From Maribacter aquimaris (GTDB lineage: Bacteria; Bacteroidota; Bacteroidia; Flavobacteriales; Flavobacteriaceae): a DNA stretch of 64,000 bases. Position 1 is the first letter of the stretch. Each line of letters opens with the position of its first letter. The position numbers were made by a program, and so were the translations under genes. This document shows positions 1-64,000 of the stretch, in pieces. The stretch is taken from assembly GCF_014596745.1 (NCBI RefSeq), contig NZ_JABTCF010000004.1, forward strand, positions 248,001-312,000, in the 5' to 3' direction. Under the pieces are notes generated by a model. That model worked only from the letters and a program-made list of their open reading frames with translations. It was not told the DNA's origin and did not search any database.

Positions 1-1645
1 TTTGTTGGGATTCTGTTAATTCACCGTGTGGATTGTACATGAGGTTCGGGGGATATTTTATCCCTCTTTTTATATAGGCCGTAATGGCGTCCAGATCATC
101 ATAACTGAATTGCTCCGTTCTCGTTAAGACCGTTGAAAACCGCATACCATCCTGCTTGTATATGGTTTGGTTCTTACCGTTCCATTTAAATGGGGGGGTA
201 TCCCCGATTTCCCTTAGGGATTGCGTATTGGTTACATTGCGTCCCATATCCTTGCCGGCCATGTTATAGACTAAGCCATCTTCATGATGATCCGGGTGAC
301 AGGTATAACAGGCATATTGTTTTTGAAATGTATGTCCCGCATTATTGAATAATCTTCTTCCTTGTCTTGCAACCGTAATTCTGCTGGGGCCACCAAGATC
401 GATGGGGGCTTCCATTTGAAGGCTCTCCGTATCCAACACCCCTATTTTATCTTCCAATTGTTCGGCGATATAGAGTTTTTTACCATCTTCGGAAAGTGCC
501 AGCCCTTTGGGATTGGCCCCCGTAGGCACTCTTTTGATCACAAACCGACTGCTCACCCCTAAATTATTCGCAATATTCTTGAGTTCTTCCTTGGGGGTTT
601 CCTTTAAAATGGCCCGAATGGAATCAACCGAGATCACCGTAATGCGATCGGCCCCTGAATTGGAGACATAGGCTCTTTTACCATCGGGGGAAACCACAAT
701 ATCAAAGGGATCGGAATAATAGGAATTGGGTTCATCCGTCAACAATTGTATGATTCTTCCATTTTCCCCTTGTTCTATAACCCCAATGCCGTGAGTCATC
801 ATCCAGCCTCCTTCTATCTGTACCGAAGGTATGAGGTTCTTGGGTCTTATCAAGGTCATCATGGCAAGGTCTCCAGAAGGCGTGAACGTAATATTCTCCA
901 TCATATAGGCCTCTTCAATATTATGATGTTCCCCTACCCTTAAGGTTTCTCCATTAATCTCGGTAAGATCACTCACCAAAGGTTCCCCATAAGGAACGAT
1001 CTTAGATCGTCTACTGGTCACATACAATTTTTTTCCATCAGGGGACAGCGCGGTTCCGGTAGGATCACTTCCCGTTCCCAATCGCTTTAATTCCTCTTTT
1101 GTGGAGAGGTCGATGACCGACAGGTCAGAGCCATAGGTATTGACGACCTGCAAAAACGAACCATCCGCACTAAGTGTTAGCCCAGAAGGGCCATTTCCCG
1201 TTTTTATGGTATCCGTTACCTTGGATACCGCAAGATCTATAACCGAAATGTAATCGGACCACTGATTGCTGACGTAGGCCAGCGTATTTGCCTTATTCAA
1301 TATTACGCTATGGGGATGGACCCCAACTTTTAGTTGGTGCAATACCACATTGCTTTCAGTGTCAACTATAAGAAGTTCATCGGTGTCTTGGGCCACAACA
1401 TACAACCGGCTTCCATCGTGGGAAACTGCTATATTGAAGGGGGAATAATAGTCTTCATTGATCAAACTTGTGACAAACTTGTTTTTGGAGGTGTATACAT
1501 GGCACGATGTACATTTTAAAGGGTGATCCGTTACCGCTGTTTTATCATTCACATGATGTCTGGCCAACATACGCCCCGGAAAGTATATGATGACCCCAAA
1601 TAATATTAGCATCCATAAAAGTGTCTTGCGTTTTGCGTTCTTCAT
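1..1645 (-). CDS. YncE-like beta-propeller c-type cytochrome (3' end beyond window)
   Basis: The frame stays open from an ATG at 1645 to the left edge, so the C-terminus is missing. The protein begins with a membrane segment (about residues 8-23) and soon shows a heme c motif, KCTSCH, at residues 45-49. Repeated propeller strands of the YncE/surface-layer type follow, with phrases such as SPDGKKLYVTS, YVSNQWSDYISVIDL and SEDGKKLYIAEQLE. Near base 300 there is a second heme motif, ACYTCHPDHHEDG, typical of di-heme cytochrome c peroxidase-like domains. It should act in the periplasm or on the outer membrane in electron transfer or peroxide chemistry; the substrate is unknown. It lies 3 bases after the stop of the upstream PD40/heme gene, so the two are surely cotranscribed. 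Confidence 0.75.
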   Translation of the reverse strand, partial: MKNAKRKTLLWMLILFGVIIYFPGRMLARHHVNDKTAVTDHPLKCTSCHVYTSKNKFVTSLINEDYYSPFNIAVSHDGSRLYVVAQDTDELLIVDTESNVVLHQLKVGVHPHSVILNKANTLAYVSNQWSDYISVIDLAVSKVTDTIKTGNGPSGLTLSADGSFLQVVNTYGSDLSVIDLSTKEELKRLGTGSDPTGTALSPDGKKLYVTSRRSKIVPYGEPLVSDLTEINGETLRVGEHHNIEEAYMMENITFTPSGDLAMMTLIRPKNLIPSVQIEGGWMMTHGIGVIEQGENGRIIQLLTDEPNSYYSDPFDIVVSPDGKRAYVSNSGADRITVISVDSIRAILKETPKEELKNIANNLGVSSRFVIKRVPTGANPKGLALSEDGKKLYIAEQLEDKIGVLDTESLQMEAPIDLGGPSRITVARQGRRLFNNAGHTFQKQYACYTCHPDHHEDGLVYNMAGKDMGRNVTNTQSLREIGDTPPFKWNGKNQTIYKQDGMRFSTVLTRTEQFSYDDLDAITAYIKRGIKYPPNLMYNPHGELTESQQ

Positions 1646-1648
1646 GGC

Positions 1649-3085
1649 CTACATCTTTAAATCTCTTTTTAAGGAATCTATTTCTTTTGGCGATGGCACC
1701 GGAATGGGATCCTTCCTAACGGCCAATGGTTGGGCATTTTTGGGCACCAACTCCCGGTTTTCATGACATCCGATACAGCCACGACGTTCATTGGGGCGTA
1801 GATATAACCAACTACTCGGCCCTTTGACGACATTATCATTCCCATCAAGGGTCTGCATCCTAAACGGGGTATCCGCTTGGACTTTAATATAGAAGGAACC
1901 ATCCTCCTCTGTTTCAAAAGTGGCCATGGTTTCATCCATTCCCAATATTTCCAACTTGTTAGCCCTATTTGTCAAGGTAGTGGAATCATTGGATTGCTTA
2001 TTCGAATAATTAATATCCTGACAGACGAGTAAGGCGGTCTTCACATTCAGATCAATCTCGCTCGGTAATTTCTTAGGTCGATCTCGCTTCACTACGGGTA
2101 CGGCTTCCAAAACGTGATACTCCCCATCCTTATATATGGGCGTACCTAATTCATGACTTTGGGTATTGAATCCATAGAGGGCAAAGCGCCCTTCCTTATC
2201 GGAACGATAACTTGCCAACACCTTGTTTTCCTGATATGGACTAATAGCATAAAAATCACCCTTAATATGTGATGTCATATTTACCTTGGAATGCAACGGG
2301 CGATTATACGATATGGAGGTAATATCCATTTCATTATTAGCATCCGCCTCAACGAAAACAATGCTACCTTCATCCATTTCCCAAACACGACCCTGTAAAT
2401 GATGGTTGGCTTCACTCTGATAAAACAATTGTTGCTTGGTTCCATCGGGCCTCATGATCATGAGTTTGGCATCCTTAACCTCAGGTATAAGGGTCCTTCC
2501 TATAGTAACCACACGACCATCATTCAATACGGTTGATGCAAAATAGGTACTGGGGTCATAGGTGATGCGGGCTAAATTAGAACCATCCAGGTTGCTGGTA
2601 TAAAGGGTATACCCCTTTTCTTTTGTGGCAACATTTATGATTTCATGCTTACTGAACACCATTCGATCCCCTGGCAAATAATCGGGATCGATACAATTCC
2701 CATCCGAGGAAGTTATCTGTCTGGTTTTAAGGTTGTGTAAATCCATCTCCCATATCTGCCACACATCATTTTTATTTTGCTGTGCGGCAAAAAGCATGGA
2801 ATTTCCATCATAGGATATCTTAGGGGCACAGGCGGATTGGAAATCCTTGGTCAATACAGACAATGGTTCCTCTGGTGAGTTCACATTCAGTGCAACGATT
2901 CTTGATTCGGGTATATGACGCCACCTATTGCCTGACAAATAATCCGGGGAATCAATATCCCCCTGACTTTGGGACATGACAATCATGCCTTCCAAAGACC
3001 TTGGTTTACATGACTGAACGGAAATAACCAAAACAATAATGGCTAGCAATGGGATAAAGGATGTATAAGGACTTTTTTTGAACAT
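1649..3085 (-). CDS. PD40/TolB-like lipoprotein with C-terminal heme motif (hydrazine synthase alpha-like architecture)
   Basis: 478 residues. A lipoprotein signal ends at Cys26 (SVQSC). TolB/PD40-type propeller repeats fill about residues 40-340, for example SYDGNSMLFAAQQNKNDVWQIW cut to its core pattern SYDGNSMLFAA and DPDYLPGDRMVFS. The C-terminal part carries a single c-heme motif, CIGCH (437-441), just before NRELVPKNAQP. This order, propeller then a CxxCH-containing region, resembles proteins annotated with the hydrazine synthase alpha-subunit middle domain. True hydrazine synthesis is not implied, because anammox partners are absent. It sits 7 bases after the CRTAC1-like gene and 3 bases before the YncE-like cytochrome, so it is probably part of one extracytoplasmic redox complex. 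The function is unknown. Confidence 0.7.
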   Translation of the reverse strand: MFKKSPYTSFIPLLAIIVLVISVQSCKPRSLEGMIVMSQSQGDIDSPDYLSGNRWRHIPESRIVALNVNSPEEPLSVLTKDFQSACAPKISYDGNSMLFAAQQNKNDVWQIWEMDLHNLKTRQITSSDGNCIDPDYLPGDRMVFSKHEIINVATKEKGYTLYTSNLDGSNLARITYDPSTYFASTVLNDGRVVTIGRTLIPEVKDAKLMIMRPDGTKQQLFYQSEANHHLQGRVWEMDEGSIVFVEADANNEMDITSISYNRPLHSKVNMTSHIKGDFYAISPYQENKVLASYRSDKEGRFALYGFNTQSHELGTPIYKDGEYHVLEAVPVVKRDRPKKLPSEIDLNVKTALLVCQDINYSNKQSNDSTTLTNRANKLEILGMDETMATFETEEDGSFYIKVQADTPFRMQTLDGNDNVVKGPSSWLYLRPNERRGCIGCHENRELVPKNAQPLAVRKDPIPVPSPKEIDSLKRDLKM

Positions 3086-3092
3086 TATCCAC

Positions 3093-4841
3093 TTATTGAG
3101 GTTCGTGTATCGTAAGTATTTGGTTGGCCTTTATTTTTTCCAAAACCTGATGTTTCCCCGAGGGCCATCTGATTTCAAGACTATCAACAAGGTCGGCGTT
3201 TGAAAGACCGAAGTGGACCCTTGGGTCATTTTGAGATAGATACCCCGTGGTGCTTTTTTTCTGTGCGGTCTGCACCTTGCCATCCGCAACCAATCGTATA
3301 CGTGAGCCAACACCATCACGATTGCTGTGCTTGCCCACCAAATTCAAAGAGAGCCAGTTATTGGCATTCCCTTTATTATTTCGAAGAAATACCCCTATAC
3401 TATCCAGGTTAACGATATAGATATCGATATCCCCATCATTATCATAATCCCCCAAGCAGGCGCCCCTACCCACATGTTCTTCCTTAAAATATGAGCTAAG
3501 GTCTACGGAAACATCCTTGAATTTGCCCTCCTGGATGTTCTCGAACAGTTGATCCTCTTGTCCATATAGGTGTTTTAATTCACCGTTGGATTTAAAAATA
3601 TCAACGTCCCCATCATTGTCATAATCAAAAAAAGAGGATGACCAACCCACAAACTGTCCAGATGCCACGGAGATACCCGCGGGATAGGACTGATCGCCAA
3701 AGACGCCGTTACCCAAATTTTCATAAAGGGAGCAGTAATTATCATCCGAAACAAAAAGATCCAATAATCCATCCCCATTAAAATCGGCAAAATCCACGGA
3801 CATGCTTACGGTGGCTTCCCCCGATTGACTAAAACCTGTACCAGACATGGTGCCCTTATCCACGAATCCCTTACCCCCTTCGTTATGCCATAGATAATTA
3901 ACCGTATGGTCGTTTGCCACATAAACATCGACGAAGCCATCATCATCATAATCCGCGGCCCCAACACCCATGGCCCTACCATCAATATCCACAATCCCCA
4001 TGGCTTGGGTCACATCACTAAAGGTTCCATCCCCATTATTATGATATAGTACATCGGGTTGACTGTCATACGCCAACGGACCGGGAAATCCGTCAGGAGC
4101 ATAATAATATTTATAATCCGGATTGAAATTCAGATAGTTTCCTACATAAAGATCCAAGTAGCTATCATTGTCATAATCGAACCAGACAGCTCCAACACTA
4201 CAATTTTTACCCCCGCCTACCGACGCTTTTTCGGTCTCATTTAAAAAGGTGCCATCACCATTGTTTTTATACAATGTATTAGGGCCATTGTTACTTACAT
4301 AAATATCGGGGAAACCATCATTATTATAATCACCCACGGTAACCCCCATACTGTACCATGGTCCGCCAACGTTAGCTTTCTTGGTTACATCCTCAAAAGT
4401 ACCGTTCTGGTTATTGCGGTAAAGATGATTGGTGGGCATAACCTTGGGTTTATCGCTTTTACTGAAACCTTCGACCCAAGTCCCGCTACAGACATAAATA
4501 TCCATAAACCCATCTTGGTCATAATCCAGGAAAGCCGCCCCTCCACCAACAGATTCGATAATATTCTCCATGTGGTCAGCACCAATGGAATGCATAAAAT
4601 CCAAACCTATCCCTTGCCCTATCGATTGAAAAAAATCATCATTAACGGCGGGTGGTTTTAATGAGGAAGGTTTTTGGTTTGAATTCGATGGCTTTGTTTC
4701 TGTATTACAAGCCGTAAAAGCACCTACCAAGAATAGCATATAAAAGATATTCTTGAACGCAAACGCCTTATTGAAAAACCGTGCAATTAATACTATCGAA
4801 TTATTTGAGCAATGGGGAAATTGTTTTTGATTGTCAATCAT
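3093..4841 (-). CDS. CRTAC1-like FG-GAP/VCBS repeat protein with ASPIC/UnbV domain
   Basis: About 582 residues from the ATG at 4841. An in-frame GTG at 4877 would add 12 residues. Many FG-GAP/VCBS calcium-binding repeats are visible, with the pattern DYDNDGFPDIYVSN, DYDQDGFMDIYVCS and DYDNDGDVDIFKSN, forming an integrin-like propeller. The last 90 residues match the ASPIC/UnbV domain (GVGSRIRLVADGK, HFGLSNADLVDSLEIRWPSG). A hydrophobic stretch ending in GAFTAC looks like a lipobox, but it lies 45 residues in, so either the signal peptide is unusually long or the true start is further down. It is the first gene of the three-gene minus-strand operon with two heme proteins. Proteins of this type are exported; the binding partner is unknown. 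Confidence 0.8.
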   Translation of the reverse strand: MIDNQKQFPHCSNNSIVLIARFFNKAFAFKNIFYMLFLVGAFTACNTETKPSNSNQKPSSLKPPAVNDDFFQSIGQGIGLDFMHSIGADHMENIIESVGGGAAFLDYDQDGFMDIYVCSGTWVEGFSKSDKPKVMPTNHLYRNNQNGTFEDVTKKANVGGPWYSMGVTVGDYNNDGFPDIYVSNNGPNTLYKNNGDGTFLNETEKASVGGGKNCSVGAVWFDYDNDSYLDLYVGNYLNFNPDYKYYYAPDGFPGPLAYDSQPDVLYHNNGDGTFSDVTQAMGIVDIDGRAMGVGAADYDDDGFVDVYVANDHTVNYLWHNEGGKGFVDKGTMSGTGFSQSGEATVSMSVDFADFNGDGLLDLFVSDDNYCSLYENLGNGVFGDQSYPAGISVASGQFVGWSSSFFDYDNDGDVDIFKSNGELKHLYGQEDQLFENIQEGKFKDVSVDLSSYFKEEHVGRGACLGDYDNDGDIDIYIVNLDSIGVFLRNNKGNANNWLSLNLVGKHSNRDGVGSRIRLVADGKVQTAQKKSTTGYLSQNDPRVHFGLSNADLVDSLEIRWPSGKHQVLEKIKANQILTIHEPQ

Positions 4842-5381
4842 ACTATTTTTTACTTCAAGATTGATTTTGAAAATCACTTTTAAAACGTTGAAAAAGAACT
4901 AAAGCCCCCTCTCGTTAAAAGCATTCAAATTACCTTAATACCGAAAATGTAATAACATGATAACCAATTTTTTGAACAGTATTAATTGACCTTATTAGCA
5001 AATTGGACTTTTCATGTTCCTGCCTCAAAAATACATTTACCAATACGTAAGAAAGATGACAAAAATCATATAATTTAAGATTTTTTTAAGATTTTTTTGG
5101 ATATTGATTGATTTTTGCCGCCCATTGCTACATATTCAATAATTAGCACCAACGATTTTTCTTACCGCGTTATTTTTGACAGCAGTCCATACTCCCAACA
5201 AGCATTTCCATAGACATTCCAAACCTATCCAAAAGCCACTATTTCCCATTTCCGTGAAAATCCGGTCGATAAATTTAGCGGTTTGGTCTAGTGAATACCC
5301 TGCTTTATCTATTTCAATATGTTTTATATGGACTCCTTTGGATATTTGAGTTGTATTTCAACCAAAATTGTATACAACGAC
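4842..5381. other. Divergent intergenic region
   Basis: No gene is seen between the CRTAC1-like operon (minus) and the TolC gene (plus). It is AT-rich and holds a tandem 11-base repeat, AAGATTTTTTT, at 5077-5087 and 5088-5098. A minus-strand TATTTTTG (5026-5033) fits the -7 consensus but has no good -33 partner. The promoters of both operons should lie here. Confidence 0.5.
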
Positions 5382-6704
5382 ATGAAAAAAACTATCATCA
5401 TATTTCTGGTATTACTCGGACAGTTTGCGCACAGTCAGCAAACTTCAAGTGATATGAATAAAATCTGGTCCCTAGAGGATTGCATTTCCTATGCCTTGGA
5501 GCATAATATCACTGTAAAACAAGCCATTTTGGAAAAAAACAGCACGCTTCAGGATTATAAAGCGGCAAAATCTTCAAGATTACCCAATCTAAGCGGTTCG
5601 GCTTCACAAAACTTTACCAATGGTAATTCGATAGACCCTATAACAAGTGATTTTGTTTCCCAACAAATCAATTCGACAAGTTTGGGACTCAATACCCAGG
5701 TCACCCTTTTTCAGGGTAATCAAATCACCAATGGAATAATACAAAACAAACTTTTGGTTGATCAATATTCCTTTTATGAGGAGCAGGCCAAAAACAATAT
5801 CATCCTGAGCATAACCGATAGTTATATTCAATTGCTCTATAGTAAAGAAAACATTACGATTGCCGAAAACAATCTAGTTGCCTCCCAAAAAGAGGAAGAA
5901 CAGGCCAAGGCTCGGTTAGAGGCAGGTTCCATTGCTATGAAAGACTATACCGATGCGCAATCAAATACGGCCACGAATACCTATAATCTAATAACCGCCA
6001 AGAATGATTACGCCCAACAGTTATTGACCCTAAAACAACTTTTAGAGCTTCCGATCGGCACTTCATTTCAAATTGCCGATCCAACCGGCACAGGTGAGGA
6101 TTTGATTCCTGATTTGAATCAAGTTTATACCCAGGCTGTGGAAAACCTTCCTGAAATAAATGCAAGTAAAACCAATATATCGGTTTCAGAAAAAGAACTG
6201 GATATTGCCAAAGGAGGATATTTACCCACACTTTCCCTAACAGGAAGCATTGGCTCCGGTTATACCTCAACACAGGATTTCGTTTTTGCAGACCAGCTCG
6301 ATCTCAATTTCAACCAAAGAGTGGGCCTCTCTTTAAACGTGCCCATTTTCAATAGAAACAGAACAAAGACAGAAGTTGAAAAAGCTAAGATAAATATTGA
6401 CATAGCCCAACTGAAATTGGCACAAGAAGAAAAGGACCTATATCAAAAAATAGAAACCGCCTGGCAAAATGCAACTGCAGCCCAGAGCCAAATGGTAGCT
6501 GCCGACGTCGCAAAAAATGCCGCAAGTGAATCGTATCGATTGGCGCAGAAACAATATGAACTGGGGGCTTTGAGCACCACCGATCTTGTGGTAAGCCAAA
6601 ACACATATACCAATGCCCATCAAAACTACATTCAGGCAAAATACTTAAGCCTTTTGTATACCCAATTACTTCAATTTTATCAAGGAAACGACATTAAACT
6701 TTAA
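5382..6704 (+). CDS. TolC family outer membrane efflux protein
   Basis: 440 residues. I chose the ATG at 5382 because it begins a clean signal peptide (MKKTIIIFLVLLGQFAHSQQ); a frame open from 5319 would put non-signal sequence ahead of it. The protein has the two-fold OEP architecture: helical hairpins rich in Q, A and E (AKARLEAGSIAMKDYTDAQ; AQKQYELGALSTTDLVVSQ) and a beta strand segment in each half. It forms the outer-membrane channel of the efflux system encoded by the next three genes, only 4 bases downstream. A role in export of a small molecule, peptide or lipid is inferred from the MacAB-like partners. Confidence 0.9.
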   Translation: MKKTIIIFLVLLGQFAHSQQTSSDMNKIWSLEDCISYALEHNITVKQAILEKNSTLQDYKAAKSSRLPNLSGSASQNFTNGNSIDPITSDFVSQQINSTSLGLNTQVTLFQGNQITNGIIQNKLLVDQYSFYEEQAKNNIILSITDSYIQLLYSKENITIAENNLVASQKEEEQAKARLEAGSIAMKDYTDAQSNTATNTYNLITAKNDYAQQLLTLKQLLELPIGTSFQIADPTGTGEDLIPDLNQVYTQAVENLPEINASKTNISVSEKELDIAKGGYLPTLSLTGSIGSGYTSTQDFVFADQLDLNFNQRVGLSLNVPIFNRNRTKTEVEKAKINIDIAQLKLAQEEKDLYQKIETAWQNATAAQSQMVAADVAKNAASESYRLAQKQYELGALSTTDLVVSQNTYTNAHQNYIQAKYLSLLYTQLLQFYQGNDIKL

Positions 6705-6708
6705 TCAA

Positions 6709-7929
6709 ATGAAAAATAAAAGAAACATAATAATAGGCAGTATAGTTATCCTTATCCTTGCCTTTGCGGCATACAGCTTTTTAAAGAGCAATGATGATGT
6801 GGTTATCGAAGCACAAACCCTTACCGCCAAAAAAGGGGATGTAACTACAATGGTTACGGCTACGGGTACCATAGAGCCCATTACCCAAGTGGAAGTAGGT
6901 ACCCAGGTTTCAGGGGTGGTCGAAAAAATATATGTTGATTATAACAGTATCGTCAAGGAAGGGCAGTTGATTGCGGAATTGGACAAAACCAACCTAAAGG
7001 CCGCCCTTACCCAGGCACAGGCTTCCTATGACAATGCCGTAAGCCAAAGAAACTACATGCAGACCATCTTCGAAAGACAAAAAACATTGTACGAAAATCA
7101 GGTCATCAGTAAATCCGATTATGATGATGCCTTATATAACTATGAAACGGCAAAAGGCACGGTGACCCAACGCTTATCAGACCTTGAAAGGGCCAGAACC
7201 AATCTAAGCTATGCCGATATTTATTCGCCCATAGATGGTGTGGTACTTTCCAGGGCTATAGACGAAGGACAAACGGTAGCGGCAAGCTTTAGCACCCCAA
7301 CCCTTTTTACCATTGCGCAAGATCTAAAGGAAATGCAAGTAGAGGCCGATGTAGACGAAGCTGATATAGGGGGTGTAAAAGAAGGACAAAGGGTAACCTT
7401 CACCGTTGATGCCTACTTAGGGGAAACCTTTGAGGGTACGGTAACCCAGGTTCGTTTGGACTATACCGAAACATCCAATGTAATTACCTACACCGTCGTA
7501 ATCAAGGCTGACAATCCCGACCTTAAACTTAAACCCGGTCTAACTGCGACGATATCCATATATACATTAGAGTTAAAAGATGTATTGAGTACAGAGGCCA
7601 AGGCCATCAATTTTAAACCTACCCAGGCATTACTAATGGCCTACAACGAGCAACATAATTTACCTACCGAACCCCAAAAAGGTGGAGCAAGGAACAATGA
7701 AGAAGGTAAAACGAGGGTTTGGGTCCTTGAATCCAATGGGGCCATATCACCTAAAGAAGTAACCTTAGGTGCCAGTGATGGTGTCAATGTACAGATTTTA
7801 AGTGGTATTGAAGAAGGAGACAAACTGGTATATAGTTTAAAATCCGAAAGTCCTATTGAACAACAGTCTGCCGGTGGTGCAGATGAGAGTCCGTTTATGC
7901 CACAAAGACCAGGAGGGAAAAGAAAATAA
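6709..7929 (+). CDS. Periplasmic adaptor subunit (MacA/HlyD family)
   Basis: 406 residues. One N-terminal membrane anchor (about 8-25) is followed by the membrane-fusion-protein order: barrel-sandwich half (VEVGTQVSGVVEKIYVDYN), alpha-helical hairpin (about 95-165), second lipoyl half (YADIYSPIDGVVLSRAIDEG), then beta-barrel and membrane-proximal domains. The segment SPIDGVV is the usual signature of the second lipoyl half. It bridges the MacB-type ABC transporter in the inner membrane and TolC in the outer membrane. The gene lies between tolC-like and ATPase genes with gaps of 4 and 9 bases. The C-terminus is rich in glycine and proline. Confidence 0.9.
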   Translation: MKNKRNIIIGSIVILILAFAAYSFLKSNDDVVIEAQTLTAKKGDVTTMVTATGTIEPITQVEVGTQVSGVVEKIYVDYNSIVKEGQLIAELDKTNLKAALTQAQASYDNAVSQRNYMQTIFERQKTLYENQVISKSDYDDALYNYETAKGTVTQRLSDLERARTNLSYADIYSPIDGVVLSRAIDEGQTVAASFSTPTLFTIAQDLKEMQVEADVDEADIGGVKEGQRVTFTVDAYLGETFEGTVTQVRLDYTETSNVITYTVVIKADNPDLKLKPGLTATISIYTLELKDVLSTEAKAINFKPTQALLMAYNEQHNLPTEPQKGGARNNEEGKTRVWVLESNGAISPKEVTLGASDGVNVQILSGIEEGDKLVYSLKSESPIEQQSAGGADESPFMPQRPGGKRK

Positions 7930-7938
7930 CAAACGACC

Positions 7939-8682
7939 ATGAACAAGGAAATCATTAAAATAAACGATTTAAAGCGTGAGTTTACGATGGGCAACGAAAT
8001 CGTACATGCCTTAAGAGGCATTTCGTTCACCATAAACGAGGGCGAATTCGTTACGATCATGGGTTCGAGTGGCTCGGGAAAAAGTACCTTATTGAATATC
8101 TTGGGATGCTTGGACCAACCCACCTCGGGAACCTATGAGATAGACAATGTAAAAGTAAAAGATCTTAGCAGGAATGAGTTGGCTACGATCCGAAATGAAA
8201 AAATCGGGTTTATCTTTCAATCCTATAACCTACTGGCTCGTACTTCTGCATTGGAAAACGTAGAACTACCACTTCTATATAATAGTAAGGTTTCTACCGA
8301 AGAACGTAAAGAACGTGCTTATAAGGCTTTGGAAATGGTAGGATTGGGCGATCGCATGGGCCATACCCCTTCACAGCTTTCCGGTGGCCAACAACAAAGG
8401 GTGGCCATTGCACGGTCTTTGGTGAACAACCCTGTTATGATATTGGCTGATGAAGCTACAGGAAACCTGGATACCCGAACCTCGTACGAAATCATGTCCT
8501 TGTTTCAAGAGTTGAATGAAAAAGGCATCACCATCACCTTTGTGACCCATGAACCGGACATCGCTACCTTTAGTAGTAGAACCATTGTCTTAAAAGATGG
8601 CAACATCATTAAGGATTACCTCAATAAAGATATAAAATCAGCAGCTACTGAATTGGCCGCATTACCTGTAGAAGACCATTAA
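7939..8682 (+). CDS. ABC transporter ATP-binding protein (MacB/LolD type)
   Basis: 247 residues. Walker A is GSSGSGKST at 42-50, the signature motif LSGGQQQR and Walker [12 protein letters not shown] are both intact, and an H-loop follows (FVTHE). The Q-loop region [22 protein letters not shown] is of the MacB/LolD/FtsE type; its core is [19 protein letters not shown]. The ATPase and the permease are separate polypeptides here, unlike Escherichia coli MacB, where they are fused. It powers mechanotransmission-type export with the permease 2 bases downstream and the adaptor upstream. Confidence 0.93.
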
Positions 8683-8684
8683 TT

Positions 8685-9905
8685 ATGAGACTATTGAATT
8701 TATTTAAGATCGCCTTTAAGGCCATTGTTCTCAACAAGGTCAGAACCTTACTGACCATGTTGGGCATCATTATCGGTGTGGCAGCTGTAATTGCCATGTT
8801 GGCCATAGGCGAAGGTTCTAAGGAAAGTATTCGAAGTACTATTTCGAGCATGGGTTCGAACATGATTACCATTAGACCCGGGGAAGATGATAGAGGACCT
8901 GCAAGAGGAAGTGGTGGCGATGTGCAAACATTGACGCTTAATGACTATGAGGTAATAAAAGAAAAATCAACATTATTAAATTACATTACCCCTCTTGTAA
9001 ATGGTGGCGGACAGGTAATCAACGGAGCAAATAACTGGCCATCTACCATTTATGGTGTAAACCCCGAATACTTGGACATTAAAGTGGTCGGACTTCAAAA
9101 TGGAAGTATGTTCACCGATGCCGAGGTACAATCAGCCTCTAAGGTTGTTTTATTGGGACAGACGGTTGTTGACAATATATTTCCGGATGGTGAAGATCCT
9201 ATTGGCAAACTGATCCGTTTTAACAGTATTCCGTTTAAAGTGATTGGGGTATTGGAACAAAAAGGGGAAAACACCTTTGGCCAAGACCAGGATGATGTGG
9301 TAATAGCCCCTTTTACAACCGTTCAAAAACGTATTTTGGCCATAGACTATTTAAACCAAATCCTGGCATCGGCCGTAAGTGAGGACGATGCACCTGAGGC
9401 TGTAACGGAAGTCACTGAAATTCTGCGTGCGCAACACAAATTATTGGACAATCAAAATGATGATTTTTCGGTACGTTCTATGGAAGAGTTGATTTCAACA
9501 TTCAGTTCTACCAGTGAAATGTTAACCGTACTTTTAGTTGCCGTAGCCGGGATCTCTTTATTGATCGGAGGTATCGGTATCATGAATATCATGTACGTAT
9601 CGGTAAAAGAGCGTACCAAGGAAATAGGTCTTAGAATGGCCGTAGGGGGTAAAGGCTCCGATATTCTAATGCAATTTTTAATCGAGGCCATATTAATCAG
9701 TATCACAGGAGGTATACTTGGCGTAATCCTTGGTTTAAGTTCTACTTATTTTATAGAAACATTCTTACAATGGCCAACAAGCGTGGCGTTGTATTCAATA
9801 ATTATTTCATTTGCTGTATGTGCGGTAACTGGTATCTTTTTCGGGTGGTACCCCGCAAGAAAAGCAGCAGCATTGGATCCAATTACGGCATTGCGCTATG
9901 AATGA
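8685..9905 (+). CDS. MacB-like ABC transporter permease (FtsX/MacB_PCD)
   Basis: 406 residues. The N-terminal membrane helix begins ALNKVRT-like (AIVLNKVRTLLTMLGIIIG) and is followed by a large periplasmic MacB_PCD domain (about 45-270). Three membrane helices form the FtsX domain at about 285-400, with the conserved phrases GGIGIMNIMYVSVKERTKE and GWYPARKAAALDPITALRYE. The C-terminal A-x-x-L-x-P-I-x-A-L-R-Y-E ending is characteristic of MacB-type permeases. It works with the ATPase upstream, the adaptor and the TolC channel. Confidence 0.92.
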   Translation: MRLLNLFKIAFKAIVLNKVRTLLTMLGIIIGVAAVIAMLAIGEGSKESIRSTISSMGSNMITIRPGEDDRGPARGSGGDVQTLTLNDYEVIKEKSTLLNYITPLVNGGGQVINGANNWPSTIYGVNPEYLDIKVVGLQNGSMFTDAEVQSASKVVLLGQTVVDNIFPDGEDPIGKLIRFNSIPFKVIGVLEQKGENTFGQDQDDVVIAPFTTVQKRILAIDYLNQILASAVSEDDAPEAVTEVTEILRAQHKLLDNQNDDFSVRSMEELISTFSSTSEMLTVLLVAVAGISLLIGGIGIMNIMYVSVKERTKEIGLRMAVGGKGSDILMQFLIEAILISITGGILGVILGLSSTYFIETFLQWPTSVALYSIIISFAVCAVTGIFFGWYPARKAAALDPITALRYE

Positions 9906-9918
9906 TTAAATTTGATAG

Positions 9919-10959
9919 ATGGAATTGAAACATAAAAAATACTTATTCCCTGTACTGCATGTTCTGGCATGGCTGATTTTGTTCAGTATGCCCTACTTGT
10001 TGTCCCAAGGTCAAAGCGAGGATTCCCCGGCGGTTCCCAAAGTACTCATCAATACTTGGGTTCCTCTTATTTCCTATGCTATCATTTTTTATTTCAACTA
10101 CCTCTTTTTCATCGATAGATTCTTTTTCAACAAAAAAAACCTACTGTTTTTTGTCATCAATATCGTATTGATCACCGTTTTAGTATGGGCCAATCACGAA
10201 CTGAAGGATTTTCTTATCCAATGGGTCCTTCCTGACGATAATCCTCCAAGGAGGCCACCGAGAACAATTTTCTGGTACCTCGATTTTTTCGGCTCCCTTG
10301 TACCCTTGGCATTTTCGATTGCCCTAAAGACAACGGAAAAGTGGATGAAGACGGAAGCTTTGCAAAAAGAGACAATGAACGTAAGACTGCAATCCGAAAT
10401 CCAACATTTAAAGTACCAATTACAGCCACATTTCTTTTTCAATGCGCTCAACAATATTTATTCATTGGTCGATTACCAGCCCGAAACTGCTAAAAAAACC
10501 ATTCACAGCTTGGGTAAATTAATGCGCTACCTACTCTATGATACGGAAACCGAAAAAGTACCCTTGCAAAAAGAATTGGATTTCATGACCCAATATATTG
10601 AGCTTATGAAACTACGCTTTTCGGACAAAATCAAAATTTCCTATTCCTTTCCGGAAATGGTCCCGAACATAAAAATAGTGCCCCTACTTTTTATCACCTT
10701 GGTAGAGAATGCATTTAAACATGGGGTTACAGCGAGTACATCCTCAGATTTATCCTTCAATCTGGAACTCAAGGAAACCCGTTTGACTTTTACGGCAACG
10801 AACCCCAATACCCCAAAAAACAATAGTGACAAGAGTGGGTCGGGAATTGGATTGGAAAATTTGAAAAAACGTTTACAACTATTATATCCCAATCAACATC
10901 ATTTCGATTATAAGGTTGAAGGTGGTATCTTTACGGCCATCCTAACCTTAGAAATCTGA
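9919..10959 (+). CDS. LytS-type sensor histidine kinase
   Basis: 346 residues. Four membrane helices lie in the first 140 residues with short loops, so the sensing surface is mostly within the membrane. The His_kinase domain has the phospho-acceptor His171 in LQPHFFFNALNNIYSL, and the ATP-binding domain has the N-box VENAFKHG and G-boxes GSGIGLENLKKRL. It is 13 bases after the permease gene and 5 bases before a LytTR regulator. It therefore very probably senses the transport state or an envelope signal and controls this efflux operon. Confidence 0.9.
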   Translation: MELKHKKYLFPVLHVLAWLILFSMPYLLSQGQSEDSPAVPKVLINTWVPLISYAIIFYFNYLFFIDRFFFNKKNLLFFVINIVLITVLVWANHELKDFLIQWVLPDDNPPRRPPRTIFWYLDFFGSLVPLAFSIALKTTEKWMKTEALQKETMNVRLQSEIQHLKYQLQPHFFFNALNNIYSLVDYQPETAKKTIHSLGKLMRYLLYDTETEKVPLQKELDFMTQYIELMKLRFSDKIKISYSFPEMVPNIKIVPLLFITLVENAFKHGVTASTSSDLSFNLELKETRLTFTATNPNTPKNNSDKSGSGIGLENLKKRLQLLYPNQHHFDYKVEGGIFTAILTLEI

Positions 10960-10964
10960 TGTAA

Positions 10965-11696
10965 ATGAAGTCTATCCAAATTAGCTGTATTGTTGTAGAT
11001 GACGAACCCTTGGCATTGCAACTAATTGAAGGGTATGTGCTGAAGACACCTTTTCTGGATCTTAAAAAAAAATGCGATAGTGCCATAGAGGCCTTGACCT
11101 TTATGGAAAATGAACCTGTCGATTTGATTTTCCTGGATATTCAAATGCCCGACCTCACAGGAATAGGACTTTCCAAAATGATTCCGAAAAGCACACGTGT
11201 GATCTTTACCACCGCTTTTTCAGAATACGCCCTGGAAGGTTATAAGGTTGAAGCCTTGGATTATTTATTGAAACCTTTTGATTATGCAGAGTTCTTAACA
11301 GCAGCCACCAAGGCCAAAGAGTGGTTTTCGTTGTTCAAGGCCAAAGCGCAAACATCAACCATCAGTGAAAAAAATTTTTTATTCGTTAAGTCCGATTACA
11401 AACAATTAAAGATACACTTGGATGATGTTCTTTATTTTGAAGGACTCAAAGACTACATCAAAATTTGGCTTAAGGACCGACCAAGGCCCATATTAACCCT
11501 AATGAGTCTTAAAAGTCTGCAAGATGAATTGCCCTCCGATAAATTCATGCGCATACACCGATCCTTTATCGTGGCACTCAGTGCCATTGATGTGATTGAA
11601 CGCAGTCAAATCATTATCAGGGAACAGCGAATAACCGTCTCTGAGAATTATAAACCGGATTTTCTGGCCTACATTGCCAAAAACAGTCTGGATTGA
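10965..11696 (+). CDS. LytTR-family response regulator
   Basis: 243 residues. The receiver domain has acidic residues VDDEP (11-15), phospho-acceptor Asp58 in FLDIQMPDLTG and Lys in LLKPF. A LytTR DNA-binding domain follows at about 135-240 (LFVKSDYKQLKIHLDDVLYFEGLKDYIKI, whose hallmark is VLYFEGLKDYIKI; then FMRIHRSFIV). It is partner to the upstream LytS-type kinase and the last gene of the efflux operon. Its likely target is the promoter in front of the TolC gene. Confidence 0.92.
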   Translation: MKSIQISCIVVDDEPLALQLIEGYVLKTPFLDLKKKCDSAIEALTFMENEPVDLIFLDIQMPDLTGIGLSKMIPKSTRVIFTTAFSEYALEGYKVEALDYLLKPFDYAEFLTAATKAKEWFSLFKAKAQTSTISEKNFLFVKSDYKQLKIHLDDVLYFEGLKDYIKIWLKDRPRPILTLMSLKSLQDELPSDKFMRIHRSFIVALSAIDVIERSQIIIREQRITVSENYKPDFLAYIAKNSLD

Positions 11697-11720
11697 ATTT
11701 GTTTTATGCCCTTCAGTCTT

Positions 11721-11743
11721 AAAAAAGGAATATACTATATCCC
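11721..11743 (-). terminator. Rho-independent terminator of the phosphatase gene
   Basis: Read on the minus strand: GGGATAT, loop AGT, ATATTCC, then TTTTTT. The stem has one G-T pair. It overlaps the stop codon of the phosphatase gene. Confidence 0.6.
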
Positions 11744-12277
11744 TAAATCTTTCTTGATACGACCTATATTGAGGTTTTGCAACAATGTCACCACATTGGG
11801 GTACATTTTTTCGTGATACCCAAAAAACTTATTTCTAAGTTCCGCAATGGCCTTTTCCTTTGTCCAATTTTCAAATACTATCCTATAGGCGGCAATTATG
11901 GCACCCGTTCTATCCGAACCATGCCAGCAATGAACCAGAACGGGACCTTCGGCGCCCTGAATGGCCTTTAAAGCCAAAATAATCTGATCTTCGGTAAGTT
12001 TACCTGCCTTCAAAGGTAAATTCACCAGCTGTAGTGAGGTGCCATCGGCCTTTCTACCGTTTTTATCAGACCTTCTTAGATTAAGTACGGTTTTAACATC
12101 CAAGGATTCAAGATATTTAAACCCTTTTTTACTTGGTTGTTCCGACCTGTACAAAGAATCGTTCAGGCGATATAGATTTTTAAAATTCCTGGAATCGATT
12201 TTTTGAGCATCACTTTCCTGGGCATACGACAACACACTTAACCCAATGAAAATAAAGACCACCCATTTTTTATTCAT
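11735..12277 (-). CDS. Secreted dual-specificity/tyrosine phosphatase-like protein
   Basis: 180 residues. A signal peptide (MNKKWVVFIFIGLSVLSYAQ) directs it out of the cytoplasm. The cysteine-phosphatase P-loop HCWHGSDRTG is complete: Cys117 and Arg123. An upstream Asp within the LNLRRSDKNGR region is a possible general acid. The fold resembles the DSP/PTP family found in Bacteroidota with signal peptides. The substrate may be a phosphoprotein, phosphoinositide or phospho-sugar; nothing nearby tells. It is convergent with the LytTR gene. Confidence 0.85.
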   Translation of the reverse strand: MNKKWVVFIFIGLSVLSYAQESDAQKIDSRNFKNLYRLNDSLYRSEQPSKKGFKYLESLDVKTVLNLRRSDKNGRKADGTSLQLVNLPLKAGKLTEDQIILALKAIQGAEGPVLVHCWHGSDRTGAIIAAYRIVFENWTKEKAIAELRNKFFGYHEKMYPNVVTLLQNLNIGRIKKDLGI

Positions 12278-12381
12278 ATCATTTTTAAAATTACCATACC
12301 TTTTAAGATAGGTTGCAATAAATATGCCGAAACATGTTTCCTTTAAAGTAAGGTAAAACTTCTTTAAGGCCTAAAAGCAAA

Positions 12382-12419
12382 AAGTAGGGATATGGCCGTT
12401 AATGACCGTATCCCTACTT
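12382..12419 (-). terminator. Rho-independent terminator of the DUF6515 gene
   Basis: An 11-bp perfect stem AAGTAGGGATA/TATCCCTACTT encloses a 16-base loop. On the minus strand it is followed by TTTTGC, and it lies about 40 bases past the DUF6515 stop. Confidence 0.7.
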
Positions 12420-12455
12420 AAATAGTTGTTCGTACAAAAGCCTTTTTGACTGTTT

Positions 12456-13034
12456 TTAATCCTCTACGATTCCTACAACCTCATAGGCCCTGGTACCATC
12501 CACTTGTACTCTTTCGTACAATACACCATTGGCTTCATATAGCAATTGCCCATCATACTCCACTTTTTCATAATCATCGGGCAATTGATAAATAATGGTT
12601 CCTATCTCAGGATAGACCACTTCATATTCATCACCGATTTGGTCATAATATATGCCATCATAATAAGCGTAACTTCTTCCGGCAAAAATAACGGTTCTAA
12701 AACCAGTGGGTAAAAATCCTATACGTAAACCTGCCTTAGGAGCAACAGCTATATAACGCCCATTATAGGATCTATAAAACTTATTGTTCGAATAATAATA
12801 ATTCGTACCCTTTGGGGAAACAACCACCTTTTTATTTGGAATCGTTCTCGTTGCGACCACTTTTGCCTTGGATTTTTTATAGACCACCTTGGATTTTGGC
12901 ACTCTTACGACTTTAGTCGTAGTCGTTTTTTTTGTTATGGTTTTTTTTGTTGTGGTTCTCTTCTGTGCGTTCACTTCATTGGTAAAAGCCACTGTCAGTA
13001 ATAAACCTAACATCATTATAACTACTTTTTTCAT
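12456..13034 (-). CDS. DUF6515 family exported protein
   Basis: 192 residues. A signal peptide (MKKVVIMMLGLLLTVAFTNEVNAQ) is followed by a low-complexity basic Thr/Lys tract at about 25-65 (KRTTTKKTITKKTTTTK). The rest is a tyrosine-rich beta region with repeats of the type YYYSNNKFYRSYNGRYIAV, AYYDGIYYDQIGDEYEVV and LLYEANGVLYERV. This is the pattern of DUF6515, a Bacteroidota family of unknown function. The basic linker could contact peptidoglycan or anionic polymers, which is inference only. It is monocistronic with its own terminator. Confidence 0.75.
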   Translation of the reverse strand: MKKVVIMMLGLLLTVAFTNEVNAQKRTTTKKTITKKTTTTKVVRVPKSKVVYKKSKAKVVATRTIPNKKVVVSPKGTNYYYSNNKFYRSYNGRYIAVAPKAGLRIGFLPTGFRTVIFAGRSYAYYDGIYYDQIGDEYEVVYPEIGTIIYQLPDDYEKVEYDGQLLYEANGVLYERVQVDGTRAYEVVGIVED

Positions 13035-13155
13035 AATAATGGATTTTTAATTGTTATCTATATTTATATGCTTTTGACCCTATTTTCTGTAATAGGTTTA
13101 ACTTGATTCTTGCTATTAACAAAATTTTAAAGGCAAGACTGCTTATAAAATATCA

Positions 13156-14409
13156 TTAATTGATCAATCTTTTTTGAAACCATAGATCCGCAAGGCTCAG
13201 GTTCAAGGTTAGCATATGGTAGTTTTCCTTAACGAGGATATTTTGGATCTGCCCTTTTGAACCATAGCTGTACGAAAGGTTCAGCATAGACCGAAGCCCT
13301 TGTCCAACCGGTATTCCGATACCGGCCGTAATATTGTAGCCATCGACTTTCACATTATTGATCGACAGATAACCATTGTCATAATTAAAACCTGCCCGGT
13401 AGTATATGCGCTGACCGTATTTATAACTTGTAGGGTCTTTTACATATTCCAAACCAAGGGAGTAAATATCCTGATCTTCATAGGTACCTAGATTTTCTTG
13501 TTGTCCGGTTTCACTCCAATAGTTCTTTTTGTAATCACCACTCACAGTCAATGATTCCATGAATTTTGCGCTGAAACCCATACCGACTTCCAAAGGCATG
13601 TCAAAATTATCCGTTGAACTACCTTCATTATCCTCTACGGTTATTTCGGAACCATTCAAATACTTGACTACAGAACGTTTAAGATTGCCTTCCAGGCTCG
13701 TCGGAAGTTGAATGGTACTACCCATGGTAATATTCTCCGTGATATCGAATTGCATACCAAGTCCCATTCGAATACCTGAGTAATTTGTTTTCTCCACCGT
13801 GCTGAAAGCACTTTGACTTATCGTAAAGGACTCTTCTTCTTCTATGCTACCGAATAAAAACGAGGTACTTAATCCAAAGCGTAAATTTTCGGTCACCGCG
13901 TAACCTAAGTTTACCCTAAGATCACTGAGTCCGCCAACACCCGATACATTACTTTTAAAAGTTTCGTTAGAACCATCTATGTTTGTTTCCAATCCGACTA
14001 GCGAGTATCCCACATCACTGTAAGGCACCATGGAAATACCCATTCCAAGCCCTTTGGCTATACGAAATGCAACAGCCAAATTGGAAAAATTAAAAGTTGT
14101 CTTCGATTCGTCGTTGGTTGCGTTACTATAGTTATTGTATTCCCCCTTTAAACCTATATCGTAGAAAAACGAATTTTGTGGTATTAAGGCGTAATTCGCC
14201 GCATTTAAATTGTTGATTTGGGAATCCGTCCTAATACCGATTCCCGTATATCCCAAACCATTGGTAAAGCCAATACTGGTCTGGTTTATTACGCCTAACC
14301 CATATAAGGAATAAGGGGAACTGGTCAATCCCTCGGATTGGGCCTTAACGGAATTCAATGCCAAAAAAATGACAACAATCGTAAAAAAAAGTGCTTTATT
14401 CATTTTCAT
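13156..14409 (-). CDS. Outer-membrane beta-barrel protein paired with DUF4270
   Basis: 417 residues from the ATG at 14409, which gives a normal signal peptide (MNKALFFTIVVIFLALNSVKAQ). An upstream ATG at 14421 is possible. The mature protein has alternating hydrophobic and aromatic strands, as in FadL/OmpP1-like barrels (GLGVINQTSIGFTNGLGYTG; NENLRFGLSTSFLFG-type strands) and ends LNLSLADLWFQKRLIN. Its start overlaps the stop of the DUF4270 gene (ATGAATAA), so the two are translationally coupled. Together they probably form a surface assembly, and divergent kelch, DUF4907 and regulator genes complete the cluster. The exact family is uncertain. Confidence 0.7.
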   Translation of the reverse strand: MKMNKALFFTIVVIFLALNSVKAQSEGLTSSPYSLYGLGVINQTSIGFTNGLGYTGIGIRTDSQINNLNAANYALIPQNSFFYDIGLKGEYNNYSNATNDESKTTFNFSNLAVAFRIAKGLGMGISMVPYSDVGYSLVGLETNIDGSNETFKSNVSGVGGLSDLRVNLGYAVTENLRFGLSTSFLFGSIEEEESFTISQSAFSTVEKTNYSGIRMGLGMQFDITENITMGSTIQLPTSLEGNLKRSVVKYLNGSEITVEDNEGSSTDNFDMPLEVGMGFSAKFMESLTVSGDYKKNYWSETGQQENLGTYEDQDIYSLGLEYVKDPTSYKYGQRIYYRAGFNYDNGYLSINNVKVDGYNITAGIGIPVGQGLRSMLNLSYSYGSKGQIQNILVKENYHMLTLNLSLADLWFQKRLIN

Positions 14410-15691
14410 CATAAATGGCATATATTAGTTCTAATTGGGTGCCTTCGTTGTCAGGATCCACATCCAGAACAAAGCGGTCAACCGTTGCGTTGTAGTCATA
14501 GGGTAAAAGAATCAAGGCATTGGTATTATCCATATCCGTTTCCAATAGCCCTTCCAAATAACTACTTATGGGTATCTCGTAATAAATATCATTGAATTCC
14601 TGATTCTCCCTATTTAAGATGGCCTGCATGGATGTCTGTACCGATAGATCATTATTTTGGTCCACCAAATAGACCGCAAGGGTATCCTTAAGGATTAAAT
14701 TATCGTTATATGAAGCTTCTTTGGGCTTTATTCGCAGGGTCGCATCGAGCAACGTACCCACACCTTGTATATCCTTCACCGACTTTAAATAAGGAAAATC
14801 AATCCTAGTCGTAATACCTATTCCTGATTGTATAAAACTTTGGTTATCGGCATCCCCACTGTCAAGGATTACCTCATTATCCGTGAACCCCTGCAGGTAT
14901 GCACTCCCTCCATCAACAGCTATTTGATTGAAAAAAGGTATGGGGGAAGTACTGGTGTTAATCGTGAAATCTGTAAAATATTGCACTGATTCGGTTTCCC
15001 CTTCAATACTGTAATAAAGCCGCATGTCCGACGCCAACGAAAATCCGAGTACCGTACCGTTATCATGCTCATCGGGCCTTATGGTAAATCCTTTAAAGCG
15101 ATTAACAAATTCATCATAATTGGTTAGTTTCTTTTCCTGAAGGTTCTCGAACAGATCCAAACCGAAAGCATCACTTAACCTTACTTGGAGAGAATCGGTT
15201 CCCAAGGGTCTTGGTGTATAGGTTAAGGTTCCTAGATCCTCTTCATCGAAACCTATACTACTCGAATTATAAAAATCGGAGTCATCCGCTGGACTTAATT
15301 TTTCATTCAATTCCTTTATATGGATGGTGTTCTGCGTTAGGGTATCGTTATAATAGTAATTATCGTATCTAAGAATAAAGACAATACTATCGTATTCGGC
15401 ATCGGTGTCTATCGTATAGCTCGATGGAAGCATTTGCACAAAACTTGAACTTTTTACATTCCCAAAGACCGGATCACTGTATTCCCCGATCAACATACGT
15501 GATCCTTGGGAGGTAACAATACTGTCGAACCTCATGGTCGACAACTTAGTGGTCAGGGTGTCTAATTGTAGCACACGGATATTACTATCGGTAAAGGTCA
15601 CACCTGCCTCAAAATCGGAATCGTTCAAATTATCGGTACTGCAGGATACACACAACACGAGACAACATAATAAACCTAGGACGCTCTTCAT
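14396..15691 (-). CDS. DUF4270 family lipoprotein
   Basis: 431 residues. The lipobox LCVSC puts the lipidated Cys at residue 17, followed by an acidic tract (STDNLNDSDFEAG). That tract resembles the lipoprotein export signal that sends Bacteroidota lipoproteins to the cell surface. The body is beta-rich, with a typical DUF4270 opening (ADNIR-like DSNIRVLQLDTLTTKLSTM, VTSQGSRMLIGEYSDPVFG). The family is widespread in Bacteroidetes and its function is unknown. It is followed by an overlapping outer-membrane barrel gene and faces the kelch gene across a 245-base divergent gap. Confidence 0.85.
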   Translation of the reverse strand: MKSVLGLLCCLVLCVSCSTDNLNDSDFEAGVTFTDSNIRVLQLDTLTTKLSTMRFDSIVTSQGSRMLIGEYSDPVFGNVKSSSFVQMLPSSYTIDTDAEYDSIVFILRYDNYYYNDTLTQNTIHIKELNEKLSPADDSDFYNSSSIGFDEEDLGTLTYTPRPLGTDSLQVRLSDAFGLDLFENLQEKKLTNYDEFVNRFKGFTIRPDEHDNGTVLGFSLASDMRLYYSIEGETESVQYFTDFTINTSTSPIPFFNQIAVDGGSAYLQGFTDNEVILDSGDADNQSFIQSGIGITTRIDFPYLKSVKDIQGVGTLLDATLRIKPKEASYNDNLILKDTLAVYLVDQNNDLSVQTSMQAILNRENQEFNDIYYEIPISSYLEGLLETDMDNTNALILLPYDYNATVDRFVLDVDPDNEGTQLELIYAIYDENE

Positions 15692-15888
15692 AAAAATTTG
15701 ATTTGACCGTAAATGTAAAAGCTATGACTCTAGGCAAAAACCACAATAGACAAACCGCCATAGTTAGAAGACCAAACCCTGTATTTTGACTATTAAAAAC
15801 AAGATGAAGTTGGTAGATGAAATTGCAGGTTTCATATGTTAAATAGGCAACTTCATCTATTTCAGTTTCAAGGACAAGCATCGTGCTT

Positions 15889-15896
15889 TAGTTTTG
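15889..15896 (+). promoter_or_regulatory. Candidate -7 promoter element for the kelch operon
   Basis: TAGTTTTG matches TAnnTTTG, 40 bases before the kelch start codon. No TTG lies at the expected -33 distance, so an activator may be needed; the LytTR regulator at the end of this operon is a natural candidate. Confidence 0.4.
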
Positions 15897-15936
15897 AATA
15901 AAATTTTAACCGAAGCTAAAGTCAAAATAAAAAGAA

Positions 15937-16935
15937 ATGATGAAAGAACTACATTACGATTTTAAACAAATAGCCTTTATGGTTGTTATGATCTGTACGC
16001 TATCCAGTTGCTCCAATGACGATGATGATGATTACGAGGGCAACTGGATTGACAGATCTGTATTTGACGGTAGTGCCCGAAGTGGCATTTCCGGCTTCAC
16101 TATCGGCAATATCGGTTATATGGGTACCGGTTATGATGGCGATGATTATCTAAGCTCTTTTTGGTCCTATGATATCGACGGGGACTATTGGTCCCAAAAA
16201 GCCGATTTCCCAGGTAGTGCCAGAAATGCGGCCGTAGGGTTCCAAATCGATGGAACGGGATATATTGGCTCGGGATATGACGGACTTGACGAACTTGACG
16301 ATTTTTACGCTTACAACCCAGGTTCAAATACATGGACACAAATCGCCTCTACTCCTGCAACCCCAAGACATAGTGCCATAGCCTTTGGAATTAACGGTTA
16401 TGGATATTTCGGCACCGGTTACGATGGCGACAACGATCGTAAGGATTTTTGGAAATACGACCCTAGTGCTGATACATGGACTGAAATGGTCGGTTTTGGC
16501 GGGGACAAAAGAAGGTCTGCCACCACATTCACCATTGGCACTGATGTTTACCTTGGTACAGGGGTGTCTAATGGTGCCTACCCATATGATTTTTGGGTTT
16601 TTGATTCTACTACCGAAACGTGGTCTGCCAAACTGGACCTAGACGAAGAGGATGATTATAGTATTGCTAGAAGTAATGCTGTCGGATTTACAATAGACGG
16701 ATATGGTTATATCGCCTGTGGTATTGCAGGAGGTACCCTGACCTCCGTTTGGCAATACGATCCAAGTGATGACACTTGGGACGATAGGACCAGCTTTGAA
16801 GGCACGTCACGCCAAGATCCCATTGCATTCTCTAACGGCTCCAGTGCATTTGTTGGACTTGGCCGTACTAGTAGCCTGTATTTGGATGACCTCTATGAGT
16901 TTTTCCCCTTTGATGAATACGACGATGAAGATTAG
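15937..16935 (+). CDS. Kelch-repeat surface lipoprotein
   Basis: 332 residues. A signal peptide ends in a lipobox followed by SSCSNDDDDDYEG. The run of aspartates after the Cys fits the surface export signal of flavobacterial lipoproteins. Six or so kelch blades follow, each with a glycine-rich strand and a Trp/Tyr pair: GNIGYMGTGYDGDDYLSSFW, GTGYIGSGYDGLDELDDFY, GYGYFGTGYDGDNDRKDFW, GTDVYLGTGVSN. The protein forms a propeller, probably for binding a partner or glycan at the surface. A strong hairpin follows the gene, then DUF4907 and a kinase/regulator pair. Confidence 0.85.
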   Translation: MMKELHYDFKQIAFMVVMICTLSSCSNDDDDDYEGNWIDRSVFDGSARSGISGFTIGNIGYMGTGYDGDDYLSSFWSYDIDGDYWSQKADFPGSARNAAVGFQIDGTGYIGSGYDGLDELDDFYAYNPGSNTWTQIASTPATPRHSAIAFGINGYGYFGTGYDGDNDRKDFWKYDPSADTWTEMVGFGGDKRRSATTFTIGTDVYLGTGVSNGAYPYDFWVFDSTTETWSAKLDLDEEDDYSIARSNAVGFTIDGYGYIACGIAGGTLTSVWQYDPSDDTWDDRTSFEGTSRQDPIAFSNGSSAFVGLGRTSSLYLDDLYEFFPFDEYDDED

Positions 16936-16980
16936 TACAAAATATTTAGTTGATTGAGTGATTGTTTGAGTTAGTTGAGT

Positions 16981-17015
16981 AATGGGGCGGTATTTTGAGT
17001 AAGTACCGCCCCATT
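16981..17015 (+). terminator. Strong hairpin between kelch and DUF4907 genes
   Basis: A 12-bp perfect stem AATGGGGCGGTA/TACCGCCCCATT has an 11-base loop and is followed by TCATAAATATA, a weak U-tract. It may terminate part of the transcripts or protect the kelch mRNA end, giving less kinase and regulator than kelch protein. Confidence 0.5.
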
Positions 17016-17031
17016 TCATAAATATAGAAAA

Positions 17032-17376
17032 ATGAAATCCAAATTAAAAAACATATTGATTTTTGTAGGGCTAGGCGTGTTACTACTGGGTGGGGCCCTT
17101 TATCTTGGAAACCAATCAGAACGAAAATTGCCTATACATGCAGAGATTTTTGTTGTGGACAAAGGATTTGGTTATCGTATCTTACATCAAAAAAAGTTGT
17201 TGATCCAGCAGGAAAGCGTTCCGGCAATACAAGGGAGTCACCCCTTTACCTCAGCCGTGGATGCGGAAAAAACAGCGGATCTGGTCATTGATAAATTATT
17301 GAATGGTGAAGACCCCAGGTTATCTATCGAAGACCTTGAACGGTTAGAGGTTCATATTCTCAAAACAAGATATTGA
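17032..17376 (+). CDS. DUF4907 family membrane-anchored protein
   Basis: 114 residues. One N-terminal membrane segment (about 7-25, ILIFVGLGVLLLGGALYLG) is followed by a small periplasmic domain with GFGYRILHQKKLLIQQESVPA and TAVDAEK-like SAVDAEKTADLVIDKL. These features match DUF4907, a Bacteroidota family of unknown function found next to kelch proteins. The stop codon touches the kinase start (TGAATGATT region, TGA then ATG), so the kinase is translationally coupled to it. It might be an accessory to signal sensing. Confidence 0.75.
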   Translation: MKSKLKNILIFVGLGVLLLGGALYLGNQSERKLPIHAEIFVVDKGFGYRILHQKKLLIQQESVPAIQGSHPFTSAVDAEKTADLVIDKLLNGEDPRLSIEDLERLEVHILKTRY

Positions 17377-18420
17377 ATGATTCTTCAAAAGAAAAACATT
17401 CCACAAATATTAATGCATGTCTTTATATGGTGCGCCCTTTACGGTTTGGTTTTATACCCCTTTCTTGCCCTATCGCGTCCCATGCCCAATTACGTTTTAA
17501 TAAAAATTCCAACAGCAATATTGCTGTTCTATTTCAATTACTTTTTTCTGGTACCCCAACTTTTGCTCAACGGCAAAAAAAAGGTCTATATAACAGTCTC
17601 TATAGTACTTTTGGGGCTTCTTATCTATGTAATGCATAGGGTGTTCCCTCCTTTTGACCCGAAGGACCTTACGAATCCCATGCCCCCTATGAGACCTATG
17701 GCACCCCATCGGCAAGAATTTCTAGCCTTTAGGTTCCCCATGATGTCCCTGATCAGTTTTGGTGTCCCTTTTTTGTTTTCGACTATGCTTCGGGTCTATA
17801 TGGGATGGCAAAAAAATGAAAACCTTCGAAAATCCATTGAGAAGGAAAAAGTAGAATCAGAACTACAATTTTTCAAGGCACAATTGAATCCGCATTTTCT
17901 ATTCAACTCCCTCAATACGATCTATTCCTTGTCGGTAAAAAAATCCAACGACACCTCGGAAGCCATCATAAACCTATCGGAATTAATGCGTTATATGCTT
18001 TATGAGGCCGATAGGGGCAACGTTCCAATCAGTAAGGAAATTGAATATATCAGAAGCTATGTGGCCCTACAACGACTACGACTGGCGAATAGTGAAAATG
18101 TACTTCTGAAAGTTTTAGGCGACGATAGCAATAAAAAAATACCCCCTCTCCTCTTTATTTCCTTTATCGAAAACGCCTTTAAATATGGCACGGATTACCA
18201 TGGAAAAACCATGATCAAAATAAACTTTTTGATCCAAGATAAGTCTATACATTTTAATATCGTGAACAGTATAGGCAATCAAAAACCAAAAACCAAAAGC
18301 AGTGGTCTGGGTCTGGATAATGTAAAGAACAGACTTAAATACCTTTACCCGAATTCGCATGAATTACGAATAGCCGACGATGGGGAAACCTATGAAGTTG
18401 ATCTAATAATAAATCTCTGA
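17377..18420 (+). CDS. LytS-type sensor histidine kinase (second)
   Basis: 347 residues. Four predicted membrane helices lie within residues 10-140, then a short coiled linker and the His_kinase domain with His173 in LNPHFLFNSLNTIYSL. ATP-binding motifs IENAFKYG and SSGLGLDNVKNRL are present. It is paralogous to the kinase at 9919-10959, with the same architecture and clear similarity. The context suggests that it monitors the DUF4270/kelch surface system. The next gene is its LytTR partner, 4 bases on. Confidence 0.9.
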   Translation: MILQKKNIPQILMHVFIWCALYGLVLYPFLALSRPMPNYVLIKIPTAILLFYFNYFFLVPQLLLNGKKKVYITVSIVLLGLLIYVMHRVFPPFDPKDLTNPMPPMRPMAPHRQEFLAFRFPMMSLISFGVPFLFSTMLRVYMGWQKNENLRKSIEKEKVESELQFFKAQLNPHFLFNSLNTIYSLSVKKSNDTSEAIINLSELMRYMLYEADRGNVPISKEIEYIRSYVALQRLRLANSENVLLKVLGDDSNKKIPPLLFISFIENAFKYGTDYHGKTMIKINFLIQDKSIHFNIVNSIGNQKPKTKSSGLGLDNVKNRLKYLYPNSHELRIADDGETYEVDLIINL

Positions 18421-18424
18421 AACC

Positions 18425-19159
18425 ATGAACTGTATAATCATTGATGACGAACCCTTGGCGATTGAAGTATTGTCGGGTTATTGCAAAAAATTGGGTTTTA
18501 TAGAGGAAGTCGGTAGTTATACCAATCCTTTGGATGCCATTTCGGTTATTAAAGAAAAACAGGTGGATCTTATTTTCTGTGATATTGAAATGCCCCAGAT
18601 AAGCGGACTCGAATTCATAAGTGCTTTGGAAAACCGTCCCTATTTTATTTTTACGACGGCCTATTCCCAATATGCCGTTGAGGGTTTTGAGTTGAATGCC
18701 GCAGATTATCTGGTTAAACCCATTCCTTACCATCGGTTCATTAAAGCCGTTTCCAGGGTTAAGGAGCTTATGGCCCTTAAGGAACAACCCATAAAACCTA
18801 TGGCTGCCAATGTTTTTCCTTCACACGGAGAAACTACTGAAAACCAAAAATTCATTTTTGTAAAGTCAGAACATGAAAGTGTAAAGATCAACCTAGACGA
18901 CATTCAATACATCCAAGGTCTTAAGGATTATCTGAAAATACATATCGTGGACTCGAACAAGACCATTCTGACACTTTTAAGTTTTAAGGAATTGTTGGAC
19001 AAACTTCCCCCGAACCAATTTATTCGTGTGCATAAAAGCTTTGTGGTCAATGTGAATTTTATTCGCACCGTGCAGCGGAACCGTATTGTAATCGACGATA
19101 TTCGTATACCCATTGGTGACAGCCATAAGGCGCAATTCTTTTCCAGTTTGGGTATTTAA
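18425..19159 (+). CDS. LytTR-family response regulator (second)
   Basis: 244 residues. The receiver has IDDEP, phospho-acceptor Asp53 in FCDIEMPQISG and Lys in LVKPI. The LytTR domain starts at about residue 140 (FIFVKSEHESVKINLDDIQY; IQGLKDYLKIH; FIRVHKSFVV). It is paralogous to the regulator at 10965-11696. It is the partner of the upstream kinase and probably regulates one or both divergent promoters between DUF4270 and kelch. Confidence 0.9.
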   Translation: MNCIIIDDEPLAIEVLSGYCKKLGFIEEVGSYTNPLDAISVIKEKQVDLIFCDIEMPQISGLEFISALENRPYFIFTTAYSQYAVEGFELNAADYLVKPIPYHRFIKAVSRVKELMALKEQPIKPMAANVFPSHGETTENQKFIFVKSEHESVKINLDDIQYIQGLKDYLKIHIVDSNKTILTLLSFKELLDKLPPNQFIRVHKSFVVNVNFIRTVQRNRIVIDDIRIPIGDSHKAQFFSSLGI

Positions 19160-19356
19160 AAGGGTAAAGCCCCCATAGATTCGATGTATAGGGATTCAGA
19201 TTAAATGTCCTATTAAATAAGTGCCCGCACTTTTTGAAAATATCCTATCAATTTACACCATCGGTATTTAAAGGGGTTTAAAATTGACTTACGCTTTTTA
19301 AATAATGCTGGAAGATGCCATGCTTCCCAACCGGAATGGATTTCTTACTTACAACC

Positions 19357-20715
19357 TTACCGCTTGTTCTTTCTTTTTTTGTTTTGGATCTTATCACCGC
19401 GTTTCTGTGGTTTTTTGTACTTCTGTTTTATTTTTCTCTCGTAGCTTTTTTCTTTTGCTCTTTCTTTACTGTTCTTGGCCGATTTCGCATGGAAGGAAGC
19501 CCCTCTTTTAATACCGGGATCCGTATCGGTCTCGTCTTGTGGATCTATTGGTTTTATTTCTTCCTCAGGGGTGAGCTCTGTACTTACCTCCACTTCCTTA
19601 GGCAATTCAAGGAATGGTATTTTGTAATTCATCAAACTTTCAATCGCATCCTTTAAAACTTCCTCCTTTTCATTATAAAAGAGGATAGACCTCCCTTGTT
19701 CCCCGGCCCTGCCGGTCCTTCCTATTCTGTGGATATAATTTTCAGGATAAAATGGCGTATCAAAACTGATTACGGTACTGATTTTTTCTATATCAATCCC
19801 ACGGGCAATTACATCGGTCGCAATTAGGATCCTACTCGTGCCTTTTTCAAATTTATCTATGGATTTGATACGATGGTTTTGCTCTTTACTTGAATGGATT
19901 ACCGAAATTTCCGATTCGAAATCCAATACTTCGGCCAGCCTATCGGCATTCACTTTGCTAGCGACAAAAATCAATACTTTACTATACTCTTCCTTATCTT
20001 TCAATAAATGGTTGAGTAAATTGACCTTGGTATAAAAATTGGGAACGGTATAGGTTTCCTGACTGATATTTTCTAAAGGTGTACCACTGATCGCGATGGT
20101 TTTCCTTATGGGATTGACCAGAAAGTCAGTCATCAATTCATCTACATAGGTCGTCATGGTTGCAGAAAAAAGGATGTTCTGTCGTTTCTCCGGTAAGTAT
20201 CCAAAGATGTTCTTCAACTGTGTTTTATAGCCAAAATCGAGCATAACATCCACTTCATCAATCACCAGTTTTTTAATTGATTTTAGTCTCAGGACATTGG
20301 AAAGGGCCAGATCGTACAACCTTCTCGGCGTACCGACTACAATATCCTGTCCTTCGGCAACGGCTCGTTTTTGACGGTCAATATTATTACTGCCACCATA
20401 AACCCCAACTACCCTAATACTCATGTAGGGCGTTAATTTTTCTATTTGCTCGACAATTTGAATGACCAATTCCCTGGTAGGGGCCAGAATCAATACCCTT
20501 GGATGTGGTTGATCCGAAAATTTCAAATCCTGTAAAATAGGTAATAGATAGGCAATTGTCTTTCCTGTTCCTGTTTGCGCAATGCCTACAAAGTCAGCAC
20601 CACCAAGAATAGGGGAATAAGACTTTTGCTGAATAGGTGTTGGTGCTATAAACCCTAGATCGGCAATGGCCTTCTTTAATTGCTTTTTAATTTTAAAATC
20701 TTCGAATTTATTCAT
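19357..20715 (-). CDS. DEAD-box RNA helicase
   Basis: 452 residues. All core motifs are visible: Q motif (GFIAPTPIQQKS), motif I AQTGTGKT (46-53), Ia APTRELV, motif II DEVD (instead of DEAD), motif III SAT, and motifs V/VI (IATDVIARGIDIE, HRIGRTGRAG). A lysine-rich C-terminal tail of about 55 residues probably binds RNA. It should act in ribosome assembly or mRNA turnover. It is monocistronic, and a TATCTTTG -7 element lies 95 bases upstream on the minus strand. Confidence 0.93.
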   Translation of the reverse strand: MNKFEDFKIKKQLKKAIADLGFIAPTPIQQKSYSPILGGADFVGIAQTGTGKTIAYLLPILQDLKFSDQPHPRVLILAPTRELVIQIVEQIEKLTPYMSIRVVGVYGGSNNIDRQKRAVAEGQDIVVGTPRRLYDLALSNVLRLKSIKKLVIDEVDVMLDFGYKTQLKNIFGYLPEKRQNILFSATMTTYVDELMTDFLVNPIRKTIAISGTPLENISQETYTVPNFYTKVNLLNHLLKDKEEYSKVLIFVASKVNADRLAEVLDFESEISVIHSSKEQNHRIKSIDKFEKGTSRILIATDVIARGIDIEKISTVISFDTPFYPENYIHRIGRTGRAGEQGRSILFYNEKEEVLKDAIESLMNYKIPFLELPKEVEVSTELTPEEEIKPIDPQDETDTDPGIKRGASFHAKSAKNSKERAKEKSYERKIKQKYKKPQKRGDKIQNKKRKNKR

Positions 20716-20809
20716 TTTGTAAAGTAATCAAGAAAAATCGTATGGTGGGTATATATACGTCGATTATCCTTAAAAGTGCCTATTTAATCCCAATAAACCC
20801 AAAAAAGGA

Positions 20810-20817
20810 CAAAGATA
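20810..20817 (-). promoter_or_regulatory. Candidate -7 promoter element for the helicase gene
   Basis: Minus-strand TATCTTTG matches TAnnTTTG, about 95 bases upstream of the helicase start. No clear -33 TTG is seen at the usual spacing. Confidence 0.35.
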
Positions 20818-20926
20818 TTCCTATGTGTTTTCCATGGTATCCACTTTTCATAAAATTCCGGACCGTAAAGTCTTTGATGTTTCATTGGAAATTCAAGACC
20901 CGATCCGTAAAATATTATACAAACAC

Positions 20927-23900
20927 CTATTGAACCTCCTTCATCAGCACCTCAATAGATCGTTCCAATTGTTCATCGATTCCATTTGCGATCACTTCTG
21001 GCTGATTCTTAACAAGGATATCCGGATTGGTTTCATTGTTTTCCATCCACTCCCCTGCCTTATTCTTGGAACTTACCGGTACAACACCCCAACGCCCACC
21101 GTTCGGTAATTTCTCCCAACCTGCAAAACTACAGGTACCGGGCACAGGCATACCCACAGTCTTTCCAATTTTCAAATCGACATAACCACTGGCAAAACAA
21201 GAACCATCGCTGTACATCGATTCATTGAATATGGCCAACGTCGGTTTTGTATAACGGGAAGTGGGCTCCCCTCCAACGACTCTTGCCTCTGTTTCATAGG
21301 ATAAAAACGGTACACCGGTGAAGAACATGGCCAAATCTGCCACCAAATCACCACCCCCATTAAAACGGGTATCCACGATTACACCCTTCTTATCATTGAA
21401 CTTACCGAGCATCTCGTCATAAATGGTACGATAGGGTTCATCACTCATTCCGGGAATATGTACATAGCCTAGGGTGCCGTTACTCTTTGCAAGTACTTCC
21501 TTTTCATTCTTCCTCACCCATCGTTTATATAACAAAGCACCTTCATCATTCAAGGAAATAGGTTTTACCGTGATCTGTTTTCGCTTTCCGGTTTTATCCA
21601 ATACATCCAATAATGTAAAATCCCCTTCTATGCGGTTCAAGTAAAAGGCCGCATCTATAGCACTATCAATGGTATTTCCATTGATTTTATCAATGATCAT
21701 TCCCGGGTTCAACTTAAAGGCAGCCTTATCCAAAGGACCTCCTTTTATAACCTCGGTAATCTTTATTCCGTCACCTTTATATCCATAATCGAAAAACACC
21801 CCCAATGAAGCTGTTTTATCGCCATTATCAATATCATCGGAAAAACGTCCTCCTGCATGGCTTACATTCAATTCACCCAACATTTCGGATATCATTTCGG
21901 CAAATTCATAGTCATTTCCTATATGTGGTAGATACTTTTCATATTCGGTACGCATGGCCTTCCAATCCAAACCATGGAATGTAGCGATGTAAAAAATCCC
22001 ATTGGTACGTAACCAGATATGGTCGAACATATAGCTGCGCTCCGCATCGGCATCCAATACCATTTCCGAACTTAGTTTAACCGGTTCGATCTTACCGGCT
22101 TTCAAATCGACTTTAGCGATTTTCCCATCGGCCAAAAGAAATAGGTTTTCCATTTTTGTGTCCCATTGCAAGCTTCCTTCTTTTGCATCGAGGGAAATGA
22201 GCATCTTGGTATTCTTGGTCCTGATTTCTGTTTCCCATAGGTTGAGGTCTTTTTCAAAACGGGTCAGATAATACAATTTCTCACCATCTTTGGATAGAAC
22301 AGCATCGGCAAGTAATGACGAGTGTATGGTTAACCGGGCTTTTCTTTGCTCTACATCTTCCAAGTCAAACTGAAGCGGTTTTACCTCCTTGGATTCCTTT
22401 TTTGCCTCCTTTTTCTTTTTGTCCTCCGATTTGTTTGCTTCTTTTTTCTCCTTCGCAGCTTCCTCGATCATCTTCGTTAAGTCATATTCTTCCTTTGAGG
22501 TATTGAATATATCCCAAGCTTTTTGATTCAGGAACATGGAATAGACATCCTTTTCGGACTTACCGCTAGTTGCATAGCTTTTTAAGCCATCCCGGTTGGT
22601 GAAATATAAGATTTGATTTCCTTTATTCACCCATTTGGGGAGCGCATCGTGGTAGCCACTTTGCGTTAGGTTCTTACGCTGTTTCCCATCCTTTGAAATC
22701 AACAGCACTTCGGAATTACTTAATGATACATCCCAATTCACCAACAGCCATTTGCTATCGGGACTCCATGTAAAATACTTATCGCCATCCTCCATATGAA
22801 AAAGCTCTTTTGGCGTTAACAATGTATTTACCTCATTGGTTTTAAGATTCTTGACCTTTAATGTCCTTCTACCCTCAATATAGGCGACATAGGTGCTGTC
22901 CGGTGAAAACTCAGGGAGGTAAACATCAGTCTTGGCAGAAATCAAGGTATCTTCCTTTATTAAGGTCGCCGCAAAGAAATAAGGCTCTTCCGCACGTACT
23001 TTCGAAGCTTTGAAAAGGGTCCATTTGCCATTCCGCTCACTGGCATAGGCTACGGATTTACCGTCGGGCATAAACTTCAAAAAACGTTCCTGTTCCGGTG
23101 TATTGGTAATGCGTTTGGTCAATGAACCATCGATCGAGGTTACAAAAACTTCCCCCCTGCTAATAAAAGCAATTTCTTTTCCGTTGGGGGCCACGTCCAT
23201 TTCTTGGACATCCCCATTAACGGAAATATGGGCGGTGGAATTCCTGTCCTCTTGTGTTCTGATGATGATATCGACCTTCATGGCCTTTTCGCCTGGAGTC
23301 AAGGTGTAAATTTCACCATCATAACTGAATGCCAATTTGTCGTTACCTATACTTAACGAACGTACCGGATGGGTCTTAAAATCGGTTAGGGTGTTGATTT
23401 GTGATGTATTATCCAACGACATGGAAAAGACATTGAAACTTCCCTCGCGCTCACTTAAATAGTAGATGGTATTCCCATCTTTCGAAAATACCGGATTACG
23501 GTCCTCTCCCTTAAATTGGGTTAATTTCGTGTGTTTGCCTACAGCAGGTTCAAAGATCCAGATATCCCTTGTGATGGAAGACACATGATGCTTTCTAAAA
23601 GGATCTTCATAGCCTTTCTTATCATGGTACACTAATTTTGTGCCATCGCCATTAACTTGAACATTCTCGGCCGGCACGGTCAAAACTTGGTCAACCCTAC
23701 CCCCATTGACCGGGACGCTATACAGCTCCGGTTGTAAACTTGTTGGGTATTGTCTGTGTGCGACAGCATCCAATCTACTTGCACCAAAAAGTACACTGGT
23801 GTCATCTGCAGAAAAACTATAAGGTATTTCATCGTTACTATGATAGGTCAATCTTTTTGCCGGACCCCCCTGGGCATCCATCACATAAACATCGAAATTT

Positions 23901-24157
23901 CCATATCTGTTGGATGCGAATGCCAATTGCTTGCCGTTTTTACTCCATACCGGGGCATAATCATGGGCAGCATGAAATGTCAATTGTTTTGCGACACCAC
24001 CCCCAGCCAAAACCGAAAAAACGTTTCCCTTATAGGTAAAGGCAATCGTATTCCCATCAGGGGATATTGCTGGGTAACGTGCCCATTTCGGACTTATTTG
24101 TGCGTTACATATATACCCCAGGCATATTGCCAAAGCAGTCAAAAAATAATTTTTCAT
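20927..24157 (-). CDS. Tricorn-like S41 family peptidase with TolB/PD40 propeller
   Basis: 1076 residues. A signal peptide (MKNYFLTALAICLGYICNAQ) is followed by TolB/PD40 propeller repeats (AISPDGNTIAFTYKGNVFSV; SKDGNTIYYLSEREGSFNVF). A charged Lys/Glu linker (about 560-600) leads to a second propeller-like part, a PDZ domain (about 770-850) and the S41 catalytic domain. The likely nucleophile is Ser983 in NESMYSDGS, the NExxxSDG pattern of tricorn-type proteases. The fold order (propeller, PDZ, S41) matches periplasmic tricorn homologs in Bacteroidota, which trim peptides. It is monocistronic. Confidence 0.9.
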   Translation of the reverse strand: MKNYFLTALAICLGYICNAQISPKWARYPAISPDGNTIAFTYKGNVFSVLAGGGVAKQLTFHAAHDYAPVWSKNGKQLAFASNRYGNFDVYVMDAQGGPAKRLTYHSNDEIPYSFSADDTSVLFGASRLDAVAHRQYPTSLQPELYSVPVNGGRVDQVLTVPAENVQVNGDGTKLVYHDKKGYEDPFRKHHVSSITRDIWIFEPAVGKHTKLTQFKGEDRNPVFSKDGNTIYYLSEREGSFNVFSMSLDNTSQINTLTDFKTHPVRSLSIGNDKLAFSYDGEIYTLTPGEKAMKVDIIIRTQEDRNSTAHISVNGDVQEMDVAPNGKEIAFISRGEVFVTSIDGSLTKRITNTPEQERFLKFMPDGKSVAYASERNGKWTLFKASKVRAEEPYFFAATLIKEDTLISAKTDVYLPEFSPDSTYVAYIEGRRTLKVKNLKTNEVNTLLTPKELFHMEDGDKYFTWSPDSKWLLVNWDVSLSNSEVLLISKDGKQRKNLTQSGYHDALPKWVNKGNQILYFTNRDGLKSYATSGKSEKDVYSMFLNQKAWDIFNTSKEEYDLTKMIEEAAKEKKEANKSEDKKKKEAKKESKEVKPLQFDLEDVEQRKARLTIHSSLLADAVLSKDGEKLYYLTRFEKDLNLWETEIRTKNTKMLISLDAKEGSLQWDTKMENLFLLADGKIAKVDLKAGKIEPVKLSSEMVLDADAERSYMFDHIWLRTNGIFYIATFHGLDWKAMRTEYEKYLPHIGNDYEFAEMISEMLGELNVSHAGGRFSDDIDNGDKTASLGVFFDYGYKGDGIKITEVIKGGPLDKAAFKLNPGMIIDKINGNTIDSAIDAAFYLNRIEGDFTLLDVLDKTGKRKQITVKPISLNDEGALLYKRWVRKNEKEVLAKSNGTLGYVHIPGMSDEPYRTIYDEMLGKFNDKKGVIVDTRFNGGGDLVADLAMFFTGVPFLSYETEARVVGGEPTSRYTKPTLAIFNESMYSDGSCFASGYVDLKIGKTVGMPVPGTCSFAGWEKLPNGGRWGVVPVSSKNKAGEWMENNETNPDILVKNQPEVIANGIDEQLERSIEVLMKEVQ

Positions 24158-24389
24158 GTAGTTATCTGGTTGGTGATTAACAGTTTGGAAAGGTAAGGAT
24201 TTGGTTTGTTCGCCACAATACCTATTAAATTAAGGTTTTTTTTGTCAAAGACCTCTATACCCACCCCTCATATTTGAATGATTTGAGACGTCTTGACCAT
24301 CGATACATTTCAATTCAAATACAGGTCGTCCATTGGAAAATATGTAAAATACCATGGCCTTCCTTTTAAACAAACAGTACAATTATTCG

Positions 24390-24397
24390 TAACTTTG
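24390..24397 (+). promoter_or_regulatory. Candidate -7 promoter element for the acyl-CoA synthetase gene
   Basis: TAACTTTG matches TAnnTTTG and lies 55 bases before the start codon at 24452. The -33 TTG is not at the usual spacing. Confidence 0.4.
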
Positions 24398-24451
24398 TAT
24401 GCTTGGATCGAGGTACCGTACTATATTTTAATGTCGAACCAATAACAGTGT

Positions 24452-26293
24452 ATGACTTATAAACACTTAGTAGAGGAGATAAAACGAAATTCCCAACGTT
24501 TTAAGAGTAAAAATGCAATTCATTATAAGAATAATGAGCTGAATAAATGGGAAGGTATTTCTTGGTTGGATTTTGAAGACCGAATAGAAAGACTGTCAAA
24601 AGGACTTTTGAATTTTGGTGTTTCCGAACAGCAGAACATCGCCATTTTTGCTGAAAATATGCCAAATTGGATAATTGCGGATATTGCGATTATGCGTGTA
24701 AAGGCCGTAACCATACCCATTTATGCAACAAACTCTAAAAAAGAAACTGAATATATTATACATGATGCCAAGGTCAGTTTACTTTTTGTCGGCAATCAAA
24801 ATGAATATGATAAGGCCTACGAACTTCTGGAAACTTCCAACTATTTAAAATTAATCGTAGCCTTAACCAATACCATTAAACTTCAGCCGTCAAAGAAATC
24901 CATTTATTTGGAGGATTTTGTTGCCTTTGAACCTTCGGAGCAGATAGACTTAGAACTACAAAAAAGATATGATGAACACGAATTGACTGATCTGGCGAGT
25001 ATTATTTATACTTCCGGAACAACCGGTGAGCCCAAAGGGGTGATGTTGGACTATACTAATTTTGGATCTTCGTTGGAAGCGCATGATTTTGAATTGGACG
25101 TTTCTGAAAAGGATGTTTCGTTAAGTTTTTTACCATTAAGCCATGTTTATGAACGCAGCTGGGTATTCTTCTGTTTATATAAGGGAATCGAAATATATTT
25201 TAATCAAGATCCCAAAAAAATAGCAGAGGTTTTAAAAGAAGTAAAACCTACTTTAATGTGTACCGTTCCCCGTATTTTCGAGAAAATATTCGCGGCAATA
25301 CAGGAAAAAAGAAAAGAGGCATCACCTACTAAAATGAAATTGGCAAGTTGGGCTTTGGGTATTGGCAACGATTATTACAACAAACATAAAAGGTTAGCTA
25401 AAAAAGTTCCATTGGCTTTAAAAATCAAATATAAAATTGCCGATAAATTAGTGTTGGGCAAATTGCGTGATGTTTTTGGGGGACGCATAAAATTCATGCC
25501 TTGTGGCGGTGCTCCTTTGGCAGCGGATTTGGTTTCGTTCTTTCATTCATTCGGACTTAATATCAAATGTGGATATGGGTTAACCGAAACTACCGCGACA
25601 GTAACCTTATTTGGGGATGCGCATTTTGAATTCAATTCAGCCGGAAAACCCATAGAGGGAACTCAAATTAAAATCGCTGATAATAACGAGATCTTGGTAA
25701 AAGGCCCAGGGGTTATGAAAGGATATTACAAAAAACCCGAAGCCACGGCCCAAGTTTTCAAGGATGGTTGGTTATGCACAGGTGATGCCGGTAAAATAGA
25801 CGCTAAAGGCAACTTGGTCATTACCGATAGAATCAAAGATTTAATGAAAACTTCCGGGGGGAAATACATTGCTCCCCAAAAATTGGAAACCGCTTTGATC
25901 AGCGATTCGTTCATCGAGCAAATTGCAGTGATCGGGGATCAACAGAAATATGTTACGGCATTGGCGGTCCCTAGTTTCGAGAATTTGAAAAAATACGCTT
26001 TAGAACACAAAATCACCTTTAAGGACATAGAGGAATTAATTGCACATAATCAGATTGTAGAACTTTTTGAAAAACGATTTGAAGAACTCCAAAAAGAATT
26101 TTCCAAATTCGAAAAGATTAAAAAATTCACCTTACTCCCTAAGGAATTTACGATAGATGCGGGAGAAATCACCGCAACCTTAAAATTAAAACGAAAAGTA
26201 ATCCAGAAAAAATACAAGGAACTTATTGACAATATGTATTCCGAGAAAGATGAGGGGAAAGATGGGGAGAAAGATAAGAAGAAAGAGCCTTGA
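24452..26293 (+). CDS. Long-chain fatty acid-CoA ligase (AMP-forming)
   Basis: 613 residues. The ATP/AMP P-loop motif YTSGTTGEPKG is at 186-196; the adenylation signatures GYGLTETTATVT and GWLCTGDAGKID, and KTSGGKYIAPQKLE near the hinge, are all present. Length and the phrase RIFEKIFAAIQEK fit the long-chain (FadD15-like) group. It activates fatty acids to acyl-CoA for lipid synthesis or breakdown, at the cytoplasmic membrane. The last 20 residues are a charged Glu/Lys tail that looks disordered. It is monocistronic. Confidence 0.92.
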   Translation: MTYKHLVEEIKRNSQRFKSKNAIHYKNNELNKWEGISWLDFEDRIERLSKGLLNFGVSEQQNIAIFAENMPNWIIADIAIMRVKAVTIPIYATNSKKETEYIIHDAKVSLLFVGNQNEYDKAYELLETSNYLKLIVALTNTIKLQPSKKSIYLEDFVAFEPSEQIDLELQKRYDEHELTDLASIIYTSGTTGEPKGVMLDYTNFGSSLEAHDFELDVSEKDVSLSFLPLSHVYERSWVFFCLYKGIEIYFNQDPKKIAEVLKEVKPTLMCTVPRIFEKIFAAIQEKRKEASPTKMKLASWALGIGNDYYNKHKRLAKKVPLALKIKYKIADKLVLGKLRDVFGGRIKFMPCGGAPLAADLVSFFHSFGLNIKCGYGLTETTATVTLFGDAHFEFNSAGKPIEGTQIKIADNNEILVKGPGVMKGYYKKPEATAQVFKDGWLCTGDAGKIDAKGNLVITDRIKDLMKTSGGKYIAPQKLETALISDSFIEQIAVIGDQQKYVTALAVPSFENLKKYALEHKITFKDIEELIAHNQIVELFEKRFEELQKEFSKFEKIKKFTLLPKEFTIDAGEITATLKLKRKVIQKKYKELIDNMYSEKDEGKDGEKDKKKEP

Positions 26294-27249
26294 TATGTGT
26301 TGTTTTCTAAACCGTGATTTCTGTTTGATGCATTAGAAAACATGGATTACCGATTTTATCACACTTCTTGGTCGTGATGACAATAGGGTTCAACAAGGAG
26401 TGTTAAAGGATAAATAGAACAACCCGGCCCTGGATGGAACTTATATGAGTATCCCATTGAAACCTATATTTTGGTAGTGGACACCTTCTAGATATGAACT
26501 AAATTTAACCATTGGCAATTCCATGGTTACCCCTTCTTTTCCCTTACCGATATAAAAACGGATCAAGAACAATTTCTGGGTATTTGGATATTTATGTAAA
26601 TAATCGAGTTAACCTAAATAGGAAGATTCTGTATTATTCACACCCCTGAACGGGGTCTTAATGAAGGAACGGCCTATTTTTGATTTCGTTTTAAATCAAG
26701 TGGTTTCCGCATTGGGCAGTGGGGAAGCCGTCCATAGAGCATTTCACTTTAGTGAAAGCGGCCTGGGCGGTGTGGCCGCGGAAAGTGCGTGGATTTAAAG
26801 AAATTTAAAATCAGCCTAGCGTTTTTTGCTTCTTTTTTGGGCAATGCAAAAAAAAACAGAACACGAACTTAGGAATAGCTTATGCTTTCTTTTTCTAATT
26901 CACACCCAACTTTTGGGATTCATTCATAAAAACTTAAGTTAGTAGTATTTTCCAAGTTTAATTTGTAGTGAATTGAAGAACCGCATGGTCTAACCATTCT
27001 TAGTTATTCCAACACAATACCATTCATTTCAAATCGGATAAAGCCATTGAAGTCTATAAAGCAATAAGCCGGAAAGATGCTGCCTAGAGAATGACCCGAA
27101 ATGCTTTTGTCAGTACCCGTATTATAGTGATCGTGCAAAATGGGATGATTCCTGAATTAAGGCACTTCAAAAAAATTGCAGCCCCTCCAGTATTTGATAT
27201 CCCTTAGGGCTGACCGAATTCCTTTACGGCATTCCTAATTCCCATATTA
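26294..27249. other. Long non-coding stretch with possible gene remnants
   Basis: Almost 1 kb without a convincing gene, in a window that is otherwise densely coding. Short open pieces with protein-like composition occur, for example around 26506-26598 (FNHWQFHGYPFFSLTDIKTD) and 27017-27165, but each is closed by stops and has no start or partner. They may be decayed genes. A compact multi-hairpin element is annotated separately. Confidence 0.45.
26642..26857 (+). repeat. Multi-hairpin structured element (possible dispersed repeat or RNA)
   Basis: Five short inverted repeats lie in series: ACCCC/GGGGT (26642-26656), TTGATTT/AAATCAA (26680-26699), TTTCACT/AGTGAAA (26742-26757), CGGCC/GGCCG (26759-26778) and GTTTTTTGC/GCAAAAAAAAAC (26821-26857). 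The segment is richer in G and C than its surroundings. A 45-codon frame (26661-26798) spans it, but its sequence does not look like a folded protein. It could be a dispersed palindromic repeat or a structured RNA; identity is unknown. Confidence 0.4.
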
Positions 27250-28743
27250 TCAATAGACGGAAACAGTCAGTAATATCATGGTAGTGATCAATAGCATTAG
27301 GAAAAGTGGGAAAATAAATTTCAACCACTTATCAAAACCAATTTTAACAATCGCCAAAGCTGCCAGGATCAATCCAGTAGGATTGATTAAGTAAAACAAA
27401 CCAAGTCCATATTGATAGGTATCAACGATGATTTCCCTTCCTATACCTACGGTATCAGCCAATGGCGACATAATCGGCATTGTCAATACGGCCATTCCAG
27501 ATGAGGAGGGCATAAAAAAGGACAGCCCTCCATAAATGACAAGCATGACATTCGCAAATAGCCCTTTGCCCATGCCTTCGGTTATCGAACTTGCATGGAA
27601 TAAAATCGTATCGCTAATTAGTCCATCCTCCATTAAAATGGTCACACCCCTTGCGATACCCACAATAAATGCAACACTTAATAATTCCCCGGCACCTTTT
27701 GTAAACACCTCAACGAAGACATTTTCCTTTATTTTAGCAATAAAGCCAATAATAATGGCACCTACCAAAAATGTGGCGGTCATTTCCACAAACCACCAAT
27801 CAAGCATGGAAACACCGATGATCATAACCACAAAACACAATGAAAATATGACAAGAATGAGTCTCAGCCTATTTGTGAATTTTATGGTGGCACCCATTTC
27901 ATTTACCCCAAATAGCTTTTCCAAGGCTTCTTTTTGATCATAAATAATAGATTTTTTAGGGTCGGCCTTTACCCGATTGGCATACCGTATAATGTATAGA
28001 ATGGTAATTGTCAAACAAACAACCAACATAATGACACGATTGTCCAACCCTTCTGTCCAACTTATTCCAGCGGCATCAGAGGCAATGATCGTTGCAAAGG
28101 GATTTGTTGTTGAACACATCGACCCAATACCCGAACCAAGAAAAATGCATGCTAGTCCGACCATCGCATCATACCTTGCCGCGAGGAAAACAGGAATTAA
28201 TATCGGGTAGAATGCCATGGTTTCCTCCGCAAGTCCGAAGGTTGTACCCCCCGCTGCAATAAGTGTTGTCACCAAAATGATCAGTATGTACTCTTTCCCC
28301 TTAAGCATTTTTGCCATCCAGGCGATACCGGCATCGAACGCCCCCGTAAGATTCATCACACCGATCAAGCCTCCAATAACAAGGATGAGAAAAATGATGT
28401 CGGAAGCAGCGATTATTCCTTTAATTGGGGATTTCACCAAGGCAGCCAAGCCTTGGGGTTTGGACTCGACTTCCTTATAGGTATTGGGAATTCCTATAGG
28501 CTTATAAATATCCCCATTTATAAATTTTTCAATTGGGATTTTAATATCGAGTCCATCTAGGGTTTCCTGTGTTACGGGTAATTCGACATTCCCGTTTATA
28601 CTGGTTTTTGTAAATGTATTGCTTTGGGCATTGTAGGCTAGATTATCATATTGGCCCGCAGGCACCAACCAGGTTAAAACCGTTACAAATAGCGCTATAA
28701 GGATTAGGATGGTTTGGGCGGTTGGGAATTTCAGTTTTTTCAT
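27250..28743 (-). CDS. YfcC family membrane transporter
   Basis: About 497 residues from ATG 28743 (MKKLKFPTAQTILILIALFV); an upstream ATG at 28767 would add 8. The protein has about 12 membrane helices. Conserved phrases of the YfcC/DcuC-related group are TWLVPAGQYDN, GGLIGVMNLTGAFDAGI, GTTFGLAEETMAFYPILIP, SGIGSMCSTTNPFATIIASD and FFMPSSSGMAVLTMPIMSPL. It probably moves amino acids or peptide-derived carboxylates across the inner membrane. It is downstream of a TlpA-like gene with a 135-base gap, on the same strand. Confidence 0.88.
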   Translation of the reverse strand: MKKLKFPTAQTILILIALFVTVLTWLVPAGQYDNLAYNAQSNTFTKTSINGNVELPVTQETLDGLDIKIPIEKFINGDIYKPIGIPNTYKEVESKPQGLAALVKSPIKGIIAASDIIFLILVIGGLIGVMNLTGAFDAGIAWMAKMLKGKEYILIILVTTLIAAGGTTFGLAEETMAFYPILIPVFLAARYDAMVGLACIFLGSGIGSMCSTTNPFATIIASDAAGISWTEGLDNRVIMLVVCLTITILYIIRYANRVKADPKKSIIYDQKEALEKLFGVNEMGATIKFTNRLRLILVIFSLCFVVMIIGVSMLDWWFVEMTATFLVGAIIIGFIAKIKENVFVEVFTKGAGELLSVAFIVGIARGVTILMEDGLISDTILFHASSITEGMGKGLFANVMLVIYGGLSFFMPSSSGMAVLTMPIMSPLADTVGIGREIIVDTYQYGLGLFYLINPTGLILAALAIVKIGFDKWLKFIFPLFLMLLITTMILLTVSVY

Positions 28744-28902
28744 ATAAATTATCATTTTCATATCCATGTGGGCCTTACGATACTATATGGCAACAAATTC
28801 CGCCATATCCCTTTGGGAAAGGACCAATGTTTGAACCGATAGCCCTATCGGTCCAACGTCGATTTGAATTCCCAAAATAAAATGTCCGATCCATAAACAG
28901 GA

Positions 28903-30093
28903 CTAGGGTTTAACCATATAATTTTTCACCCAATCCTTTAAAGCCGATCCATGAATATTTTTTGCCACTACCACGCCCTGGGCATCAAGAATGAAATTGG
29001 CGGGAATGGTATGTACGCGTATCTTTTTTAGGATTGGGGTATCATCCCCCTGCAAATCGGATGCCTGCAACCAACGATCTGCCCCATCACGCACTACAGC
29101 ACGTTTCCATCCGGACTCGTTGCTTTCCAATCCGTAGGCAACAATCTGCAACCCTTGGTCATGGTATGCATCCCAAATAGGGACTAAAACCTCCCGGTTT
29201 TCCAATCGGCAAGGAGCACACCAAGATGCCCACAAGTCAATAATCGTAAGTTTATGGCCCAATTGGTCTTTGAGCGAAAGTGTATCCTTGGTTATCATGG
29301 GTAATTGTAGATCAGGAAATACATCCCCTACCAAAACCGGTAGATTAGCGGGTTCACTCTGTTTGCAAAGCTCTTCTACCCATGGGTGTTGGGGTTGTTC
29401 CTTTTTCCATTTGTTACATTGACGCACTAGAAATTCAGGCACACGTTCATAATCATCCTGTGGACTTACCCATCGTAACGCCACGAGAGCAGGTATAAGA
29501 TGACGCATACTATCTGCAAAGTTTATCAACTCGGTCTGGTATTGTAAAACCGAATGTTCCTTATCCATCAATTGCTTGCCATCTTCCACATGCCATTGCT
29601 TTCCTTCCAGATAGGTTTGATAAGCCTTTAGGTTGACATCCCTTAGTGCTAACAAGGCCCTGTTGATTTCTGAAGGATCTTCGATGGTAAAACTTTTTTG
29701 GAATTCATCGAAGTTGGCCGTGATTTCAAGTGGTTCTCCCGATTGCCATAGTATAGGCATATAGTTTGACCTGATCGGATCATCGGTATTTAAATAATTT
29801 GGGAACTTCCCAGGTTGATGCACTGCAATTTCCAACAATACGGGTTCTTTGAGTTTCGGTAAGTTGACAAATTCAAAACCACCATCAGGATTTACCACGG
29901 CAGAATCTATGACTTTCCCAAAATAGGAAGCAGCGACCTCCCGTAGGTTATTGGGTTGAATGAGGTAAAGCTTTGTACCCCCTTTTGCCACACCCTCCAA
30001 TTTTCCTGATATATCCGATGGGGAATTACACGCAAAAAGCGTAAAGGTCAATACGATAAGACCAAGAATGTTCTTGATGGGGATGGTTCTCAT
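28903..30093 (-). CDS. TlpA-like thiol-disulfide oxidoreductase lipoprotein
   Basis: 396 residues. Lipobox at Cys22 (TLFACNSPSD). The N-terminal half is a beta domain of the kind found before thioredoxins in Bacteroidota (DUF4369-like: GKLEGVAKGGTKLYLIQ) with helices between. The C-terminal thioredoxin domain has the active site WASWCAPC (Cys292, Cys295) and the cis-proline TIPANF. It should reduce or isomerise disulfides in the periplasm. A TACCTTTG -7 element lies 21 bases upstream of the start. Confidence 0.88.
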   Translation of the reverse strand: MRTIPIKNILGLIVLTFTLFACNSPSDISGKLEGVAKGGTKLYLIQPNNLREVAASYFGKVIDSAVVNPDGGFEFVNLPKLKEPVLLEIAVHQPGKFPNYLNTDDPIRSNYMPILWQSGEPLEITANFDEFQKSFTIEDPSEINRALLALRDVNLKAYQTYLEGKQWHVEDGKQLMDKEHSVLQYQTELINFADSMRHLIPALVALRWVSPQDDYERVPEFLVRQCNKWKKEQPQHPWVEELCKQSEPANLPVLVGDVFPDLQLPMITKDTLSLKDQLGHKLTIIDLWASWCAPCRLENREVLVPIWDAYHDQGLQIVAYGLESNESGWKRAVVRDGADRWLQASDLQGDDTPILKKIRVHTIPANFILDAQGVVVAKNIHGSALKDWVKNYMVKP

Positions 30094-30113
30094 TTCCGTT
30101 TAATTAAGGACAA

Positions 30114-30121
30114 CAAAGGTA
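30114..30121 (-). promoter_or_regulatory. Candidate -7 promoter element for the TlpA-like gene
   Basis: Minus-strand TACCTTTG matches TAnnTTTG, 21 bases upstream of the ATG at 30093. The nearest upstream TTG is 26 bases away, slightly more than usual. Confidence 0.45.
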
Positions 30122-30301
30122 AATAGTTCCTATTACCCTGTTCCCATCAAAATTAACAAATTCTTGAAATTTAAGGATATGGGACTTGGACATAACGTCT
30201 ATTTTAATCATCAGGAAAGTCAATATCCTAAACAATGGGAGTCCTACCACTTAACCAACCAATCCCGAATTTAAAACGATTCGCCAAACACCCCCTTTTT
30301 A

Positions 30302-31132
30302 TCAATCAAAAATATTGTCTTTGATGGCACTGGCCCCATTCCAAGGCCTAAAGTAGATCAATCCGTCTGTTTGCCCCATGATAGCGAATAAATCCTCGAT
30401 GTCTTCTGGGGTGTATTGGGATTTATGACACCTTGATGCTTCCTGTCCCAATTTCAAATTTTGCGCATCAAAAGGAATTCTATAGGTAAGAAATCTCTTT
30501 TGTGTAGTTTTCAGATTATCATTCATCCACTTAACCAAATCCGTTTTCAAATGTAGCCCCTTGTCCACAGCCTCATTGGGAAAGCCATAATAAAGGAGTT
30601 GTTGCAAGGACTCGGATGCTTCCCTCTGAAAAACTTCGGTAACGATATTACTGACAATACGATGGTCCGGATGTCCATATTGCCCTCCGGGTCCAAAGGT
30701 AATGACTACATCGGGCTGGTATTTTGTAAACAAGCTATCGATTTTGTCATCCAACGTATAGATGTTTTCCTTTAAGGCTAAATCCCCATCGATATAATCC
30801 AAAAATATCGGGGGATCAATGCCCAAGGTTTTTGTAACGCACAATGCCTCTTCCGATCGTACCTTAGCCAGTGCATCCCCGGCAGGGATATTGGCATGTG
30901 GCGTTACTCCCTTAGAACCGTCAGTTACAATAACCGAGTGAATATTTACACCTTCGTTGGCATATTTTGAAAGAATGGGGGAAATAACGATCTCATCATC
31001 CGGATGGGCGAATATGACCAGTAAGGACTTATCCTTATTACTTGCCAACCCGCTCTCCTGTTTTGTGCCGTTTTGTTCCTTGCAGGAAAACAACACAAGA
31101 ATCACACTAAGAATTAATAAAGGAATTTTCAA
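30302..31132 (-). CDS. PIG-L family deacetylase lipoprotein
   Basis: 276 residues. Lipobox at Cys17 (LVLFSCKEQ). The zinc site AHPDDE (42-47) and the second metal-binding segment GPGGQYGHPDHRIVS mark the PIG-L/LmbE family, which removes N-acetyl groups from GlcNAc-containing substrates. Export to the envelope suggests action on a polysaccharide, lipid-linked sugar or cell-wall fragment. It is monocistronic, with a 437-base gap upstream. Confidence 0.88.
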   Translation of the reverse strand: MKIPLLILSVILVLFSCKEQNGTKQESGLASNKDKSLLVIFAHPDDEIVISPILSKYANEGVNIHSVIVTDGSKGVTPHANIPAGDALAKVRSEEALCVTKTLGIDPPIFLDYIDGDLALKENIYTLDDKIDSLFTKYQPDVVITFGPGGQYGHPDHRIVSNIVTEVFQREASESLQQLLYYGFPNEAVDKGLHLKTDLVKWMNDNLKTTQKRFLTYRIPFDAQNLKLGQEASRCHKSQYTPEDIEDLFAIMGQTDGLIYFRPWNGASAIKDNIFD

Positions 31133-31569
31133 TTTATAGATTTTTGTTTCCGCTCAATTTCCCTGATGATCTTAGGTTCAATAGGAATCTGAACGTATTC
31201 GTAGTAAGTTTTTTGCGCAAAGACCAAGTTAACACATAAAGTTGAAAATAGTGTTCCGTAGCAAGGGTTTTTCCTGAGGAAAACCAGAAGTAACGAACAC
31301 TACATAAAGTGCTGTACAGCGGGTAATTCACAAAAATCAAATTTTTTATAATGTCGTATTTAAATGTAGGGTATGGTGTATTATGGACAATGCTAACCTA
31401 TCAACCATATGGGGGAAGAATGCACTTTTTTTTTGCATGCCGCAAAAAAGCACAAGTACTTAAATATAACCATTTATTCCCTTTACACCTTTACCATCCA
31501 TAGAGTTTAACAAAACAACGAAAGGTTATCAAAGGTTGAGGAACTACGCCCGAAATCGTTTGGAAAGTA
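31133..31569. other. Intergenic region with two hairpins, no gene
   Basis: A 68-codon minus-strand frame (31134-31340) has no coding look and is not accepted. Two hairpins occur: 31249-31302 (annotated separately) and CTTTTTTTTTGC/GCAAAAAAG at 31425-31450. Confidence 0.45.
31249..31302. repeat. Long imperfect inverted repeat
   Basis: Outer arms TAGTGTTC and GAACACTA (8 bp perfect) enclose an inner stem GGTTTTTCC/GGAAAACC with a TGA loop. The middle pairs imperfectly. It could be a palindromic repeat, an mRNA structure in the PIG-L leader or an operator. Confidence 0.4.
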
Positions 31570-32586
31570 TTACAGGGTGGCGTTTTCTTTCAACGTCACC
31601 CGTTTCTCGGAGGTATCGAGTTCCACTTCAATACCGACAGGCAAAGTGCATAGATTTTTGTCATGCCCAAATGGAAAATCATATAAAATCGGGATATTCA
31701 AATCTAATAACCGATCTTTTAAGGTCTCCATCAAACTCAATGAAACATCGCCTTTCCCTGGATTACAGTCGGCAAATTCACCCAAAATGATCCCACTCGC
31801 CTTTTTAAGGTTATTCGCTTGCCGAAGTTGGGTCAGCATTCTATCGACTTTGCGTGGTTTTTCACCAACATCCTCTATAAAAACCAATTTATCCGTAAAA
31901 TCGTTATCATAACCTGTGCCTGATAAAGCGGCTAACAGACTGAGGTTACCACCGATCAATTTTCCTGTGGCTTTCCCTTCGGCAAGGGTTATCGTTTTTT
32001 CGGTTCCATCTATACTATGGCCCGCCCCTCCATCGAATACAATCGCCTTGACATGTTCTTTATTGAAGTTGGTAAAATCCCAGGCACCGATAGGGCCATG
32101 AAGACCAACCAATCCGGTTTTACGGTATATGGCGTTTATTAGGGCGGTAATATCGCTGAAACCGATCAGTATTTTCGGGTTTTCCTTAACCAAATCATAA
32201 TCAATAAGGGGTAACAATCTATTGCAACCGTCGCCACCTCGAACGCACCATACCGCTTTGGTCCTTGTATCGGCAAAGGCCGCATGTAAATCTTCCAATC
32301 TTTGTTTATCGGTCCCGGCCATATATCCTCTTTTGGCCCTTATGTTTTTGGACAGCTTGACTTTAAGCCCTAAGTCCTCAAGGTTTTTGACTGCCAATGC
32401 TATCTTTTCGTCATTCACCGGACCTCCTGGAGCGATTAAGGTAACCACATCCCCTTTTCTGAGCTTTTTGGGTTTAATCGTTTTATGATTTTCACCTGTA
32501 ATTACTGAATTCGCCTTCAATTTTGAAGCGGTGAACATGGCCGTCGTCCCTATTGCCAATGTTCTTAAAAATGGTCGTCTTTTCAT
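31570..32586 (-). CDS. LD-carboxypeptidase (S66 family) with Tat-type signal
   Basis: 338 residues. The N-terminus MKRRPFLRTLAIGTTAM has a twin-arginine motif and hydrophobic core, so export may use the Tat pathway. The S66 catalytic set is present: Ser in GFSDITAL, Glu in FIEDVGE and His in FPFGHDKN, with RGGDGCNRLLPLIDYD as the family marker. It cleaves the terminal D-Ala from the murein tetrapeptide (between the L-centre of the third residue and D-Ala), for peptidoglycan recycling or remodelling. E. coli LdcA is cytoplasmic; here a signal peptide places it in the envelope. Confidence 0.9.
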   Translation of the reverse strand: MKRRPFLRTLAIGTTAMFTASKLKANSVITGENHKTIKPKKLRKGDVVTLIAPGGPVNDEKIALAVKNLEDLGLKVKLSKNIRAKRGYMAGTDKQRLEDLHAAFADTRTKAVWCVRGGDGCNRLLPLIDYDLVKENPKILIGFSDITALINAIYRKTGLVGLHGPIGAWDFTNFNKEHVKAIVFDGGAGHSIDGTEKTITLAEGKATGKLIGGNLSLLAALSGTGYDNDFTDKLVFIEDVGEKPRKVDRMLTQLRQANNLKKASGIILGEFADCNPGKGDVSLSLMETLKDRLLDLNIPILYDFPFGHDKNLCTLPVGIEVELDTSEKRVTLKENATL

Positions 32587-32726
32587 CGTTATAATTTCTT
32601 GAAATAGTGTAATGTCATGAATTGCCGGAAGGCAAACGTTGGGCTTGGGTCCACGCCCATAGCTTTTTGTTTTGTACTGATCTTCATAATTACAAATTTA
32701 GGCCGGGATTGATTTTACATTTATTC

Positions 32727-33113
32727 CTATCCGAAAAAGAAAGTGTGTAAATACCTTCCTGGGAAAAATGTAAATCCTCCTGCTATTATTATTGCCCCGA
32801 AGTATAATAGAATCATTTTTCGTTTATGGGACTTAACATTTCCTTTCTTAATAGCCCAATAAGCAGTGGGGACAGTGTAGATTGTCAAAAAACTAAAACT
32901 GTGGATATAACCAAAATGATTTAAGACCCTAGGTCCAACTTCAGCAGGCATAAACAGGGTTATACCAGCGGTTATCAGCATAAGGACCATATATAACCTT
33001 CCTAAATAAACATGTTTTCTTGATCCCTTTTTTATAATCAACAAAACGGTCCCAATAACAAAAGCAGGAACTACTGTCGCTAAATGGAAATACATCAAAT
33101 CAATATAATTCAT
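32727..33113 (-). CDS. DUF2306 family membrane protein
   Basis: 128 residues with four predicted membrane helices. The sequence HLATVVPAFVIGTVLLI, then KGSRKHVYLGRLYMVLM and HSFSFLTIYTVPTAYWAIKKG, plus a KSHKRKMI loop, match the DUF2306 pattern, with conserved histidines in helices that could bind heme or metal. The function is unknown. It is monocistronic, between the LD-carboxypeptidase and the stress cassette. Confidence 0.75.
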   Translation of the reverse strand: MNYIDLMYFHLATVVPAFVIGTVLLIIKKGSRKHVYLGRLYMVLMLITAGITLFMPAEVGPRVLNHFGYIHSFSFLTIYTVPTAYWAIKKGNVKSHKRKMILLYFGAIIIAGGFTFFPGRYLHTFFFG

Positions 33114-33386
33114 TTGTTTTATTAAATATTATTCCATTTTGGTTTTTTCAGAAAGGGATGATACTATATATCGCAACAAGTTACACCATTTCTTTTTTTA
33201 GAAATAATCCATTATTAAAATTTTCAGTACCGGAAACCCCATAAAAAAACATTCCGTTTCATTCCCCGTTTTAGGCAAGCCTTAATTTTCCACGGCAACA
33301 ATTTGTCGTATTGCGTCAATCGAACCCGACATATCGGGGGATATTTGTAGTAAGAAAATCGAGTATTAACTTTTAAATATTATCAT

Positions 33387-33719
33387 ATGAACGACAATGG
33401 AAATACATTATTGGGCGTCTTGGCCGGAACAGCAATAGGAGCCGCATTAGGAATTCTTTTTGCTCCCGACAAAGGCTCGGCAACACGAAAAAGAATAGCG
33501 GAACAAGCGGAAGCTACCCGGGATTCCATCGCAGAATCCACTATGGATTTAAGGGATAAGGCAGCCACTACGGTGGCCTCCAAACGTGAGACCCTAGACC
33601 ACCAATTGGAAAGCATCGTCTCTGACGTAAGCCATAAGACCGAGGATGTCATTACCACCTTGGAAAAAAAATTGGCAGACCTTAAATCAAAGAATAAGAA
33701 ACTACAGAAAACATCGTAA
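33387..33719 (+). CDS. YtxH domain protein (cassette copy 1)
   Basis: 110 residues. A glycine-zipper membrane segment at about 6-24 (LLGVLAGTAIGAALGILFA) is followed by PDKGSATRKRI, the YtxH signature, and then a long charged coiled coil to the C-terminus. YtxH proteins of Gram-positive and Bacteroidota bacteria are general-stress membrane proteins. The stop overlaps the next start (TAATG). A paralogous copy lies at 63412-63741. Confidence 0.85.
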   Translation: MNDNGNTLLGVLAGTAIGAALGILFAPDKGSATRKRIAEQAEATRDSIAESTMDLRDKAATTVASKRETLDHQLESIVSDVSHKTEDVITTLEKKLADLKSKNKKLQKTS

Positions 33720-34066
33720 TGGGCATTATCGAAGCATTGGACAATACCAGTACTGCCGCCGTGGATAAAGGAGAGGCCTATATAAAGACCACCAAGAAAT
33801 ACTACGAACTAAAAGTATTTCAACAACTGGCGCTTCTTTCGGTTACGGGATGCAAATTGGCCCTCTATTTTGGTCTTTGCATCTTGGGCCTCATCTTCTT
33901 AGCGGTTGCAGGCGCTTCAGCGATCGGTGATTATTTTGATAATGCATCCATAGGATACCTTATAGTCTCCGCAGCGTTCTTTGCCCTTATCGGTATCATC
34001 TACTTGGTTAGGCACCGAATTGAAAAATTGATACTATATAAACTCTCAGAAAACTTTTTTGACTAA
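33719..34066 (+). CDS. Small membrane protein, holin-superfamily-like (cassette copy 1)
   Basis: 115 residues. A cytosolic amphipathic N-terminus (about 1-45) with YYELKVFQQLALLS is followed by two membrane helices (about 48-70 and 77-97) and a short basic C-terminus ending LSENFFD. The pattern resembles proteins annotated as phage holin family or Act-type envelope proteins, common beside YtxH in Bacteroidota. A real lysis role is unlikely because no phage genes are near. It overlaps both neighbours by one base. The paralog is at 63062-63406 (ending KYYFE). Confidence 0.7.
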   Translation: MGIIEALDNTSTAAVDKGEAYIKTTKKYYELKVFQQLALLSVTGCKLALYFGLCILGLIFLAVAGASAIGDYFDNASIGYLIVSAAFFALIGIIYLVRHRIEKLILYKLSENFFD

Positions 34067-34272
34067 TGGACAGAAGACCCTACCACTCCCTAAAGGAAAT
34101 AAAACTGGAACTTCAAACTTTGAATCTTGAGCGAAAAATCCAGATGGAAGAATTAAAGTTGACCAAACATCAGATCAAAGAAGACCTGCAGCCGATCAAT
34201 TGGATTGCGACGCTCTTCAAAGGGGTTAAGAAATACGGTGCCCTAATACTCCTTAAAAAGATGTTACGCTGA
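34066..34272 (+). CDS. Short helical protein, DUF6327-like (cassette copy 1)
   Basis: 68 residues. It begins SLKEIKLELQTLNLERKIQ-like: a Ser-Leu-Lys-Glu-Ile helix rich in Leu, Glu and Lys, then LKLTKHQIKEDLQPI and a C-terminal basic amphipathic helix. It matches the paralog at 62744-62971 (SFTEIDKQLKILHLQREIDL). The family name is tentative. It is the last gene of the overlapping three-gene cassette and probably binds the other two proteins or the membrane. Confidence 0.65.
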   Translation: MDRRPYHSLKEIKLELQTLNLERKIQMEELKLTKHQIKEDLQPINWIATLFKGVKKYGALILLKKMLR

Positions 34273-34365
34273 TTATAGATTGCCTATTACCCGAATGCCA
34301 ATGAATATAGGATGATGTCATCCGACTTTTAAAATCCAACATATTAAAACAAACATATACTACCC

Positions 34366-35241
34366 ATGAATTTAAGAATAGGTGAAGCCTGGAATAAAAT
34401 GATCGACCGTATTGAAGGTTGGGTAGACCAATTGATTATAAGTCTGCCGAATATCATTATTGCGGTCATGGTATTCATTCTAGCCATAATCCTATCCAAA
34501 TACATTAGCAGACTATCCCTTAAATTATTGGGTAAAAGTAAATTACAACCGTCTATGCGGCAAGTAATCTCGAAATTGGTTTCGGTATTCGTTATCTTGA
34601 TGGGACTGTTTTTAATCTTGGGCATCTTGGATTTGAGCAAAACCTTGAACACCATCCTTACCGGTGCCGGGGTTGCTGGGTTAGCGGTAGGACTAGCGCT
34701 TCAAGGGGCATTGGCAAACACCTATTCCGGTATCGTTTTATCATATGTCAAACATTTGAAATTCGGTGATTGGATCCAAAGCAACAATTACTCCGGTGAA
34801 ATCGTTGATATTGACCTCCGTTCGGTGACCATCAAGGAAATCGATAACAATCTGGTCTATATTCCCAATAAATTGGTATTGGAAAACCCGATTAAGAACT
34901 TTTCATCAACAGCACAGTCACGGGTAATCCTTGATTGTGGGGTAGCGTACTCCTCTGATCTTGAATTTGTTCGGAAATTGGTCATACAAACCATTGTGGA
35001 AAATTTCAAAGCGGTGGAAACAAGTAAAGAGGTCATCTTCCTCTACACGGCATTCGGTGACAGTTCCATCAACTTTCAAACACGGTTTTGGATCGATTCC
35101 ACATCCGGACTCGAGGTCCTAAAGGAAAAGACCAATGCCATTATCGCCATTAAAAAAGCCTTTGATGCCAACGACATCAATATACCTTTCCCGATACGAA
35201 CATTGGATTTCCCAAAGTCAATCGAAATCGCAGGAAACTAA
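34366..35241 (+). CDS. Small-conductance mechanosensitive channel (MscS family)
   Basis: 291 residues. Three membrane helices: about 23-45, 63-85 and 92-120. The third, pore-lining helix carries the glycine/alanine pattern GAGVAGLAVGLALQGALANT of MscS TM3. A beta domain (GDWIQSNNYSGEIVDIDLRSVTI) and a C-terminal alpha/beta domain follow. It opens under membrane tension to release solutes during osmotic downshock. It lies 93 bases after the cassette and before the DUF2383-type gene, which fits an osmotic and envelope-stress region. Confidence 0.92.
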   Translation: MNLRIGEAWNKMIDRIEGWVDQLIISLPNIIIAVMVFILAIILSKYISRLSLKLLGKSKLQPSMRQVISKLVSVFVILMGLFLILGILDLSKTLNTILTGAGVAGLAVGLALQGALANTYSGIVLSYVKHLKFGDWIQSNNYSGEIVDIDLRSVTIKEIDNNLVYIPNKLVLENPIKNFSSTAQSRVILDCGVAYSSDLEFVRKLVIQTIVENFKAVETSKEVIFLYTAFGDSSINFQTRFWIDSTSGLEVLKEKTNAIIAIKKAFDANDINIPFPIRTLDFPKSIEIAGN

Positions 35242-35369
35242 TCCATTCTATTTCAAAAATGCTATAACCATGGGGCTTTAACAGCTACATTGCTATGGCC
35301 ATGATTACCCTATGGATGTTAAAAAGGAACCATCCGAAAAAATACCTTGCTAATTTAAACAATAACAAA

Positions 35370-35819
35370 ATGAGTACATACACAGAAACTATTGGAGAAA
35401 AATTAAACAACCTATTGGAAAAAACCTACGATGCCGAAAAAGGCTATAAAAAAGCTGCGGAAAACACAGAGCATCCTTTGCTTAAACCTTATTTCGAAAG
35501 ACGGAGTAAAGAACGTACCGATTTTAAGCAGGCCATAAAAACAGAAATCAAACAATTTGGCCAAAACCCGGAAACGGAAGGAAGCCTTACGGGAAAAGTA
35601 CACCGCACCTGGATGGACACCAAAGCGTTGTTCGCTAGCGACAAGGCTGAGGCCATGTTGGAAGAATCGATTCGAGGTGAGAAATCCGCCGTAGATGAGT
35701 ATAAGGAGCTTTTGAGTGATACACAGTTACCCCCGAGTACGGCCATAATGCTCAAGGACCAAATGAACCGTATCGCTTATGACCTAAGTACGATAAAGAC
35801 GCTTGAAAATCTATCGTAA
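35370..35819 (+). CDS. PA2169/DUF2383-type four-helix-bundle protein
   Basis: 149 residues from ATG 35370 (MSTYTETIGEKLNNLLEKTYDAEKGYKKA, shown by its start MSTYTETIGEK). An in-frame ATG at 35295 would only add non-conserved residues. The fold is a ferritin-like helical bundle: repeated helices with Glu, His and Tyr (HPLLKPYFERRSKER; MLEESIRGEKSAVDEYKELL). Members are stress-associated and of unknown reaction; metal binding is possible. A very strong terminator follows 15 bases after the stop. Confidence 0.8.
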   Translation: MSTYTETIGEKLNNLLEKTYDAEKGYKKAAENTEHPLLKPYFERRSKERTDFKQAIKTEIKQFGQNPETEGSLTGKVHRTWMDTKALFASDKAEAMLEESIRGEKSAVDEYKELLSDTQLPPSTAIMLKDQMNRIAYDLSTIKTLENLS

Positions 35820-35834
35820 GACGCAATCCCATAG

Positions 35835-35870
35835 AACAAAAAAGGATGCCTTGGGGCATCCTTTTTTGTT
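35835..35870 (+). terminator. Rho-independent terminator after the DUF2383 gene
   Basis: A perfect 16-bp stem (AACAAAAAAGGATGCC with its complement), TTGG loop and T-run. It is symmetrical, so it could stop both strands. Confidence 0.85.
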
Positions 35871-36110
35871 ACCGTAAGCAGGGAAAGTCGTAGGAATGGG
35901 AACGATACCTCCAACCTTCCTTGAGACGATTCCTTTCTTTTAGGATGACGATCATCAAAGAAATCCCTAATCAGGGCAAAAAAAGGGAACGAAAACATAA
36001 AACGTTAATAATCAAACCGATTGCGTCAACCGTTATTCCTGAATGTCATCATCTTTGTACCAAGGAAGTTGATAAGGCATCAACACCTTTTAACCTTTAA
36101 ATCACTTAAT

Positions 36111-36272
36111 ATGTTACGTTGGACAGTTACTTTTATCATATTGGCTATCATTGCCGCAGTATTCGGATTTGGTGGAATCGCAGCCGGCGCTGCCAGTATC
36201 GCCAAAATCTTATTTTTCGTTTTTATCATCCTCTTTATCATCTCATTGATTACAGGAAGAAAAAAAGTATAA
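36111..36272 (+). CDS. DUF1328 family small membrane protein
   Basis: 53 residues from ATG 36111; a longer frame from 36021 adds non-conserved residues. Two closely spaced membrane helices: [19 protein letters not shown] and [19 protein letters not shown], then a basic end GRKKV. This is the DUF1328 (YtjA-like) pattern, small stress-induced membrane proteins of unknown function. It belongs to the stress region and is followed by a small lipoprotein. Confidence 0.85.
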
Positions 36273-36340
36273 ACAGAACAACCTTTATATTGGTTCAAGG
36301 TTAACGATGTAACCAATAAGCGAACTTAAAACCATTTATT

Positions 36341-36529
36341 ATGAAGAAATTACCTATATATTTATTATTTGCATTTTTCACAGTTTCATTTGCTACCCTG
36401 ACAAGTTGTAGGGAAGAGAAATCGGCCAAAGAAAAAGTAGAGGAAGGCGTTGAAGATATTGGAGACGGCATTGAAGAAGGCGTTGAGGAAGTCGAGGATG
36501 AGATCGACGATGCCACAGACGACAATTAA
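36341..36529 (+). CDS. Small acidic lipoprotein
   Basis: 62 residues. A signal peptide (MKKLPIYLLFAFFTVSFATLTSC) ends at Cys23. The mature part is only about 40 residues of charged, Glu- and Asp-rich helix (EKVEEGVEDIGDGIEEGVEE). The regular spacing of valine, isoleucine and glycine suggests an amphipathic helix. There is no known family. It lies between a DUF1328 gene and an AraC regulator, with its own terminator. Confidence 0.75.
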   Translation: MKKLPIYLLFAFFTVSFATLTSCREEKSAKEKVEEGVEDIGDGIEEGVEEVEDEIDDATDDN

Positions 36530-36560
36530 CAACTACCGGTTTTATAGTAGGAACAGTTGC

Positions 36561-36600
36561 GGCGGGTTATTTCTTTACAGGAAATAGCCCGCCTGTTTTA
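36561..36600 (+). terminator. Rho-independent terminator after the small lipoprotein gene
   Basis: GGCGGGTTATTTC/GAAATAGCCCGCC stem (one G-T pair), 7-base loop, then TGTTTTA. Confidence 0.75.
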
Positions 36601-36780
36601 TACAACAACCCCATATCCCCTTGAACTTTAAATTTCCATCAATGGAATATCCTTCCCTTAATTTATGATCCCTCCCAACATCATCCAAGTAAAAATCCCA
36701 TATTTGTCCTATCATCAAAAAACAATCCACTATTTGAAGACCAAAAAATGACCCTTTGGATAATTTAGTATCTTGACGCT

Positions 36781-37341
36781 ATGACGCTGAACATCAAATT
36801 TGATTATAATTTTATCTGTAAGGCTATTTTACAGGAACAATTGGATAACTTAGGCTTGGAATACACTTTGCAGTCCCTAGGGGAAATAAAGTTCAAAAAC
36901 AAGCTTACCCCTACCCAACGGGACCAACTCTGCCAAGCCTTTGGAAAATACGGTATTGAAATATTGGACAATCCCCAAAATGTTCTGGTGCAACGTATCA
37001 AAGATGCAATTACCGAGCTTGTAAATGACAGTGACAAAGCCCAAAAATACAATGTATCTACCTATTTATCAGATACATTGAACTATTCGTACCCCCATTT
37101 ATCCACCATTTTTTCGGAAGCGACCCATTCCTCCATTGAGAATTTCATTATCCTTAAAAAAATTGATGCCGTTAAGCATTTGATTATGGATAAAAATCTT
37201 ACCTTGACCGAAATTGCGCACAGGTTAAATTACAGCAGTGTAGCCCATCTGTCCGCACAGTTTAAGAAAACAACCGGTCTAACGCCTTCATCCTTTCAAC
37301 GAATAATCAAAAAACGAAAAGAAAAGGGAATTACACCATAA
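36781..37341 (+). CDS. AraC-family transcriptional regulator (short form)
   Basis: 186 residues. The N-terminal half (about 1-85) has no match I recognise; the C-terminal half is an AraC-type double helix-turn-helix, with the second-helix signature LTLTEIAHRLNYSSVAHLSAQFKKTTGLTPSSF (core: IAHRLNYSSVAHLSAQF). The N-terminal part may sense a signal. A response-regulator gene follows 30 bases after the stop, then a histidine kinase, which suggests one signalling unit. Confidence 0.85.
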   Translation: MTLNIKFDYNFICKAILQEQLDNLGLEYTLQSLGEIKFKNKLTPTQRDQLCQAFGKYGIEILDNPQNVLVQRIKDAITELVNDSDKAQKYNVSTYLSDTLNYSYPHLSTIFSEATHSSIENFIILKKIDAVKHLIMDKNLTLTEIAHRLNYSSVAHLSAQFKKTTGLTPSSFQRIIKKRKEKGITP

Positions 37342-37371
37342 TCAATACAAGGGTATATGGCGTTGAGCATT

Positions 37372-37803
37372 ATGAATATAGCGCTAGCTGACGATGATGC
37401 TGATGACAGGATGCTTTTCGAGGAGGCTATCGGCGAAATTGAAATAAAAACCAAACTATCACTTTTTTCCGATGGAAAACAGTTGATGGATTACCTTACC
37501 CAACCCCAAGCAATACTCCCTGAGATTATTTTTTTGGATTTGAACATGCCCATTAAAAATGGAATGCAATGTTTAAGGGAAATAAGGCAAAACGAATCCC
37601 TTTTACACCTATGTGTGGCCATTTACTCCACCTCGTCCTCTGAGCAGGATATTGAGGAGACTTTTGTATATGGAGCCAACATTTACATTAACAAGCCCAA
37701 TAGTTTTGGAGCCTTGAAGAAAGCCGTGGAAAAGGCATTGCGCTTAAATTGGCAATACCATACCTCTGCTTTGAATAGGGATAATTTTCTACTTCGGCTA
37801 TAA
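37372..37803 (+). CDS. Stand-alone response regulator (receiver domain only)
   Basis: 143 residues from ATG 37372 (MNIALADDDADDRMLF); an ATG at 37357 would add five residues. It is a single receiver domain: acidic pocket ADDDADD, phospho-acceptor Asp56 in FLDLNMPIKNG, Thr/Ser in YSTSSSEQD and Lys in INKPNSFG. Without an output domain it probably passes phosphate or blocks a partner, as Rcp1-like proteins do. It lies between the AraC gene and the PAS kinase. Confidence 0.88.
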   Translation: MNIALADDDADDRMLFEEAIGEIEIKTKLSLFSDGKQLMDYLTQPQAILPEIIFLDLNMPIKNGMQCLREIRQNESLLHLCVAIYSTSSSEQDIEETFVYGANIYINKPNSFGALKKAVEKALRLNWQYHTSALNRDNFLLRL

Positions 37804-37958
37804 TTTTATACGTCCACACAGAATTTACTGCTATTTTTATCCCTAAAGATTAATTCTTTGACCCGATTGCTTTAAGGCAATTTGAAATCTGGCAGAAGCA
37901 CTTTGCATTCCGTACTTTAGCCATACTAGCTATGTATCTCTAAAAACACATCAAGATT

Positions 37959-40523
37959 TTGGGAAAATCATCGAAGGTATTTATCGTTCTCCTCATTGCG
38001 TCCGTAGCCATACTAATGTTTATCGGCAGTACTTCCTATCGACAAATCAAAGCGTTAGGGGAATCTTCGGAAATGGTGGCCCATACCCTCCAGGTAGAGA
38101 CCGAAATACATCGGTTATTCTCACAATACACTTGGTTGCAATCAAAGGCCTACGAAACGAACCTTCTCAAAACCGCGCCCATACATAGGGGTTTTGAGGC
38201 CCAAAAAGATAGTATGGCGGACACCTTTGAGGGTTTGGTTCAACTGACTTCAGATAACCGCAATCTCCAACAAAATCTTCAGAAAGTACAGGTATTACAA
38301 GAAGAGCTGTATGGTATCCTTCCCCGAATTACCGATACCCAGAACGATCTTTATGCAGGAAATACGGCTATTGAAGCCCTTAACAAAACAATGAAGGCTT
38401 TGCAAACCGTTAAGTTCAACATGCTTAACGAAGTTGCATCACTTTTAAAAAAGTACAAGGAAGCACATCACTCAAACGTATTCCTAACACCCTTGATGAT
38501 GCTTTTACTGGGCATCTTCGCCCTATGTGTTTTTCTCATTGCATTTTGGCGCTTAAACAATGAACGCAAAGAGACGAAAAGAGCCCAAAAGTTTTTGGAA
38601 AGCATCTTGGAGACCTCTAAAAATGTCATTAGCTACTTTGAACCCGTACGTGATGCATCAGATAAGATCATAGACTTCAATATGGCGTATCACCATAAGA
38701 ACATTCACGATGTTCTGGAAAAATCGAAGCCGCCGAGGGAAGGAAGATTACTATCGAAAGCCTTTCCCCAGCATTTTGAAAATGGTGTTTTTGAACATTT
38801 TGTAAAATGCATTGAGCAAAATGAAAACCAAAATTTTGAAAAGCAGTACGACTTTGGCGAAAAACGGTTTTGGTATGATACGACCACCACGAAATTGAAC
38901 AATGGTATACTGATTACTTCCCGGGATACGACAACAGAACGTATTGCGTTGGATAATTTATCCGTTTCAAAAAAACTACTTGAAAAACGAAATCTAGAGT
39001 TGTTGGATAATCGTGCCTTTTTAAGCAACATCCTGATGAGTATATCAAACGTGGTAATGCATTTTGATTCAGTTCGAAATGACAAAGGCCATATCGTGGA
39101 TTTTGAACTCTTATATGTAAACGATGCCATTCATGATATAACTGGCGATAATCCGGCAGCGATAAAACATGAAAAAGCTTCTAAATTATTTCCTACTATT
39201 TTCACCAATGGGGTTTTTGAAAAATTAGTGACCTGTATTGAAGAGGATCGGCAAAGGGATTATGAGACCGATTATGAAAATGATGGAAAAAAATACTGTT
39301 TTCAGGCCACTGCCAGAAAGTTGAACGATGGGGTTACCGTCACAACCCGGGATATTACCGAAGAAAAATTGAAAACTGAACGCCTACAGGTTTTGAATGA
39401 TCAGTTATCGGTGCAGAATTCCATTTTCAAGGATGCTGAAGGGGTAGCCGATATTGGAAGCTATGTATGGTATCTCGACACGGGTGATGCTTCGATATCC
39501 GATAATTTTTACCGTATTCTTGGCTATGAGCCCAATTCATTTGAAATCACTTTTGAAATGTATCGAAAATTCGTTCACCCCGATGACCTTGAACTTTATG
39601 ATCGGTTGGGTGAGGAAACTACCGCAAAAGGGTCGTCAAATGTACATTCCTACAGAATTATAGCAAAGGATGGTAAGGTCAAGCATTTATCCCTAAACGG
39701 AAGAACTACGGAAAGAATGGGAAGACCGGTTTCCCTTGGCGTTGTACAGGATATTACAGAAAGTGTATTGGCCGATCAAGAGTTAAGGATGAAGAATGAA
39801 GCCTTGGAACGTTCCAATGCCGAACTAAGATCCTTCAATCGTGTTGCTAGCCATGACCTTCAAGAACCCATGCGTAAAATACAATTATTCGTCTCAAGGA
39901 TTTCCGATACAGAACAGGATCGTCTTTCCGACAAGGGAAAAGTATATTTCGAAAAGGTCAGTAGTGCCGCTAACCGTATGCAGACACTCATAAAATACTT
40001 ATTGGCCTATTCGCGTTTAAACAAAAAGAAAGATGATTTCAGTAAGGTCTCCCTCCATGAAATTGTTGCCAAAGTCTTGGATGACCTGGAAGAGCGTATC
40101 GCGGAAACGGGTGTAGAAATCGCAGTGGATAAACTACCAAAAATAAATGCGATTCCCTTTCAAATAGATCAATTATTGGGCAATCTGGTTTCCAATGCCA
40201 TTAAATACCGAAGTTTGACCGAACCAGCGAGAATAGTCATCGATTGTAAAAAATTACCGCGGAATAAAGTGCCTGGGGATTTTGACAAGAAAAAAGAGTA
40301 TTACTACCGACTATCGGTAATCGACAACGGAATCGGTTTTGATAATGCCCATGCCCAAAAGATATTTGGACTTTTTGAACGGCTACACCAAAGGGATGAA
40401 TACTCAGGTACAGGAATCGGTTTGGCCATTTGCAAAAAAATAGCGGAGAACCACGATGGCCATATCAGTGCCGAAAGCGAAAAAGGGAAAGGATCGACTT
40501 TCTGCGTTTACCTGCCTGTATAA
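37959..40523 (+). CDS. Membrane PAS-domain sensor histidine kinase, TTG start
   Basis: 854 residues from TTG 37959; no upstream ATG is in frame after the stop at 37941, and the first internal ATG lies inside the first membrane helix. Two membrane helices (about 5-24 and 175-197) enclose a helical periplasmic domain of CHASE3 type. Three PAS-like domains follow (about 205-330, 345-475, 485-610; the last has FRKFVHPDDLELYDRL-like HPDD). The kinase core has His632 in RVASHDLQEPMRKIQ, N-box LVSNAIKYRS, and G-boxes DNGIGFDN and GTGIGLAICKKIAE. Its partner may be the single-domain regulator upstream. Confidence 0.9.
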   Translation: MGKSSKVFIVLLIASVAILMFIGSTSYRQIKALGESSEMVAHTLQVETEIHRLFSQYTWLQSKAYETNLLKTAPIHRGFEAQKDSMADTFEGLVQLTSDNRNLQQNLQKVQVLQEELYGILPRITDTQNDLYAGNTAIEALNKTMKALQTVKFNMLNEVASLLKKYKEAHHSNVFLTPLMMLLLGIFALCVFLIAFWRLNNERKETKRAQKFLESILETSKNVISYFEPVRDASDKIIDFNMAYHHKNIHDVLEKSKPPREGRLLSKAFPQHFENGVFEHFVKCIEQNENQNFEKQYDFGEKRFWYDTTTTKLNNGILITSRDTTTERIALDNLSVSKKLLEKRNLELLDNRAFLSNILMSISNVVMHFDSVRNDKGHIVDFELLYVNDAIHDITGDNPAAIKHEKASKLFPTIFTNGVFEKLVTCIEEDRQRDYETDYENDGKKYCFQATARKLNDGVTVTTRDITEEKLKTERLQVLNDQLSVQNSIFKDAEGVADIGSYVWYLDTGDASISDNFYRILGYEPNSFEITFEMYRKFVHPDDLELYDRLGEETTAKGSSNVHSYRIIAKDGKVKHLSLNGRTTERMGRPVSLGVVQDITESVLADQELRMKNEALERSNAELRSFNRVASHDLQEPMRKIQLFVSRISDTEQDRLSDKGKVYFEKVSSAANRMQTLIKYLLAYSRLNKKKDDFSKVSLHEIVAKVLDDLEERIAETGVEIAVDKLPKINAIPFQIDQLLGNLVSNAIKYRSLTEPARIVIDCKKLPRNKVPGDFDKKKEYYYRLSVIDNGIGFDNAHAQKIFGLFERLHQRDEYSGTGIGLAICKKIAENHDGHISAESEKGKGSTFCVYLPV

Positions 40524-40742
40524 GGTACTGTTTCTCTTCATAACGGTATCCTATTATATTATACGTACACGGTTATAGCCCCTACGTATCGTCCGATCCA
40601 GACAATCGTACGCTGCACATCGATGCAATAAAGAGATAAACGCGGGCATACGGCCCCAATTACGCATAACCTTACCCTCCTTCAATTCCCCAAAACCGTC
40701 CATTCTTCATGATTTTTAACTTTTTGTTTAGACTATTCCGAT

Positions 40743-40776
40743 AATTATATAACAGAATACGAAAATTCTATAACAG
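40743..40776 (+). promoter_or_regulatory. Tandem 13-base direct repeat, candidate AraC-type operator
   Basis: AATTATATAACAG (40743-40755) and AATTCTATAACAG (40764-40776) differ at one base. They are offset by exactly 21 bp, two helical turns, as in classic AraC half-sites. They lie just upstream of the -7 element at 40796-40803, where a -33 element would be, and none is visible there. Confidence 0.6.
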
Positions 40777-40795
40777 CGCAGGCAGGGTTGACAAC

Positions 40796-40803
40796 TAACT
40801 TTG
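40796..40803 (+). promoter_or_regulatory. Candidate -7 promoter element for the AraC gene
   Basis: TAACTTTG matches TAnnTTTG and lies 50 bases before the AraC start. It has no -33 TTG at the usual distance and follows a tandem AraC-type repeat, so transcription probably needs an activator. Confidence 0.55.
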
Positions 40804-40852
40804 CATCAAGCATATCGGAAGATCGATTACGAACCCTCTAAAAAACAACACC

Positions 40853-41878
40853 ATGAAAATCATTGAACTCAACACAAATACCATCGAGGATATCTTTAAG
40901 CAGTTACAGACCGATTTAGGGGGCACACTTGAAAGTTTACCTAAAGAGTATAGTTTGGTCCTTGATAATGAATTGGCCCAAGGTGAAATTACAGGGATTG
41001 TGGTGAACGATACGATATCATTCATGGAATACGATGTCATCTTTAACCATGATACCGTAATTCTAAACCATACCCCAGTGACCAATCCTATTTACTTTCT
41101 CTATTGTGCCGAGGGAAGAATGAACCATAGCTTTGGATTGAAAGGTATACAAAGGACCCTTAAACAATTTCAAACTGGAATTTTTGCTTGCGATCCAAAT
41201 CAGGACACCGCGATGTTCTTCGAAAAAGAACAACGTACACGGTTTTCCTATATTTCCGTAGACACCCATTCCAAAGGGATGGTCAAGAACAACCTTCTCC
41301 AAACCCAGTTATTGGAAACCTTTATGCCCAAAGCCGGACAGGAGATCTTTGCATATATAGGCTCTTACAACCTAAAGGTTACCGAAAAGATGGAAGAACT
41401 ACAGGCCATTAAACAACGGGGTATTGTACGAAGACTTCTGGTAAAGGGTATTGTTCACCTCATGTTGGCCTTGGAAGTGCAACAGCATAAGGAGGATATT
41501 CAAAATTTGAAGAACAACCGCGGGTCATTAAGTCAAAATGAGATGGAAACCGTTAAGGAACTATCGGACTTTATCCAAAACTATCCCGAACGGAAATTCA
41601 GTTTAAAAGGATTGGCCAAAAAAGCGGGTACCTCCCCTGCAAAATTACAAGAAGGTTTTAAACTACTCCATAACCGAACCGTATCTGATTATATCAGGAA
41701 TGTACGTATTGAAACTGCAGAAAATCTAATTCGTACCACCGATATGAACATTTCCGAAATTGTTTATACCATAGGCTTGACCAGTAGGAGTTATTTCTCA
41801 AAGATTTTTAAGGAGAAGTACAATTGTAGTCCCAAATACTATCAAGACCATCAGGACGGGATTACACTATCGGCTTAA
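40853..41878 (+). CDS. AraC-family transcriptional regulator (long form)
   Basis: 341 residues. The N-terminal region (about 1-225) is an AraC-type ligand-binding half, beta-rich at first (FMEYDVIFNHDTVILNHTPV). The C-terminal AraC HTH runs from about 240 to 335: FSLKGLAKKAGTSPAKLQEG and MNISEIVYTIGLTSRSYFSK, then FKEKYNCSPKYYQ. Tandem 21-bp-spaced repeats just upstream suggest autoregulation. It ends with a terminator and is convergent with dps. Confidence 0.9.
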   Translation: MKIIELNTNTIEDIFKQLQTDLGGTLESLPKEYSLVLDNELAQGEITGIVVNDTISFMEYDVIFNHDTVILNHTPVTNPIYFLYCAEGRMNHSFGLKGIQRTLKQFQTGIFACDPNQDTAMFFEKEQRTRFSYISVDTHSKGMVKNNLLQTQLLETFMPKAGQEIFAYIGSYNLKVTEKMEELQAIKQRGIVRRLLVKGIVHLMLALEVQQHKEDIQNLKNNRGSLSQNEMETVKELSDFIQNYPERKFSLKGLAKKAGTSPAKLQEGFKLLHNRTVSDYIRNVRIETAENLIRTTDMNISEIVYTIGLTSRSYFSKIFKEKYNCSPKYYQDHQDGITLSA

Positions 41879-41902
41879 AACCATCCATACGTCACAATAC
41901 CA

Positions 41903-41928
41903 TATCCGTCTTTTAGGCGGATTTTTTA
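41903..41928 (+). terminator. Rho-independent terminator after the AraC gene
   Basis: ATCCGTC/GGCGGAT stem with one G-T pair, a TTTTA loop and a TTTTTT tail, 25 bases after the stop. Confidence 0.75.
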
Positions 41929-42080
41929 TACCCCAAACCAAAGTGTACCCATAAAATAGTTACTATTACAAAATGGACCACGGCCCATGGAAACACCATT
42001 CTTTTAAAGGGCTATTCCATGGTGATGTCCCATCAAATGAAATCCTATACAACCCTTTGGGCATACCTTATGCTATAAAA

Positions 42081-42114
42081 CAGCAGCAGCAAGGAAAAAT
42101 CCTTGCTGCTGCTG
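42081..42114 (-). terminator. Terminator of dps (GCA-rich hairpin)
   Basis: A perfect 14-bp stem CAGCAGCAGCAAGG/CCTTGCTGCTGCTG with an AAAAAT loop; on the minus strand it is followed by TTTTA. It lies 23 bases past the dps stop. Confidence 0.75.
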
Positions 42115-42137
42115 AAATATGTAGTGTTGTTTTTAGA

Positions 42138-42629
42138 CTATGAGAATGTTTTTAGTGAGGAGCGCAGCATCCAAGCCATTTGTTCGTGCATCTGCATGAT
42201 GGCCGTAATAAAATCGGCAGTACCCTCATCATTATGTGCTTCTGCATTTTCACCGATATTCTCCCTTATAAACTGGATCATCGTATTGTGGTCTTCCAAT
42301 AAAACCTCCATAAAACTAGCACTATCATTTGTTCCAGGCCCATTTTCCTTTAGTCCGGATAGTTCCAAAAATTGTTGCATGCTCCCTGGGGCATAAAAGC
42401 CAAGCATCCGAATTCGCTCAGCAACCGCATCAATCGTTTTTTCCAATTTTCCATATTCTTCCTCAAAAAAGACGTGTTTGCTATGAAAATCAATACCCTC
42501 AACATTCCAGTGGGCGTTCCTGTATTTTGTATACATAATGTATTCATCCGAAAGCAGTCTCTTTAGCATCTCAACTACTGCTTCCCTATTATCTTTTTTT
42601 ATGCCAATGGCGGTTTCTGTACTTTCCAT
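42138..42629 (-). CDS. dps: Dps family DNA-binding/iron-storage protein
   Basis: 163 residues from ATG 42629. The frame is open to 42683, but a TATATTTG -7 promoter element at 42656-42663 falls inside that extension, so the shorter start is favoured. The family marks are clear: KYRNAHWNVEGIDFHSKHVFFEEEYGKL with the ferroxidase His and Asp, Glu (core HWNVEGIDFHSKHVFFEE), and EHTMIQF-like DHNTMIQFIREN. It forms a 12-mer cage that stores iron, detoxifies peroxide and protects DNA. It is convergent with the AraC gene and has its own terminator. Confidence 0.92.
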   Translation of the reverse strand: MESTETAIGIKKDNREAVVEMLKRLLSDEYIMYTKYRNAHWNVEGIDFHSKHVFFEEEYGKLEKTIDAVAERIRMLGFYAPGSMQQFLELSGLKENGPGTNDSASFMEVLLEDHNTMIQFIRENIGENAEAHNDEGTADFITAIMQMHEQMAWMLRSSLKTFS

Positions 42630-42655
42630 ATATTTTGTTTTTTTAAGTTTATACC

Positions 42656-42663
42656 CAAATATA
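42656..42663 (-). promoter_or_regulatory. Candidate -7 promoter element for dps
   Basis: Minus-strand TATATTTG matches TAnnTTTG, 27 bases upstream of the chosen start. The -33 TTG is absent at the usual distance, as expected for a stress-regulated promoter. Confidence 0.45.
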
Positions 42664-42838
42664 AGGGCACCTATCTGATTCACTTGACGCTAAAAATCAA
42701 ATAATTGCCCCTAACAAAACCAACACCCACCCAAATGGATTCATGATCGGGCAATTAATCCCATAAGGGATTCCACAACTTTAATATTAGGTACAACAAC
42801 GCTGTTCGATTGCGTTAAAATTCGAATGTATTGGGATA

Positions 42839-42867
42839 TTGAAGATTTACCGAATATCATAGATTTG
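42839..42867 (+). promoter_or_regulatory. Best-matching promoter in the window, ahead of a candidate small RNA
   Basis: TTG (42839-42841), 18-base spacer, TAGATTTG (42860-42867). Both elements and the spacing match the Bacteroidota TTG-N17-23-TAnnTTTG consensus. No protein gene starts just downstream. Confidence 0.65.
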
Positions 42868-42872
42868 TACTA

Positions 42873-42946
42873 TAAGTATATGACAATGATCCTCTTGGGG
42901 AAGAGGTTCAAACAAGTTAAAAGGGACGCGTGGGGCGTCCCTTTTT
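42873..42946 (+). ncRNA. Candidate stand-alone small RNA (about 74 nt, two hairpins)
   Basis: The expected transcription start is about 6 bases past the -7 element. The transcript would hold hairpin CCTCTT-GGGG-AAGAGG (42891-42906), an AT-rich single-stranded linker, and an 11-bp terminator hairpin AAAAGGGACGC/GCGTCCCTTTT (42919-42945) followed by T. A 39-codon frame overlaps it (42880-42999) but runs through the terminator, so coding is unlikely. I do not recognise a known RNA family. Confidence 0.5.
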
Positions 42947-43213
42947 GTGTGTATCCAACATTTACAATGCAACCCATAGGAAAAGAACAACCTAAATAAA
43001 AAGGTTTACCAAAGCCCCCTGAGGTTATTGGTATGATTTTCTAGGTCACAATGTAGAAGTCAAACTACTTAAGCTTTACGATCTCTACATCACTGACCCC
43101 GTTAATCAATCGAAGTCTTGTATTTAAACCTATTTTGAAAACCTTGGACAGCCCAAAAACAGAAAATAGGAAACAAGTAAAAAAATTGATTTTATACCGA
43201 AACTTCCATAAAA

Positions 43214-43221
43214 TATCTTTG
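43214..43221 (+). promoter_or_regulatory. Candidate -7 promoter element for the PUL sensor-regulator
   Basis: TATCTTTG matches TAnnTTTG, 38 bases before the start at 43260. A TTG at 43186-43188 is 25 bases upstream, slightly wide. Confidence 0.4.
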
Positions 43222-43259
43222 ACTTATCTTTATCCTATAAGTGGTAAATAGTAATAATA

Positions 43260-46016
43260 ATGAAATTTATTTTTGTCCTTCTTCTTGCTTTACTAACTAC
43301 ACCTTTACGGTTATGCGGACAAAATCTTTTGCCGCCAATACACAATTATAAAATCTTTGAATATCAGGCAGACAGTAAGAATTGGGGATTATCGACCAAT
43401 AGTTCGGGTGAGTTATTTGTGGCAAACAATAGTGGTCTGCTACATTTCAATGGAGAAAAATGGGAACTCTACAAACTCCCCAACAATACAACGATCCGTT
43501 CTGTGGCCGAGATTGACGGAAAGATCTTTACAGGTTCGTATGAGGAGTTTGGATATTGGGTAAAGAATAAATTTGGTGTTTTAGAATACACCTCATTAAC
43601 CCATTTAATCAAAAACCATGTGTTTACGAGTGAGGAATTCTGGCAAATTTTACCCTATGGTGATGCTGTTCTATTTAGATCGTTCAATGGAATTTATGTT
43701 TTTAAAGATGATAAAATCGAGGTTATTGACCCTTCCTTTGTAGTAACCTTCATTACCGTATATAAAGATAGGATTTTGGTCGCCGGGGGTCATAACAGGC
43801 TTTACGAACTCATTAATGATGACTTGGAACCCTTGGAAGAACATGCGCTTTTTTCCAACAAGATCATTATCGCCATGGCTGAAATTGAAGAAGGCCTTCT
43901 TATTGGCACAAAACGGAACGGTTGTTTTATCATAAGTGATGGAAAGATAATGCCCTTTGAAACAGGTATCAATGCTCAATTAAAGCAATTTCAACTCAAC
44001 CAAATTTTACCGCTTACAGAAAACATAATCGCTTTTGGCACTATAAAGAATGGAATTTACCTCTATAATAAGGATAAAAAAAGCAGCCAGAAGGTAAACC
44101 GGCAAGTGGGATTGCAAAACAATACGGTGCTATCGATGACAACTTATAAAAACCAATTATGGGTAGGATTGGATAATGGCATTGATAGGATTCAACTAAA
44201 TTATCCTTTAACGTTTTATACGGATTATATGGGTGCCGTTGGCACCGTTTATGATATGGCCGTATATAAGGATGTCCTTTATATGGCCAGCAATACGGGC
44301 ATCTATTATTTTAAGGATGATGTTTTGCAATTTGTAGAAGGTTCACAAGGACATGTTTGGGATTTGAATGTTACACATGGGGATCTTTTCTGTGGCCACA
44401 ACACGGGTACGTTTAGGGTAAATGAAAGTAGTTTTGAGAAAATCTCGAATATTTCAGGTGGGTACCAGATTGTCAAGGTACCCGAATCCAATTCCTCTTT
44501 TATCCAGGGTACTTATATTGGTTTGGCCAAATATGAAAAGGATGGTCCCGACAATTGGATAGTTACACCAATTACCGGAATCAACAAACCTGTTAAATAT
44601 CTTTGTTTCGAAGATTCCCATACGCTCTGGGTCGCTCACCCCTATAAAGGGCTGTACCGGATAACCCTGAATGATACCTATGACGAAGTCATTGAGAAGG
44701 TTGAATTCACTGCTGATGACATACCAACCAATTACAACGTTAAGGTGTTTAATATTAGAAATCAGATCGCCCTTGATATTGAAGGGGTTTGGCACAGGTA
44801 TGACCCTATTCTAAAAAAAATCGAACTGTTTGAAGAGTTTCAAAGGTATAACCATAAAAATCTGGTATATCACGACGATGGGTCTTTTTGGTTTATTGAT
44901 AATGAAGGCCCCAAAAAGGTACTCTTCTCCGATTTAAAAGAGGTCAATTATATATTGGATGATATGTTATTGCAGAAACGATTGACCCCTGAGTCGGAAA
45001 ATGTAATCAAGTTAAATGATTCAATTTATTGTTTTACATTAAACGATGGTTTTGGGAAGCTCAACATATCTGAATTCCGTAACCAGTTTGAAAACTATGA
45101 ATTGCAAAAACCCCAACTTGTCTCTTTTGAAGATAAAGGGGGCACATATCCCCTGGATAGTGAAAAGTTCAAAATACCCAATAAACTTTCACAGGATATA
45201 AGGATAAACTTTGCCTCACCGGCCTTACGGGATGCCAAGTATTATTATAACCTAAAAGGACCTTTGGCGCAAACCGCTTATATTGACCATGGGCATATCC
45301 ATTTTCAAAATCTTCCTTTTGGCACGTATGCGTTGAACCTTTTCAGCGTAGGTATCGATAATGAACACTCAGAGGCCTATACAATACAATTTGAAATAGC
45401 ACCTCCATGGTATTTATCCAAAGTAAGCATCGCTCTTTATTTCCTGGCTTTTATAGGAATCATATTTCTAAGAAGAAAATATAACAGGTCGAAAATGGAG
45501 AAAAGGCATCTAGCCTTGAAAACCAAGTTTCTTAAGGACCAAGAGGAGAGAATGGCCAAAATGGAAAAAGAAAAATTAGAAAAAGAAATCAAGAAAAAAC
45601 AGAAAGAGCTGGCCCGGATTACCATGAACATGGCGGAAAAGAACAAGGTGATTCTCGAATTAAAAGAAATGTTACTGGTAAACAGGAGCCAGTTCTCGAA
45701 TCAAAAGCGTTATGGAACATTCATAAAAAAATTAGACAATTCGATCAAGGACGATGACGATTGGAAACATTTTGAAGTCAACTTCAAGGAACTCCATGAA
45801 GACTTTTTTGAAAACCTCTTAAAGATGTATCCCAAACTAACACCAAAAGACCTTAAGCTATGTGCTTATTTAAAAATGAACCTTACATCAAAAGAGATTG
45901 CCCCACTCATGGCAATTTCGAATAGAGGTGTTGAAATACATCGATATCGCCTAAGGAAAAAGTTAGGAATCGACAGCTCCCAGAACCTTTCCAACTTCTT
46001 GATCAAGTTTAATTGA
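43260..46016 (+). CDS. Propeller/Y_Y_Y sensor with LuxR-type HTH (PUL regulator)
   Basis: 918 residues. A signal peptide (1-20) is followed by two-component-regulator-type beta-propeller repeats (about 30-640; YGDAVLFRSFNGIYVFKDDK, cut here to FRSFNGIYVFKDD; KNQLWVGLDNGIDRIQL). A Y_Y_Y domain (about 650-735), one membrane helix (about 740-757) and a basic coiled coil lead to a LuxR-type HTH (859-918, LTSKEIAPLMAISNRGVEIH). No kinase or receiver is present, so the propeller signal passes directly to DNA. It is upstream of susC/susD and should switch the locus on when a glycan fragment binds in the periplasm. Confidence 0.9.
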   Translation: MKFIFVLLLALLTTPLRLCGQNLLPPIHNYKIFEYQADSKNWGLSTNSSGELFVANNSGLLHFNGEKWELYKLPNNTTIRSVAEIDGKIFTGSYEEFGYWVKNKFGVLEYTSLTHLIKNHVFTSEEFWQILPYGDAVLFRSFNGIYVFKDDKIEVIDPSFVVTFITVYKDRILVAGGHNRLYELINDDLEPLEEHALFSNKIIIAMAEIEEGLLIGTKRNGCFIISDGKIMPFETGINAQLKQFQLNQILPLTENIIAFGTIKNGIYLYNKDKKSSQKVNRQVGLQNNTVLSMTTYKNQLWVGLDNGIDRIQLNYPLTFYTDYMGAVGTVYDMAVYKDVLYMASNTGIYYFKDDVLQFVEGSQGHVWDLNVTHGDLFCGHNTGTFRVNESSFEKISNISGGYQIVKVPESNSSFIQGTYIGLAKYEKDGPDNWIVTPITGINKPVKYLCFEDSHTLWVAHPYKGLYRITLNDTYDEVIEKVEFTADDIPTNYNVKVFNIRNQIALDIEGVWHRYDPILKKIELFEEFQRYNHKNLVYHDDGSFWFIDNEGPKKVLFSDLKEVNYILDDMLLQKRLTPESENVIKLNDSIYCFTLNDGFGKLNISEFRNQFENYELQKPQLVSFEDKGGTYPLDSEKFKIPNKLSQDIRINFASPALRDAKYYYNLKGPLAQTAYIDHGHIHFQNLPFGTYALNLFSVGIDNEHSEAYTIQFEIAPPWYLSKVSIALYFLAFIGIIFLRRKYNRSKMEKRHLALKTKFLKDQEERMAKMEKEKLEKEIKKKQKELARITMNMAEKNKVILELKEMLLVNRSQFSNQKRYGTFIKKLDNSIKDDDDWKHFEVNFKELHEDFFENLLKMYPKLTPKDLKLCAYLKMNLTSKEIAPLMAISNRGVEIHRYRLRKKLGIDSSQNLSNFLIKFN

Positions 46017-46250
46017 TATTTTTTATGGGATTTCTAGTAATGGACCATAGAACCTACTACATCATTACTACATCAATATGTTAAAAATTAATATGGACTT
46101 AACACATCCACTACTGCAAACATCCTTATTATAGGGCCTCTGGAGGAATAAATAAATGATGTGTTTTTTATGTACCCCGTTGAGTTCCTCGACCACCGCC
46201 TAATTAGTAATTTGGTAAAAACTTAAACTAATAATTAAACATTATTCAAA

Positions 46251-49200
46251 ATGAGAAATACATTATTAGCAATACTGCTTTTTTTGTTTCAAATAGCAAT
46301 TTACGCACAGGATGGTGTTATGGTGCAGGGTACAGTTACCGATTCCGCGGGGCAACCCTTGCCAGGTGCCAGCGTTGTGGTTCAGGGAACTACTACAGGA
46401 ACACAAACTGATTTTGATGGTAATTTCACCCTGGACAACGTTCCATCCGATGGCATTCTATCCATCAGTTATCTAGGATTTGTCACCCAAGAGATAGGGG
46501 TTAATGGCAGAAGTGCTATTTCAGTCGCTTTGTCTGAGGATGCCCAAGCATTGGATGAAGTGGTCGTTGTGGGGTATGGAACCCAAAAAAAATCAGACCT
46601 GACCAGTTCTATAGTATCTGTTGACACAGAGAGTATGGAGAAAGTCCCAACCGGGCAATTAATGCAGGCGGTTCAAGGTAAAGCCGCAGGTGTTCAGATA
46701 AGTAGCCAAGGTTCCCCAGGGGAATCACCGGAAATCATTATTAGGGGTGTAAATTCCGTTTATGGGGATTCGAATCCATTATTTGTGGTGGATGGGGTGT
46801 TCTTTGACAGTATTGATTTCTTGAACGCTAGTGAGATAGAGAGTTTGTCTATTTTAAAAGACGCCTCTGCTGCGGCCATTTATGGTGTTGAGGCATCAAA
46901 TGGGGTCATCTTGATTACCACGAAGGGGGGTAAGTTCAATAGAAACGCAAGTATTTCCTATACAGGGTATACAGGGGTTCAAACAGCACAGAATGTACTT
47001 AAAATGGCGAACTCGGAACAGTTTGTGAATTTTGCATTGGAATCGGGGTCCGACTCTGAGATTGCCAGTGTAAACAGTGCTATGCAGCGTTTTGGACGTA
47101 GTAGGATCAACCCTAATGTACCCAACGTTAATACAGATTGGTATGATGAGGTTTTAAGAAAGGCAATGACCCAGAACCATGATATTTCGATTAATGGGGG
47201 ATCAGAGAACATTGCTTATTCCGTTGGGGGTAATTTCTTTTACCAAGATGGTATCCTTGATATGAACAATAGCTATGAACGCTTTAATCTAAGGACTAAA
47301 TTAGACATTAAGGCCAATGATTGGCTTAAAGTTGGTGGTAGTATCGTTTATAGTAATGCCACTAAATATGATGATGAGGCCTCGGCATGGCAGCTCGCCT
47401 ATTTTGCCGTACCTATTTTACCGGTTTATGATTATTTATATACCGGGGCTGATCCCCTTCCCTACTCAGACGCCAAGGAAATTGGATATAGGGGCAGTCA
47501 AAACCCTTTCCCTCTTATGGACAATTCCGATCTTAATAGTAAGATCCGTAGGACCGTAGCAAATTTCTATGCCGATTTTCAGCTTATCCCCGATCAATTG
47601 AACTTTAAAACCAGTTTATCCTATAATCATGCGGGTACCACGGGGCGATCAATAAAACTACCTTATTATGTAACCGATGATTACCAAAGAAGTGTTGACG
47701 AATCTTCCATAACCAGAAGCCAAGTGACCGCTGAGTCCTATGTATTGGATAATGTTTTAACGTATCAAAATACATTCGACGACCATGATCTTACTTTAAT
47801 GGGCGGTATGTCTTATAGGGACAACTATAATAGTTATTTCGGCACAACCGGTTATTTTGACCCAAGCGGGGCATTTGTTAGGGATAAGGAACAGACTTGG
47901 TATATTGAGAATACCTCCACGGATAGCCAAACATCCTATGATGGTGGTAGCCAATCGTATTGGTTCTCGTATTTTGGAAGAGCGGCGTATAAATATAAAA
48001 ACAAGTATTTGGCCTATGCCACATATAGGGCCGAGGGAACCAATAAATATGATGAAACCTATGTATACCTGCCCGCCTTTGGTTTGGGTTGGGTCCTATC
48101 TGAGGAATCCTTCATGAAAGATGTCAGTTTTGTCGATTACTTCAAATTACGGGGTGGCTGGGGACGCTTGGCCAATGGTTCCGTACCTGCCTCTGACGGA
48201 GGCGTCGGATCTAGCACCGTACAGACTGTTTTCAATAATCAATACTACACTGGAACACAGTTTGAAACAATCTCCGATAATATTAGCTGGGAATTTACAG
48301 AAGAAACCAATATTGGTATTTCTGCCAAATTTTTGGATAGTCGTTTGTCTTTGGAAGCGGATTACTTTATCAAGGACACCAAGGACATGGTCATTCCCTT
48401 GTCTCCCCTTGTGGGAACCGAGGTCAGTTACCAAAACGTGGGTAGCGTTAGGAACAAAGGTATAGAATTGGCTGTCGGTTATAGTGGGAAGATAGGCAAG
48501 GACTTTGGCTATTCCGTCAATGCGAATTTCAGCAAGCTTGAAAATGAAGTCACCGATTTGTATACACAGCCTTATATAGAAAGAGGTTCTGCCGAATTCA
48601 GGCAAATGATCATCGAAGGGCAACCAATAGATGTTTTTTACGGATATGATATTGTAGGGGTCTACCAGACCCAAGCGGAAATCGATGCCGATCCGGTTGC
48701 ACAATCGGCCATTGCGGGTGGTACCGACATTTCCCCTGGTTACTTTAAGTATAAGGATGTTGACGGTAGCGGCGAATTGGATGCCGACGATAGGGTTTAT
48801 CTTGGTGCCCCGGTCCCTGATTATTTTTATGGGGGTAGTATCAATTTAAATTATAAAAATTGGGATTTCTCCACTTCGTTCTACGGACAAGGCGGCAATG
48901 TGATCTTAAACAGGAACAGGGCGGAAGTAATATGGACCACCGGAAGAAATGTCGATGCGGAGTTGGCCAAAAATCGTTGGACAGGTGAAGGATCCACCAA
49001 TGCCTTCCCTTCCTCTGAGGGCTATAGACAATCTTGGAACCAGAAACTTTCCAACTTCTTTTTACAGGAGGGAGATTTCTTTAGGATCCAGAATATACAA
49101 TTAGCGTATACAATCAAAAACGATAAATTACCAGAAATCCGTTTTTCACTAACGGCAGATAGACCATTCCTTTGGACCAAAGGTTACAATGGCTTTAATC

Positions 49201-49283
49201 CGGAAGTCGGTTTCGATGGCATAGACAGTCAGACTTACCCCATTCCTTCTACGTATACTTTTGGAATGAGCATAAAAATATAA
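46251..49283 (+). CDS. SusC/RagA TonB-linked outer-membrane transporter
   Basis: 1010 residues. Signal peptide, then a carboxypeptidase-regulatory-like domain (about 25-100: VQGTVTDSAGQPLPGASVVV), a TonB-box region (DEVVVVGYGTQKKSDLT), plug domain (GKAAGVQISSQGSPGESPEI; ILKDASAAAIYG) and a C-terminal 22-strand barrel ending SIKI. It imports oligosaccharides across the outer membrane with the SusD protein downstream. It lies 235 bases after the regulator, and its leader starts the PUL operon. Confidence 0.95.
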   Translation: MRNTLLAILLFLFQIAIYAQDGVMVQGTVTDSAGQPLPGASVVVQGTTTGTQTDFDGNFTLDNVPSDGILSISYLGFVTQEIGVNGRSAISVALSEDAQALDEVVVVGYGTQKKSDLTSSIVSVDTESMEKVPTGQLMQAVQGKAAGVQISSQGSPGESPEIIIRGVNSVYGDSNPLFVVDGVFFDSIDFLNASEIESLSILKDASAAAIYGVEASNGVILITTKGGKFNRNASISYTGYTGVQTAQNVLKMANSEQFVNFALESGSDSEIASVNSAMQRFGRSRINPNVPNVNTDWYDEVLRKAMTQNHDISINGGSENIAYSVGGNFFYQDGILDMNNSYERFNLRTKLDIKANDWLKVGGSIVYSNATKYDDEASAWQLAYFAVPILPVYDYLYTGADPLPYSDAKEIGYRGSQNPFPLMDNSDLNSKIRRTVANFYADFQLIPDQLNFKTSLSYNHAGTTGRSIKLPYYVTDDYQRSVDESSITRSQVTAESYVLDNVLTYQNTFDDHDLTLMGGMSYRDNYNSYFGTTGYFDPSGAFVRDKEQTWYIENTSTDSQTSYDGGSQSYWFSYFGRAAYKYKNKYLAYATYRAEGTNKYDETYVYLPAFGLGWVLSEESFMKDVSFVDYFKLRGGWGRLANGSVPASDGGVGSSTVQTVFNNQYYTGTQFETISDNISWEFTEETNIGISAKFLDSRLSLEADYFIKDTKDMVIPLSPLVGTEVSYQNVGSVRNKGIELAVGYSGKIGKDFGYSVNANFSKLENEVTDLYTQPYIERGSAEFRQMIIEGQPIDVFYGYDIVGVYQTQAEIDADPVAQSAIAGGTDISPGYFKYKDVDGSGELDADDRVYLGAPVPDYFYGGSINLNYKNWDFSTSFYGQGGNVILNRNRAEVIWTTGRNVDAELAKNRWTGEGSTNAFPSSEGYRQSWNQKLSNFFLQEGDFFRIQNIQLAYTIKNDKLPEIRFSLTADRPFLWTKGYNGFNPEVGFDGIDSQTYPIPSTYTFGMSIKI

Positions 49284-49304
49284 TCATATAAAAATATCAG
49301 ACAA

Positions 49305-50837
49305 ATGAAATCAACGATTTATATACAATGTTTACTTCTGGTTTGTGGTTTGTACTTAACCAGCTGTGACAATAAGTTAGACGAGGACGCAGAACTTAGG
49401 TCGTATCAAAATGATATTGATTACGCTAGCGAAGAAGGTGCTTATGGGGCTCTTGTAGGTGCTTACGAGACATTCCAAGATGTAGGTTGGGAACAGATTC
49501 CGTTATTAGCCGTTAGGGGAGATGACGTAAACGCCGGTGGGCTGGGAGACCAACAAGGTTTCGCTGACACCGATAATTACACCTATGACAATAATTTTTG
49601 GATGTACAATTCCCTTTGGGAGAACTGGTTCCAGGATATTACGCAAATAACATCCCAGATAGAGCAGTTGGAACTGTATAGGGATGGAGGTGTAAACAGT
49701 AGTTTAATCGATCAATATATTGCCGAGGCCAAGACCCTTAGGGGATTCATAACCCTCGAATTATCAAGGGTATTCGGTGATGTTTATAGGATTGAAAGTA
49801 CGGATCAATCCGAGATTACGGTAGAAACCAAAGATGATTTGATGCAATGGATATCAGACCAAATGGATGAAACGATTCCAGATTTATTGGATGTAGCACC
49901 TAGCAATAGAACCGATATTCCCGGGGGTATCACCAAATACACAGCATTGGCGGTACAGGCCATGGCCAATTTAGAATTAAAAAACTATCAGGCAGTTGCT
50001 GATGCCACGGGAGAAATCATCAACTCCGGAAAGTTTGAACTATATGACGATTTTTATCAATTGTTCAAGATTCCCGGAAAATTGTGCAATGAGAATCTCT
50101 TAGAAATCCAATACTCTGATTTTGGCCAATCCTCTGGTGATAATGTAGCCCATTTATTTGAATTCTATGCTCCACAAAACTGGACCGCGGCAGTACCTGA
50201 GGCCACTAGCGGATGGGGTTTTTACGAACCTAGTTTTAAGTACATCAAATTTATGCTCGACCGTGGGGAAACCGTACGATTGGAGACCAGTGTTCTGTTT
50301 ACCGATCGTGGCATCGCGGAAATACAAACAGATTCTGATTATTCCGATTTACCTGACTTTGTCACCAATACCACAAGGGATGGGGATATTATCAATGATT
50401 ATTCCAGGGCCTATTTCGCGAGTGGTAAGCACTATTTGCCCTCAATCCAATTAACTGAAGGTAGAACAACTTACGGTACCAACAAAAATTATACGGTCAT
50501 CCGTTATGCAGAAGTTCTTTTAATGTATGCAGAAGCATTAACGCGCGGCGCTTCCGGAACAGCCGGTTCTGCTGATGATGCCGTAAATCTGATTAGGAGC
50601 CGGGCAGGTATGCCGACCTTGAGTGGGGTTACCAGTGACGATGTCATGGACGAGAAATTTGCAGAATTGGCCATGGAATGGGGAATTAGGTATTACGACA
50701 TGATACGATTGGGTGAAACATCCGAATTAAGCTATGATGGAAGGACCTTTACCATGGACAAGGCTTACTTGCCTTATCCATTGGAACAATTGGATATAAG
50801 TCCAATTCTAGACGAATATAATAACCAAAATAACTAA
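49305..50837 (+). CDS. SusD/RagB family glycan-binding lipoprotein
   Basis: 510 residues. Lipobox at Cys21 (LTSCDNKLDEDAEL), with an acidic tract after the Cys that fits surface export. Tetratricopeptide-like helices (YIAEAKTLRGFITLELSRVFGDV, short core AKTLRGFITLELSRVFGD) and a C-terminal SusD region (EVLLMYAEALTRGASG; AVNLIRSRAGMPTL; MEWGIRYYDMIRLGE) are typical. It caps the SusC barrel and binds the target glucan. It lies 21 bases after susC. Confidence 0.93.
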   Translation: MKSTIYIQCLLLVCGLYLTSCDNKLDEDAELRSYQNDIDYASEEGAYGALVGAYETFQDVGWEQIPLLAVRGDDVNAGGLGDQQGFADTDNYTYDNNFWMYNSLWENWFQDITQITSQIEQLELYRDGGVNSSLIDQYIAEAKTLRGFITLELSRVFGDVYRIESTDQSEITVETKDDLMQWISDQMDETIPDLLDVAPSNRTDIPGGITKYTALAVQAMANLELKNYQAVADATGEIINSGKFELYDDFYQLFKIPGKLCNENLLEIQYSDFGQSSGDNVAHLFEFYAPQNWTAAVPEATSGWGFYEPSFKYIKFMLDRGETVRLETSVLFTDRGIAEIQTDSDYSDLPDFVTNTTRDGDIINDYSRAYFASGKHYLPSIQLTEGRTTYGTNKNYTVIRYAEVLLMYAEALTRGASGTAGSADDAVNLIRSRAGMPTLSGVTSDDVMDEKFAELAMEWGIRYYDMIRLGETSELSYDGRTFTMDKAYLPYPLEQLDISPILDEYNNQNN

Positions 50838-50845
50838 ACGATATC

Positions 50846-52561
50846 ATGAGAAATAGTATAAAATCCTTATTGTTTGTTTTAGGGCTCTTGGTAGTCTCCT
50901 GTGAAGATGGTATCGATCCATTAACATATGTGGATCCAGGAGAAGATGCTTCGGCGCCTCAAATCACGATCAGCACCCCTACCGATGGGATGGAAATCAA
51001 GGTTTTTGAAGATGTAACCTCTTTGGATGTAAGTATGGAGGTTACAGATGATATTGAAGTAAAGGATATCGTTGTTCTTTTGGATGGCAACGAAATAGCC
51101 TCGTTCAACAATTTTTTGGACTATAGAAGGGCTATTGAGGAATTTACCTATGACAACCTAGCCAATGGTAGCCATACACTCACCGTAACGGCGAGTGACC
51201 TTGATGGAAAAACATCGACTTCTTCAGTGGATTTTTCCAAGGCACCTCCTTATACCCCTTTGTTCGATGGGGAGTCTTTTTACATGGCCTTTGATGGCGA
51301 TTATAGGGATCAAATAGGGTTCGAATTGGCAACAGAGATAGGTGCCCCAGGATTCGAAAATCCCGGTCATGACGGAATAGGTGCTTATTTAGGGGCAACG
51401 GATTCTTATTTGTCATTCCCTGCGGAAGGTTTGTTGTCCAATGAGTTTAGTGCATCATTTTGGTATAAAGTCGATGCGGATCCTGATCGGGCAGGTATAT
51501 TGGTCGTTGGTGACGATGCCGATGATCGCCTTCAAGGATTTAGAGTGTTCCGGGAAGCTAGTGGTGATGACCAGAGAATTAAAATGAATGTAGGTACCGG
51601 TGTTGGGGAAAGCTGGAATGACGGTGGTCTTATCAATCCGTCTTTAGCGGAATGGGTCCATATTACCGTTACCATTTCCAATACCAAGAACACCATATAC
51701 TTCAATGGTGTCGAGGTAAATTCTTCCGATATGTCAGCTCCTATAGATTGGACGGGTTGCGAAGAGTTCACTATTGGTTCTGGTGGCCCTACGTTTGATT
51801 ATTGGGGACATGGTTCGGACAATAGTGCTATCGATGAACTTAGGTTCTTCAACAAAGAACTATCCGTTGAGGAAGTGGTTAACATTTATGGAGGGGAATT
51901 AGAGGAAAAATACCATGGTTCAACGTTGTATATCCCTTTTGACGGTTCCAATACCGATTTGGTCAATAATACCGTACCAACAATTGTGGGTACTCCCGGT
52001 TTTGCAGGTGAGGGTAAAGTCGGAACCAACGCCTATGCCGGCGCAACGGATTCTTATTTGACTCTACCGATAACCGGATTGTTCGGCAATGGGTTTAGCG
52101 GCGCATTTTGGTATAAGGTAAGTGCAGATGCCGATAGGGCAGGAATTTTAACGGTCGCCCCCCCGATGATCGGTACAGACAACGATCTTTCTGCCGGCTT
52201 TAGGTTATTCAGGGAAGGTAGTACTGATGAACAGCGTATAAAACTACATGTTGGGGCTGTTGAGGATAATGTTTGGAACGATGGCGATGTGATTGATGTT
52301 ACTGCAGGGGAATGGGTGCATATTGCGTTCACCGTATCCGATACCGAGACCCAAATCTATTTCAACGGTACCGCTGTGGCAAACTCCGGGGACATGACCG
52401 ATAAAACCATGAATTGGGAAAACTGTTCCATTTTATCCATAGGCTCCGGAGCACCCAATTTTATCGGTTGGAACCATCTATCGGATACCAGTTTGATAGA
52501 CGAACTTTATCTCTTCGACAGGGTTTTGTCCACAGAGGAAATCCAGGCCCTAATGGAATGA
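50846..52561 (+). CDS. Tandem LamG surface lipoprotein (candidate glycan-binding protein)
   Basis: 571 residues. Lipobox at Cys19 (LLVVSCEDGIDP). An Ig-like beta domain (about 38-130; TISTPTDGMEIKVFEDV) is followed by two clearly duplicated concanavalin-A-like (LamG) domains, about 140-350 and 352-571. Both share the segments ATDSYL, FWYKV and RAGIL with the same spacing. It is placed where surface glycan-binding proteins sit in Sus-like operons, so binding of the substrate glucan is inferred. Gap to susD is 8 bases. Confidence 0.85.
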   Translation: MRNSIKSLLFVLGLLVVSCEDGIDPLTYVDPGEDASAPQITISTPTDGMEIKVFEDVTSLDVSMEVTDDIEVKDIVVLLDGNEIASFNNFLDYRRAIEEFTYDNLANGSHTLTVTASDLDGKTSTSSVDFSKAPPYTPLFDGESFYMAFDGDYRDQIGFELATEIGAPGFENPGHDGIGAYLGATDSYLSFPAEGLLSNEFSASFWYKVDADPDRAGILVVGDDADDRLQGFRVFREASGDDQRIKMNVGTGVGESWNDGGLINPSLAEWVHITVTISNTKNTIYFNGVEVNSSDMSAPIDWTGCEEFTIGSGGPTFDYWGHGSDNSAIDELRFFNKELSVEEVVNIYGGELEEKYHGSTLYIPFDGSNTDLVNNTVPTIVGTPGFAGEGKVGTNAYAGATDSYLTLPITGLFGNGFSGAFWYKVSADADRAGILTVAPPMIGTDNDLSAGFRLFREGSTDEQRIKLHVGAVEDNVWNDGDVIDVTAGEWVHIAFTVSDTETQIYFNGTAVANSGDMTDKTMNWENCSILSIGSGAPNFIGWNHLSDTSLIDELYLFDRVLSTEEIQALME

Positions 52562-52619
52562 TAATTTATTGAACGATTTTAATTGAGTTGTTTGAGTTAG
52601 ATAGTTTTTAAAATTGATT

Positions 52620-53984
52620 ATGAGATTAATCTTGATTACAATGGCCGTTACTAGTTTGTTAGTTGGTTGTAACGGCCATTCTTCTAAAAAGAAAAGAGCA
52701 GTATCCGAGACCAAGGCTGACACTTTGTACTTGTCAGACAATGACCTATTAATGGATACGGTGCAAAAACAGACCTTTGAGTATTTTTGGGAAGGTGCGG
52801 AACCTGTTTCGGGCCTTGCACGCGAACGTATCCATTTGGATAACATTTACCCTACCCATGACAAGGATATTATTACCATTGGGGGTTCGGGATTTGGACT
52901 TATGGCCATTCTGGTCGGAGTTGAACGTGGATTTATAACCCGGGAACAAGCGCTGGAACGCTATGAAAAGGCAATTGACTTTTTGGCGAAGGCCGATCGT
53001 TTCCACGGTGCTTGGCCCCATTGGTTGATGCCTAGTGGAAAAGTAGCTCCCTTTAGCACCAAGGATAATGGTGGGGACCTTGTGGAAACGGCATTTTTGA
53101 TTCAAGGAATGTTGACCGTCCAGGAATATTTTAAAGATGGCAATGAGAGGGAAAAAGAGCTAGTGGACAAAATTCAAAAGCTTTGGGAAGAAGTGGAATG
53201 GGATTGGTATACCCAAGGAGGGCAAAACGTCCTGTATTGGCATTGGTCGCCCACCCATGGTTGGGATATGAACTTCCCCGTCGGAGGCTATAACGAGGCC
53301 CTTATCATGTACATATTGGCAGCGGCCTCCCCTACGCATCCCATTAACAAGGAAGTTTATGAAAAGGGATGGGCAAGAAACGGAGCGATCAAAAAGGACA
53401 CCGTCTTTTATGGTTTGCCTACCATCCTCGATCATTACGAGCACGATGCTTCTCCCGTCGGACCCATGTTCTGGGCCCACTATTCGTACCTTGGTCTTGA
53501 TCCTAACGGACTCACCGATCAATATGCTGATTACAAAAAATTGAATACGAACCACGCACTTATACAGTATAAATATGCTGTGGACAATCCTAATGGCTAT
53601 AAAGGATATGGCGAAAATTGTTGGGGACTGACTTCCAGTTATTCCATGGATGGTTATGCGGGCCATAGACCCGACAGGGATTTAGGGGTGATTTCCCCCA
53701 CTGCAGCACTTTCATCCATGCCGTATACACCTACGGAAAGTATGCAATTCTTAAAATATATGTATAAGGAACAGGATTCCTTAATTGGAAAATACGGACC
53801 TTTTGATGCCTTTAGCCTTGAAAACAAATGGTATGTACCCCGATATTTAGCCATAGATCAAGGGCCTATCCCCGTGATGATAGAAAATTACAGAACAGGG
53901 ATGTTATGGAAATTGTTCATGAAAAATGGGGATGTCCAAACCGGATTGCGAAAATTGGGGTTCAACTCCCCCTATCTAAATTAA
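52620..53984 (+). CDS. GH144-like endo-beta-1,2-glucanase lipoprotein (first copy)
   Basis: 454 residues from ATG 52620; a TTG at 52614 is possible. Lipobox at Cys17 (LLVGCNGH) followed by SSKKKRA, basic, without an acidic export signal, which suggests retention at the periplasmic face. It matches the Pfam Glycoamylase domain used by GH144: QTFEYFWEGAEPVSGLARER, RFHGAWPHWLMPSGK, GGDLVETAFLIQG, GWDMNFPVGGYNEALIMY, NCWGLTSSY and AIDQGPIPVMIENYRTG. The Asp and Glu in GGDLVETAF are candidate catalytic or binding residues. Substrate, beta-1,2-glucan, is inferred from the family. The copy downstream starts 2 bases after its stop. Confidence 0.82.
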   Translation: MRLILITMAVTSLLVGCNGHSSKKKRAVSETKADTLYLSDNDLLMDTVQKQTFEYFWEGAEPVSGLARERIHLDNIYPTHDKDIITIGGSGFGLMAILVGVERGFITREQALERYEKAIDFLAKADRFHGAWPHWLMPSGKVAPFSTKDNGGDLVETAFLIQGMLTVQEYFKDGNEREKELVDKIQKLWEEVEWDWYTQGGQNVLYWHWSPTHGWDMNFPVGGYNEALIMYILAAASPTHPINKEVYEKGWARNGAIKKDTVFYGLPTILDHYEHDASPVGPMFWAHYSYLGLDPNGLTDQYADYKKLNTNHALIQYKYAVDNPNGYKGYGENCWGLTSSYSMDGYAGHRPDRDLGVISPTAALSSMPYTPTESMQFLKYMYKEQDSLIGKYGPFDAFSLENKWYVPRYLAIDQGPIPVMIENYRTGMLWKLFMKNGDVQTGLRKLGFNSPYLN

Positions 53985-53985
53985 T

Positions 53986-55362
53986 ATGATAAAGACCAAG
54001 GTTTACATATTTATACTATGCTCGGTATTGTGGTCATGTTCCAGCGGGGATGATTATACCTACGTTCCTACGGAATTACCGGACGAATCGGAGGAAACGG
54101 TTGAGGAACCAGAAATTACGGATGAGGAATTGTTGGACCTGACCCAAAGGGAGACCTTCAAATATTTTTGGGATTTTGCCGAGGCCAATTCTGGTTGCGC
54201 CAGGGAACGTTACCACCCAGACGATACTTCAAATAGTGCCAATGTGGTGACCACCGGAGGAACCGGTTTTGGGTTGATGGCCCTTCTAGTAGGCATCGAA
54301 AGAGGATTTATTTCGAGGGAGGAAGGTGTAGAACGATTTGATAAAATTCTGACCTTTTTGGAATCGGCCGACCGTTTTCACGGGGCCTGGCCTCATTGGA
54401 TCAATGGCACCTCCGGCGAGGTAATTCCATTTAGTACCGAGGATGATGGGGGCGATTTGGTCGAAACGGCTTTTTTGGCCCAGGGACTTATCTGTGTTAA
54501 GGAGTATTTTAAAGAAGGCTCGGATACCGAAAAAGCATTGGCAGAAAAGGCCGATACGCTTTGGAAAGGGGTTGAGTGGGACTGGTATACGCAAGATGAT
54601 AATGCGCTTTACTGGCATTGGAGTCCAAACTACGGGTTTAACATAAATCTAAAGCTCTCAGGGTATAACGAGGTGTTGATCACTTACATAATGGCGGCGG
54701 CCTCTCCGGATTATGGTATCAATAAGGAGGTATATTCCTCAGGTTGGGCAGGCAACGGTAGTATTTTGTCCTCGAACACGGCTTACGGCTATCCGCTTTT
54801 GGTAAAACATAATGGGGCGGAAAACTATGGGGGACCTTTATTCTGGGCCCATTATTCCTACTTGGGTCTTGATCCGAACGGACTCTCAGATGACTATGTA
54901 AATTATTGGGATGTCAATGTAAACCACTCCAAGATCAATTATAAGTTTTGCGTGGAGAATCCAAACAACTTTGAAGGGTATGGTGAGGATTGTTGGGGAC
55001 TTACGGCCAGCTATTCCAGAAATTCGGATGGTAGTATGGGCTATGCCGCCCATAAACCGGAAAATGACCTTGGGATTGTTTCCCCTACAGCGGCCATAAG
55101 CTCAATGCCCTATACTCCGGATGAATCTTTGGCGGCCTTGCGCTATTTTTATAAGAACAAGGATAAACTGTTGGGCGTAGCAGGATTTTATGATGCCTTT
55201 AGCCCGGAATATAACTTTTGGGTGGCAGAAGCCTATTTGGCCATTGACCAAGGACCCCAGATTATTATGATTGAAAACTATAGGACCGGATTGCTTTGGG
55301 ATTTGTTTATGCAAAACGAGGACGTGCAAGCTGGCTTGAAAACACTTAACTTTACTTATTGA
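53986..55362 (+). CDS. GH144-like endo-beta-1,2-glucanase lipoprotein (second copy)
   Basis: 458 residues. Lipobox at Cys18 (VLWSCSSGDDYTY), followed by a long acidic stretch (DESEETVEEPEITDEE), which suggests export to the cell surface. The catalytic domain repeats the motifs of the first copy: ETFKYFWDFAEANSGCARER, FHGAWPHWINGTSGE, GGDLVETAFLAQG, GYNEVLITYIMAAAS, DCWGLTASYSRN and AIDQGPQIIMIENYRTG. The pair is a tandem duplication. The stop overlaps the next start (TGATG). Surface endo-cleavage before import is inferred. Confidence 0.82.
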   Translation: MIKTKVYIFILCSVLWSCSSGDDYTYVPTELPDESEETVEEPEITDEELLDLTQRETFKYFWDFAEANSGCARERYHPDDTSNSANVVTTGGTGFGLMALLVGIERGFISREEGVERFDKILTFLESADRFHGAWPHWINGTSGEVIPFSTEDDGGDLVETAFLAQGLICVKEYFKEGSDTEKALAEKADTLWKGVEWDWYTQDDNALYWHWSPNYGFNINLKLSGYNEVLITYIMAAASPDYGINKEVYSSGWAGNGSILSSNTAYGYPLLVKHNGAENYGGPLFWAHYSYLGLDPNGLSDDYVNYWDVNVNHSKINYKFCVENPNNFEGYGEDCWGLTASYSRNSDGSMGYAAHKPENDLGIVSPTAAISSMPYTPDESLAALRYFYKNKDKLLGVAGFYDAFSPEYNFWVAEAYLAIDQGPQIIMIENYRTGLLWDLFMQNEDVQAGLKTLNFTY

Positions 55363-56156
55363 TGATGGTGCGTAAATATGTTTTTTTTTGTCTTTTGTTT
55401 TTAGGGACGGGACTTATGGCCCAAGCCCAAAACACCTCCCTTTTTAAGGAAGAAAAATTAATTGGAAACGGGGACACACTTTTATATCGTGTCCTGTACC
55501 CCCAAAATTTTGATAAAAACACCTCTTACCCTTTGGTCTTTTTTTTACATGGCGCCGGGGAAAGGGGAAGTGATAATACAAAACAGCTGACCCATGGCAG
55601 CACATTATTTACCAATGAAAAAAACCGATCCTTTTTTCCTGCCATTGTAGTCATGCCCCAATGTCCACAGGATGATTATTGGGCCCAGGTCAATGTAGAT
55701 CGGAGTAATTATCCTATCCAACTTGATTTTCAATTTGAAAAAGGCCCGACAAAAGCCATGGGCATGGTCATTTCCTTATTGGAAGAATTTAAGCAAAAGC
55801 GTTACGTTAACAAGCATCAGGTTTATTTGATGGGCTTGTCTATGGGAGGCATGGGCACCTATGAACTTCTGGCCAGAAAATCCCATACTTTTGCCGCTGC
55901 CATACCAATTTGTGGGGCTGGAGATCCCAAACAGGTAAAAAACTACGCCTTAAAAACACCTATATGGGCTTTCCACGGGGCTAAGGATAATGTTGTAGAC
56001 CCATTGCATTCTTTTGAAATGGTAACGGCATTGCTCAAAGAAGGGGCCTTTCCCCGATTCACGGTATATGATTTCGCAAACCACAATAGTTGGGACCCTG
56101 CATTTTCAGAACCTGATTTATTGCCATGGCTCTTTTCACACCAACTTAAAAAATAA
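55362..56156 (+). CDS. Secreted alpha/beta-hydrolase (putative carbohydrate esterase)
   Basis: 264 residues from ATG 55362, which overlaps the GH144 stop by one base. Signal peptide (VFFCLLFLGTGLMAQAQ). Catalytic triad of an alpha/beta-hydrolase: nucleophile in GLSMGGMG, Asp in HGAKDNVVD and His in FANHNSWD; oxyanion region HGAGERGSDN. The fold resembles PHB-depolymerase/LpqC or CE1-like esterases common in PULs. It may remove acyl groups, such as succinyl or acetyl, from the glucan; this is inferred from position only. Confidence 0.8.
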   Translation: MMVRKYVFFCLLFLGTGLMAQAQNTSLFKEEKLIGNGDTLLYRVLYPQNFDKNTSYPLVFFLHGAGERGSDNTKQLTHGSTLFTNEKNRSFFPAIVVMPQCPQDDYWAQVNVDRSNYPIQLDFQFEKGPTKAMGMVISLLEEFKQKRYVNKHQVYLMGLSMGGMGTYELLARKSHTFAAAIPICGAGDPKQVKNYALKTPIWAFHGAKDNVVDPLHSFEMVTALLKEGAFPRFTVYDFANHNSWDPAFSEPDLLPWLFSHQLKK

Positions 56157-56180
56157 AACACCGGAACTTAGATCAAATCT

Positions 56181-56210
56181 TTTCATTGGAAGGGGAAACC
56201 CTCAATGAAA
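56181..56210 (+). promoter_or_regulatory. GNRA-capped hairpin upstream of the GH3 gene
   Basis: TTTCATTG-GA-AGGG-GAAA-CCCT-CAATGAAA: an 8-bp outer and 4-bp inner stem with a two-base bulge and a GAAA tetraloop, 47 bases before the GH3 start. No clear T-run follows, so mRNA processing or stability is as likely as termination. Confidence 0.45.
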
Positions 56211-56256
56211 TTGGCTTTTGGATAAACTAAAAAATCATAATAAAAGAATAATTCAA

Positions 56257-58539
56257 ATGAACAATTGGAAGACAATACATTATTTACCCCTATTACTTTT
56301 TTGTTTTGTATTCACCATAACCCAGGCACAAGAGACCAATCCGTTTGTCGAAGGACTCCTAAATAAAATGACCTTGGATGAAAAAATAGGTCAGCTGAAT
56401 TTACCAGGGGGCGGTGATGTTATAACCGGACAAGCAAAGAGCTCCGATATCGCGAATAAAATTGCAGCAGGTAAGGTTGGTGGTTTGCTTAGCCTTACCA
56501 CAGTGGAGAAAATAAGGGAAGTCCAAAAAATCGCTGTGGAAAAAAGTCGTTTAAAAATTCCGTTATTATTTGGTTTGGATGTTATACATGGTTATAAAAC
56601 CACATTCCCGATACCTTTAGGGTTGTCAACTTCCTGGGATATACCCTTAATAGAAAAAACCGCTCGAATGGCTGCACAAGAAGCTAGTGCGGACGGTATC
56701 AACTGGACCTTCTCCCCAATGGTCGATATATCCAGGGACCCGCGTTGGGGAAGGGTGTCCGAAGGTTCTGGGGAAGACCCCTATTTGGGAAGTGAAATCG
56801 CAAAGGCCATGGTTCGTGGATATCAGGGCGATGATCTTACGAAAAACAATACCATTATATCCTGTGTAAAGCATTTTGCCCTTTATGGGGCTTCCGAAGC
56901 AGGGCGGGATTATAATACGGTAGATATGGGTAGGATACGTATGTATAATGAATATCTACCTCCATATAAAGCTGCAATCAATGCTGGGGTTGGTTCGGTA
57001 ATGGCGTCATTCAATGAAATTGATGGGATTCCCGCCACGGGAAATAAATGGTTGCTGACCGATTTATTACGAAAACAATGGGGGTTTGAAGGTTTTGTCG
57101 TAACTGATTATACGGGGATTAATGAGATGATCGCCCACGGAATGGGCGATTTGCAGACAACTTCGGCTCTGGCCTTAAATGCAGGTGTTGATATGGACAT
57201 GGTGGGAGAAGGGTTTTTAACTACCCTTTCCAAGTCCTTGGCTGAAGGTAAAATAAAGATCGAACAGATTGATAATGCCGTCCGTAGGATCTTAAAGGCC
57301 AAATATGATCTGGGCCTATTCGATGATCCCTATAAATATTGCGAGGTAAAAAGAGCCAAAAAAGAAGTTTACACGAAAGAAAACAGGGATTTTGCCAGGG
57401 AGGTCGCTACGCAATCCATGGTATTACTAAAGAACGAAAACCAATTGCTGCCCTTAAAAAGAACCGGTACCATTGCCCTTGTCGGGCCTTTGGCCAATAC
57501 CAGTGAGAACATGGCGGGCACATGGAGCGTATCTACCGAACAAAGTAAATCAATCGCCCTTTTGGAGGGAATAAGGGAGGCGGCCGGCAAGAAGGTGAAG
57601 ATAACCTATGCCAAGGGAAGCAACCTAACCTACGATCCCGAACTGGAGGAAAACGCGACCATGTTCGGAAAGAGCCTTAATAGGGACAATAGGTCCGATG
57701 CCGAGTTGCTGAACGAGGCCCTTGAGGTAGCCGAGAAGGCCGATGTAATCGTGGCGGCATTGGGTGAAGCGGCAGAATTTAGTGGGGAGAGCAGCAGTCG
57801 AACGAATATTGAAATTCCACAGGTACAAAAGGACTTGTTGAACGCCTTGCTAAAAACTGGTAAACCTGTGGTCTTGGTACTGTTTACGGGTAGGCCCCTT
57901 GTTTTGAAGGAAGAAAGTAAAACAGTACCGGCCATCCTTAATGTATGGTTCCCTGGAAGTGAAGCCGGTTTGGCCATTTCCGATGTTCTTTTTGGGGATG
58001 TTAATCCATCAGGGAAATTGACCGCTACATTTCCACAAAGTGTTGGACAGATACCAATTTATTACAATCACAAAAATACAGGACGCCCACTTCAAAACAA
58101 GGAAGGTAAATTTGAAAAATTCACTTCCAACTATATTGATGAACGAAACGAACCGGTCTATCCCTTTGGTTACGGTCTAAGCTATACTACGTTCAAATAC
58201 GAAAACCTTAACATAAGCTCCGATACCATGCTGGAAAATGACTCCTTGGCGGTAACCGTAAACGTTACCAATACGGGCAATTACGATGGCAAGGAAGTAG
58301 TGCAGTTGTATATCCGGGATCTTGTCGGTTCGGTTACCAGACCGGTCAAGGAATTGAAAGGGTTTCAAAAAATAGCGCTGAAAAAGGGAGAAACCAAAAA
58401 GGTGACTTTTATTTTGACCCTTGAAGACCTCAAATTTTACAATTATAACCTGGACTTTGTCGCCGAACCCGGAGAATTCGAAGTTTTTGTTGGGGGGGAC
58501 TCCAATGTGGAACAAAAAGTAACATTTACACTTAAATAA
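56257..58539 (+). CDS. GH3 family beta-glucosidase (BglX-like)
   Basis: 760 residues from ATG 56257 (MNNWKTIHYLPLLLFC); the TTG-initiated frame from 56218 is less likely. Signal peptide, then the GH3 N-terminal barrel (KIGQLNLPGGGD; FGLDVIHGYKTTFPIPLGL; CVKHFALYGASEAGRDYN). The nucleophile is Asp284 in GFVVTDYTGINEM. The C-terminal domain contains GEAAEFSGESSSR, with the likely acid/base Glu, and a fibronectin-III-like end (YIRDLVGSVTRPVKELKGF). In beta-1,2-glucan loci GH3 enzymes split sophoro-oligosaccharides to glucose in the periplasm, the role inferred here. Confidence 0.92.
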   Translation: MNNWKTIHYLPLLLFCFVFTITQAQETNPFVEGLLNKMTLDEKIGQLNLPGGGDVITGQAKSSDIANKIAAGKVGGLLSLTTVEKIREVQKIAVEKSRLKIPLLFGLDVIHGYKTTFPIPLGLSTSWDIPLIEKTARMAAQEASADGINWTFSPMVDISRDPRWGRVSEGSGEDPYLGSEIAKAMVRGYQGDDLTKNNTIISCVKHFALYGASEAGRDYNTVDMGRIRMYNEYLPPYKAAINAGVGSVMASFNEIDGIPATGNKWLLTDLLRKQWGFEGFVVTDYTGINEMIAHGMGDLQTTSALALNAGVDMDMVGEGFLTTLSKSLAEGKIKIEQIDNAVRRILKAKYDLGLFDDPYKYCEVKRAKKEVYTKENRDFAREVATQSMVLLKNENQLLPLKRTGTIALVGPLANTSENMAGTWSVSTEQSKSIALLEGIREAAGKKVKITYAKGSNLTYDPELEENATMFGKSLNRDNRSDAELLNEALEVAEKADVIVAALGEAAEFSGESSSRTNIEIPQVQKDLLNALLKTGKPVVLVLFTGRPLVLKEESKTVPAILNVWFPGSEAGLAISDVLFGDVNPSGKLTATFPQSVGQIPIYYNHKNTGRPLQNKEGKFEKFTSNYIDERNEPVYPFGYGLSYTTFKYENLNISSDTMLENDSLAVTVNVTNTGNYDGKEVVQLYIRDLVGSVTRPVKELKGFQKIALKKGETKKVTFILTLEDLKFYNYNLDFVAEPGEFEVFVGGDSNVEQKVTFTLK

Positions 58540-58661
58540 ATTGGTGTATCGAAATCTAAACTATCTTAATATGCTTTTGATAAACTTTCTCAAAGGCTTC
58601 ATTTAAGAAGGTTATATTTTGCTTATTATCCATAATTAAAGTTTCTCATAAGAAATAATCC

Positions 58662-60305
58662 ATGTACAAAAGAACACTATTATTCGTTTCTATTGTAAGT
58701 ATAGTCTTTTCATGTAAGCAAGAGAAAAGTTCAGGGATAGTCGATAAAAAAAGTCCGAATATTATTTTTATCATGTCCGACGACCATGCCTCCCAAGCCA
58801 TTAGTGCTTATGGTCACCCTATAAGTCAAATAGCACCTACACCAAACATTGACCGTTTGGCGGCAAATGGGGCGTTGTTCAACCATAATTTTGTCACCAA
58901 TTCAATCTGTGGGCCCAGCAGGGCCGTAATCCTAACAGGAAAACACAGCCATATCAATGGTTTTCGACAGAATGGAGACCATTTTGATGGGAATCAACCC
59001 ACCTTGCCCAAACTACTAAAAAAAGCGGGCTATCAAACCGCTATTGTTGGCAAATGGCATTTACATGACTACCCTCAAGGCTTTGACCATTGGAAGATCA
59101 TCGTCGACCAAGGCAATTATTACAATCCCGACTTTATTGAAAATGGCGATACTACCCGAATTAAAGGGTATGCCACGGATATCATCACCCACGACGCCTT
59201 GGATTGGTTGCAACATAAAAGAAATGATTCAACTCCTTTCTTTTTAATGGTACACCATAAAGCCCCGCACAGGAACTGGATGCCGGCCTTACGCCATGCC
59301 AATAAATACGACTCCGTGCAATTTCCTTTACCCGAGTCCTTTTTTCCGACCTTCAAGAACCAACAGGCGGCACAAGAACAATTGCAAACCATTTACAAAG
59401 ACATGTACGAAGGACATGATCTTAAAATGACCAAAGCATATGGTAGCACCGAATTGGCCCACAATCCTTGGACCACGGATTTTGATAGAATGTCCTTGGA
59501 ACAGCGTGAGCAATGGGATGCATCCTATTTACCAAAAAACAATGCTTTCCATAAAGCCAATTTGTCCGGTAAAGCACTGGCCGAATGGAAAGGACAACGT
59601 TATTTACAGGATTACATGGCTACCATTGCGGCAGTGGACGAAAGTGTCGGAAGTATTTTGGATTATTTGGAAGAAAGTGGTTTGGCTGAAAACACCTTGG
59701 TAGTTTATACTTCCGATCAAGGTTTTTATCTCGGGGAAAAGGGTTGGTTCGATAAACGTTTTATGTACGAAGAGTCCTTTGGTTCCCCTTTGTTGATGCA
59801 GTTACCCGGAATCATTACGCCCGGAACGGAAATCGATGCCTTAGTACAGAATTTGGATTTTGCACAAACATTCCTTGATTTTGCCAACCATAGCGAATTA
59901 GGGGTGGATATGCAAGGGCAATCCTTCAAGGGCCTATTGGATGGCAGCATGGATGAAAAGGATTTTCGGGATATTGTGTATTACCACTATTACGACTATC
60001 CCGCCTTTCACATGGTCAAAAAACATTATGGTATTCGTACAAAACGCTATAAACTGATTCATTTCTATGATGATATAGACACTTGGGAGCTTTACGACTT
60101 GGAAAAAGACCCCCATGAGCTTCACAATGCCTATTCAGACAGAGAATATAGTAGCGTTGTAGCCAACATGCACAGAAAATTGGATTCGGTGCAAAAAGTC
60201 TATAAAATAACGGAAAAAGAATATCAAAAAGCCCCAAAAGAAAAGATTGATAAGGCCTATAAACAGTTTAAAAGACTAAGAGGTTCGACAACGCCTAAAC
60301 AATAA
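58662..60305 (+). CDS. Cys-type sulfatase lipoprotein (family S1)
   Basis: 547 residues. Lipobox at Cys18 (IVFSCKQEKSSG). The sulfatase active-site motif is CGPSR in SICGPSRAVILTGKHSH, with Cys83 the residue that a maturation enzyme would convert to formylglycine. Metal and sulfate-binding segments are SDDHASQAISAYG, KWHLHDYPQGFDHW, HHKAPHRNW and TSDQGFYLGEKGWFDKR. The sequence resembles N-acetylglucosamine-6-sulfatase-type subfamilies. It follows the GH3 gene by 122 bases on the same strand, so a role on a sulfated or otherwise modified substrate of this locus is possible. No maturation enzyme is in the window. Confidence 0.85.
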   Translation: MYKRTLLFVSIVSIVFSCKQEKSSGIVDKKSPNIIFIMSDDHASQAISAYGHPISQIAPTPNIDRLAANGALFNHNFVTNSICGPSRAVILTGKHSHINGFRQNGDHFDGNQPTLPKLLKKAGYQTAIVGKWHLHDYPQGFDHWKIIVDQGNYYNPDFIENGDTTRIKGYATDIITHDALDWLQHKRNDSTPFFLMVHHKAPHRNWMPALRHANKYDSVQFPLPESFFPTFKNQQAAQEQLQTIYKDMYEGHDLKMTKAYGSTELAHNPWTTDFDRMSLEQREQWDASYLPKNNAFHKANLSGKALAEWKGQRYLQDYMATIAAVDESVGSILDYLEESGLAENTLVVYTSDQGFYLGEKGWFDKRFMYEESFGSPLLMQLPGIITPGTEIDALVQNLDFAQTFLDFANHSELGVDMQGQSFKGLLDGSMDEKDFRDIVYYHYYDYPAFHMVKKHYGIRTKRYKLIHFYDDIDTWELYDLEKDPHELHNAYSDREYSSVVANMHRKLDSVQKVYKITEKEYQKAPKEKIDKAYKQFKRLRGSTTPKQ

Positions 60306-60400
60306 ATAGGTATTGTGCATGCCTATCAATACGGGAAATACAAGGTGTTTTCAAACCCGTAACTTTCCCGAAAACATAGTTCATGTCTGTAATCCACCCC

Positions 60401-61102
60401 CTACTCCAACAACGAAAATCGTGCTTTTAATTTTTCCAAAATACCAACAATGATGGATTCTGGAACCTCTAGGATTCTGGAGATTTCGACTTCGTTCCGA
60501 TTTCCAAAGGCATAAAGATCTAAAACCCATTTACTTCTGGGCGGAATATTATTGTAAAGTGCGCCAAAAGTCGTTCTGCGTTCCAATGAAGGCAAAAGCG
60601 AATCGTTCATCTCCATTTTTTTGATCAATTGTTGTTCTATGGTAGAGTCCAATAGTACTTCATTCGGTCTTTTGGTTGCCTGTTTATATGAAATATCATC
60701 AAGTTCAGTGTTCAATATCAAATCGCCATCAGCCTGCGTAGTGAACGCTTCATCCAAGGCATTCATCTCATTTTTAAGCATCTCTTCCGTGCTCACATAT
60801 TCCGGGGTCTCCTGTTCTATTACTTTTTTCTCCTCTATCTTTTGAACGGCCTTTGAGAAAAGAATGGTCTTTAGTTTATCCACATCAATATAATCCAAAA
60901 ACTCTTTAAAGACCTCGATATATATCTCATCCAAAAGTTCATCTGCACTATAATACCCCCTATCAATAACACCTTGATTTTCAGCAACCTTAAGGCTTCT
61001 CGCCATAAATCGCTTTAGGTCAGGCTCCAATGTTGCTATTTTACTGTAGAACTGTTCAAAATCGTTCTCTTCTTTATGACGGGCTAATTGTTTAACGACC
61101 AT
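60401..61102 (-). CDS. Sigma-factor-like protein
   Basis: 233 residues from ATG 61102 (MVVKQLARHKEENDFEQ); an ATG at 61126 would add eight. The N-terminal half resembles sigma region 2 (helical, DELLDEIYIEVFKEFLDYI) and the C-terminus a sigma-70 region-4 helix-turn-helix (NRNEVEISRILEVPESIIVG, then ILEKLKARFSLLE), with a long acidic linker of about 90 residues between them. Flavobacterial genomes carry genes of this type near heat-shock genes, and hsp20 is divergent from it here. An alternative sigma or regulator role is inferred. Confidence 0.65.
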   Translation of the reverse strand: MVVKQLARHKEENDFEQFYSKIATLEPDLKRFMARSLKVAENQGVIDRGYYSADELLDEIYIEVFKEFLDYIDVDKLKTILFSKAVQKIEEKKVIEQETPEYVSTEEMLKNEMNALDEAFTTQADGDLILNTELDDISYKQATKRPNEVLLDSTIEQQLIKKMEMNDSLLPSLERRTTFGALYNNIPPRSKWVLDLYAFGNRNEVEISRILEVPESIIVGILEKLKARFSLLE

Positions 61103-61173
61103 ACTATTTGCTTTTGATATTAACAATTCACTTCCAACTACTTAAAGCTACAATCATTTACTTCCGATTAAAA

Positions 61174-61185
61174 TGATAATTATCA
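61174..61185. promoter_or_regulatory. 12-bp palindrome between sigma-like gene and hsp20
   Basis: TGATAATTATCA is a perfect dyad in the 183-base divergent region. It might be an operator; it is AT-rich, so chance is not excluded. Confidence 0.3.
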
Positions 61186-61242
61186 GTCTTAAAAAATTCT
61201 ATCCGACTGATCTGTGTCATTCCGATAGTTTGGACAGGATTT

Positions 61243-61250
61243 TAATTTTG
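61243..61250 (+). promoter_or_regulatory. Candidate -7 promoter element for hsp20
   Basis: TAATTTTG matches TAnnTTTG, 35 bases before the hsp20 start. The upstream TTG is too close (10 bases) to be the -33 element. Confidence 0.35.
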
Positions 61251-61285
61251 GTCTCGAAAATGAATGTTTACCATACTATAAGATT

Positions 61286-61735
61286 ATGTCACTTGTTAAA
61301 TTCAAAAAAAGTAACCCTTTTGGCAACCTAGTTACCTCTGATTTATTTAAACCCAATGATTTCTTTGGGAATGGGTTCTGGAACCAAGGAATATTGAACG
61401 ATAGTTTCTGGAATGGCAAAAAATTGGAACCCGCCTTGAACATCAAAGAGAATGAAGGCGATTATGAAATAGAACTGGCTGCTCCTGGATTTGCCAAAAA
61501 GGATTTTAAGGTTACCATAGATGATGAATGTTTGAATATTTCCGCCAAAAAAACATCAGAAGAAGAAGAAGAAGAAGAAAACTATGCCCGCAGGGAGTTT
61601 AGTTACAATGCTTTCGAAAGAACCTTACAATTACCTGAAAACATAAAAGAGGAAGAAATAAAAGCGAGGTACCATGATGGCATTCTTCGTTTTAAACTTC
61701 AGAAAAAGGAAGTAGTAAAAAAAGCAGAAACCTAA
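61286..61735 (+). CDS. Hsp20/alpha-crystallin small heat-shock protein
   Basis: 149 residues. The alpha-crystallin domain (about 50-140) has ALNIKENEGDYEIELAAPGF, cut here to NEGDYEIELAAPGF, then KVTIDDECLNISAKK and the A-x-x-x-x-G-x-L signature as ARYHDGILRFKL. A flexible N-terminus (about 1-45) and an acidic loop EEEEEEENYARR flank it. It is an ATP-independent holdase that binds unfolding proteins under heat or oxidative stress. It is divergent from the sigma-like gene and convergent with the patatin gene. Confidence 0.93.
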   Translation: MSLVKFKKSNPFGNLVTSDLFKPNDFFGNGFWNQGILNDSFWNGKKLEPALNIKENEGDYEIELAAPGFAKKDFKVTIDDECLNISAKKTSEEEEEEENYARREFSYNAFERTLQLPENIKEEEIKARYHDGILRFKLQKKEVVKKAET

Positions 61736-61831
61736 GGTTGTTGAAATAGGATAGTTCTCCGATACCTATTACGCCCCCTTTCCTGACCCATATATACGTC
61801 CATGTTCTGTAGCGGTTGGGGTTGGGGGTTT

Positions 61832-62632
61832 TTATTTTTCCCTTCCCCCCGAAGAATCCGTACTCTGAAGTATCGACGCAACATTCTCGTTGGTCAATTT
61901 TGCTTTGGCGGCCTCATAGCCCAAATTGAATATGGCATCCATATCCTTAGCTGTAAATGTCCCGACCTTCTTCAGTTCATTCGGGCATATAACCATATCA
62001 CAATCCTTGAACTTTGATAAGGAATCATAAGCCGACCTGATTCTATAGGCGCGTTCCAAAACACTGAATGAATGCTTTAAATCCTTCATATCCTTTTTTT
62101 CAAACGGATTGACATATACCCCTATCATCTTATCACATTGACCCGAAATTAAATCAACCGGAAAGTTATTTAGGGTTCCCCCATCAATATAATGGGCCTC
62201 CCCGATTTTTATTGGAGTGAAAATCGCTGGAAAAGCCGCCGAGGCCAAAATGGGTTTTATCAACTCCCCTTCGTGAAATACCTGCAAGGTACCGTCGACC
62301 AAATTGGTCGCTGTTATATACAATTGCTTCTTTAGGACACTAAAATCATCAATCCCCAAAATATTCTTGAAACTATCATACATTTTCTCCGTATCAATGA
62401 ACCCAGGCTTACGGAGGGCGAATTTGTTAATACTGAAAACCTCGGTCAATTTAAAAAAGTCAAGTATCTCTTCCCATGTGTTACCATTGGCATACAGGGC
62501 CCCAACAATGGCACCGGCACTGGTGCCTGCAATATAATCCGGAAAAATGTTGTGCTCTTCAAGTGCCTTTATAACCCCAATATGGGCTATTCCCCGAAAA
62601 CCACCACCTGAGAGCGCCAAACCAATATTCAT
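61832..62632 (-). CDS. Patatin-like phospholipase
   Basis: 266 residues. The glycine-rich oxyanion motif SGGGFRG (8-14), the nucleophile motif GTSAG (Ser38) and the dyad partner in DGG (YIDGGTLNNFP) are all present. The protein has no signal peptide, so it acts in the cytoplasm or at the inner membrane, probably hydrolysing phospholipids or lysophospholipids. It lies in the stress region between hsp20 and the second YtxH cassette. Confidence 0.9.
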   Translation of the reverse strand: MNIGLALSGGGFRGIAHIGVIKALEEHNIFPDYIAGTSAGAIVGALYANGNTWEEILDFFKLTEVFSINKFALRKPGFIDTEKMYDSFKNILGIDDFSVLKKQLYITATNLVDGTLQVFHEGELIKPILASAAFPAIFTPIKIGEAHYIDGGTLNNFPVDLISGQCDKMIGVYVNPFEKKDMKDLKHSFSVLERAYRIRSAYDSLSKFKDCDMVICPNELKKVGTFTAKDMDAIFNLGYEAAKAKLTNENVASILQSTDSSGGREK

Positions 62633-62743
62633 ATATCATTATTTAGCCAAGGCACTAAATATACGGCTGTATTCATACAATGTCAATATTTGGCAAGGCT
62701 AAATAATTCAGGTGATAATTGGAGTCCTATTTTGGCATTTTGC

Positions 62744-62971
62744 TTATTGTTCTATTTGCTTTGCTTTCCTATAAGCGAGGAATCGCTGCAACACATAGGA
62801 AATCAAGGTTTTTTGCACCATGCCTTTTAATCCGCCCAACAGCTGACTGGGATATAAATCGGATTTAAAACGATTCACATTCAATTTAAAACCCTCCAAA
62901 TCTATCTCTCTTTGAAGGTGTAGTATTTTCAATTGCTTATCAATTTCAGTAAAGGAATTATACTGTTTCAT
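62744..62971 (-). CDS. Short helical protein, DUF6327-like (cassette copy 2)
   Basis: 75 residues. SFTEIDKQLKILHLQREIDL leads a helical segment; LLGGLKGMVQKTLISYVLQRF is the amphipathic C-terminal part. It aligns along its length with the 68-residue protein at 34066-34272. It is last in the minus-strand cassette, 90 bases after the membrane-protein gene, a looser arrangement than in copy 1. Confidence 0.65.
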   Translation of the reverse strand: MKQYNSFTEIDKQLKILHLQREIDLEGFKLNVNRFKSDLYPSQLLGGLKGMVQKTLISYVLQRFLAYRKAKQIEQ

Positions 62972-63061
62972 CTGTTTGAATTATGTTTTATTTCCTGTCA
63001 GATATAATTCGCCATAAACATCCATAGCGGGCGTCAAGAACAACAATGGTCCATTACATAC

Positions 63062-63406
63062 CTATTCAAAATAATATTTGGAAAATTTACGGAACAATGG
63101 GCGATCGAACCTTTTTCGGAATACATAACAAAGTATGGCTACAATAACATAGAACCCTCCGACTATTGCCAAGCCAATATAGGTGCTTTCCAAAGCATTC
63201 CCGATACTGTAGGCTAAAGCCAACGATAATAGAAATATAGCCAAAAAGGCAATAGCCCCAACCACAATAACATGGGTAAATGAGGTTACTGCCCGCATCA
63301 ATGCCTTGAATATCCTTAGTTTATAATACGCTTCGCTATTCTCCAGATAGGACCTAATATCGTCATCAGCCTCCTTTAAATCCTTCTTTAGTTCATCAAA
63401 TGCCAT
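63062..63406 (-). CDS. Small membrane protein, holin-superfamily-like (cassette copy 2)
   Basis: 114 residues. Amphipathic N-terminus (ENSEAYYKLRIFKALMRAV), two membrane helices (about 44-66 and 75-97), and a basic end KFSKYYFE. It aligns with the 115-residue protein at 33719-34066, including the YYxLxxF motif and the C-terminal FD/FE. It is 5 bases after the YtxH gene. Confidence 0.7.
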   Translation of the reverse strand: MAFDELKKDLKEADDDIRSYLENSEAYYKLRIFKALMRAVTSFTHVIVVGAIAFLAIFLLSLALAYSIGNALESTYIGLAIVGGFYVIVAILCYVFRKRFDRPLFRKFSKYYFE

Positions 63407-63411
63407 TGTGC

Positions 63412-63741
63412 CTATTTGTGAAGTTGTGCGTTTTTCTCTTTTAATTCTTCCAACTTGCGTTCCAGGGAAACAATGATGTCATCGGCCTTGTAACTCATAT
63501 TGGAAATGGTATCCTCCAACTTTTGTTCGAACTCGACCTTTTTATCATTGGCGGTCTTTGTAAGTTCTTCCTTGGCTTGCGAAACACGTTCAGAAATCTC
63601 GTGCTTGGTTTCCATAGCTTTTTCCTTGATTTTTTTTCGGGTTTTTGTGCCTTTGTCCGGTGCATAAAGTATTCCGAACCCCGCTCCTATTGCTGCTCCT
63701 GTCAATAAGGCCAGCAAAACATTTCCACTATCGTTTGTCAT
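63412..63741 (-). CDS. YtxH domain protein (cassette copy 2)
   Basis: 109 residues from ATG 63741; an upstream ATG at 63795 would extend through the -7 element and is rejected. Glycine-zipper membrane segment (LLALLTGAAIGAGFGILYA), YtxH signature PDKGTKTRKKI, then a charged coiled coil. It is paralogous to the protein at 33387-33719. A TACATTTG -7 element and an 18-bp palindrome lie upstream. Confidence 0.85.
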   Translation of the reverse strand: MTNDSGNVLLALLTGAAIGAGFGILYAPDKGTKTRKKIKEKAMETKHEISERVSQAKEELTKTANDKKVEFEQKLEDTISNMSYKADDIIVSLERKLEELKEKNAQLHK

Positions 63742-63778
63742 GATTGAAATATTTAAGGTGAATATTAAATTACGATAA

Positions 63779-63824
63779 CAAATGTAGTACCCCATTAATC
63801 AAATCGGAATGATTTAAATCATTC
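63779..63824 (-). promoter_or_regulatory. Promoter and palindromic operator of the second YtxH cassette
   Basis: Minus-strand TACATTTG (63779-63786) is a perfect -7 match 38 bases before the start. An 18-bp perfect palindrome, GAATGATTTAAATCATTC, lies at 63807-63824, just upstream of it, where a regulator would sit. Confidence 0.5.
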
Positions 63825-63932
63825 TACCAAGCTTCTTTAGTTCGCTGTTCAAGGGAATTCACATTTAAATGACGAAGATCATTACATCTTTATGCCACAT
63901 GGATTTATTTTAAGGTAGAAAAGAAAATCATC

Positions 63933-64000
63933 ATGAAAAAACCAGTCGTTTTTTTAGGATTGTTATTTATGTTCGGTTGTGCCCCAATCGTGATTTCGTC
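63933..64000 (+). CDS. Start of a lipoprotein gene (cut by the window edge)
   Basis: ATG at 63933 begins MKKPVVFLGLLFMFGCAPIVIS, a classic lipoprotein signal with Cys16. The rest is outside the window, so no function can be given. Confidence 0.6.
   Translation, partial: MKKPVVFLGLLFMFGCAPIVIS

Follow-up and report, generated by a model that had tools for sequence, protein, structure and literature searches.

GH144 loci with an added sulfatase have been reported in marine Bacteroidetes by Lapebie et al. 2019 (PMC6499787), and the part of that paper concerned with these loci infers from them a sulfated glycan of unknown nature. Within the genus Maribacter, a cluster of M. dokdonensis 62-1 is described in the relevant passage as comprising GH3, two GH144, susCD and sulfatase genes (PMC8072126). 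Both the marine combination of GH144 with a sulfatase and a Maribacter cluster of this kind are already known. As far as these passages describe them, the locus considered here, from Maribacter aquimaris, resembles the former in placing GH144 and sulfatase genes within a susCD locus of a member of the Bacteroidetes, and the latter in genus and gene set. A GH144 identity of 91-92% likewise points to Maribacter.

The window is a 64,000-nucleotide stretch of M. aquimaris DNA. Nine co-directional genes lie on its + strand at 43260-60305 (ORF coordinates, with Pfam and NCBIfam profiles), and the nine-gene set on one strand claimed in a preliminary description is borne out in both coordinates and domain matches.

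43260..46016, + strand: LuxR-family (GerE) regulator of the sensor type; 918 residues with a GerE Pfam domain
46251..49283, + strand: SusC/RagA TonB-dependent outer-membrane transporter; TIGR04056, 807 bits
49305..50837, + strand: SusD-like lipoprotein; SusD_RagB, PF07980, with acidic residues past the lipid Cys (by eye)
50846..52561, + strand: LamG lipoprotein; Big_7 (PF17957) and two Laminin_G_3 (PF13385) stretches
52614..53984, + strand: GH144a, endo-β-1,2-glucanase-like lipoprotein; PF10091, equivalents of Glu142 and Glu211 conserved
53986..55362, + strand: GH144b, second GH144-like lipoprotein; PF10091, acidic stretch past the Cys (by eye)
55359..56156, + strand: α/β-hydrolase, esterase-like, secreted; Peptidase_S9/Abhydrolase_2-type, GLSMG motif
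56218..58539, + strand: GH3 β-glucosidase, secreted; full GH3 domains, start likely Met14
58662..60305, + strand: S1_11-like Cys-type sulfatase lipoprotein; Sulfatase and SGSH_C domains, CGPSR at 83-87

This single run brings together the SusC/D pair, regulator, surface-type binding protein, endo-enzyme and exo-glucosidase of a Sus-type system, and its gene content includes the GH144 and sulfatase within one susCD locus that characterize the published marine type. The LamG lipoprotein is likely to be a surface glycan-binding protein, and GH144b is perhaps a surface-exposed lipoprotein, given the acidic stretch after its Cys. The propeller part of the regulator matched no model in the Pfam profile search; a regulator homologue is found on the same strand in 59 of 80 related loci. 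The largest intergenic gaps separate the regulator from SusC (234 bp) and GH3 from the sulfatase (122 bp). No terminator-like site is listed in the latter gap, in a scan whose counts did not exceed those in shuffles, and the promoter and terminator scans alike gave site counts not above those in shuffled sequence.

Both GH144 candidates match PF10091 (E 3e-81 and 4e-78). Against 5gzh, an endo-β-1,2-glucanase chain, GH144a aligns over residues 17-455 of 456 (E 4e-177) and GH144b over residues 44-456 of 458 (E 6e-167). The two keep the equivalents of Glu142 and Glu211 in the motifs GGDLVET and GYNE; these are the acidic residues of GH144 in the numbering of PMC12102758. For the α/β-hydrolase, the nearest PDB entry is the esterase 3doh (E 8e-37). 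The GH3 protein is related (E 0) to 5xxl and 5xxm, named 'periplasmic beta-glucosidase', which we take to be the sophorose-active BT_3567 of B. thetaiotaomicron. The GH144 and GH3 homology, from which β-1,2 linkage specificity is predicted, and the catalytic residues support the earlier proposal of a β-1,2-glucan-type locus. That proposal also envisaged a substrate with both sulfate and ester groups. This stands as the simplest reading, but the hydrolase and the sulfatase do not behave as one unit: in a class-wide sample, where larger stretches around 40 of the GH144 places were used for gene context, the former is present in 19/40 loci and the latter in 2/40. The esterase also occurs in sulfatase-free loci, and it is the sulfatase that is the add-on.

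We surveyed 299 Flavobacteriaceae genomes, scoring up to four sulfatase candidates per genome at E<=1e-150. The sulfatase clade was delimited at >=60% identity to the window sulfatase, a line set post hoc at a gap (60 versus 55%), and distances were taken to the best GH144 match of each genome, second matches being dropped. With at most four candidates per genome, the clade comprises 49 genes in 48 of the 299 genomes, and GH144 is present in all 48. For 47 of the 49, the best GH144 is no more than 20 kb away, as against none of 79 sister sulfatases (<=55% identity), whose 63 host genomes include 27 that contain GH144 (Fisher p 2e-36, a value that treats genomes as independent, though they are not). 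In a tree that, like the alignment, included 20 of the 79 sister genes, all 44 clade rows form one clade (100/99). The sulfatase lineage is tied near-exclusively to GH144 loci.

Among Flavobacteriaceae genomes, the clade is present in 42 of the 52 in which the best GH144 shares at least 64% identity with that of the window and in 6 of the 23 with a more distant GH144, or 48/75 overall. The preliminary description was therefore mistaken in regarding a sulfatase as non-standard for loci of this type, and the combination had been in print since 2019 (PMC6499787). The same description proposed comparing syntenic loci, and there the sulfatase does prove to be conserved. Eighty related loci were examined; where both genes are present, sulfatase and GH144 lie in an unbroken co-directional run in 46 of 48, with a median gap of about 10 bp ahead of the sulfatase. 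Separate transcription, which had been named as a point against the proposal, would apply to a minority (L130 and L237-L240, where the sulfatase is on the opposite strand or set apart). In L237 and L238 the sulfatase is divergent and adjoins the regulator, and in L130 and L239 it lies two genes past the regulator; the linkage to GH144 survives rearrangement.

The window sulfatase has the C/S-X-P-X-R nucleophile motif as CGPSR at 83-87, with PF00884 and PF16347 domains, and FGE-type (PF03781) genes are present in the genome. Its nearest PDB chain is 9s03 (66% identity), itself matching gene L069 of Mariniflexile fucanivorans at 99.8% identity; a literature search by listed titles gave nothing on this structure or its sulfatase. 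Of the 44 clade rows, 43 have the motif Cys; the exception is the 9s03 chain itself, with Ser. Outside the clade the best PDB relatives are 7p24 (50% identity) and 5g2v (48%), which we take to be the S1_11 enzymes BT3177 and BT4656. Asp364, Arg366 and His450, presumably the S1_11 residues that recognize O3 and O4, are kept in 44/44 clade rows and 20/20 sister rows. These residues and the closest characterized relatives would place the enzyme in S1_11, an assignment that carries our assumptions about the identity of the relatives and the residue roles, and its O6 and gluco specificity is predicted on the same basis. The part of a review that covers S1_11 describes, for a 6S sugar of gluco configuration, binding of O3 by a His and of O4 by an Asp/Arg pair, together with a variable C2 region. 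The loop at 249-252 reads YEGH in the window; His252 occurs in 41 of the 44 clade rows and Tyr in three, and the position is Tyr in 7p24 and Trp in 5g2v. The altered loop seems to be the site at which known S1_11 enzymes hold the N-acetyl group.

Phe449 is present in 44/44 clade rows and in 5/5 GH144-linked sulfatases of Prolixibacteraceae, against 0/20 unlinked rows, and column 449 is the only one of 547 that the clade and the linked Prolixibacteraceae share to the exclusion of unlinked rows. The latter five genes sit among unlinked rows in the tree and are of separate origin from the Flavobacteriaceae clade. In a second sample Phe449 was found in 3/3 linked and 0/27 unlinked genes. The three linked genes are clade members or the sister of the clade and so do not represent an independent gain; the convergence comes from Prolixibacteraceae alone. 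One candidate for such a gain, the linked gene of G614 (L173/L224), was set aside when a quick tree placed it beside the clade with support 1.0; the repeat genes L202 and L214 were left out of that comparison, as was L173, which is the same gene as L224. A loosely linked Marinilabiliaceae gene has Trp449. The same residue is present in three unlinked genes of a single genus, so a rule that any aromatic residue at 449 marks GH144 linkage was rejected. Phe449 alone tracks the linkage, with the exception of a clade member in genome G153 (L120). This copy, which also has Phe449, lies in a second locus that lacks GH144 and contains GH16, GH31, GH92 and GDPD genes.

We consider that the locus is probably a Sus-type operon for the uptake and degradation of β-1,2-glucan carrying 6-O-sulfate on some glucoses together with acyl esters. 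The gene content, the catalytic motifs and the near-exclusive linkage are direct observations; the steps that follow are predictions. The LamG lipoprotein and SusD would capture the glycan at the cell surface, where GH144b, as a surface-type lipoprotein, would cleave it for import of the pieces through SusC. In the periplasm, the sulfatase would remove O6 sulfate and the α/β-hydrolase acyl groups, GH144a would trim the products to short β-1,2-gluco-oligosaccharides and GH3 would release glucose. The LuxR-type protein would switch the operon on. No MdoG/OpgG match and no PF10091 protein beyond GH144a and GH144b were found in the genome, which therefore probably consumes the glucan; self-synthesis is unlikely. 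More tentatively, the sulfatases may be an S1_11 lineage specialized on 6-O-sulfated glucose whose O2 bears the next β-1,2-linked glucose, with Prolixibacteraceae convergent at 449. Every internal residue of a β-1,2-glucan has O3, O4 and O6 free and the chain attached at C2, so an enzyme that recognizes O3/O4 but dispenses with its C2 pocket could desulfate within the chain.

Several observations count against a 6-O-sulfated β-1,2-glucan: 27/75 GH144-bearing genomes have no clade member, the sulfatase is absent downstream in 20 of the 66 related loci with at least 9.5 kb there, the G153 copy has Phe449 away from GH144, and a literature search by listed titles for natural sulfated β-1,2-glucan (periplasmic included) and glucose-6-sulfate gave nothing on point. 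The glycan may also be heteropolymeric, since many of the related loci have further genes of GH43, GH2 or GH97. The target could then be a sulfated algal or bacterial heteropolysaccharide in which β-1,2-glucosyl stretches are only a part and the sulfate is on another sugar, for example 6-sulfated L-galactose or GlcNAc, the window locus being a reduced version. Related loci do contain GH43 (33/80), BD-FAE esterase (23/80), EEP (24/80), GH2 (6/80) and GH97 (5/80) genes, S1_11 enzymes are described in part of the literature as also acting on L-galactose-6-sulfate, and other glycosidases accompany the second G153 copy. We nevertheless find this doubtful: the clade tracks GH144, in the window, as in the loci closest to it (L003 and L044), the run contains GH144, GH3, the hydrolase and the sulfatase but lacks further glycosidases, and GH43 is also present in 16/40 class-wide loci, only 2/40 having a sulfatase.

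It is improbable that the sulfatase-fold enzyme removes a different O6 ester, such as a phosphodiester (phosphoglycerol), with no sulfated glycan needed. β-1,2-Glucans of other bacteria bear phosphoglycerol, phosphoesterase-type genes are found in related loci (EEP 24/80, metallophosphoesterase 5/80) and there is a weak NCBIfam match, below cut-off, to PehA, a phosphoric/sulfuric ester hydrolase. Set against these are the Cys retained in 43/44 clade rows, the sulfatase names of the solved relatives and the published marine enrichment, which as reported fits sulfate (PMC6499787). The 122-bp gap, the longest between enzyme genes, might mark the sulfatase as an unrelated scavenging gene at the locus end by chance, but with 47/49 clade members near GH144 and 46/48 loci in an unbroken co-directional run, we regard this as very unlikely.

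The preferred reading of a sulfated β-1,2-glucan can be set beside the characterized systems. With CpSGL, the Chitinophaga pinensis GH144 endo-β-1,2-glucanase (5gzh/5gzk), the window enzymes share a near full-length alignment and Glu142/Glu211; unlike that entry, Maribacter has two GH144 paralogues inside a Sus-type operon with a sulfatase. BT3177 (6S-GlcNAc) and BT4656 (6S-GlcNS), which the review, in the part concerned, assigns to mucin and heparin loci, share with the window sulfatase the nucleophile motif, the Asp/Arg pair and the His of the recognition region, but are 48-50% identical and differ in the 249-252 loop and at residue 449. The M. dokdonensis 62-1 cluster lies upstream of an alginate locus, and in the passage describing it the naming of substrates stops at glucosidase/endoglucanase activity (PMC8072126). 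The corresponding section of PMC6499787 counts families and does not give sulfatase identity, a single lineage or residues. So far, the published inference of an ocean sulfated β-1,2-glucan has drawn on lists of genes, and the clade linkage supports that idea. If it is correct, a widespread 6-O-sulfated β-1,2-glucan, not yet isolated, would exist in the sea, and the sulfatase lineage could be used to probe for this glycan and the organisms that make it. A lineage tied to GH144, an existing structure of a clade member (9s03) and a loop unlike that of GlcNAc-6-sulfatases make the idea directly assayable. To the published systems we add the linkage of a sulfatase clade to GH144, the residue changes and the status of the sulfatase, as compared with the esterase, as an add-on.

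The preliminary description placed nine genes on one strand at 43260-60305 (propeller/LuxR regulator, SusC, SusD, tandem LamG lipoprotein, two GH144-like enzymes, here GH144a and GH144b, alpha/beta-hydrolase, GH3 and sulfatase). All nine are present as described, on the plus strand, and domain searches back the labels, save that the propeller part of the regulator has no match in the Pfam domain search. Both GH144 proteins align near full-length to the Chitinophaga pinensis endo-beta-1,2-glucanase CpSGL (5gzh), with E142 and E211 retained. By PDB comparison GH3 closely resembles the periplasmic beta-glucosidases 5xxl/5xxm; among esterases of known structure the hydrolase has only distant relatives, the best being 3doh (E 8e-37). 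Judged by eye from the N-termini, SusD, the LamG protein, both GH144s and the sulfatase carry lipoprotein-type signals, and the hydrolase and GH3 ordinary ones. Convergent with the sulfatase gene is

60401-61126, minus strand, 241-aa protein without a match in the Pfam search

and between the two, at 60310-60400, lies an imperfect inverted repeat seen by eye, perhaps a shared terminator, which is missing from the output of the terminator scan.

The window genome is Maribacter-like (4.86 Mb), its GH144a being 91-92% identical to those of two named Maribacter. Among 299 Flavobacteriaceae genomes, GH144 (E ≤ 1e-100) occurs in 75 and a sulfatase (E ≤ 1e-150) in 95. The sulfatases divide at an identity gap: 49 genes (48 genomes) are at least 60% identical to that of the window and form its clade, and 79 (63 genomes) are at most 55% identical. 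GH144 is present in 48/48 genomes with a clade sulfatase, and 47 of the 49 clade genes have the genome's best GH144 hit at a distance of 20 kb or less, vs 0/79 of the others. One exception (L121) is on a contig of just 7 kb, together with homologues of GH3, GH2 and BD-FAE. The other is a second copy in genome G153, 1.29 Mb from GH144. This copy belongs to a different susCD locus (L120:7771-17000, at about 2.43 Mb on contig G153:C1), neighboured by a glycerophosphodiester phosphodiesterase, GH16, a cytochrome/TPR protein, GH31 and GH92, with no GH144 in the stretch.

The clade sulfatase is missing from 27/75 GH144 genomes, namely 10/52 with a GH144 at least 64% identical and 17/23 with a more distant one. 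Eight of the ten were inspected (L122-L129): one locus ends shortly past GH144b, three (L123, L124, L129) retain GH3 together with GH43, no sulfatase being seen in the stretch, and the remainder differ. A same-strand sulfatase is found in 46 of the 66 related loci (of 80) that reach at least 9.5 kb downstream, and the run is unbroken in 46/48 having both genes. Co-transcription is not universal, since the sulfatase gene is on the opposite strand or separated in L130, L237, L238, L239 and L240. A second, distinct sulfatase (43% identical, CNPSR) lies within the GH144 run at L239:297-1886.

In 40 GH144 loci sampled across the class, mostly from other families, 19 showed an alpha/beta-hydrolase, 16 a GH43 and two a sulfatase (S1_11-like in L173, 31% identical in L163). 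An esterase thus often accompanies beta-1,2-glucan use irrespective of sulfatase presence, as would be expected if acyl groups occur on natural beta-1,2-glucans; the sulfatase is an addition bound to lineage. A GH43-like protein that also contains F5/8-C and fibronectin-type parts (L005:12770-14503) recurs in 31 further GH144 loci, with and without sulfatase. A secreted endonuclease/exonuclease/phosphatase-family protein (L056:18503-19339), possibly a phosphodiesterase for phosphate-type substituents, recurs in 23 further loci, often directly past the sulfatase.

In a 73-row tree all 44 clade rows, including PDB entry 9s03 (which matches gene L069 of Mariniflexile fucanivorans at 99.8% identity), form a single group (support 100/99). 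S1_11 enzymes are described as using His for O3 and Asp/Arg for O4, with an N-acetyl region that is variable and that roughly half of the subfamily lacks, aquatic members above all (PMC10154612). The window sulfatase retains Asp364 and Arg366 (FDKR) and His450. Its loop preceding DLK reads YEGH, with Y249 and G251 in 44/44 clade rows. Position 252 is Tyr in 7p24 and Trp in 5g2v, which we infer to be the Tyr and the Trp that the review names in the pockets of these enzymes (PMC10154612); Tyr252 in 3/44 clade rows counts against a strict rule.

Phe449 occurs in 44/44 clade rows and in 5/5 GH144-linked Prolixibacteraceae sulfatases, vs Glu (14), Val (4), Ile (1) and Pro (1) in 20 unlinked ones, and this is the sole column of 547 with such a pattern. 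Because the Prolixibacteraceae group sits among unlinked rows in the tree, the change looks convergent, once. One Marinilabiliaceae gene, loosely linked (7.6 kb, three opposite-strand genes intervening), has Trp449. A further sample, comprising 30 genes, gave Phe449 in 3/3 linked (two clade members and the clade's sister from G614) vs 0/27 others, two of which duplicate first-set genes; for these 27, GH144 in the same genome is at least 33 kb away, on another contig or without a hit. Three of the 27 have Trp449. Phe449 is also present in nine further clade genes and in the unlinked G153 copy. The S1_11-like sulfatases in L231, L233 (G518, G545) and L232 (G570) carry Trp449, with no GH144 in the stretch; that of L233 adjoins a protein GH16-like by eye.

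Beyond gene content, motifs and linkage, which are observed, we propose that GH144b would cut the glycan at the surface and SusCD import the pieces, which would be desulfated and de-esterified in the periplasm, trimmed by GH144a and converted to glucose by GH3. The sulfatase probably shares its glycan substrate with GH144; we lean slightly towards O6-sulfated glucose within the beta-1,2 chain as its target.

Our search of the open-licence literature found no report that identifies the glycan or describes an assay of the sulfatase. Loci of this type have been described: Lapebie et al. (PMC6499787) note an added sulfatase in GH144-containing loci of marine organisms, from which they infer a ubiquitous, unknown, sulfate-decorated marine polysaccharide. 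In Maribacter dokdonensis 62-1 one GH3, two GH144, susCD and sulfatase genes are grouped (PMC8072126). That study reports GH144 genes in every Maribacter and Zobellia it compared, whereas here five of 12 Maribacter genomes have GH144, three of the five with a sulfatase at least 83% identical to that of the window.
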